34,519 nucleotides of DNA, from NCBI RefSeq assembly GCF_900009265.2, contig NZ_LR734992.1:22800-57318 (forward strand). Reading direction: 5' to 3'. Each line of letters opens with the position of its first letter. Position 1 is the first letter of the stretch. A program made the translations under genes and the position numbers. This document shows, one piece after another, positions 1 to 34,519 of the stretch. The stretch comes from Planktothrix paucivesiculata PCC 9631. GTDB lineage: Bacteria; Cyanobacteriota; Cyanobacteriia; Cyanobacteriales; Microcoleaceae. Under the pieces are notes generated by a model that saw only the letters and a program-made list of their open reading frames with translations, did not search any database and was not told the DNA's origin.

Positions 1-67
1 TGGACTAATTTAGCCAAAAGTATGTTAATTTACCTTAAAATCAAGAGTATTAATACTACTCTGGAAT

Positions 68-241
68 ATGGGGGTGATAAGAAATGTTGATAAAGATGAG
101 GTGGATGCGATCGCACAAGAAGATTATGCTGTTGAGGTGGCTGCTATTATCCAAAGTTCGATGCGTTGGGCGATGAGGCAACTTATTCACTCTATCCCAG
201 TGGATGAGGGACTGATAGCTCTGTTTACAGTTTCAGGTTGA
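68..241 (+). CDS. Possible small protein, 57 aa, unknown
   Basis: An ATG-started frame of 57 codons begins MGVIRNVDKDEV and ends LFTVSG. It has an amphipathic helical middle and no recognised domain. The frame stays open upstream only to about position 29, where a stop precedes it. Its ribosome binding site is weak (GGA a few bases upstream). The stop codon lies 3 bp from the stop of the convergent membrane-protein gene, the sort of close packing seen between real convergent genes. It could equally be the leftover 3' end of a decayed gene. No function is proposed. Confidence 0.3.
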   Translation: MGVIRNVDKDEVDAIAQEDYAVEVAAIIQSSMRWAMRQLIHSIPVDEGLIALFTVSG

Positions 242-244
242 GAA

Positions 245-1711
245 TTAATTCAATCCTGGTAGTTTCCAATCACGCACAACTTTTGTAACAGCATCGCGAG
301 TAGCCTCTGCCCCAAAACCCCAGGCTAGCAAGGCAAAATAGTCACTCCAACCATAAGCGCCAAATGTTGGTTGCTGAACGTATAGTTGCCTAAATCCTAC
401 GCCTGCCAAGAGTGCTACGGCGATCGCGTAACCAATCCAATTAAACACAATTAAATTGCGGGCAGCTTGTACAGGATTAAGTTGTAAAGGGCGAGCATCA
501 GGCACTTGATCGGGAAACTTAGAAGGTGATGTGTCATCGAAGTCTCTAGCAGTGATAAGTAACTGACCTCTAGCTCTCTCGTTTCCTGCCTGTTGCTTAA
601 TCGTTTGGTCTATTCTATCGATCTCATCTTCTACTTTCTGCTGCCATGTTTTGAAAGCCTCTGGATCGGTTGGAGAGAGGCTATCTAATTCCTGCTGTAA
701 GCTTTTAGATATACGTCTTAATGATTTATCCTCTTCTTGGGCTAACTCAGTCAACTCATTTCTAAGGGTGTCAAATTGGTTGACTTTAGCTTGACCTTGC
801 AGGTATCGGACAAGCTGTTGCCGCAAATTAATTAAATCCTCACTTAACTGTTGGGGACTTTCTTTGTCAGCTACTTGTCGCTCAATATTCTCTAATTGGA
901 TACGCACTGTCTGCACATAAGGTGCATCAGGATTATTCAGATTCTCTAAGCTATTACCTAACGAAGCGAGAGACTTGATTAGTGCTAGCCAGTCTTCTCG
1001 ACCTTTACGCCATTTATCCCAAATCGTTTGGGCTTGCGCTACTGCTTGCTGTGCCTGCTCCCAGCGCTTGTTTGTTAAAGCTGTTTCTACCTCGATTAGA
1101 TACCCATCAATTTTCACCTGGAAAGATTTTGCTAATTCAGGGTCAGCCTTTATCTGGGTGCGGATGCGACCAACTTGCACCACAATTTCATCACGATTTC
1201 TGCCCTCGGTGCGGTAGGCTGAAACTCCAATTCCTACTCCAACACCTAACAACAAGATTAGCAGTGGCCAAAGCCAATGGTCTTTAACTCGCACTATAAC
1301 TGGAACAGTCAATTGTCCATCTGGATAAATAGCCAGCAAAACACCACTAAATTCACCGCTATGGGCAACACTTAAGTCGAACTGGACTGGGACAGTCAGT
1401 GGTTGATTGAGTTGAACTGAGGTGGCAGTTAAAATTGGACGTATGGCTGTAGCTGGCAGCACTGTAGCTCCATCAGCTCGATTCAAGTCGAGGCTGAGTA
1501 TTTTTAAGTTTGCGATCGCTTGGTTAGTCTGTACGAGAAGGTGGCGTTTAACAGGGGGACAGTTAAAAAAGACCGGACATTGAGTTCCCACCACTGTAAC
1601 GCTGGATGGTGTTATGGTAACTGCTGGTTCGGCTTTGGCAGGGGGGGCTACCAATACTAAACCGAGGGTTAGGCTCAACAGCCCCATCATAGTTTTTTGA
1701 CCGCGCTTCAT
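245..1711 (-). CDS. Signal-peptide, membrane-anchored coiled-coil protein in caspase operon
   Basis: 488 residues. The N-terminus looks like a signal peptide with an AKA/E cleavage site near residue 27. Residues 28-143 look beta-rich and extracytoplasmic, with a close Cys45/Cys51 pair that could form a disulfide. A strong transmembrane segment follows (about 146-166), then a long Gln/Glu/Lys-rich helical and coiled-coil region (about 170-415). A second membrane segment (about 420-440) and a further hydrophobic stretch (about 456-468) end the protein. An AGGAAAG ribosome binding site lies 5 bp before the ATG. The gene starts 49 bp after the caspase stop on the same strand, so the two are probably co-transcribed. 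I do not recognise a named family. A membrane partner, anchor or target of the EAD-caspase is an inference from context only. Confidence 0.8.
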   Translation of the reverse strand: MKRGQKTMMGLLSLTLGLVLVAPPAKAEPAVTITPSSVTVVGTQCPVFFNCPPVKRHLLVQTNQAIANLKILSLDLNRADGATVLPATAIRPILTATSVQLNQPLTVPVQFDLSVAHSGEFSGVLLAIYPDGQLTVPVIVRVKDHWLWPLLILLLGVGVGIGVSAYRTEGRNRDEIVVQVGRIRTQIKADPELAKSFQVKIDGYLIEVETALTNKRWEQAQQAVAQAQTIWDKWRKGREDWLALIKSLASLGNSLENLNNPDAPYVQTVRIQLENIERQVADKESPQQLSEDLINLRQQLVRYLQGQAKVNQFDTLRNELTELAQEEDKSLRRISKSLQQELDSLSPTDPEAFKTWQQKVEDEIDRIDQTIKQQAGNERARGQLLITARDFDDTSPSKFPDQVPDARPLQLNPVQAARNLIVFNWIGYAIAVALLAGVGFRQLYVQQPTFGAYGWSDYFALLAWGFGAEATRDAVTKVVRDWKLPGLN

Positions 1712-1760
1712 ACTAACTTTCCTAATTCTGGTTTTTTGGAGTTTCTAATGCTACCTTGAC

Positions 1761-2945
1761 CTAGTTAGAACTATTACGATAATCCGCTAGAATTATGTCT
1801 CCGAGTCCTTCTGTTTGAGCCGTTGGCTCTTGGATTATCCCACCGTTTTCCACGCTCCAACGACGCAAACTATCCAGCACGTAAGTCTTGAGATCGTCCA
1901 CAGTCACAAATTCCTTTTTACCTCGGTCAGCTTTACCACTGAGTCCTTCTAGCAAGTAGTAAGTGAAAACTCCTGATTTTCGATCGAGCGATTCTCGAGC
2001 TTTCTGTTGGGCTGTGCTAGCTGCAATTAGGGCAAACCCCTCAGCTAACTCATAAACATTATGAATGAACTGCGGATCGTCTATTCCTCGTTCGGTTTCG
2101 ACTCCCATGTGGCAAGCATCCAGCGTCAGCACCAGCCGTCTTGCTTTACTAGAACACATCTGTTGTTTTACTTCTGCTAACGGCAAGCCTGTTTTTGCTA
2201 AAGTTGGTAAACGAGTATCCCTGATGATTAGCACAGGTTGTTTATCGGTCAAAAGCTTGCCGTGACAAGAAAAATGTACCAATAATAGGTCATCTGGATC
2301 TACGATGCTGCAAAGCTGAATTAATTCAGCCTCTACATTGTTGCGGGTGGGGAAGCGGGCGTTACTCAAATCTAGACGATCGTGTAAACAAATAACTGTA
2401 TACCCAAGTGCTTTGAGTTTCTCGTCTAATGCCACCACATCTTCTACGCAGAAATTCAAGGGTTGAACTGATGGATCGTTATAGCGGTTGACACCTACCA
2501 AAAATGCCCAACGATTCTTAATAGGACGACGCTCTTCTATTTCGGTATTTCTTATCTGTGCGTTACCCCGAATATTAGTTTCTGGATTAGCTTTTTGTAT
2601 ATGACTATTTGTAGTTAGTTTTTTTCCCAGAGCATTTTCCAATTGTTCAGCTAAATCTGCCAAGTGCTGGTGACGTTCATCATTTTCATCTATCAGTTCG
2701 CTTAACTGACGAACCAATAAGACAAGCACATTTTGTTGGGTATCGCCACGATGCTTGTCTCTTAAAAAGGCAATTACAGCATCTACCCTGCTGGTAAGAC
2801 TATCAGCCTCGGGCAAATTTTTCAGCCAGGGTTTGAGTGGCTCAGAAGCAAAAACTGACCGGAGTTTGTTATGGCTCTCAAATTGTTCGCAATCTAACAG
2901 TGCTTTACGCAATTGATGATGCAGTTCTGAAGGAATACCAGCCAT
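1761..2945 (-). CDS. EAD-caspase (peptidase C14-like) protein
   Basis: 394 residues in two parts. Residues 1-107 form an all-helical effector-associated domain (EAD) with the pattern LRKALLDCEQF, then RVDAVIAFL and VLLVRQL. The same domain occurs in three other proteins of this window. After a polar linker, residues about 145-390 form a caspase-like protease: FLVGVNRY opens the fold, the catalytic His is His228 in HFSCHG, and the catalytic Cys is Cys278 in LDACH. Both dyad residues are present, so the enzyme should be active. EAD-caspases of this kind are effectors in bacterial conflict and cell-death systems, where the adaptor domain recruits the protease to a switch protein. The gene is divergent from the EAD-STAND gene and upstream of the membrane-protein gene. 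The protein substrate is unknown. Confidence 0.92.
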   Translation of the reverse strand: MAGIPSELHHQLRKALLDCEQFESHNKLRSVFASEPLKPWLKNLPEADSLTSRVDAVIAFLRDKHRGDTQQNVLVLLVRQLSELIDENDERHQHLADLAEQLENALGKKLTTNSHIQKANPETNIRGNAQIRNTEIEERRPIKNRWAFLVGVNRYNDPSVQPLNFCVEDVVALDEKLKALGYTVICLHDRLDLSNARFPTRNNVEAELIQLCSIVDPDDLLLVHFSCHGKLLTDKQPVLIIRDTRLPTLAKTGLPLAEVKQQMCSSKARRLVLTLDACHMGVETERGIDDPQFIHNVYELAEGFALIAASTAQQKARESLDRKSGVFTYYLLEGLSGKADRGKKEFVTVDDLKTYVLDSLRRWSVENGGIIQEPTAQTEGLGDIILADYRNSSN

Positions 2946-3362
2946 GTTGTTCTTTTACAAGCCTAGTTGCAGTGACAAATCAAAAAGTGTCTTATTAGAA
3001 ATATATGGAGATAGATAGAACTGGCTAAAGCAATTCACGAAACAATCATTATGCCGTGCAGAACTACTTCAGTTGATGTTTATGTATGATTTTGCTAGTG
3101 CCGGACTGCCTATTGTGAATCCCAAACTTAATTTTTGCATCCTTTTTTGGTTAAGATCTAAAAACAACCCCAATCAATTATATACCTAGTGTTTCCTCAG
3201 TGACCTTTGGCACTTAGCAAAATCTTTGAAAATCTTGTAAAATAAGCCATAAAGTGCTAATCGTAACCTTTGTGCAAGAATTTCTATCGGCAGTATAAGC
3301 AGGCTGAATATGTTAAATTTGTTTAAGCCGTCGAGTATAGAGCGTGATTTGTCGGCAGAGCG
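2946..3362. other. 417-bp divergent intergenic region
   Basis: This non-coding, AT-rich stretch separates the divergent EAD-caspase and EAD-STAND start codons, so it must hold both promoters. I see one reasonable sigma70-type promoter facing the STAND gene (listed separately). I found no clear ribosome binding site for the caspase gene and no convincing operator. A loose inverted pair, GCACTT and AAGTGC about 40 bp apart around 3210-3256, is too short to call. No RNA gene is apparent. Confidence 0.6.
3270..3299 (+). promoter_or_regulatory. Candidate promoter for the EAD-STAND gene
   Basis: A TTGTGC -35-like box (3270-3275) is followed after 18 bp by TATAAG (3294-3299), which matches five of six bases of the -10 consensus. 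Transcription would start near 3306, giving a leader of roughly 57 bases before the ATG at 3363. The -35 match is only moderate and no experimental support is available. Confidence 0.3.
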
Positions 3363-6300
3363 ATGATGAGTAGTCTACCAAACGAGATTGTGTGTCAATG
3401 CCGTCAAGTCCTGTTGAAATGTCAAGAATTTGATAACGATGAGTCACTTCAAGGAGTTTTTATCACTCCCGAACTTTTCCCTTTCCAATCTGGATTAAAA
3501 TCAGCGGATAGTCGGAAGGGGCGGGTAGATCTCTGTCTAAAATATCTGCTTGAAAATCATTTGAGTGACGGGGGTTCTGTTTTACCAATTTTTTTGGCAC
3601 AATTGCGCACTCGTTATGACCCGAAGGACGCACGGCATGGAGAACTGGCAGAACTTTGTGAATCTGTGCAAGCAGTTTTGACAACTTCAGCAAGTTTACC
3701 AGAAGAAAGCAACTTTGAGAGATTAAAGCAAGAATTGATTGCAGCATCCCAGGGATTGCTAAACTGGCCAATAACTCTGGGAAATGATCGGCAGATTGAG
3801 CGTCCTGAGTTTCAGCAATTACTGGATCGAATACAAGAAGAAAAAAGCTCTACAACTCTAATTCTAGGAAGTCCAGGTACGGGAAAATCTGCATTACTGG
3901 CAACTCTGGGACATCACCTCGCCGATCGCCAAGCCCCTTTATGGGCGATTAAGGCTGACCAGTTGGGACGAGGAGTGAATACACTGGAAGATTTGTGCAG
4001 ACCTTACCTGACTATAAACCCGCATGACGCTATCAGAATCTTAGCTAAAAAGGAACCCGTTGTACTGTTAATAGACCAGCTTGATGCGGTTTCTGAGCTA
4101 TTGGATCGCAAATCTGAACGACTGAATATTTTGTTAAACCTAATCCAATCTCTTTCTGGAACGTCAGGTGTGCATATTATAGCTACTTCGCGTGAATTTG
4201 AATTTCGTCATGACGTGCGGCTGTCTTGCATTAAAGCAGAAAAAATGGATTTACAACTGCCAAAGTGGGAGCAGATTGCACCTATTTTAGTTGAAGGGAA
4301 GCATAATCCTAATAGCATGGGGCAACCGTTGCGGGAATTGTTGCAAACGCCCCTTCATTTAAAGCTTTTTCTTGAAGTGGCTGCGCCAGAAGAAGAATTT
4401 AATTCGTTGCAAGCATTGCTCAATCAGTTGTGGAGTCAACGGGTTGTCGATCCAGATAGCCCATCAGACCGCCGCGAGTTGCTTGAGTTACTCGCCGAGC
4501 GCATCAGTAATGAAGAAGAGTTCTGGCTACCAACTGCGATCGCAGAAGACACTCACTCATCAGCGTGTCGAGCTTTAGAACAAGCAGAAATTCTGACCCG
4601 AAGTCCTAACGGTCTGACGATTGGATTCCGACATCAAACTTACTACGACTATACACAGGCTCGTGCCTTCGCTCGTGGTTCTGTCCCTTTAGCAGACTAC
4701 GTTCTGGAACGGCAAGATGGTCTTTTCGTGCGACCCGTTCTTCTTAGTAGCCTAAATTACTTGAGGGAAACGGCTCGTAAAGAATATCATCGACAATTAC
4801 AAAAATTACTACGGTCAGAATTACGACTTCATATCAGTACCCTATTGCTGGAATTTGTAGGATCACAAAAAGATCCTGATGACACAGAAGCGCAACTTTT
4901 CTTACCACTTTTAAATTTGGAAACTGAGGGACAACGGCTATTAGCTAATGTTACTGGCAGTCCTGGTTGGTTTTCTCGCTTGCGCGATCGCCCAGATTTT
5001 GGACAGTGGTTGGATAAATCGCCCGAACAAGCGGTTTATTGCGTATCCTTGCTCAGTACAGCTATGCTATTTGCTCCTGAAGACGTTTTAGAACTTTTAG
5101 AAGAGTGTTGGTTGAGCGATCGCACCTACGATACTCTAAGTTTTAGAGTGCTGCTGAATCTTCAACAATGGACTGAGCGGTCAGTAAGTTTAGCCAGCCA
5201 GATAGTGAGACGTTCGCCAACTTCTCAATGGGATATATCTGAACTGGTGGAGCGAATAGCAGAAAACACCCCGGAACTTGCCCCTAGACTTTGGCGTGCT
5301 TATTTAGATTGGCAGTTAGAGCAGGCTTTAACAAAAGCAAACGAACCATTACCAGAGTTACCATCAAATGCTACTGAAGAGCAACGAGCAATTCATGGTT
5401 ACCTTCATCGTCCCTTGAAGGAAGTTGAAGATCTAATAGAACGCAAAGAAGATTTTTACAAGTTAGAAAGTTTTGCTGAAGCCACACCAAAAGCTTTTTT
5501 AGATTCTGTCTGGCCCTGGTTTCTGGATGCCATAAATCGAATTGCATATCAAAAAAATTCGCTTTCTGTAGGTTATCGTGACGATAGTGCTACAAATAAA
5601 AGTTTTCAAGGAGAATTTCCATCAGGGGCTGTTGTGAGATCGTTATTAATTGGTATTTCAGAGTTAGCCAAGCAAAATATTCATGATTTTTTGGATTTTC
5701 TAAGCAAAAATTTGGGTTCCGATTTGCAAATTGTCCATCGCTTGCTAGCTCGCGGATTGGAACATATAGCTAAAGAGGAACCACAGCAGGTGTTAGAATA
5801 TTTGATTGGCGACCCAAGACGCTTGAGTTTGGGAGATCACGAAGACCACTACAGAGAAACAAAACGGCTAATAGCGTCAGTTTTTCCTTACTTAGACCCA
5901 TTAGAACGAACTCGCATTGAGGAAGTAATAATAGCTTTCAAATACTATAACCATCTACCTCCACAATTATCAGCGAAGGAAAAATTTCAATTTTTAAAAT
6001 GGCAGCGCCAAGACCGACTACGCCTTTTGCGTGCCTTTCCGGTTGAGTATTTGAGTTCAAAAACTAAGCGACTGAGAGATGAAGAAGAACGGGCATTGCC
6101 TGAAACTGATGATTATGCAAGCCGTATGTACGGTGGTTTCATCGGAGCGCGTATAACTTTGGACGAAATGGCTCGTGCTTCAGATGAAGATATATTGCGA
6201 TTGTTTGACTTACTGCCAGATAAAATGGCATGGGACAACCCCAGACGGCAATCGTTTGAAGACTTTTCCCGTGCCGGAGGTGCTGTGCAATTGTCTCGCG

Positions 6301-7682
6301 AGTTTGGTCAACTGGCTAAAAGAGTACCTGAGCGCGTTGCTAACTTAGTTCAGTACCTCCAACCAGGCGAACATGAAACTTATGCAGGCGCAGCTATAGA
6401 AGGGTTAGCTGAGACTGATGTTTCGACTGCTGAGTTAATTTGTATCATTGAAGCTCTCGAAAGTCGAGGGTTTACATCAAGAAATTTTCGTTCTAGCGCT
6501 GCATCTGCTCTTGAAAAACGCGCTCGTCGCGATGGTCTTCCCAGTATGATCCTTTCCCGTTTGGAAAATTGGTTGGTTGAAGAAGTAGAACCAACTTTGT
6601 CAACGGAAGAACAAGAGACAAGAAACAAAACTGAACAGCAAAAGGAACCTATTTTTTGGGGTTCAGGTGGCACCTTTTTCCTACCACAAGGACGAGGTTC
6701 TATTTTACCCGCGATCGCTGCTGGTTATCTTAATCAGCAACCGCCCGATCTAGAGAACTGGACGCGCATTATTGAGGAACAATTGCAGCGAGAGCGGCAC
6801 CCTAGTATTTGGGTTTTAATATTAAACTATATGCCCCCGTTACTTAATGGTGATCGACAACGAGCCACACAGCTTTTTGATGCAATTATCCAAACTTATC
6901 CGGCAGTATTGCGTTATGAGTTTGCATTGCATAGTATTTCTTGCGCTATTGGATGGTTTGAACCAAAGGAAAAGATTCAGGGATGGATAGAGAAACTGCT
7001 AGATGATGGTTCTAGCTTTTGTTGTCAAGCTTACGGAGAATTACTCCTAATTTACTACTGCCAATATCAAGATACCTGGTCAAGGGAACAAATAGAAAGC
7101 CATTTAACTAAGCAAGGCGATGAAATTATTCTTTATGGTTTAGCACAGGCTGCTAGTTATTTATGGGAACAAAAAAAGTGTCGGAAAATAGCAACAACAA
7201 TCCTATGTATGTTAGCATCATCCTCTTCCTCCTGTATTCAAGATACTGTAGCTAATGTTTTTTGTTGGAACCAAAATAATTTTAAACTCAACTTAGAAAT
7301 GCGAAAAGTTGTCCAAGCTGCCTGTGAGAACCCGCCTGTATTGCTTAAGGCAGCTTACGATCTTATTGAGTTACTTGAACCAGAGACAGGTCGGGAACCT
7401 GGTCTTGTATCGGAGGTCTGCCAAGCAATACTCAATGCTGGTAGTTCAAATCTCAATAATGCGAGTTCCTTTCTACCTTTAGGAACTGCAAGTTTAACAA
7501 ATATAGTTTTAACATTGCATCGTCAAGACATCTATCGAGAAAGGGGATTATCTATATTTGAAAAATTACTTTCTCTAAATCTGGTAGAAGCTCGCGTTGC
7601 TCTGGAAGTTCTAGATAGGAAGCCTAATCAAATAACTTATTTGCCTCGACGAAGACGGCGAATGCGAAGACAAACGTCATAA
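3363..7682 (+). CDS. EAD-STAND NTPase with long helical C-terminal sensor region
   Basis: 1439 residues. Residues 1-113 form an EAD matching the caspase EAD in pattern (CRQVLLKCQEF, then RVDLCLKYL). A STAND P-loop NTPase follows: Walker A GSPGTGKS with Lys175, Walker B VVLLIDQLD with Asp238, a sensor-like HIIATSREF, and the downstream proline motif LLQTPLHLKL. The remaining 1000 or so residues are helical, HEAT/TPR-like and irregular, ending in a strongly basic tail (RRRRRMRRQ). STAND proteins are signal-operated switches in which the C-terminal superstructure senses a cue and the NTPase oligomerises. No catalytic effector is fused here, so the EAD is the likely output, plausibly to the EAD-caspase transcribed divergently. 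Two adjacent ATG codons (3363 and 3366) are both possible starts, with only a weak GAG upstream. This is the only large plus-strand gene before the window end. Confidence 0.9.
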   Translation: MMSSLPNEIVCQCRQVLLKCQEFDNDESLQGVFITPELFPFQSGLKSADSRKGRVDLCLKYLLENHLSDGGSVLPIFLAQLRTRYDPKDARHGELAELCESVQAVLTTSASLPEESNFERLKQELIAASQGLLNWPITLGNDRQIERPEFQQLLDRIQEEKSSTTLILGSPGTGKSALLATLGHHLADRQAPLWAIKADQLGRGVNTLEDLCRPYLTINPHDAIRILAKKEPVVLLIDQLDAVSELLDRKSERLNILLNLIQSLSGTSGVHIIATSREFEFRHDVRLSCIKAEKMDLQLPKWEQIAPILVEGKHNPNSMGQPLRELLQTPLHLKLFLEVAAPEEEFNSLQALLNQLWSQRVVDPDSPSDRRELLELLAERISNEEEFWLPTAIAEDTHSSACRALEQAEILTRSPNGLTIGFRHQTYYDYTQARAFARGSVPLADYVLERQDGLFVRPVLLSSLNYLRETARKEYHRQLQKLLRSELRLHISTLLLEFVGSQKDPDDTEAQLFLPLLNLETEGQRLLANVTGSPGWFSRLRDRPDFGQWLDKSPEQAVYCVSLLSTAMLFAPEDVLELLEECWLSDRTYDTLSFRVLLNLQQWTERSVSLASQIVRRSPTSQWDISELVERIAENTPELAPRLWRAYLDWQLEQALTKANEPLPELPSNATEEQRAIHGYLHRPLKEVEDLIERKEDFYKLESFAEATPKAFLDSVWPWFLDAINRIAYQKNSLSVGYRDDSATNKSFQGEFPSGAVVRSLLIGISELAKQNIHDFLDFLSKNLGSDLQIVHRLLARGLEHIAKEEPQQVLEYLIGDPRRLSLGDHEDHYRETKRLIASVFPYLDPLERTRIEEVIIAFKYYNHLPPQLSAKEKFQFLKWQRQDRLRLLRAFPVEYLSSKTKRLRDEEERALPETDDYASRMYGGFIGARITLDEMARASDEDILRLFDLLPDKMAWDNPRRQSFEDFSRAGGAVQLSREFGQLAKRVPERVANLVQYLQPGEHETYAGAAIEGLAETDVSTAELICIIEALESRGFTSRNFRSSAASALEKRARRDGLPSMILSRLENWLVEEVEPTLSTEEQETRNKTEQQKEPIFWGSGGTFFLPQGRGSILPAIAAGYLNQQPPDLENWTRIIEEQLQRERHPSIWVLILNYMPPLLNGDRQRATQLFDAIIQTYPAVLRYEFALHSISCAIGWFEPKEKIQGWIEKLLDDGSSFCCQAYGELLLIYYCQYQDTWSREQIESHLTKQGDEIILYGLAQAASYLWEQKKCRKIATTILCMLASSSSSCIQDTVANVFCWNQNNFKLNLEMRKVVQAACENPPVLLKAAYDLIELLEPETGREPGLVSEVCQAILNAGSSNLNNASSFLPLGTASLTNIVLTLHRQDIYRERGLSIFEKLLSLNLVEARVALEVLDRKPNQITYLPRRRRRMRRQTS

Positions 7683-7703
7683 CATTTAGGCAATGAAATA
7701 ACA

Positions 7704-7740
7704 GTCACTCCTCATTTTTGGAGTTTGGTGATCACTTTTT
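7704..7740 (+). terminator. Candidate terminator after the STAND gene
   Basis: GTCACTCC (7704-7711) can pair with GGAGT (7720-7724) and, after a short bulge, with GTGAT (7728-7732). A run of five T residues follows (7736-7740). The bulge and a G-T pair make the stem imperfect. The position, 22 bp past the STAND stop and before a convergent gene, fits a terminator. Confidence 0.3.
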
Positions 7741-7826
7741 GATAAAACTAGCTGATATCATACATTTACATTGAGACAATAGATAAATACAATCCGAGTT
7801 TAGGCAGTCTTTTTAAAGATTTTATG

Positions 7827-8027
7827 TCATTGATTTTTTAGTTGGGATGAAGAAGACTCTGATCCTTTATACGGACTACTTTGAGTAATTGAATTTTCAA
7901 TTATCTGCTTAGTTTCTTGCCTTGTGACTGGAGTAATACGACCTCCAGCGCCATCTTGTCGGGTGACGTTTGTTATTTGGCCAGAGTGCATGGAAGGCTT
8001 ATCTCCGTTTGAAAGTTTGTCATTCAT
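7827..8027 (-). CDS. Small tail-sharing protein B, 66 aa
   Basis: The chosen start (MNDKLSNG) overlaps the stop of protein A by 8 bp, with no strong ribosome binding site, so translation is probably coupled to protein A. An ATG further upstream in this frame only re-reads protein A. The protein is polar and probably disordered. It carries two copies of a short motif, GQITNVTRQD and GRITPVTRQE. Its final 38 residues (from GRIT to the end) align without gaps to the tail of protein A: TKQIIENSITQSS here against SKEMLENSVTQSS there, each followed by an SSSS run and an Asn-rich end. No family is recognised. Lying at the 3' end of a CHAT-protease operon, it is a candidate protease substrate, cofactor or inhibitor. 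That role is inference. Confidence 0.65.
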   Translation of the reverse strand: MNDKLSNGDKPSMHSGQITNVTRQDGAGGRITPVTRQETKQIIENSITQSSPYKGSESSSSQLKNQ

Positions 8028-8373
8028 TTTTTGTTTTGGATGAAGAAGATGGGCGTTGCTTGGATTGACTGCTCTGAGTAACCGAGTTTTCGAGCATCTC
8101 TTTGCTTTCTTTTCCTGTGAGGGAGGTAGCACGACCATCGGCGGCTCGAAGGCTATCTAAATCATCAATCGGTATATTAAGGATAGCATCTAGAATTAGC
8201 GGATGTTCTTCACACCAGAGGGCTATTGCATTAGAGATTTCTTCAACATCATCTGGGAGGGTTGAAAGTAAATCTTTTAAATCTGCACGGTCTTCTGCTG
8301 TAAATAGTTCGGGTTGAGTTTGTACTAAATAAACAAAAGTTATGATATTTTCTTCGTAATCAGATAATGACAT
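8020..8373 (-). CDS. Small tail-sharing protein A, 117 aa
   Basis: The start MSLSDYEENI is chosen because a perfect AGGAGG lies 4 bp before it. A longer frame starting nine codons upstream would re-read the CHAT gene's end. The N-terminal 75 residues are acidic and predicted helical (LFTAEDRADLKDLLSTLPDD, then LWCEEHPLILDAIL). The last 38 residues form a Ser-rich tail (GRATSLTGKESKEMLENSV onward) closely related to the tail of protein B just downstream. The gene begins 8 bp after the stop of the MoxR-vWA-linked CHAT protease. I do not recognise a named family. The context suggests a dedicated partner of that CHAT protein, perhaps the cleaved target or a regulator. The gene itself is well supported; its function is unknown. 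Confidence 0.75.
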   Translation of the reverse strand: MSLSDYEENIITFVYLVQTQPELFTAEDRADLKDLLSTLPDDVEEISNAIALWCEEHPLILDAILNIPIDDLDSLRAADGRATSLTGKESKEMLENSVTQSSQSKQRPSSSSKTKNE

Positions 8374-8377
8374 TTTT

Positions 8378-8383
8378 CCTCCT
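8378..8383 (-). promoter_or_regulatory. Strong Shine-Dalgarno site inside the CHAT stop region
   Basis: AGGAGG on the minus strand overlaps the TAG stop region of the upstream CHAT gene and sits 4 bp before the ATG of small protein A. It fixes that start and is the strongest ribosome binding site seen in this operon. It suggests protein A is made in larger amounts than neighbours that rely on coupling alone. Confidence 0.7.
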
Positions 8384-11300
8384 ATACGCCAATAGCACAA
8401 AATGCAGCCCAGTGAAAAGGTTCTTTAAAAGGCTGGTCATCATTCGCCATTTTATGAAGACGACGACGCAAGCTGATTTTAAGTGTTGGATTTAGATACC
8501 AAAGATTCTTTTTTATTGATTGATCTATTTCTCTTTTTGTGATTTCTCGAAGCCAGAGTTGGGCTTGATTAAGGGCTATAGGTATTATAGAACCTGCTTG
8601 TAGGTTTTGATAAAACTTGATCATCAAAAGAGCTGTTGACAAATCACTAGGAGCCCAAAGGCTACCAACTACACTTTTACTACCTGCAACTAAAAAAGCA
8701 CTAGGAAAGCCAATCAACTCGTTACTAAACTCTTTGAAGTCCGTTAAGCCTGTTTCACAAGCAGAAAGGGTGACTAAGCGACATTGGCTCAAGTTAAGAT
8801 TAAGAATCTCTTGTACAGTCAAAGTTTCATGGGAAGATAATAACAGTGGGGACTCTAGAGGTGAATCAATATTAAAGCTGCTTCGGCCAGTAAAATGGAA
8901 ACCATGACCTGTAAAATGTAGTATTTGCTCTTTAATTGCTGAGTTTTCAACACTTTCTTTGCTAAAGACCTTAGTTGGGGGAAAATACTTCTTAATCGTT
9001 TCTACTTCAATATCAGTATATGTTAGGCCGTCAGTAGGGTTTTGAATAGCTAGTAAATTGCGGAAGTTTGGCCGTTGTCTATTTTGGAGTATTTTTAAAA
9101 ATTGGCAACTAGGTACATAACTTACTCCACCATAAAAACGATCTAAAAAATATAAACCGCCGACCAATGGAAGAGCATGAAGAGGTAACCAGTGCAAAAA
9201 ACGATGGGGAATTAAAATTAATTGTTGGCAGGCTTCAGGTATATAATTGAGAATTTGATCTATATGCAGTAGCTGAGTAAGTGTTTGGAGCTGTACTGAT
9301 AGTTTCTTGCGCCAAAATGGTTGGTTTTGTGTGTAATCCTCTAAATACTGATTAGCCCATTCAATCAACGCTGATTGATGTGGAAATTGCAGAACAGACG
9401 GGTAAGCAGATTGCCTGGTGACAATAAATATATATAATTTTTCTTCTACAATATACCATTCTATTATGGCAGTGTCCTCATCTAAAAGTGATTGAATTTC
9501 GTTAAAAGAAATCGATTGAACACTTTGGGTTAAATTAAAGGCTGGATCGAGAGGCAAAATATCATGCTTAATTAACTCGTCTAGCTGTTTTTGCAATTGA
9601 CTTAGCCGATTCTGAGTTGGTTGGATTGGCTGAGAGTCAGATAATAGATTCTCATCATTAAAAATAGAATCGTCATCAATAAACCAATTGCTTCCTGAAA
9701 TTTTAAATCTTTTCTGCTCCAGTGCTATTTCTCGTCGTAGACGTTTCAATTCGTTAATGGTAGAGTCTGGAATATTGCCTTTTGGGTAGATGTCAATGGT
9801 TGCAAGGAGTTCTGCCAAGCTACGTGCTTTACTACGCTCAACGTACTCAAGCGCTCGGTCAGGATAACCCAAAGCTAGACATACTTCAATCATATTTTGG
9901 TAGAGCTTAGTCCATTGTTTCGCAAGGTTTTCTTTGCCTTTTTCGATTTCTGAGTTAAACAATATTTTTCCTCTGTGCAAAGATTCTACTGTATCAATAC
10001 TGTCAACAAAAGCATTGTAAGCATTCGGAAAATCTTGCGCCTCTTGGTATGCCGAACCCAGATTAAATAGACATTCTAAATAATTATGAGGAAAAGATTC
10101 GCGAGTGTAAACTTGTAAAGCAACCTGAAAACAACTAATAGCCTGTTCTAAGTTTTCTGTCCTAACTCCTCGAATGCGATCACGGTAGACAATACCCAAA
10201 TCCTTTTGAGTTTCTGCCCACTGCTGAGGAAAAGATTCGCGAGTGTAAACTGTTAAAGCACGCTCAAAACAACTAATAGCCTGTTCTAAATTTTCTGCTT
10301 TTTCTCCTCGAATGCGCTCGCGGTAAACAATACCCAGATCTTTCTGAGTTTCTGCCCACTGTTGAGGAAAAGATTCGCGAGTGTAAACTGTTAAAGCCTC
10401 CTGAAAACAACTAATAGCTTGTTCCAAGTTTTCTGACCTATTTCCTCGAATGCAATCGCGGTAGGCATTCCCCAAATTGAGTTGGGTATTCGCCCAATCC
10501 ATTGGAAAAGCTTCGCGACTCCATACTGATAAAGCATTCTGGCAGCAATTAATTGCGCGTTCTAAATTTTCTGTTTCTTTACCTCTAATGCGTTTCCTGT
10601 AAGCTAATGCTAAATTGTTTTGGGTCATAGCCCAATTGTAGGGGAAGGTTTCGCGAGTATAAATCTGTAAAGCATTCTGGAAACAACGAATAGCTAGCTC
10701 TAAATTTTCTGCTAGATCGCTTCTAAGTCTTTCAGCATAAGCTACTGCAAGATTATTTTGAATGTCTGCCCACTCTTGAGGATAATTTTGTAAAGTATTT
10801 ACTTCCAAAGCTGTTTGGAAACAGTGTATAGCCATTTCTACATTTTGAGCTTTTTCTCCTCGAATGCGATCGCTATAAACCATTCCCAAATTTTTCTGAG
10901 TCATAGCCCATTGTTCTGGAAAAGCTTCGCGAGTGCGTACTTGCAAAACATCATTAAAACAGCGGATAGCAAATTCTAAGTTTTCTGCCTTTTCGCCTCG
11001 AATACGTTGAGCGTAAGCAGTACCAAGATTATTTTGAGTGAGTGCCAATTGTTCTGGGAAGGCAAAGATGGAGTGAGAGTAGAGTTCCAACGCCGCCTGC
11101 AAATAATGTATGGCAGATTCTAAATTTTCTGCTCTGTCTCCCTGGATTCTATGAATGTAAGCAACACCTAGATAGTTTTGGATAATTCCCCATTGTTCGG
11201 GAAACTGTTCTTGCCTAAAAACTTCACAAGTAATTTGATATCCAGTAATAGCAATTTCTAAGTTACTTGCTCTATTACCTAACGGAAATTCTTCTAATAA

Positions 11301-12236
11301 ACTACTAAAATTAATTACGTCTGTTGCAATTTCATATAATCTTTCTGGTTCTATATTTAATAGTATATCAGTTGACCATCGTTTTAGCGACCAAATTAAA
11401 TCTTCATTTAATTTTCCTAAATTCCGGCTTAATAATGAATAAATTAATTGAGGATTATCATAATTATCAGAAACGAACTGTAGCAATTCTTCTATAAAAG
11501 ATAAGTCAACTGAAATTAGATTAACTTCATCAGGGATTGACAAAGTTACTCCAGCAATTTCAACCTGACGTTCCTGCCTGGGTAGCTTACTGAATTGTTC
11601 TGTTGCGCCTTCTAAATCGCCTATTGTAAAAGATATCATCCCACGCGCATAGGTGATCAGTGGTGGTTCAAATTCTACCAAAGCGTTTGGAAAACTTTCT
11701 ATCAATAGCCCTAACCGAAACAAGTCTTTCCAGTTTTTCTGCTTTAATCTTTCTTCAATAGCCTGTGCTAATTTGCGATTAAGCTGATAGGGCTGAGTAC
11801 AAGCAAGGGATATCCAATACTCAGCTTGGGCTAATTCTCCTACTTTGGAATCGTTACTATCAAGCTGCTGTTTTACATACTTGGTGTAGAAATCAGCTAG
11901 TTCCTTTAAGCGTGGTTTCCCAAAGCACTTATCTTCCTTTAGTTCTTCCAATAATAGATTTCGGACAGCCATATCCATCTCGTAAAGCTCATAGCCTACC
12001 TCGCGGCACAAGCGAGACAAAAGTATGCGAGCAACTGCTGTCCAAGGAGCTTGGGGTATAAAGCGAAGCCAAATTTGGTAAAGCAAGTCTGGAGTAAGTG
12101 TCTGTGGAAATGCTGCATGGCAAGCTAAGTCGAGGTGTGCGCGATCGAATTGTTGGGCAAATCCTACGACTCGCTCAATAGCTATTTCCGAATGTGTTGC
12201 TTTACTTCCATTCATAAGGATTGTTACAACATCCAC
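8382..12236 (-). CDS. MoxR-vWA-linked TPR-CHAT protease
   Basis: 1284 residues. Residues about 20-240 form an N-terminal helical module (AHLDLACHAAFPQTLTPDLL, then GYELYEMDMAVR) that I recall preceding varied effectors encoded next to vWA/MoxR genes in cyanobacteria. A linker with FPLGNRASNLEIAITGY follows. About eight TPR-like units of 46 residues (about 341-755) come next, each with the pattern FP..WA.TQ.NLG.AY..RI.G...ENLE.AI. The C-terminal CHAT protease has His1111 (HFTGHG) and Cys1160 (LSACETG) and ends in FHWAAFCAIGV. The dyad is intact. The start ATG overlaps the vWA stop by 13 bp (coupled translation); a second in-frame ATG is seven codons later. The gene completes a MoxR-vWA-effector set and is followed at once by two small proteins that may be its partners. 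Confidence 0.92.
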   Translation of the reverse strand: MDVVTILMNGSKATHSEIAIERVVGFAQQFDRAHLDLACHAAFPQTLTPDLLYQIWLRFIPQAPWTAVARILLSRLCREVGYELYEMDMAVRNLLLEELKEDKCFGKPRLKELADFYTKYVKQQLDSNDSKVGELAQAEYWISLACTQPYQLNRKLAQAIEERLKQKNWKDLFRLGLLIESFPNALVEFEPPLITYARGMISFTIGDLEGATEQFSKLPRQERQVEIAGVTLSIPDEVNLISVDLSFIEELLQFVSDNYDNPQLIYSLLSRNLGKLNEDLIWSLKRWSTDILLNIEPERLYEIATDVINFSSLLEEFPLGNRASNLEIAITGYQITCEVFRQEQFPEQWGIIQNYLGVAYIHRIQGDRAENLESAIHYLQAALELYSHSIFAFPEQLALTQNNLGTAYAQRIRGEKAENLEFAIRCFNDVLQVRTREAFPEQWAMTQKNLGMVYSDRIRGEKAQNVEMAIHCFQTALEVNTLQNYPQEWADIQNNLAVAYAERLRSDLAENLELAIRCFQNALQIYTRETFPYNWAMTQNNLALAYRKRIRGKETENLERAINCCQNALSVWSREAFPMDWANTQLNLGNAYRDCIRGNRSENLEQAISCFQEALTVYTRESFPQQWAETQKDLGIVYRERIRGEKAENLEQAISCFERALTVYTRESFPQQWAETQKDLGIVYRDRIRGVRTENLEQAISCFQVALQVYTRESFPHNYLECLFNLGSAYQEAQDFPNAYNAFVDSIDTVESLHRGKILFNSEIEKGKENLAKQWTKLYQNMIEVCLALGYPDRALEYVERSKARSLAELLATIDIYPKGNIPDSTINELKRLRREIALEQKRFKISGSNWFIDDDSIFNDENLLSDSQPIQPTQNRLSQLQKQLDELIKHDILPLDPAFNLTQSVQSISFNEIQSLLDEDTAIIEWYIVEEKLYIFIVTRQSAYPSVLQFPHQSALIEWANQYLEDYTQNQPFWRKKLSVQLQTLTQLLHIDQILNYIPEACQQLILIPHRFLHWLPLHALPLVGGLYFLDRFYGGVSYVPSCQFLKILQNRQRPNFRNLLAIQNPTDGLTYTDIEVETIKKYFPPTKVFSKESVENSAIKEQILHFTGHGFHFTGRSSFNIDSPLESPLLLSSHETLTVQEILNLNLSQCRLVTLSACETGLTDFKEFSNELIGFPSAFLVAGSKSVVGSLWAPSDLSTALLMIKFYQNLQAGSIIPIALNQAQLWLREITKREIDQSIKKNLWYLNPTLKISLRRRLHKMANDDQPFKEPFHWAAFCAIGV
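10088..10400 (-). repeat. Near-identical 138-bp TPR-coding direct repeats
   Basis: A 20-bp core, GAGGAAAAGATTCGCGAGTG on the plus strand, recurs at 10088, 10226 and 10364. The spacing is exactly 138 bp, or 46 codons. The coding units ESFPQQWAETQKDLGIVYR in the CHAT protein are almost the same in two neighbouring repeats. Older TPR units in the same gene have drifted much further. This marks a recent unit duplication within the array. Confidence 0.8.
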
Positions 12237-13426
12237 TGATAGGGACGCTCCCAGTAAACATAGCGACCGCGCAGAGTATTAATAGCTGCATTGAGTCCCT
12301 GACGACTCATCTCAAACATTGGCACAAAACGAGCAATTTCGCCAGCAGTAGTGTACTGCCAGCTATCATTTGGCATGGGATTGAGCCAAGCATAATAACG
12401 CACTGACTGCTGAAGTTGTTCGATAAACTTCTGCGTGTACTCAACTCGCTCTGGGTTATAGTTACCCCTAGCTGCTCCCGCATCGCTGACAATCAGTACC
12501 CCTGCTCTTTCATCAACCGATTTCAAAACATCAGTAGTTAGTTGGGCTTTGATGCGAGTTTGATCGGTATAAAAATATTTTTCAGGATAATTATAAAAAT
12601 AGTAAACATTTGTTTGGATAAGGTTTCCACCCCGTAGAGCTTTATCTATTAATTGGCGGGATAAATGATGGAAAGGCACCATTGAGCCACCTTGGTCAAC
12701 CAGTAGGACAAGTTTTACTCGGTTTACATAGCGCGGCATTAACACTGGTTCAATTAAGATGCCCTGCTGACTAATTTTTGCTACGGTAGCCTCCACATTC
12801 AATTTCTGTAATGTACCTTGGCGCACTGGACGACGGAAAAAACGCCAACTTTGCTTAATCTGCCGAGGAGTTACTGGCAGATATTGAGCGGCTGAATCTT
12901 GGCCGTAATAAATCATATCTAAACTATTGGGCCTATGATACCGGATAGCTTGAATAACCTGCTCTGGTTCATCTCTTTCTATAGGGATATCAGCCGTTGG
13001 AGTTGGCTCGGATATAGGTTTTTCCGACCCTTTTAATGAAGTTTGCCCTTTAAGTTGCTCCGATGTTTTAACAATAGGTGGTGATGAAGAAGACTGAATA
13101 GTTTTGTCAGATTCCTTTGCTGAAGTTCCAGTTGAAAGTGGAGGAGATATATCTTGGATAGGTTGGGGTAATTTAGTAGAGAGAGATTCATTGGTTATTA
13201 TTTGATCTAGAAGTCGATGTAGCTGGCGAGCTTCTTCTTTAGATTTTGTCCACAGAGTACAACATAGTCTTTCTAAAGAGGCGCGATTGCCTATGCCAAA
13301 TCCACCTTGCAATGCCTCTAACGCCAACATATAGTCTGGAAGTCCCAATGAAAAACCATACTGTCGCAAACTGTAAAAAAGACGCAGTAAAATTCTCAGC
13401 AAAGGTATTTCTTCGATGGGATTCAT
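12224..13426 (-). CDS. vWA-domain protein of the MoxR-vWA pair (SAV_2336-like N-terminus)
   Basis: 400 residues. Residues 1-75 (LRRLF-type helices, YMLALEALQGGFGIGNR, then LCCTLW) resemble the N-terminal domain of SAV_2336-related proteins. Residues about 80-155 are Ser/Pro-rich and probably disordered. Residues about 238-400 form a von Willebrand A fold: VLLVDQGGSM with Asp244, then VLIVSDAGAARGNY. The metal site reads DxGxS rather than the usual DxSxS, so metal binding may be altered. In MoxR-vWA systems the AAA+ ATPase remodels or loads the vWA partner, which in turn presents or regulates an effector. The ATG shares a 4-bp overlap with the MoxR stop, and the stop overlaps the CHAT start, so all three are translationally coupled. 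Confidence 0.9.
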   Translation of the reverse strand: MNPIEEIPLLRILLRLFYSLRQYGFSLGLPDYMLALEALQGGFGIGNRASLERLCCTLWTKSKEEARQLHRLLDQIITNESLSTKLPQPIQDISPPLSTGTSAKESDKTIQSSSSPPIVKTSEQLKGQTSLKGSEKPISEPTPTADIPIERDEPEQVIQAIRYHRPNSLDMIYYGQDSAAQYLPVTPRQIKQSWRFFRRPVRQGTLQKLNVEATVAKISQQGILIEPVLMPRYVNRVKLVLLVDQGGSMVPFHHLSRQLIDKALRGGNLIQTNVYYFYNYPEKYFYTDQTRIKAQLTTDVLKSVDERAGVLIVSDAGAARGNYNPERVEYTQKFIEQLQQSVRYYAWLNPMPNDSWQYTTAGEIARFVPMFEMSRQGLNAAINTLRGRYVYWERPYQWML

Positions 13427-14373
13427 TTTTTCTCCTGCTGTGGGGCACGCAGGTATTCTCTATAATTTATCCAACGATCTTTTAATAGAGTTTCAGCAAA
13501 AGGAAGTTCGCCTTGAAGTTTTGCTAATAATTCGTCTTCTGGATATTGTCGCAGTATAGTAAACCAATCAATTAGTTCACTGGTACTTACGTTTTTACCC
13601 GTTCTGCCTCTGCTATTATCCATCTCATCTCTTAGCTCCTGAAATTTCTTTGTTGCAGCCACAACAACTGGTGAAGCTGTATTTGGAAAATGCTCATTAA
13701 TAATGTTAACTAATTCAGCATATTTTGGAAATTCTATATAATGAAATAGGCAACGGCGTAAGAAAGCATCTGGTAAATCTTTTTCGTCATTACTGGTGAT
13801 GAATATAATCGGTGGTTCTTTCGTCTTAATTTCGTATTCTTTCTCTGCTTCTTTTTCCTTAACTTTTATCTCCGGTATCGTAAACCGTTTTTCATCTAGT
13901 ACCTGGAGTAAGTCGTTAGGAAAATCAAGGTCAGCCTTATCAATTTCATCAATTAGAATCACAGTACGTTGAGAATTTTCAAAAGCACGACCTAATGGCC
14001 CCAGTTTGATATAATTCCAAAGATTATCAACTTTCGAGAGTTTCTGTTCGTCAAGACGTGCTAATTGGGCATCGTGGAGGCGAGCGATCGCATCGTAAGT
14101 GTAACAACCATCCTTCGCCTTGGTTGTAGACTGAATATACCAAGACTCGTAAGGCAAGCCTAGCTCATAAGCCACAGCACGAGCCAAGCGAGTTTTACCG
14201 CTACCAGGTTCCCCCTTGAGCAATAAAGGACGTTTCTTTAAAAAAATGGTGAGATTAACTGCTTCAACCAATTCTAGTGAAGGGATATAAGGTTCAAGTC
14301 CATAAAGTTCGCGCTCCTCTGCGGAGGGTTTCTTTTCACCCGTATAGATCCGAGGTATCACTGAATCAACCAT
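13423..14373 (-). CDS. MoxR-family AAA+ ATPase
   Basis: 316 residues, a usual MoxR length. Walker A is GEPGSGKT with Lys60. Walker B is VILIDEIDKA with Asp142 and Glu143. Sensor 1 is FITSND and the Arg-finger region is FLRRC. The catalytic set is complete, so the ATPase should be active. The protein should form hexamers and act as a chaperone-like remodeller of the adjacent vWA protein, in the cytoplasm. The start overlaps the iSTAND-like gene by 16 bp and the stop overlaps the vWA start by 4 bp. The order MoxR, vWA, effector matches the known ternary conflict-system layout. Confidence 0.95.
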   Translation of the reverse strand: MVDSVIPRIYTGEKKPSAEERELYGLEPYIPSLELVEAVNLTIFLKKRPLLLKGEPGSGKTRLARAVAYELGLPYESWYIQSTTKAKDGCYTYDAIARLHDAQLARLDEQKLSKVDNLWNYIKLGPLGRAFENSQRTVILIDEIDKADLDFPNDLLQVLDEKRFTIPEIKVKEKEAEKEYEIKTKEPPIIFITSNDEKDLPDAFLRRCLFHYIEFPKYAELVNIINEHFPNTASPVVVAATKKFQELRDEMDNSRGRTGKNVSTSELIDWFTILRQYPEDELLAKLQGELPFAETLLKDRWINYREYLRAPQQEKK

Positions 14374-15464
14374 TTTGCTAATCCTCCTTCCCAGCTAAAA
14401 CCACAGTAGTAACAAATTCTTTGATAAACCAAATCGGGAACGCCTCCTTGAGACTCTGCCAGTAATGTCTCAACACATAAATTTTCAGGTACTACCTCTG
14501 CTGCTACTGCCATGCCCACCCATTCATTAAGCTTCCTTACTGGAAATCGACTAGCAGGAGGTAAAGAAAGAGGAATTCTAGGTAAATCTGGGTGATTAAC
14601 TTGCCAAGCTAAAGAAAGTCCTGATTTGCATATATATCCTTTATTATCTACCAAAAACATGGCTAAATATGTTTCTCGCTGATTGTTTTTTTGTACCAAT
14701 GGTTGCCAAAATTCCTGAATTAACTCTGGTAAAAAGCTTATATAAGTACGGTGGGCATCTGAAAAGATAAAAATTAAATGTTGAGTTTGCAAAAGCTCAA
14801 AAATTTGATCTATTATTTTAGTTTCTGGCAGCCAATTAGTCTGGTTCTTATCCAGTAAGTGTTTGCCAACTTCATTCCATAAGTTGGATATGTCCTCCAT
14901 GCCACCAACTTTAATTTTTATTCGTCGCCCATTTCGTAACTTAGATAATTGAGATAGTCGGGTAACCAAAGTCTCTTGCCCGAATTTTTCTTCACCATGA
15001 ACCAGGAAAGCTGCTGTTTTGTTGTAACTTGGCGAATCTAATACTTCCATCACGGCTTCTTCCTGCTCGTCAAAGTCAATACGGAGAAGCGATTTAAAAA
15101 GTTTATGTTCAGATTGAGGTACTTGTTGCTGACAAGCTTGAGGCTGGTTCTTCCATGCTTCAACCTTGGTGCATAAGTCATCAAGCTGAGTCCAGAGCAT
15201 ATCATCTGGATGCTGGCGATCTCTTAATTGTTTCAAAAAAATTGGAAATATCCAACCATATAATCGATGCTCTGAGCAAAACAAAACCTTAAAGTTGAAG
15301 TCAAATAAATTTCTTGGACTCTTAGCATCTTTTAGTTGCAATCTTATAAAAGAAAGGCTATCAATAACGCAAAGCGAACGCAGACTTTCACAGCTTTCAA
15401 ACTGTTCACACTCCAAAAGAAGTTCTCTGCATAATTGATATAGTTCAGATGGTGGCGCTTTCAC
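14358..15464 (-). CDS. EAD protein with decayed P-loop (iSTAND-like)
   Basis: 368 residues from a GTG start (VKAPPSELYQLCREL). This start aligns with the starts of the caspase and STAND EADs and has GGGAG 7 bp upstream. An ATG at 15602 would add 46 residues that look like frame-shadow of the small gene before it. Residues 1-100 form the EAD (LLLECEQFESCESLRSL). The rest has a STAND-like outline, but Walker A reads GEEKFGQET from Gly157, without the Lys-Ser/Thr, and the Walker B region reads FIFSDAH. NTP hydrolysis is therefore unlikely. Inactive STAND domains (iSTAND) joined to EADs are known in vWA-MoxR systems, and this protein fits that role as a binding or adaptor switch. It lies directly upstream of MoxR with a 16-bp overlap. 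Confidence 0.75.
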   Translation of the reverse strand: MKAPPSELYQLCRELLLECEQFESCESLRSLCVIDSLSFIRLQLKDAKSPRNLFDFNFKVLFCSEHRLYGWIFPIFLKQLRDRQHPDDMLWTQLDDLCTKVEAWKNQPQACQQQVPQSEHKLFKSLLRIDFDEQEEAVMEVLDSPSYNKTAAFLVHGEEKFGQETLVTRLSQLSKLRNGRRIKIKVGGMEDISNLWNEVGKHLLDKNQTNWLPETKIIDQIFELLQTQHLIFIFSDAHRTYISFLPELIQEFWQPLVQKNNQRETYLAMFLVDNKGYICKSGLSLAWQVNHPDLPRIPLSLPPASRFPVRKLNEWVGMAVAAEVVPENLCVETLLAESQGGVPDLVYQRICYYCGFSWEGGLAKWLIQ

Positions 15465-15606
15465 AATCAATCTCCCACAGCTTGTAACAGCCCAGTAATC
15501 GCTGATATGCCTGGACACCATCTTGATAATTTCGTCCCCACTGTGGAAACTCTTGCTCAGTCTCCCTACTAAAGACTTCTTGCAAATAACAGGATAATTC
15601 ATTCAT
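15445..15606 (-). CDS. Small protein between phosphoesterase and iSTAND-like gene, 53 aa
   Basis: The frame starts MNELSCYLQEVF, overlaps the phosphoesterase stop by 8 bp and runs to a stop 20 bp inside the iSTAND-like gene. It reads as protein rather than shadow: a helical pattern with FSRETEQEFPQW, then VQAYQRLLGCYKLWEID. The 8-bp overlap geometry equals that between small proteins A and B. A longer upstream extension in the same frame re-reads the phosphoesterase and is rejected. No family is recognised. It could link the phosphoesterase to the iSTAND-like switch, or be a spurious frame. The competing reading is that the 414-codon frame of the next gene occupies this space. Confidence 0.5.
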   Translation of the reverse strand: MNELSCYLQEVFSRETEQEFPQWGRNYQDGVQAYQRLLGCYKLWEIDCESATI

Positions 15607-18271
15607 ACCGTTGAAACAATTCAAAATCTCTCGATAAAGTGTGCTGGTTATCATCCAAGTCAAACGAATAATCTGGGACAATTTTTCTTTGTCCCCCTTG
15701 CAGGCGTGCTTCACGAGGCCAAAACATTAACTTACCCTTGTTTTCACTAAGTTCAATTTTACCAGCCGTGTAGCCATGCAGACGATTGAGGCGTTGTCCT
15801 GTTTTCGTTTCATAGTATTCTAACCCACAGAGCGATCGCCCTTGCCAAATTCGTCTAGCTTCAGTACCGCCTTGAACAATCTCTCTAGAATTAGCTTCAT
15901 GTAGATGACCGCATAGGTGAACAGCAAAACGACCGCGAGCGGTAATTTCTCCATTCAAGTGCGTTTGGGCATCAGGGGTTAACCAACTTGGTGGATGATG
16001 CGTCAGTAACAGGCAGGCGTGATGCTGCCTTGCCCAAGTTGGGCTATCGCCGTCACAAACCTGGTGAAATTGCCGGGGATGGATAGCCAGCTTGCCCTCA
16101 TAGTTTTCACCAGTAAGCTGAAGAAAGCTTGTATTCAAACCTAAAATTCCCAGCTTGGCACCATTCTTTTCAAGAGTGGCTGAAAAATCCCCTGGTACAA
16201 TACCATCTTTTAAGTTTTCTGGCTTAAAGGGTTGCCGTTCCCACCATGCTATGTAGTTTTCAAAGGCTTTTGTCACAACTTGGCGATAGGGCGATTCTGC
16301 ATTATGCCAAAAATCTTCTTGTACATCCGCTTCCTCTAACCACCGCCGGAGTAATTTTACCGCAGGATCTTTTATGTTAGGTCTGACTAAATCATGATTT
16401 CCTGGTACTGCCAGTAGCTTAGGAGAGGAACCCAATTGAGCAAAATAATTCCATAGTTGTGTCAAAAGTTGCTCGATTTTTTGAAATTCTTCAGCACTGC
16501 CACGCTGAGTTAAGTCACCAGTAAATACAACCAAGTCCCACGGCCCACTTTTATCGTGGAGTCTCCTTAAATCTTCAAAAAATATTTCTTTGACACCAGG
16601 CCAAAGCCAATCCTGGTCTCTCATACCTTGATGAAAGTCGGTTAAGTGTAACCAACTAAAGCTATTATTAGTTGTATTTACTTTTGGATTAGGAACGCGG
16701 GGGTTAATTGTTATTGGAGTTCGAGGACTTCTACCTGCTAAGTCTGGATTAGCTCCACTTCTGCTACGAATAATACTAAGTTTATCTGCTAGCTCGTCTG
16801 CTAGTTCAGATAAAGTTTGATGCCGACTATCTAATGGATCAATTGTATTACTTAGCAGCCGTACTAAAATAGTCAGTACATTCTCATTGGTATCGCTACG
16901 ATACTTATCCATTAAAAAACTAATTACCTGTGTTACCCGTTGAGCCGTACTATTAGCTTGGGGCAAACTATTAGCCCAAGGAGAAAGCAGGTCATAACTA
17001 AAGAAGCTTCGTAGTTCCTCATTACTTTCAAATTGGCTGCACATTGACAGAGCTTTAGACAATTGATTATGGAGTTGAGCTGGAATCCCTGGCATATCTT
17101 TGCTTACAACATCATTAGCAAGGCTTTCCTCTACTGTAGCTTTAAGATGTTGCAGGCGCTTATATCCTAAATTAAGTAAAAGCTGATCTGCTTGAATTTG
17201 AGATTGCAATTTATTGCGAACATCCTCCAAAAACGCTTCCCACAAAGTTAAGTCAGTGTCTGGTAATGCCCCTAGCTTGTCCAGTTTCATCCTGTAATTC
17301 TGTTCGTTAATAGCGATGGTATGTTTGTGGGCATCTAGTTCTCCCAGGTAGCCAAAATACTCAATATCTATCCCCTGTAACTCTGTCAACAATTGCCGAA
17401 GGTGCCTTTGCCGATCTGGTGATTGGGAAATTTGACCGAAGTTATTCCCATGCTGTTCTATGCGATTGTAAGATTGTTTTAGCTGGCGATCACAGAAACG
17501 AGATTCATGATAGACATACTGAATTTTATGGCGACACCACAAAAGATAAAGCAATAACTCAGATGCCTTATCCATATCGTTTGAATTCATACTTTGGCAT
17601 TTAAACCAAACTAGAATATGGAGTTGCTTACTTGGGTTTTTATGTTGACTTTCATACTCAAAAATCGGATTTCCTAACAAGTAGCCCGTGTTTATTAGCT
17701 CAGGTTTATCTGTTTCTGGAACTAATTGAAGAACACAATCATCTGCCAAACCTTGGTAGTTTTCCTGTAATTCAATTGGTTGCCCAAACAGTAATAGTGT
17801 TTGTCCCAGAGAAGCTTGAATATGTGATGGCAGTAATAGGTATTGTGGATTAAAGTTCAATAATTGAGGCAGAAAAAATGTTTCTTGAGAAGACAGGGTT
17901 AAATCGATCGCATAACTATCATGCAATCGGTATGGGCAGAGTAATCCCTGAAATTGTAAGCCATCTGGTTGAGCAATTATTTGAAAATCTAAACTTTTTT
18001 TTCTATTGAGTAGTAAAGTACAATATTCACTTTCTTGGTTATCTTCCGCTTCGGGAAAATAGTGGTTATTTTGATAGCTAATCAGTTGTTGTGGTAGATT
18101 TTGCAGTTCTCGACTGTCAAGCTTATTTCCCAAATCTACCAACTGTTCCCATAACCGAGGTGCTTCTGGTACAGTCGGCTCTAGTCCCTGGTTGATGCTG
18201 TTTCGTAGATGGAAGGCGTAGAGGGTGAGACTGGGGCTACGCAGCCCCCAATTCTGGGGTATTTCGTTCAT
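15599..18271 (-). CDS. Three-part protein: N-terminal helical region, EAD, calcineurin-like phosphoesterase
   Basis: 890 residues. Residues 1-385 have no named family by eye; the later part (about 255-385) is helical and coiled-coil, ending in SQIQADQLLLNLGYKRLQHL. Residues 393-500 form an EAD starting MPGIPAQLHNQL, closely parallel to the caspase start MAGIPSELHHQL. Residues about 540-860 form a calcineurin-like metallophosphoesterase with all motifs: LTDFHQG (Asp545), GDLT (Asp586), GNHD (His626), THHP (His758, His759) and GHLH (His789, His791). The dinuclear metal site is complete, so phosphodiester or nucleotide hydrolysis is expected; the substrate is unknown. The gene starts 47 bp after a TPR-CHAT gene and overlaps the 53-residue gene. 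The internal Met393 suggests an EAD-phosphoesterase that later gained its N-terminal part. Confidence 0.9.
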   Translation of the reverse strand: MNEIPQNWGLRSPSLTLYAFHLRNSINQGLEPTVPEAPRLWEQLVDLGNKLDSRELQNLPQQLISYQNNHYFPEAEDNQESEYCTLLLNRKKSLDFQIIAQPDGLQFQGLLCPYRLHDSYAIDLTLSSQETFFLPQLLNFNPQYLLLPSHIQASLGQTLLLFGQPIELQENYQGLADDCVLQLVPETDKPELINTGYLLGNPIFEYESQHKNPSKQLHILVWFKCQSMNSNDMDKASELLLYLLWCRHKIQYVYHESRFCDRQLKQSYNRIEQHGNNFGQISQSPDRQRHLRQLLTELQGIDIEYFGYLGELDAHKHTIAINEQNYRMKLDKLGALPDTDLTLWEAFLEDVRNKLQSQIQADQLLLNLGYKRLQHLKATVEESLANDVVSKDMPGIPAQLHNQLSKALSMCSQFESNEELRSFFSYDLLSPWANSLPQANSTAQRVTQVISFLMDKYRSDTNENVLTILVRLLSNTIDPLDSRHQTLSELADELADKLSIIRSRSGANPDLAGRSPRTPITINPRVPNPKVNTTNNSFSWLHLTDFHQGMRDQDWLWPGVKEIFFEDLRRLHDKSGPWDLVVFTGDLTQRGSAEEFQKIEQLLTQLWNYFAQLGSSPKLLAVPGNHDLVRPNIKDPAVKLLRRWLEEADVQEDFWHNAESPYRQVVTKAFENYIAWWERQPFKPENLKDGIVPGDFSATLEKNGAKLGILGLNTSFLQLTGENYEGKLAIHPRQFHQVCDGDSPTWARQHHACLLLTHHPPSWLTPDAQTHLNGEITARGRFAVHLCGHLHEANSREIVQGGTEARRIWQGRSLCGLEYYETKTGQRLNRLHGYTAGKIELSENKGKLMFWPREARLQGGQRKIVPDYSFDLDDNQHTLSRDFELFQRYE

Positions 18272-18318
18272 GTTTGGATAGGTTAGACTGCCTAATATCT
18301 ATTATCCAGCTTTCTTCA

Positions 18319-21267
18319 TCACTGACCAATAGCGCTAAATGCTGCCCAATGACGGGGATGTTGAAAGGGTTTGGAGTTATCATCCAGTTGATGCAACCGG
18401 CGGCGCAAGCCCATTCTCAAAGTAGGATTCAAGAAACTGCGATTAGCTTCTATCCAGTCTTCCAGTTCCATTTTTGTAACTCCCAGTAGCCAACGTTGAG
18501 CCTCGTTGAGAGCAATGCTAGCGGCTACTCCTTGTTGGAAAATTTGGTAGAACTTCACCATTAAGAAGGCTGTAGACAAGTCGCCTACTGACCACAGAGA
18601 CACAATTACACTCTTGACTCCTGCCGCAATCAGACAGCGGGACAGCCCAATCACCCCATCCCCCGTAATTTTACCCTGTCCGGTACTACAGGCGCTCAAC
18701 ACAACCAGTTCAGCATTTAGCTTCATATTATAAATTTCGCCAGCCGTGAGGAAGCCATTGTCTCCATCGCTGGGAGCAAGGGCAATCGCCCCCGGTACGC
18801 CTAGCTGCCGGATATCATCTAATAGCCCGTGAGTAGCCAGATGAATCAGCCGTGCCTTTTGCATCTGCTCTAGAATTTTAACTTTTGTGGCGGCTGCACC
18901 CGTGATGGGTTGGGTTTGCAGGAGGGGAGCGATCGCTTTTGCTTCAGTTTCCGACCAAGGTAGCTCTAACAATTTTACTGGTGGTTCAGTTAAGTGAATT
19001 GTTGGCATAGTCGGATTACCGACTACAAGAGCATCGAAGTAATTTTCAGCAGATTGGGCTTTTCCCTGTTGACAAATCGAGTCTAAAACTTGGATAGATG
19101 GAGCCGTTAAAATCCTATGTTGTTCGACTAAGTATTTGCCCGTGGCATCTTGCAGCGCTGGAAAAGGAACCAAAAATAGAGCTTCTTGGGGAATAAAAAT
19201 TATAGACTCATTGGGTTGAGTAGGCAGGAGGCGAGCAATCGGCTCAATTAAGTATTGATGTAACTGTCGTAAAGGCTCAGAGATATTGCTGGCGGAAGAA
19301 ATAGCTTTAAAACTGCTACCTGTTATACCATCGCGCAGGTTGTCTTCGATGCCGAGAAATTTACGGGCTTGGAGAACTAGGTTGAACAAAGCTGAGCCAA
19401 ATGCAATAGTGGAAGAGCCGTCTGGTTGTTGTCCTAGCAGTTTAAGGTCAACTGAACAAAATATAATTTCGCCACTGGGACGGATTACCCAAATATAGAT
19501 CTCTTGCTCGAAAACCAGCGAATATTCAACCACAGTTGCATTGTGCGATTGGGCAATTCGTTGAATTTGGGTAATGGATGGGGGAGGCGCTGTAAAAGTC
19601 ATTTGCTGCCCTTTTGTGGAGAGACGTTTCTCCAGTAATTCTACAAATGCCCGTGCACGACCGCGCTCGGCGATTTCCAAAGCAGCTAAGGGTTTATTTT
19701 GTGCCACTAGAACGTTTTGCAGTAGGCGGTAAGCGGCTGTCTGTGTATCAAAAATTGATACTTTATGGGTGTCATTGTTACCTAAGTTTGTCCGTATAGA
19801 TTCCCAAATTTCTATTGTCTTGCGTAGGTTTGTCTCGGCTTCAGTTAGCTGACCAGATTCCCAAAAAACTGCTCCTAAATTATTTAGAGATGCACCCTCT
19901 CCAAAGCGATCGCCTATTTCTCGTGCGATGACCAATTGCTGTTCGTAATTTTGAATAGCTTGCTGGTATTGCGTTAAAGCGTAGTAATTTAAGCCTAGAT
20001 GACCCAGACAACTAGCTTCTGCACGGCGATCTCCGATCTCCCTAGTAATAGCGAGGGATTGTTCGTGGTTCTCAATAGCCTGTTGGTGTTGACCTTGGCT
20101 GTAGTATATGTTTCCCAGATTGTCTAGACAAGCACCTTCCCCCGAACGATAGCCTATCTGTCGTGCAATGGTGAGCGCCTCACCAAGCTTAGTAATAGCC
20201 TCCTGATATTGGCTTTGGGCTTGATAAGTCGAACTCATATTTCCCAGGGAAGTTACTTCACCAAGGCGATCGCCTATTTCTCGTGCAATCAACAATTGCT
20301 GTTCATAATTTCTAATTGCTCGCCCATACTGCCCCAGGGAACGATAAGTTAAGCCCAGATTTCCGAGTGCGCTGGCTTCCCCAAGGCGATCGCCAACTGC
20401 TCGTGAAATAGTTAGGTTCTCGTCGTGGTAATCAATTGCCTGCTGGTATTTTCCCACACAGTGGTAAACCAAACCCAGGCTGCCCAGAGTACGCGCTTCC
20501 CCACCGCGATCGCCTCTTCCTCGTTTAATCACTAATGATTCTTCATACTTTTCGATGGCTTGTTGGTACTTACCCTGAGAAAAGTAAGCACTGGCTAGAT
20601 TATGTAGAGAGTAGGCTTGCCCAAGGCGATCATCTATATTTCTTGCAATGACCAGTGACTCATCATACATTTCAATAGCCTGCTGGTACTTTCCTAAAGA
20701 ATCATAAGCGGTTCCTAAACTGTTCAGGGCAGTGATTTCCCAACGGGAATCATTTACCTTCCGTGCAATTACTAGGAACTGTCTGTGACTTTCAATAGCT
20801 TCTTGGTATTTTCCTTGAAAATTGTAAGTGTTGCCTAAATTATTCAGTACAGTCGCTTCTACTTGCCAATTGCCTATTTCTCGTGCAGCGAGTAGGGATT
20901 GTTCGTAATATTCAATAGCCTGCTGGTATTTCCATTGGGATTCGTAAGCTCTACCCAAATTGTTTAGAGAGTAGGCTTCTCCTTCGCGATCTCCTATTTC
21001 CCGTGCAAGAGTCATGTCTTGCTCGTGGTATTCAATAGCTTGCTCATAATTTCCCTGTAAGTAGAAACTGTTACCTAGATTTCCTAGACATTGAGCTTCT
21101 CCTTGATGATTTCCGAGTTGTCGATAAAGTGTCAAAGCTTGTTGCCAGCAGTGTGAGGCATCTTGAAATTGACCTACCTGAAAGTGCTGAATTCCTTGAT
21201 TAAAAAGTTTATCGGCTTCAGAGTCAACAGAATTTGACGGCGATAGCTGGTTCATAGTGTCAGGCAT
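18319..21267 (-). CDS. TPR-CHAT protease, 40-residue TPR type
   Basis: 982 residues. About twelve TPR units of 40 residues (roughly 15-500) carry the pattern GDR.GEA..L.NLG..Y...G.Y.QAIE.YE..L.IAREI. A linker follows, then a CHAT protease with His813 (LATHG) and Cys860 (LSACSTG), ending in RHWAAFSAIGQ. The CHAT type (GDGVIGLSRCLIAAGVKS) and TPR unit length both differ from the other four CHAT proteins here, so it is an older or separately acquired member. The ribosome binding site AGAGGAA lies 3 bp before the ATG. The gene starts 15 bp after the previous CHAT stop and is followed by the EAD-phosphoesterase. CHAT proteases are caspase-related cysteine peptidases; the substrate is unknown. Confidence 0.93.
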   Translation of the reverse strand: MPDTMNQLSPSNSVDSEADKLFNQGIQHFQVGQFQDASHCWQQALTLYRQLGNHQGEAQCLGNLGNSFYLQGNYEQAIEYHEQDMTLAREIGDREGEAYSLNNLGRAYESQWKYQQAIEYYEQSLLAAREIGNWQVEATVLNNLGNTYNFQGKYQEAIESHRQFLVIARKVNDSRWEITALNSLGTAYDSLGKYQQAIEMYDESLVIARNIDDRLGQAYSLHNLASAYFSQGKYQQAIEKYEESLVIKRGRGDRGGEARTLGSLGLVYHCVGKYQQAIDYHDENLTISRAVGDRLGEASALGNLGLTYRSLGQYGRAIRNYEQQLLIAREIGDRLGEVTSLGNMSSTYQAQSQYQEAITKLGEALTIARQIGYRSGEGACLDNLGNIYYSQGQHQQAIENHEQSLAITREIGDRRAEASCLGHLGLNYYALTQYQQAIQNYEQQLVIAREIGDRFGEGASLNNLGAVFWESGQLTEAETNLRKTIEIWESIRTNLGNNDTHKVSIFDTQTAAYRLLQNVLVAQNKPLAALEIAERGRARAFVELLEKRLSTKGQQMTFTAPPPSITQIQRIAQSHNATVVEYSLVFEQEIYIWVIRPSGEIIFCSVDLKLLGQQPDGSSTIAFGSALFNLVLQARKFLGIEDNLRDGITGSSFKAISSASNISEPLRQLHQYLIEPIARLLPTQPNESIIFIPQEALFLVPFPALQDATGKYLVEQHRILTAPSIQVLDSICQQGKAQSAENYFDALVVGNPTMPTIHLTEPPVKLLELPWSETEAKAIAPLLQTQPITGAAATKVKILEQMQKARLIHLATHGLLDDIRQLGVPGAIALAPSDGDNGFLTAGEIYNMKLNAELVVLSACSTGQGKITGDGVIGLSRCLIAAGVKSVIVSLWSVGDLSTAFLMVKFYQIFQQGVAASIALNEAQRWLLGVTKMELEDWIEANRSFLNPTLRMGLRRRLHQLDDNSKPFQHPRHWAAFSAIGQ

Positions 21268-21282
21268 TTATTCCTCTATAAA

Positions 21283-24200
21283 TTACTGTCCTATCGCGCA
21301 GAAGGCTGCCCAGTGAAAGGGCGATTTAAAGGGTTGCTCGTTATCTGGCATTTTATGTAATCTGCGACGCAAACTCATGTTGAGAGTTGCATCTAGAGAG
21401 ATTTTATTTTCTGAGAGCCATTCTTTTAATTCCTTTTTGGTAAGGTTTCGCAGCCAGACTTGAGCCTGATTGAGGGCGATCGCTACCTTCTTACACGCCG
21501 AAATATTTTGATAAAATTTAATCATTAAAAAAGCTGTTGATACATTTTGAACTGTCCATAAACTGCTGACAACACTGGGACTTCCTGCATAGAGAAAGCT
21601 ACTGGGAATTCCAACGTATTCATCGCTGAGAATTTTGTAATTAGTTAGACCTGTTTCGCAGGCAGAAAGAGTAACCAGACGACATTGGGAAAGGTCAAGG
21701 TCAAAAATTTCTCCAAGAGTAAGACGTTCCCCTTCTGCTAATAACAGCGCTGAGTCTAGAGGAGATTCAAAATTAAACTCGCCATGACAGGAAAAATGAA
21801 TGCAGTTTGCTAAACTGAGTTGGGAGTTTTGGACTACCTCTCTCGTATCATTATCTTTAATCTTTACTTCTACAAGGGCGGCTTTTTTGGCAGCATCCTC
21901 AACAAAAATATCAGCCCGAGAGAAGTAATGCTGAATAATTCCGACTTCAACACTCGTATAGCCTAAATCTTGAGTGGGATTTTGAATAGCCAAGAGGCGA
22001 TCGAAATTAGTCCGCTCTTGGTTTTGAGTGAGTTGCAGTAGCTGACAGGAGGGGGCATAACGCACACCTCTGGGGAAGCGGTCTAAAAGGCAGCCCCCTT
22101 TAGATAAAGGTAAAGCATGGAGGGGAATCAGGTGCAAAAAGCGATGGGGAATTAAAATGATTTGGTTGCAGTTACTTGGGAGATTATTAATAATGTCATC
22201 AATATGTAGGATTTCCGAGAGGCGGTAAAGGCGTTCTAAAAGTTTCTCAATCCATTGCTCTCGGTTTTGCTGATAATCTTGCAAATATTCATCTTGCCAA
22301 TCCCAGAAAGCTTGTCGTTCCTCAGTAGAAGATGACCAGACTTTGGGATGCTGAGATTGGTGAGTGATGATGAAAGTGTGGAAGTTCTCATCGGTGATAT
22401 ACCACTCAACAATAGTAGTACGATCATCTACAAGGTTTTGAATCTCGTTAGAGGAGATGGGTTTAACTTGTTGTGTAGCTCTAAAGTTGGGGTCTATAGG
22501 ATCGATTTCGGTGGTAATCAAATTATCTAGTTGTTGAAGCAATTGATTTAAGCGATCGCGGTTTTTGAGCAAAGCTGCTGAATCCAGCATCGGTTCACCA
22601 GTACCAGAAATTATGCCGCCTGAACGGTTCTGCTCGGTTATATCTAGGCGACGTTGCTCTGCTACAACTTCTCGACGCAATCGCTTCAGTTCGTTGACTA
22701 CAGTTTCAGGAATATTGCCTTTAGGGTAGATATCACGATTGACGAGAAGTTCAACCAGATTTCGGGCTTTGCTGCGCTCAACGTATTCAATGGCTGTGTC
22801 TGGCTGGTTATTATTGATGCAGGCTTGCACCATATTGCGGTAAAGACTAATGGTTTCTGAAAGAATAACTTGACGCCCTAGATCGGTACTTGCCCAAATG
22901 CGTTTCTGTTCTACTGCTTCAATAGCAACGCGATATCCTTCTTTGGCCTCTGGCCACCGCCCACTTGCGAAGGCGATGCTACCTAAATTGCGTGCAGCCT
23001 GGAGGCACTGATCGGGAAAAGCTGTGGGTGTAAGAACCTTCAGGACTAATAAGTAACATTGACTTGCCTTGTCAATTTGTCCCTTGTAGAAGTGGGCAAG
23101 TCCAAGATTATTTTGGGTATCTGCCCACTTTTCTGGAAACGCTTTGCGGGTGCGGACTTGCATTGCAACTTCATAAGCTGTTATTGCCTTATCTAGGTTA
23201 TCTGCGCGATTGCCACGAATACACTTGCAATAGATATTACCTAAATTATTATGGATTGTAGCCCATTGTTCAGGAAATGCTTGGAGCGTGTAAACCTGTA
23301 AGGCAGCTTGGTAGGCTACGATTGCCTTATCAAAGTTTTCTTCTTGATTACCTTTAATTCGGTACTGATAAGCATTACCTAAATTTAGGTGAATACCTGC
23401 TGAACGTTCGGGAAATCTTTCAATATCGTAGAACTTTATTGCTTCTTCATAAGCTGCAATCGCCTTGTCAATATTTTCGGCTTTATTGCCGTAAATTCGT
23501 TGGCAATAAGCGTTTCCTAAATTGTTTTTAATGGTAGCCCATTGTTCAGGAAATGCTTTTAAAGTATAAACTTCTATTGCGGCTTTATAAGCTACAATTG
23601 CTCGCTCCAGATTGTCAGCCTTATCGTCTGTAAGCCGATAAAGATATGCATTACCCAAATTCATTTGAGTGACTGCCCACTCATCTGGACAATCTGTGCG
23701 AGTAAAAACCGTTGCAGAAATCTCTAATCCTGTAACAGCAATTTCCACATTATAGGCTGGGATACCTAGCGGAAACTGTGCAATTAGGGTGCTGAACTCA
23801 GCAGTGACTGCTGCTATGCTTCGTGCTTCATCTGGTTTCGCTTCAGACAGTTTTGCTGTTACCAAACCGCGTAAAACTCTAGCTAAATTAGAGTCTAGTT
23901 TATCTAGGTTTGCAGAAAGTAATTCGTACACTGCTTGTCGATTTCCCCTTGTATCTTGGGTTATTTGTAAAAGGTGCAACAAGAAAAAGCGGTATTCAGA
24001 ATCTGTGATATTATGCGTAATATTTGAAGATATGCCTAAAGTAAATCGTCGCTGACGGGCAACGTGAATCAAAAATTCAGCAGCATTCCGATCTCCCTGT
24101 TTCGCTAGTTGTGTACCCACTTTTTCTAACATCTGTACCCATCCAGCGTCTAGCAAATGTGAGTTATTGTTCAGAAGTGTTAATTCTTGACCTTGAGGAC

Positions 24201-24711
24201 AATTTAAAAGTAACTCTATAAGCTTAAGATATGCCTTGATACGTTGTTCGACTTTAACGGCTGTACTTTTTAAAAACTGAGCCGCTCTTTGGTTGCCCTG
24301 TTTTCCCATTATCATAGCGACCTGTAGGATCATTTCTACTAAGCCTGAATCAATTAAGTCTGAGTGTGAATTCAAAATCTTCTGTTCTTCACCAGTAGGG
24401 CATCTCAACACTAAATTAATCAAATTCATATAAGCATTTAGACGTTGTTCATCTTTAGGAAGCACTGACGAAGACAAACTAGCAAGGGAAGCAGCGAGTT
24501 TAGCAGCAACAGTTTTCAAATAATTAGCACCTTCCAACTTGCCTTCTGCTACCATGATTGCTGCCGTCTGTTCCATGACTTCTATTAAGCCTGTATCAAG
24601 TAAATCTGTATTAATTTTTAAAAGCTCTAGCTCCTCATCGCTATTAGAGCAACTTAGCAGCAGATGGATTAACGTGATATAAGCATTTTGGCGTTGTTCA
24701 TCCATAATCAC
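21283..24711 (-). CDS. TPR-CHAT protease with triplicated N-terminal DEQR module
   Basis: 1142 residues from a GTG that overlaps the previous stop (GTGA). The ATG six bases later (24705, MDEQRQ) is an equally good start and matches the family. Residues 3-76, 87-153 and 154-220 are three copies of a helical module with the pattern EQR..AY..LI.LLL.CP, then LLD.GLV. A conserved linker with AQFPLGIPAYNVEIAVTG follows. Then come four 46-residue TPR units and two shorter ones (about 335-600). The CHAT domain has His976 (HFSCHG) and Cys1018 (LSACETG) and ends in FHWAAFCAIGQ. The dyad is intact. The DEQR module is common at the start of cyanobacterial TPR-CHAT proteins, usually as one copy in my recollection. 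Its role is unknown. Confidence 0.92.
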   Translation of the reverse strand: MIMDEQRQNAYITLIHLLLSCSNSDEELELLKINTDLLDTGLIEVMEQTAAIMVAEGKLEGANYLKTVAAKLAASLASLSSSVLPKDEQRLNAYMNLINLVLRCPTGEEQKILNSHSDLIDSGLVEMILQVAMIMGKQGNQRAAQFLKSTAVKVEQRIKAYLKLIELLLNCPQGQELTLLNNNSHLLDAGWVQMLEKVGTQLAKQGDRNAAEFLIHVARQRRFTLGISSNITHNITDSEYRFFLLHLLQITQDTRGNRQAVYELLSANLDKLDSNLARVLRGLVTAKLSEAKPDEARSIAAVTAEFSTLIAQFPLGIPAYNVEIAVTGLEISATVFTRTDCPDEWAVTQMNLGNAYLYRLTDDKADNLERAIVAYKAAIEVYTLKAFPEQWATIKNNLGNAYCQRIYGNKAENIDKAIAAYEEAIKFYDIERFPERSAGIHLNLGNAYQYRIKGNQEENFDKAIVAYQAALQVYTLQAFPEQWATIHNNLGNIYCKCIRGNRADNLDKAITAYEVAMQVRTRKAFPEKWADTQNNLGLAHFYKGQIDKASQCYLLVLKVLTPTAFPDQCLQAARNLGSIAFASGRWPEAKEGYRVAIEAVEQKRIWASTDLGRQVILSETISLYRNMVQACINNNQPDTAIEYVERSKARNLVELLVNRDIYPKGNIPETVVNELKRLRREVVAEQRRLDITEQNRSGGIISGTGEPMLDSAALLKNRDRLNQLLQQLDNLITTEIDPIDPNFRATQQVKPISSNEIQNLVDDRTTIVEWYITDENFHTFIITHQSQHPKVWSSSTEERQAFWDWQDEYLQDYQQNREQWIEKLLERLYRLSEILHIDDIINNLPSNCNQIILIPHRFLHLIPLHALPLSKGGCLLDRFPRGVRYAPSCQLLQLTQNQERTNFDRLLAIQNPTQDLGYTSVEVGIIQHYFSRADIFVEDAAKKAALVEVKIKDNDTREVVQNSQLSLANCIHFSCHGEFNFESPLDSALLLAEGERLTLGEIFDLDLSQCRLVTLSACETGLTNYKILSDEYVGIPSSFLYAGSPSVVSSLWTVQNVSTAFLMIKFYQNISACKKVAIALNQAQVWLRNLTKKELKEWLSENKISLDATLNMSLRRRLHKMPDNEQPFKSPFHWAAFCAIGQ
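24052..24705 (-). repeat. Three tandem copies of the DEQR module coding sequence
   Basis: This segment encodes the three N-terminal modules of the CHAT protein above. Copies two and three have a 67-residue pitch and the first is spaced slightly further. Each keeps a Cys-rich turn (SCSNSDEE, RCPTGEEQ, NCPQGQEL), a LLD/LID turn and a Gly-rich loop. Divergence between copies is moderate, so the triplication is not very recent. Confidence 0.8.
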
Positions 24712-27700
24712 TGACCAATAGTGTTAAATCCTGCCCAGTGAAAAGTTTCCTGAAATGGTTTCGCATCATCCTCTAACTTATAAAGACGACGACGCAGACC
24801 TATCCTAACCGCTGGTTTCAATTGTAACTGATTTTCTTCAATCCATTTTTCCAAATCCCCCTTAGTCAAATTCTTTAACCAGAGTTGAGCTTGATTGAGC
24901 GCCAAACCCACAGCCAAACCCTTTTGTAGATTCTGATAAAATCGAATCATCAAAAAGGCAGTGGATAAGTCATTCACTGTCCAGAGGGAACTAACAACAC
25001 TAGAAGCACCTGCATAAAGGAAACCACTGGGCAAGCCAATATATTCATCGCTGGTATTCCGAAAATCAATTAATCCAGTTTCACAAGCAGATAGAGTGAC
25101 GAGGCGACATTGTTCTAGATTCAAGGTAAAAACGCTATCTAAAGTCAGACACTTGTTGAGGTCAAGTACGCCACCATTTTCCAAACTGAGATAGTTTTCT
25201 GTATCGGGTTGTGTCGGTGCCGAATTTAGCTCGGCATTAGCTAGAATAAGGGCAGATTTACGAGGTTCGCTTCCGTTAAAGTAGCCGTGACAACTAAAGT
25301 GGGCGCAATGGACAGCAGTAAGAGAAGCATCATCAATAGCTTCTTTAGTTGCTATGTTTTGTTTGAGAAGATTGCTGGTGTTGAAATAGCGTTGAATGGT
25401 TTCAACTTCAATATCGGTATAAGAGAGGTCGCCTGTGGGATTCTGAACGGCAAATAGACGAGTAAAGTCGGGGCGTTGTCGGTTTTGAGCGAGTTGCAGC
25501 AGTTGGCAGCTAGGAGCATAGCTGACTCCTCCAAGAAATTTATCAAAAAGACTGGAGCCTCCCGCCAGTGGTAAAGCATGAAGTGGCAGCAAATGTAAGT
25601 AGCGATGGGGAATTAGAATTAATTTGTCGCATTCTGTTGGAATTCGTTGAAGAATTTCATCAATGTGCAGAATTTTTGCCAACAGATGTAGGCGGGTAGT
25701 TAAACGACGCTGCCAGTGAGATTTTTTGTTACTATAGGCTTTCAGATAGCTGTTTGCCCAATTTGCTAATTTGTTCAGGTCTATCAAATCTGGTGATAAA
25801 ACAATTGGTTGTTGGGTTTGCTTGGTAATAATGAAAACGAGTAGCTTATCGGTTGTAATGTAAAACTCAACAATTGCAGTGCGATCGCTCAAAGTCGATC
25901 GAAATTGCTCAAACTGAAACCCAGAACCGATGGGCAGATATCGATCTTGTAATTCGTTGCGCTGCTGTCGAAGCTGTTGGAGATGTTGGGCTAATGCAGT
26001 TGGATCTTCTGCTGTGGCATTTTGAAGTTCGTATTGACCACTGGCAATTTCATCTCGAAGTCGATCTAGTTGAGCGACTACTTCTGCTGGGAAAATAGTG
26101 TGGCGATCGCGGGTGAGGATAAGTTCCACCAGGTTGCGAGTTTTGCTGCGCTCGGCATATTCAATAGCTTCAACAGACTTATCTAACTGGAGACAAACTA
26201 GTGCTATCCTACGATAAAGTTCATTCCACTGTTCAGCTAGCTTCCTTCTGGCTTCATCACCAGAAAGTATCTCACCTCGTAGGGATTCTACGGCATTAAT
26301 GGCTAACTTAAAGCTACCATGAGCTAATTGCAATTGATTAGCTTCTTGATAAATCAAGCCCAAGTTTAATTCGGTTCCAATATAGTCTTGAGGAAAAGCA
26401 TTAGAAGTGTATATCTGTAAAGCTTTCTGACAGCATTTAATAGATTTATTGATAAAAGATAACCGAGCCGAATTATATTGAACTTTGCTGAAAGCTTTAT
26501 AAGCGATACCCAAATGATTTTGAATTCTTGCCCATTTTTCAGGAAAAGTGTCGATCTTGTATACTTTTAACGCTTGATAATAGTGGCTAATAGATCGTTT
26601 TAATCTTTCTGCATTATAACTACTATAAAAATATAGTAGCCCAAGATTATTGTGAATCATCGCCCATTGCTCGTCGGAAATTTTTTGGTATTTGTGTAAA
26701 GATAATGTCTGGTGGTAGTGGTTAATAGCTTGTTCTAAATTATCTGTTCTGTTTCCCAATATTCGCTTACTATAACTATTGCCAAGATGGTTTTTTACGC
26801 TTGCCCACTTCTGCGGAAAAGCTTCGCGCGTATAAACTGCTAAAGCTTTATGATGACAATCGATAGCTTTTTCTAAATTTTCTGCCTGATTATGCAAAAT
26901 ACGGTCAAAATAAGCAATACCAAGATTGTTTTTGGTCATAGCCCATTCTTGAGGGAAATCTTTACAGTTGTAAATTAATAAGGCTTGGCAATAGTGATTG
27001 ATAGCTTTTTCTAAATTATCTGCTTTATCTCCCAATATCCGCTCGCTATAAGCAATACCAAGATGATTATGAATACCTGCCCATTCTTGCGGAAAACTTT
27101 CTACTTTGTAAACAGCTAAAGCTTGATGATAGTAATGTAATGCTTGTTCTATATTTTTTGCCTTTTTACCTTGAATACGCTTCAAGTATGCGTTACCGAG
27201 ATTAGTTTGAGTCATTGCCCATTCGTTTGGGAAGATTTCATAAGTGTGTACGTGCAAAGCTTGGTAGTAACACTTGATAGCTTGTTCTATGTTATTTGCT
27301 GTTTTATCTCTAATGCGATTCAGATAAGCATTGCCAAGATTATTTTGTAACGTTGCCCACAAATCTGGAAATTTTTCGTAGGAAAAAACAGTGAAAGCAA
27401 TTGTATAACCAATAATAGCAATTTCTAAATTTAAAGCTATATTGCCCACAGGGAATTCCCGAATCAAGGTACTGAAATTCCCCAAATCTCTTGCTAAATA
27501 TATTCTTTCATTAATATTATCAATATTCTCTAATATATCCGTCATAATCCGTGGCAATATATCGATTAATTGCTCATTTAACTGGTCTAAATTAGCTGTA
27601 AAAAACCGATAAAGTAATTGCGAATTAACGTTACTCTCGTTGGTTATCGCCAATGCTTCTAGGACAAATTCTATTTGTTGAGAGTAAGGGTTGGTGACTT

Positions 27701-27959
27701 GTGAAGAAAGGGTAAGGATTGATGATGGAGAGCCTACTACCTTTGTTAGTTGGTTTGCTAAATTCAGCAAAATATTGGCTGTATATTTGTCCTCTTTATT
27801 TGTCAATACTTCGGCAACTTGCTTTATTGTTTCTATTAATCCAGGATCGACTAAATCTAGATTTTCTTTTAAAATCTCTGTCCTCTTCTCACCCGAACAA
27901 TTTATAAGTTTTGGGATTAGTTTTAGATAGGCTTCTTGGCGTTGTTCATCCATAATCAT
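24708..27959 (-). CDS. TPR-CHAT protease with single DEQR module
   Basis: 1083 residues from the ATG in an ATGA overlap with the previous stop. The MDEQRQ start 6 bp later is also possible. A frame 42 codons longer exists but re-reads the end of the preceding CHAT gene, so it is rejected. Residues about 3-76 are one DEQR module (AYLKLIPKLINCSGEKRTEI). The FPVGNIALNLEIAIIGY linker follows, then about seven TPR-like units, one of them irregular with an inserted segment (KVQYNSARLSF). The CHAT domain has His891 (HFSCHG) and Cys959 (LSACETG) and ends in FHWAGFNTIGQ. The stretch between His and Cys is longer than in its paralogues because of a loop containing TQPDTENYLSLENGG, which could alter substrate access. 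Confidence 0.92.
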   Translation of the reverse strand: MIMDEQRQEAYLKLIPKLINCSGEKRTEILKENLDLVDPGLIETIKQVAEVLTNKEDKYTANILLNLANQLTKVVGSPSSILTLSSQVTNPYSQQIEFVLEALAITNESNVNSQLLYRFFTANLDQLNEQLIDILPRIMTDILENIDNINERIYLARDLGNFSTLIREFPVGNIALNLEIAIIGYTIAFTVFSYEKFPDLWATLQNNLGNAYLNRIRDKTANNIEQAIKCYYQALHVHTYEIFPNEWAMTQTNLGNAYLKRIQGKKAKNIEQALHYYHQALAVYKVESFPQEWAGIHNHLGIAYSERILGDKADNLEKAINHYCQALLIYNCKDFPQEWAMTKNNLGIAYFDRILHNQAENLEKAIDCHHKALAVYTREAFPQKWASVKNHLGNSYSKRILGNRTDNLEQAINHYHQTLSLHKYQKISDEQWAMIHNNLGLLYFYSSYNAERLKRSISHYYQALKVYKIDTFPEKWARIQNHLGIAYKAFSKVQYNSARLSFINKSIKCCQKALQIYTSNAFPQDYIGTELNLGLIYQEANQLQLAHGSFKLAINAVESLRGEILSGDEARRKLAEQWNELYRRIALVCLQLDKSVEAIEYAERSKTRNLVELILTRDRHTIFPAEVVAQLDRLRDEIASGQYELQNATAEDPTALAQHLQQLRQQRNELQDRYLPIGSGFQFEQFRSTLSDRTAIVEFYITTDKLLVFIITKQTQQPIVLSPDLIDLNKLANWANSYLKAYSNKKSHWQRRLTTRLHLLAKILHIDEILQRIPTECDKLILIPHRYLHLLPLHALPLAGGSSLFDKFLGGVSYAPSCQLLQLAQNRQRPDFTRLFAVQNPTGDLSYTDIEVETIQRYFNTSNLLKQNIATKEAIDDASLTAVHCAHFSCHGYFNGSEPRKSALILANAELNSAPTQPDTENYLSLENGGVLDLNKCLTLDSVFTLNLEQCRLVTLSACETGLIDFRNTSDEYIGLPSGFLYAGASSVVSSLWTVNDLSTAFLMIRFYQNLQKGLAVGLALNQAQLWLKNLTKGDLEKWIEENQLQLKPAVRIGLRRRLYKLEDDAKPFQETFHWAGFNTIGQ

Positions 27960-30841
27960 TGACCTACAGCACAAAATGCTGCCCAATAAAAAGGAGACTG
28001 AAACGGCTGTCGATTCTGCCGGAACCGTCGTGACAGCGAAATCTTCAGCGTTGGAGCCAAGGGCAACTGTTGTTCCTCCATCCACTGTTGTAACTCATCG
28101 CCAGTAGCATCTCGCAACCAGCGTTGAGCCTGATTGAGTGCTACTGCCACAGATGACCCCTGTTGCAAATTCTGGTAAAACTTGGCTACCAAGAATGCCG
28201 TAGATATATCGCTAATCGTCCACAGCGAACTGACGACGCTGGGACTTCCTGCATACAGAAACCCGCTGGGTAAACCAATGTACTCATCGCTGAGGGAAGT
28301 CGGATCGGTCAAACCTGTCTCGCAAGCCGAAAGCGCGACCAAACGGCACTGACTCAGATTTAGTCCAAAAATTTCCCCCAGCGTCAGACAACGTTCCAAC
28401 TCAAGAACCTTCAGATCGACACCCGCCAGCACCAGGGCAGAGCGTAGAGGAGATTCTAGATCGAAAATGCCGTGACAGGCAAAGTGGACGCAATGAGCAG
28501 CTTGCAAACGCTGGTTGCCGATCGCCTCTTTGCGCGCCTCTGCTTTCACCAAAATCTCCGCGTGGGGATGAAAAACCTGTCGGACAATTGCCATCTCGAT
28601 ATCGCTGTATGTCAAATCCAAAGTTGGGTTTTGCACCCCAAACAGATGGCTGAAGTTGGTGCGGTTCCAGCTTTGAGTTAACTGCAATAGCTGACAACTG
28701 GGAGCATAGCGCACGCCGCCGGGAAACTTATCTAGCAAGCAGAGAGTATCAGAAAGTTGCGTCCCTGGCAGTTGCGATCGCCCCTTACCCAAAGGCAAGG
28801 CATGAAGCGGAAACAGGTGCAAAAATCGGTGGGGAATGAGAATCAGTTGAGAACAGCCTGAGGGGATAACAGAGAGGAGATAGTCCAGGTGCAGGATGGT
28901 AGCAAGTTGCTGAAGTTGCTCAATTAGAGTGCTTTGCCACTGCTGCTTGTTATCGTAGTATGTCGTAAGATAGATGCTAATCCACCCCATTAGTGCTTGA
29001 TAGTCTTGGGAGGATGACTGCCAGACGAAGGGAGTTTGACTGTGCGGCGCAACAATAAAAGCAAAAAATGTTTCCTCAGCAATATACCACTCAATTATTG
29101 CCGTTTGGGAATTGGGGAGCAAATCTCGTACTTGCTGAAAGGTGACAGGTTCAACTCTTTGAGTCAGGCTGAAGGTGGAGTCGTAGGGTTGGATGTCCTG
29201 CCGAATCAATTCGTCCAGTTGTTGTTGGAGTTGGTTCAGGTAGGTGCGAGACTCCTGAAACGCAGCTAGAGCGGGTAACGTCTCCAGATTGGCTATCTCA
29301 CCGACTCCTGATCGCATTTCAATCCGGCGTTGTTCCGTAACAATCTCTCGGCGCAGCCACTCCAATTCCTCGATGACTGTTTGCGGAACGTTACCTCTAG
29401 GATAAAGCTCGCGTGCAGCTAGAAGTTCAACTAAATTGCGGGCTTTGCTGCGTTCGACATATTCCAAAGCCCGATCGCTTTGGTCGGTATTGATGCACGC
29501 TTGCACCATCTTGGCATAGACATCGATCGCCGCCGACAAAATTTCCTGCCTGCGCTTGTCGCTATTCGCCCAACTGCGGCTTTGTTCTACAGCCTCAATA
29601 GCAGCACTATAACCTGCGATCGCTTCCTGCCATCGGTTCGCCCTAAACGCTAAATTGCCCAAATTACGCCCCGCTGTCAAACAATCAACCGGAAAATCAC
29701 CAGGCTGATAAACTTCTAGAACTTGCCCAAAACAGTGAATTGCCTCATCAACCTTACCCAAATCTCGATAAGCCGCCCCCAGATTATTTTGAGTCATGGC
29801 CCAGTCTTTGGGAGATGCTTCTAGAGTGCGAACTCGCAGTGCTTGTTGAAAACAATGGATGGCTTGCTCTAGGTTCTCAGTTAAATTCCCTTCGGAGTTA
29901 CAGAGATAGGCAATGCCTAGATTGTTATAGGCAAGCGCCCAACCCAAAGGAAAGTCCTCTTCGGTGTACACAGTTAAAGCTCGTTCGTAGCAATGAATTG
30001 CTTTTGATAAGTCTTGGGTGTGATGTTCGCGAACGCCGTAGAGGTAAGCATTTCCCAGATTATTTTGAACCATCGCCCAATCTTGAGGCCCGGTTTCTAG
30101 GGTAAAAACCTGTAAGGCGTGCTGGAAGCATTGTATTGCTCGATCAAGGTTTTCTTCCAGGTTGCCTAAGATGCGGTTGCGATAGGCATTTCCCAAATTA
30201 TTTTGAGCGGTTGCCCAATCCAGGGGAAATTCCTCTAAAGTAAAGACTTGCAACGCAGATTGGAAAGCCGCGATCGCCACTTCCAGGTTTTCTGCGGGGT
30301 CGCCTAGAATACGATTGCGGTAAGCTTCGCCTAAATTGTTTTGAGTAATTGCCCAACTTGTAGGAAAAGCCTCTGGAGTGCGGACTTGCAACGCCCTACG
30401 AAAGTAAGCGAGCGCCATCTCTAAATTTTCAGCGCGATCGCCGCTAATGCGGTAAAGGTAGGCGTTACCCAGATTGTTTTGAGCAATTCCCCAATCGCGA
30501 GGAAATTCCCTGCGGGTAAAGACATTACTCGCAATTTCGTGTCCGGTAATAATAATTTCTAGATGGCTGGCTTTGTCACCTAGCGGAAACTGCCTAAGCA
30601 AGATACAAAAGCTGACGATTACTTCAGTAATAGCTCTGGCAATCTCTGGCTCTGCTTGAGGCAAGGTTGACAAAGCCCAAGCTTGCAAGATGTGTGCTAG
30701 AAACTCATCCAGTTTATCCAGATTAGCTTGCAACAGAGAGTAGACGAGCTGGGGATTGCGATCGCTTTGTCCTACAGTTTTGAGAATCAACTGGAGAAAG
30801 TCGAGATAAACTTCGGGATTAGAGGGAATTTTAGAGTTCAT
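27956..30841 (-). CDS. TPR-CHAT protease without DEQR module
   Basis: 961 residues from the ATG (MNSKIPSN) that lies 2 bp after the stop of the CHAT remnant. A frame ten codons longer would overlap that remnant and is less likely. The protein starts straight into the shared linker region (YSLLQANLDKLDE, then RQFPLGDKASHLEI). Five 46-residue TPR units and two shorter ones follow. The CHAT domain has His790 (HFACHG) and Cys840 (LSACETG) and ends in FYWAAFCAVGQ. The dyad is intact. It is now the first complete gene of the array. Its stop and the next start share ATGA. The coding sequence looks somewhat more GC-rich than its neighbours by eye. Confidence 0.92.
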   Translation of the reverse strand: MNSKIPSNPEVYLDFLQLILKTVGQSDRNPQLVYSLLQANLDKLDEFLAHILQAWALSTLPQAEPEIARAITEVIVSFCILLRQFPLGDKASHLEIIITGHEIASNVFTRREFPRDWGIAQNNLGNAYLYRISGDRAENLEMALAYFRRALQVRTPEAFPTSWAITQNNLGEAYRNRILGDPAENLEVAIAAFQSALQVFTLEEFPLDWATAQNNLGNAYRNRILGNLEENLDRAIQCFQHALQVFTLETGPQDWAMVQNNLGNAYLYGVREHHTQDLSKAIHCYERALTVYTEEDFPLGWALAYNNLGIAYLCNSEGNLTENLEQAIHCFQQALRVRTLEASPKDWAMTQNNLGAAYRDLGKVDEAIHCFGQVLEVYQPGDFPVDCLTAGRNLGNLAFRANRWQEAIAGYSAAIEAVEQSRSWANSDKRRQEILSAAIDVYAKMVQACINTDQSDRALEYVERSKARNLVELLAARELYPRGNVPQTVIEELEWLRREIVTEQRRIEMRSGVGEIANLETLPALAAFQESRTYLNQLQQQLDELIRQDIQPYDSTFSLTQRVEPVTFQQVRDLLPNSQTAIIEWYIAEETFFAFIVAPHSQTPFVWQSSSQDYQALMGWISIYLTTYYDNKQQWQSTLIEQLQQLATILHLDYLLSVIPSGCSQLILIPHRFLHLFPLHALPLGKGRSQLPGTQLSDTLCLLDKFPGGVRYAPSCQLLQLTQSWNRTNFSHLFGVQNPTLDLTYSDIEMAIVRQVFHPHAEILVKAEARKEAIGNQRLQAAHCVHFACHGIFDLESPLRSALVLAGVDLKVLELERCLTLGEIFGLNLSQCRLVALSACETGLTDPTSLSDEYIGLPSGFLYAGSPSVVSSLWTISDISTAFLVAKFYQNLQQGSSVAVALNQAQRWLRDATGDELQQWMEEQQLPLAPTLKISLSRRFRQNRQPFQSPFYWAAFCAVGQ

Positions 30842-30843
30842 AA

Positions 30844-31172
30844 CTAACCTATGGCGCAAAACGCTGCCCAATAAAACGGCGATTTAAAAGGTTTAGCTTC
30901 ATCTGGCATTAGCTTCACCTGGGGCTTGAGATTTATTTTCTGCGTCCGATCGAGCAATAGCCGATCTTCCTCAATCCATCTCTCTAATTCTAGTTTTGTT
31001 ATATTCCGCAGCCAAATTTGAGCTTGATTCAGTGAAAGGGCTACCGATAAACCCTGATGCAAATTTTGATAAAACCGAATCATCAAAAATGCTGTTGATT
31101 TGTCATCTACTGTCCACAAACTGCTGACAATATTGGGGCTTCCTGCATATAAAAAGCCATTAGGCAGACCTA
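30844..31172 (-). pseudogene. C-terminal remnant of a sixth CHAT protease
   Basis: Reading opens at IGLPNGFLYAGSPNIVSSLW and runs to FYWAAFCAIG and a stop. It covers only the end of a CHAT domain, after the catalytic Cys. The residues before IGLP in the intact paralogues (LSDEY) and everything upstream are absent. The break coincides with the end of the MITE-like element at 31173. An internal ATG (31119) could still start a 91-residue piece, but both catalytic residues are gone, so it cannot be a protease. Confidence 0.85.
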
Positions 31173-31383
31173 TATCCCTCTTCTGTCACTCTCCGGTTTT
31201 TCCTATGATTAGTAATTTCCAAAGCCACGTTATAGTCAACTATCTGGGATAGGGCGATCGCATTTTAGCCAATTTCGCACTCTCAGGAACTGCTACTCGG
31301 AAAAAATAGCGTGATCACTTACTGTGTCTACGCTCTAGGACTCAAAAATGCAAGATTTTTCGGAGAGTGACAGAAGAGGGATA
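31173..31383. mobile_element. MITE-like element, IS630/mariner-type ends
   Basis: The left end (31173-31195) and right end (31361-31383) are perfect inverted repeats of 23 bp, beginning TATCCCTCTTCTGTC on the left. If the outer TA pairs are target duplications, the element is 207 bp (31175-31381) with 21-bp terminal repeats. This fits miniature elements mobilised by IS630/Tc1-mariner transposases. The interior has no coding frame and holds one GCGATCGC palindrome. The left end abuts the CHAT remnant. The right flank shows no CHAT sequence, so the insertion was followed by loss or exchange of the flank. Confidence 0.75.
31211..31239 (-). promoter_or_regulatory. Weak candidate promoter inside the MITE, facing the CHAT array
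   Basis: On the minus strand, TTGACT (31234-31239) matches five of six -35 bases. After 17 bp comes ATTACT (31211-31216), a poor -10 match. If used, it would read out of the element into the CHAT remnant and the array beyond. The -10 quality makes this doubtful. Confidence 0.2.
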
Positions 31384-31470
31384 GATGCAGACATTCGCTT
31401 TTATGGCAGATTCATAAACAAACGCTGAACAACTGATTAAGCTAAAATGGCCAAATTATTAAATAATCAA

Positions 31471-32445
31471 TTACACCAAATCCGCCAACAAATCCGTGAC
31501 TTCCCCCTGTTGATTTTTACGATTATCGTCATAAATCATCAACGTATTCAAATCTGAATGGCGGCTCAACTTCTGCACCTTTCGCACATCCCCATTCGTT
31601 GCTTCCAATGCCGCCGTTATCCCCGAATGACGAATCCGATGAGGCGATAACGGTTTATTAATCCCCGCTTCCCTAGCAATTTGACTAACAATCTTATAAA
31701 CCCCCGTCCCCGTCAGCCGATGTCCATAACTCGCTCTATCCAAGGCAATAAACAAAGGTTTAGACCGTTTTAATTCTCGTCTAGCTACCAACCAATCTTG
31801 TAGAGCTTCCACCGTCGGCTTTGATAACGTTACCGTTTCCTTCTGAGTTCCCTTCCCCTTCCCCAAAATCTTCAGTGTCTTCCCCTCCAAATCCAAATCC
31901 TCAAGATTGGCTTGGCACAACTCCTCCCGCCGTAGGACATTATCCCATAACAACCTTAATAACGCATAATCTCGTTTGCCCTTCAGTATGCGACGATTGG
32001 GAATTTGCAACATCCTCTTAAACGCCACCGGGGGAATTCCTGTGGTATCCCGATAAGTCTTAACCTTCTCTCCCTTTAATTCGGCTAGTGTCCAAGCACA
32101 TTGTCCAATCCGATAAGCGAATGTAACCAACGCTTTAATCGCAGCTAAACGTCGATTTATTGTTGCTTCTGATAACTTTTTAGATAACAATTGTTGCTTA
32201 TAACCTAATACCAAACTTAAAGCTTGTTCCTTGGATAACTGTAAAAACTCAATCACTAACTCGGCGGTGGGTTCTTGATGAGCAATTGTCCAAAAGAAAT
32301 CCTTCAAATCGCGATTATAAGCCTTCCGGGTATTCTCAGAACGCTTGGTAGCTAATAAATCCTCCATCACATTACGTTCAGCTAATGTCCCAACAACAGA
32401 AGCTGGAACAATTTCAACAGCAGAATTAGACGGGAGGGTGTTCAT
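31471..32445 (-). CDS. Tyrosine recombinase (phage-type integrase, XerC/D-like)
   Basis: 324 residues from the ATG at 32445. A TTG 51 bp upstream is possible, but neither start has a clear ribosome binding site. The N-terminal SAM-like core-binding region (about 30-125, NTRKAYNRDL onward) is followed by a catalytic domain with the full set: Arg172 in NVLRREEL, the Lys region GKGKGTQKE, His269 and Arg272 in PHRIRHSG, His296 in LSRHSD, and Tyr305 in MIYDD. All catalytic residues are kept, so the enzyme should cut and join DNA. The size fits chromosomal or mobile-element recombinases. It lies upstream of the MITE and the conflict array on the same strand and may have moved the island or part of it. 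I found no att-like direct repeats in the window. Confidence 0.93.
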   Translation of the reverse strand: MNTLPSNSAVEIVPASVVGTLAERNVMEDLLATKRSENTRKAYNRDLKDFFWTIAHQEPTAELVIEFLQLSKEQALSLVLGYKQQLLSKKLSEATINRRLAAIKALVTFAYRIGQCAWTLAELKGEKVKTYRDTTGIPPVAFKRMLQIPNRRILKGKRDYALLRLLWDNVLRREELCQANLEDLDLEGKTLKILGKGKGTQKETVTLSKPTVEALQDWLVARRELKRSKPLFIALDRASYGHRLTGTGVYKIVSQIAREAGINKPLSPHRIRHSGITAALEATNGDVRKVQKLSRHSDLNTLMIYDDNRKNQQGEVTDLLADLV

Positions 32446-32564
32446 AGCGGCTATCAAGAGTGCGGAGTGCGATTGAGATAAAGTAGAGGAATACAAAAAT
32501 AGGATTTAGGTTTGATTTTATCCCAATTTCCTGGTCAAACACTTACACCAGAAATCGACGGGAA

Positions 32565-33959
32565 CTAAATCTCAACCACGGATTGAGAAATCGCCTGCTG
32601 TTGAGCCAGCGTAGCATACTTGCTATCTGCCTCAATAAAGTTAATCTCAGGTTCCTTGCTCAAATTAGACAAATCCTGGTAAATCTCGTAATCTTTCCTC
32701 CCGGGTAAATCCCAAACAACCAGCGTAATTTCAGACCAAAAATTTAAGGGTTCAGGTTTGACCAAATCTCCAATGACTCCCAAGCGAGTTATGCCATATT
32801 TAGAACGCAATAGGGTAGCTGCTTGACGAGCCAAATCCCACCAAACTGCTTTTCGTTGGGCATCTTGCCAGCTTAGAGTTTCTGTTTCTAATAACGCGGT
32901 TACCCACTCAACGGGTGGCAAGACCTTTAAAGCATCTGCTAAACCGCATGTCATCAATAACATCCCTATCAAATTGCGAATGCCTTCTTTACCGCCAATT
33001 TGAGGTTTCCCATCCCAGAACTCAAACTTGGCTTCTGGAGACCAAGCAATGTATTGTTCAAAAGAAATCGGTACTGGCTCTAACTGCAATTGGGGATTAA
33101 ATGGTAAACATCCCCAGCCTAAACCATTCTCTACCGCTCGCAGTCTTCGACCTTCTGGCTGTGTGTCTTCAATATAAACAATGGGAGGGTCTTGGGGCCA
33201 GCTATACCAGTCTTCATCTTCTCTCCACAAATTGTTGGGGGCAAAAACTAACCCAGGTACGCTTTGCGGTCGGTAGCATCCTGATGGGTCAGGAGCCATT
33301 CGCTCGTATTTTCCGTTGAATAAGCGCCAAAATTCGATTTCCTTTTGGGCCGGATTGAGAATAACGTACTCTGGCACTCCACCTGCTGCGTAATAGTCTC
33401 GTTTGATGATGCGGTCTGCGTATTCATGTCCGGGTCGCAGCACTTCGATGACAATTTCGGCTGGCCCTTCCAGGTAGTATTCTCTGAGTGTGTTGCGCGG
33501 TGGCCCTAAAAATAATAGGATGTCTGGGGTGAAGCCATTGTTGCCTAGGCGCATGACAAAATCGCGGCTGAATGATTGTCCTCCTAGTCTTTCTGCGATT
33601 TCCCACAAGGAGTGGCTGATATAACTGCGGATGGGATTGTGATGGTTTTCTTCTCCTCTAAAGCCGGGTAGCAGGTCTTCGGGTTGGTAGTGGAAACTGG
33701 CTGCCCAGGTTTGTAAGGTGGTGGTGATGGCTTCTGTACTGTCTGGAATGGGCGCGTTATAGGTAAGATGGAGAGCTTCTAGCCATTGTTGTATGGGGGC
33801 TAGGGCTATGGCGGCCCGCGCTCCCCATCCGGTGAGAATTTGTTTGAGTAGCAGACGGCTGCCAACTAGGGTATTACCGACGATTAGCTTGGATTCGATC
33901 AATTCTAGTTTGGCTTCTGGGCCGGCGTCGATAAATTCGTTGAACAGGTTTGATGTCAT
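32565..33959 (-). CDS. Uma2 (DUF820) nuclease-like protein with duplicated module and nucleotidyltransferase-like tail
   Basis: 464 residues; most Uma2 proteins are about 180-250. Residues about 100-240 hold the Uma2 restriction-fold core: TPDILL (Asp146), EIVIEVL (Glu172), KRDYYAAGGVPEYVI (Lys187). Residues 6-63 and 300-356 are copies of one module (PEAKLELIESK against PEAKFEFWDGK). Residues about 375-457 resemble an MNT-type nucleotidyltransferase, but the GS motif reads GD (397-398) and the SDIDL site reads SEITL (409-413), so catalysis is doubtful. The ribosome binding site AAGGAG lies 8 bp before the ATG. Uma2 proteins are abundant in cyanobacteria and poorly understood; a DNA-directed role is assumed from the fold. 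Confidence 0.85.
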   Translation of the reverse strand: MTSNLFNEFIDAGPEAKLELIESKLIVGNTLVGSRLLLKQILTGWGARAAIALAPIQQWLEALHLTYNAPIPDSTEAITTTLQTWAASFHYQPEDLLPGFRGEENHHNPIRSYISHSLWEIAERLGGQSFSRDFVMRLGNNGFTPDILLFLGPPRNTLREYYLEGPAEIVIEVLRPGHEYADRIIKRDYYAAGGVPEYVILNPAQKEIEFWRLFNGKYERMAPDPSGCYRPQSVPGLVFAPNNLWREDEDWYSWPQDPPIVYIEDTQPEGRRLRAVENGLGWGCLPFNPQLQLEPVPISFEQYIAWSPEAKFEFWDGKPQIGGKEGIRNLIGMLLMTCGLADALKVLPPVEWVTALLETETLSWQDAQRKAVWWDLARQAATLLRSKYGITRLGVIGDLVKPEPLNFWSEITLVVWDLPGRKDYEIYQDLSNLSKEPEINFIEADSKYATLAQQQAISQSVVEI

Positions 33960-33979
33960 TGCCGCATCTCCTTGAATAC

Positions 33980-33996
33980 CAGTATTTTTTGTACTG
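33980..33996. repeat. Short inverted repeat in the divergent promoter gap
   Basis: CAGTA (33980-33984) and TACTG (33992-33996) flank a T-rich 7-bp spacer. The pair lies in the 96-bp gap between the divergent Uma2 gene and the small plus-strand gene. It could be an operator, but the arms are short and chance is a fair explanation. Confidence 0.2.
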
Positions 33997-34055
33997 ATGT
34001 TCTAGCCTTACTTTTAAAGAGTTTAAAGTATTAACCCTTGAAATGGTTAAGTTAT

Positions 34056-34427
34056 ATGAGTGACTTGAAACGTTATTGGATTGTTATCCATTATGAAACC
34101 GAGTTGACGGCAGAAACGGAGTGGGATGCTTGCCATAATATTCGTCTGGGCAATAGGATTGTTGAAGAGGCGAGTATTGCTGCCCAAGAGATTTCTTTCA
34201 ATGCCGATATCAAAGCGTTGATTACTCAAACGAGGCTTACTGTTCGTAAAGAAGCGACTCTGGCTATTATTCTTAATCAACTCTACCATAAATTACAAGA
34301 TTTTTCTTGGCTCGCAGATGGGCTACCGCCAGAGATACAATCCCAGGTGGAGGCTCTATCGGTTGAACAACTTGAAGACTTAAGTAGGGGTAAAGACAAG
34401 ATACGCGCAAAATTTATCACGATGTAA
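34056..34427 (+). CDS. DUF4351-like small protein
   Basis: 123 residues from ATG 34056 (MSDLKRYWIV). A TTG at 34038 would add six residues. The N-terminal half is not recognised. The C-terminal part (LAIILNQLYHKL, then LPPEIQSQVEALSVEQLEDL) follows the DUF4351 pattern of an ILxLL helix followed by a P..IQ.QI..LS..QLE.L segment. This domain usually ends larger cyanobacterial transposase/Rpn-like nuclease-related proteins, so the gene may be a truncated relative. No nuclease motif is visible. The gene is divergent from the Uma2 gene. The function is unknown. Confidence 0.65.
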   Translation: MSDLKRYWIVIHYETELTAETEWDACHNIRLGNRIVEEASIAAQEISFNADIKALITQTRLTVRKEATLAIILNQLYHKLQDFSWLADGLPPEIQSQVEALSVEQLEDLSRGKDKIRAKFITM

Positions 34428-34446
34428 AGTTGTGTAACAAAATTAC

Positions 34447-34519
34447 TCAGAAGCCTAAATTTAACTTTTCATCTAGTGCTTGTGGAATCGTATCGAGATC
34501 AATCCGATAATCGCCAAAA
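34447..34519 (-). CDS. C-terminal end of a protein cut by the window edge
   Basis: The minus-strand frame reads FGDYRIDLDTIPQALDEKLN and then LGF to a TGA at 34447-34449. It is open to the window end and has a protein-like composition. It converges on the DUF4351-like gene with 19 bp between stops. Only 23 residues are visible, too few to assign a family. Confidence 0.4.
   Translation of the reverse strand, partial: FGDYRIDLDTIPQALDEKLNLGF

Follow-up and report, generated by a model that had tools for sequence, protein, structure and literature searches.

The small protein A, encoded behind a CHAT effector gene in Planktothrix paucivesiculata PCC 9631, is a member of an unnamed protein family, part of which is tightly linked to CHAT genes and to a second family, here termed X. 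We consider it moderately probable that A is a small adaptor which sits at the C-terminus of an effector and couples it to X, with the adjoining protein B as a tail-only copy of A. This reading builds on gene order, gene fusions, tail sharing and the loss of catalytic residues by alignment, from which we infer every physical contact and the direction of signalling. The DNA analysed, here called the window, is a stretch of 34,519 nucleotides (contig NZ_LR734992.1, positions 22,800 to 57,318).

On the minus strand, the genes run in the order X-bDLD1-phosphoesterase, bDLD1-iSTAND, MoxR, vWA, vWA-L-TPR-CHAT, A and B (Table 1), and the AAA_5, VWA_CoxE and iSTAND domains of the neighbouring genes score above the Pfam cut-offs. 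The operon is an iSTAND MoxR-vWA ternary system in the sense of Kaur et al. 2020 (PMC7159879; this paper and the others identified by PMC number are cited here and below from extracts). The name vWA-L was assigned by position and from the published description (PMC8195603) rather than by profile, and relatives of this vWA-L-like part (N-terminal 250 residues) occur in 124 of the 388 genomes of the order. Terminator-like sites number 12 in the scanned region against a shuffle mean of 8.7, and one of them follows B.

Table 1. The ternary operon and its 3' flank, in positions of the window
Feature	Positions	Strand	Remarks
Terminator-like hairpin 3' of B, possible operon end	7707..7724	-	consensus match only
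Protein B, 66 aa; second A-type tail with one more motif repeat, lacking the N-terminal domain	7827..8027	-	
Protein A, 117 aa	8020..8373	-	directly 3' of the CHAT gene
Effector with vWA-L-like N-terminus, TPR and CHAT; probable pseudoprotease (Arg in the His column, Cys1160 kept)	8382..12236	-	
vWA (CoxE-like) protein	12224..13426	-	PF05762 E 2.9e-8
MoxR-like AAA+ ATPase	13423..14373	-	PF07728 E 4e-13
bDLD1-iSTAND, third component of the ternary system	14358..15602	-	PF19995 E 3.4e-21, PF20689 E 1.9e-9
X domain (about 390 aa), bDLD1 and calcineurin-like phosphoesterase	15599..18271	-	

Upstream of the operon, a tandem array (18319-31119, minus strand) comprises four full TPR-CHAT genes and a CHAT fragment of 91 aa; three of these CHATs, aligned as controls, keep both the catalytic His and Cys, and an integrase-like gene (31471-32496, minus strand; phrog_1, E 4.8e-31) adjoins the array, a hint of mobility. 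Downstream, a bDLD1-caspase and a bDLD1-NACHT-like protein are encoded at 1761-2945 (minus strand) and 3363-7682 (plus strand), giving four bDLD1 proteins within 17 kb.

With A as query, 142 of the 388 genomes of the order match at E-values up to 0.1, and a profile of 29 A sequences matches 157 of them at E-values up to 0.001. In a draw of 57 genomes across the phylum, A was found in 7 of the 15 genomes of the same order and in none of the 42 outside it. The A of the window matches nothing in Pfam, NCBIfam, PADLOC or PHROGs, the same holds for B and the X protein tested in PADLOC, NCBIfam and PHROGs, and searches of 29 A and 16 X members against Pfam gave scattered weak matches, each in one member. 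Searches for relatives among solved structures reached best E-values of 0.31 for A and 0.015 for X (in its coiled-coil part), none of them convincing, and a contig scan with A alone as query gave no match. Titles and abstract openings of the literature on MoxR/CHAT/vWA, cyanobacterial TPR-CHAT, CHAT/gasdermin, HetF/PatU3 and SAVED-CHAT show no A-like or X-like family, which is weak evidence of absence since the families are nameless.

A sequence-only reading of this DNA had described A and B as frames of 117 and 66 residues with a common tail, and these descriptions hold. The start of B overlaps the stop of A by 8 bp (ATGAATGA), the last 39 residues of the two proteins align without gaps with 20 identities, and A carries one copy and B two copies of the motif G-x-[IA]-T-x-[VL]-T-x-x-[DE]. 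The best ungapped identity between the two proteins is 22, which none of 5000 shuffles of B reached (highest shuffle, 16). In the pooled ORFs (637,052 residues), the motif outside A and B has a single match, an A relative (L049). The tail segment of the nearest A relatives reads approximately G-[RN]-x-T-[PS]-[LIM]-T-x-x-E-[SAT]-K-[ED], and a looser tail pattern gave 16 matches in the pooled ORFs, all of them such A relatives (two pairs being one contig counted twice). At the DNA level, the tails of A and B are identical at 25, 30 and 22 of 39 first, second and third codon positions, respectively, with dN about 0.34, dS about 1.0-1.1 and dN/dS about 0.3. Thus, the excess of dS over dN together with the codon-position pattern suggests that the tail is kept as protein, under protein-level selection.

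Translation signals bear out the earlier reading less fully. The ribosome-binding site of A, which had been called the strongest of the operon, is indeed strong (AGGAGG, 4 nt before the ATG), but its first rank is doubtful, as MoxR has AAGGAGG 9 nt before its ATG. B lacks a Shine-Dalgarno sequence, so its translation could come only from coupling to A. The layout of A comprises an N-terminal domain of about 75 residues, inferred to be helical, in which Trp53 is invariant among 29 aligned members, followed by a hinge (RAADGR), a conserved tail segment (KESKEMLENSVTQS) and a Ser-rich end, which like that of B is probably disordered.

Locus counts given here and below (X, vWA-L and A neighbours) rest on the best 150 matches and on loci chosen from them. 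We examined 60 A neighbourhoods chosen from the listed matches, 17 named ones and 20 X neighbourhoods without a listed A upstream, which, with six doubly fetched neighbourhoods and B left out, yield 85 A-family members. X lies downstream of 41 of these A genes. Of the 41, 31 follow a CHAT gene at a distance of up to 1.5 kb, 9 form the C-terminal part of a CHAT fusion, and in the remaining case (L122) the contig ends 197 nt from the start of A. A and CHAT genes are thus truly linked, as had been proposed, and with CHAT upstream or fused in 40 of the 41 A-X pairs the link is tight in part of the family. Neither CHAT nor X is found within 1.5 kb of 30 of the 85 members. These include three at short contig ends (L055, L059, L125), two with a CHAT farther away (L071, L113) and four in which A is fused to a DUF2887/Rpn-type protein, assigned by Pfam in L095 and by resemblance in L086, L087 and L094. 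An A-like domain also ends a DUF2887/Rpn-type protein located between CHAT and X in L053/L120 (one contig) and in L057. The genome of the window strain itself has six A places, four of them beside or in a CHAT gene (the window, C163, C136 and, as a fusion, C112), with X downstream in three of these four, and 23 CHAT matches overall; the C163 locus (L041) is an intact CHAT-A-X cassette. On a mobilizable Pseudanabaena plasmid (L149, 14001-28291, plus strand), A and X are followed by four CHAT genes, an order unlike that of the usual cassette.

X is present in 221 of the 388 genomes of the order. Among its best 150 matches, 67 lie on the same strand as a listed A and no more than 3 kb behind it, at a median gap of 15 nt; a listed A lies downstream of four and on the opposite strand near none, and 83 in all have no A upstream among the matches listed. 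Of 20 such loci inspected, 12 do have an A, either separate or fused to CHAT, and 8 do not (L132, L133, L134, L136, L138, L142, L144 and L145; several near contig ends), so X can exist without A. CHAT is among the listed neighbours in only one of these eight (L138). The same 246-aa gene adjoins X each time in L133, L134 and L145, where neither A nor CHAT is among the listed neighbours. Free-standing X proteins have about 480-500 residues, and in a simple hydropathy scan all 25 full-length ones covered have one or more strongly hydrophobic stretches close to the C-terminus, a 180-aa X piece (L050) having none. The X versions of ternary systems carry bDLD1 in place of these hydrophobic C-terminal segments.

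A vWA-L-like N-terminus occurs together with A in ten loci (the window, L112, L043, L047, L118, L114, L115, L119, L045 and L048), all found by the A search, so that the constancy of A among them is partly a matter of selection. Their effectors are TPR-CHAT in five, X in three, NB-ARC with a partial CHAT-like match in one (L114) and Lipase_3 with a septin-like GTPase in one (L115). Effector and A form one fusion protein in L112, L047, L115 and L045; in L048 the X part is interrupted by a break, and A lies on the frame that carries it on. In L114 and L119, a TPR-CHAT gene whose Cys motif looks intact starts 234 nt after A, and these two loci are therefore not CHAT-free; no CHAT was seen in the fetched stretches of L045 and L048. 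A ternary-type A also occurs in L116, at 10 nt from a preceding CHAT whose dyad is intact. Approached from the effector side, 7 of the best 150 vWA-L matches have A, among the matches listed, within 5 kb, and by comparison of the listings by eye these are 7 of the 8 best, the eighth (G153) being near a contig start. A thus seems to be an acquisition of one branch of vWA-L effectors that was retained while the effector was exchanged. In L112, L114 and L119, a Trypsin_2 domain follows X-bDLD1 and takes the place that the phosphoesterase has in the window.

The CHAT domains of this branch differ from those of the cassettes at their catalytic residues. In a MAFFT alignment of 50 CHAT domains (47 A-linked ones and the three window controls), with the catalytic columns taken from an intact CHAT of the window, all five CHATs that are associated with vWA-L and found with A have lost His, Cys or both (in the order His column/Cys column, window R/C, L043 D/S, L118 H/S, L112 H/T and L047 P/G). 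In L043, the CHAT has a reading frame of its own, which lies 38 nt behind that of vWA-L. Among the other A-linked CHATs, 41 of 42 keep both residues, L116 included, and the exception (L060) is a 69-aa fragment. Common descent of the five ternary CHATs is probable, and their losses would then not be five independent events, although the lesions differ. In the window CHAT, Cys1160 is present, as had been stated, though the aligned position of the catalytic His is Arg, and a separate profile from non-ternary sequences likewise places Arg in this column; the protein is thus probably a pseudoprotease. His1111, seven residues before the aligned position, was considered as the catalytic His and dropped, as two alignments give Arg at the catalytic position; it could conceivably act as a stand-in.

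The family profile match extends to position 100 of 115, within the tail, in 38 of 40 cassette members, in all 10 ternary members and in 25 of 26 orphan members, as well as in one of four DUF2887 fusions and five of five other A members. The tail is thus kept in A copies away from CHAT and is not a CHAT-specific tag. Scanning the last 70 residues with a permissive regular expression, we found a Gly-containing hinge, [PA]G[GST], in 29 of 40 cassette members, 7 of 10 ternary members and 5 of 26 orphans, many of the orphans being mutually close relatives. This contrast is a lead for a recognition or cleavage site, but kinship could explain it too. A conserved Arg-x-Pro-Gly cleavage site in A was also considered and dropped: the Arg is gone and the Gly-rich hinge left in several CHAT~A fusions (L130, L131, L135, L137, L140, L141 and L143).

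The sequence-only reading tentatively took A and B as possible substrates of the neighbouring CHAT protease. Several observations speak against such a role in the window operon: the His position of the CHAT is Arg and four relatives of the same layout have lost the Cys or both residues; A is also found behind or fused to effectors without a full CHAT domain; 9 of 40 cassettes have it as a C-terminal extension of CHAT; and its tail is kept in 25 of 26 copies with neither CHAT nor X near. What survives of the proposal is the linkage of A and CHAT in part of the family, and a protease-substrate pairing is possible where CHAT is intact. The outcome that had been named as adverse to it, namely tails occurring mainly away from CHAT genes, is seen in part, in that the orphans keep the tail. 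In a wider form, A would be a substrate or inhibitor whose hinge (often P/A-G-G/S/T) is cut by the cassette CHAT, freeing X at the membrane, with the window as a decayed derivative. Preservation of the dyad in all non-ternary A-linked CHATs but the 69-aa fragment (41 of 42), the hinge frequencies of 29 of 40 in cassettes against 5 of 26 in orphans and the precedent of Csx29, which cuts the neighbouring Csx30 in a flexible loop (PMC10028731), agree with this form. We nevertheless regard it as unlikely, for an A-CHAT fusion in 9 of 40 cassettes is more readily expected of a domain than of a substrate to be consumed, the window and four relatives have a broken dyad, A also accompanies effectors lacking a full CHAT domain, and the orphans are often close kin, so that the hinge contrast is not independent.

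The adaptor reading covers two settings of A. In the free-standing cassettes, A lies behind or is fused to a TPR-CHAT with an intact dyad and just ahead of X; in the window it would serve an iSTAND MoxR-vWA ternary system, whose degenerate CHAT effector probably only binds protein. The N-terminal domain of A would dock on the effector, and its hinge and conserved tail on X, here the X-bDLD1-phosphoesterase protein. Sensing by MoxR-vWA-iSTAND would thereby be passed to X and its attached enzyme, with B supplying a second tail, in the window strain only. Against this stand the 30 A copies that lack both CHAT and X within 1.5 kb, given which the module may have another role; X without A in 8 inspected loci, the A-guided choice of the ten ternary loci together with the 7 of 150 listed vWA-L genes that have a listed A nearby, the CHATs of L114, L119 and L116, and G330, where the fetched region and the 11 kb upstream hold no X, likewise count against it. 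The tail might instead be a handle for the MoxR-vWA chaperone pair, gripped by the AAA+ ring to remodel or unfold the effector complex, with B as a second handle. The Ser-rich, probably disordered ends and the location of A in a MoxR-vWA operon in ten vWA-L loci would suit such a role; however, 54 of 60 A loci (the window apart) have no MoxR match at an E-value of 1e-4 and cassettes keep the tail (38 of 40), and we regard this as very improbable.

The best account of B is a local, partial duplication that is under some constraint at the protein level, with a putative function. As a query it matches 28 of the 388 genomes at E-values up to 0.5; matches below 0.02 come from its own genome and from eight others, in which they are tails of A relatives, and the assessment of B genes covers these nine genomes, the other 19 matching more weakly (E above 0.03). 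Alternatively, B may be a by-product that arose when the 3' end of A was partly duplicated and that has hardly any function, if any; this is a serious possibility, somewhat short of an even chance. It would explain why no convincing B gene is found in the other 387 genomes (weak matches at E-values above 0.03 aside), why no B-like frame of 40 or more residues is found in the 17 named loci, and why B has no ribosome-binding site. The tail dN/dS of about 0.3 and the greater conservation of second codon positions argue against it, though both could reflect the A copy alone.

More broadly, we put forward, tentatively and with more doubt than conviction, that CHAT-A-X is an undescribed cyanobacterial protease cassette, composed of a TPR-CHAT, a bridging A and a membrane-ended X that is released or cut on activation. 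The ternary branch would have captured A, and its CHAT would have decayed to a protein-binding decoy and been swapped for a lipase, NB-ARC or X, with A kept as the common plug. If true, many cyanobacteria of the order (A in 157 and X in 221 of 388 genomes) would harbor an unnamed protease cassette evolutionarily linked to MoxR-vWA conflict systems. It would offer candidate partners for orphan cyanobacterial CHAT proteases and a way to test why the peptidase-like effectors of MoxR-vWA systems are so often dead.

Among known systems, the published iSTAND ternary systems (PMC7159879) share with the window the order of MoxR, CoxE-type vWA and bDLD1-iSTAND, as well as the presence of bDLD1 on both the third component and another protein of the locus, here the X-phosphoesterase protein. 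The effectors of MoxR-vWA ternary systems are described as often catalytically inactive (Kaur et al. 2020, PMC7159879), and a minority of iSTAND systems have vWA-L and the effector on a separate gene (PMC8195603). However, the term CHAT is absent from the main text of PMC7159879, and neither a small module like A nor an X domain or a duplicated tail is mentioned in its consulted sections. Csx29-Csx30 (PMC10028731) resembles the window in its TPR-CHAT architecture and in a partner encoded in the same locus. Unlike a CHAT protease with a dedicated neighbouring substrate, the window CHAT lacks the catalytic His position, and hence an intact His-Cys dyad, and it scores 69.5 bits against the Csx29 model (NF041237), under the cut-off of 300. 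A is also far smaller than Csx30 (565 residues; PMC10028731) and travels with non-CHAT effectors as well (L114, L115, L119, L045 and L048), although L114 and L119 have a CHAT gene shortly after A. With these loci and the 30 of 85 members that have neither CHAT nor X nearby, A is not confined to CHAT loci.

Like the EADs of Kaur et al. (PMC7159879), A is a small module devoid of enzymatic features, placed beside or fused to different effectors. EADs are small and mostly all-helical; A is small, and its putative helices are judged from sequence only. In contrast to EADs, which have copies on a core component and on the effector, A has no copy on the iSTAND, MoxR or vWA protein of the window, where a phmmer search with A (E 1e-4, ORFs of at least 50 residues) returned A and B only. 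HetF is a CHAT protein. HetF-PatU3 and the window have in common a cyanobacterial CHAT protease, which in the case of HetF has a defined protein target (PMC12288457), and differ in that patU3 belongs to a hetZ-patU5-patU3 cluster (PMC12288457). In Nostoc punctiforme, the expression of a CHAT, a MoxR and a VWA gene is reported to be correlated (PMC12691664).
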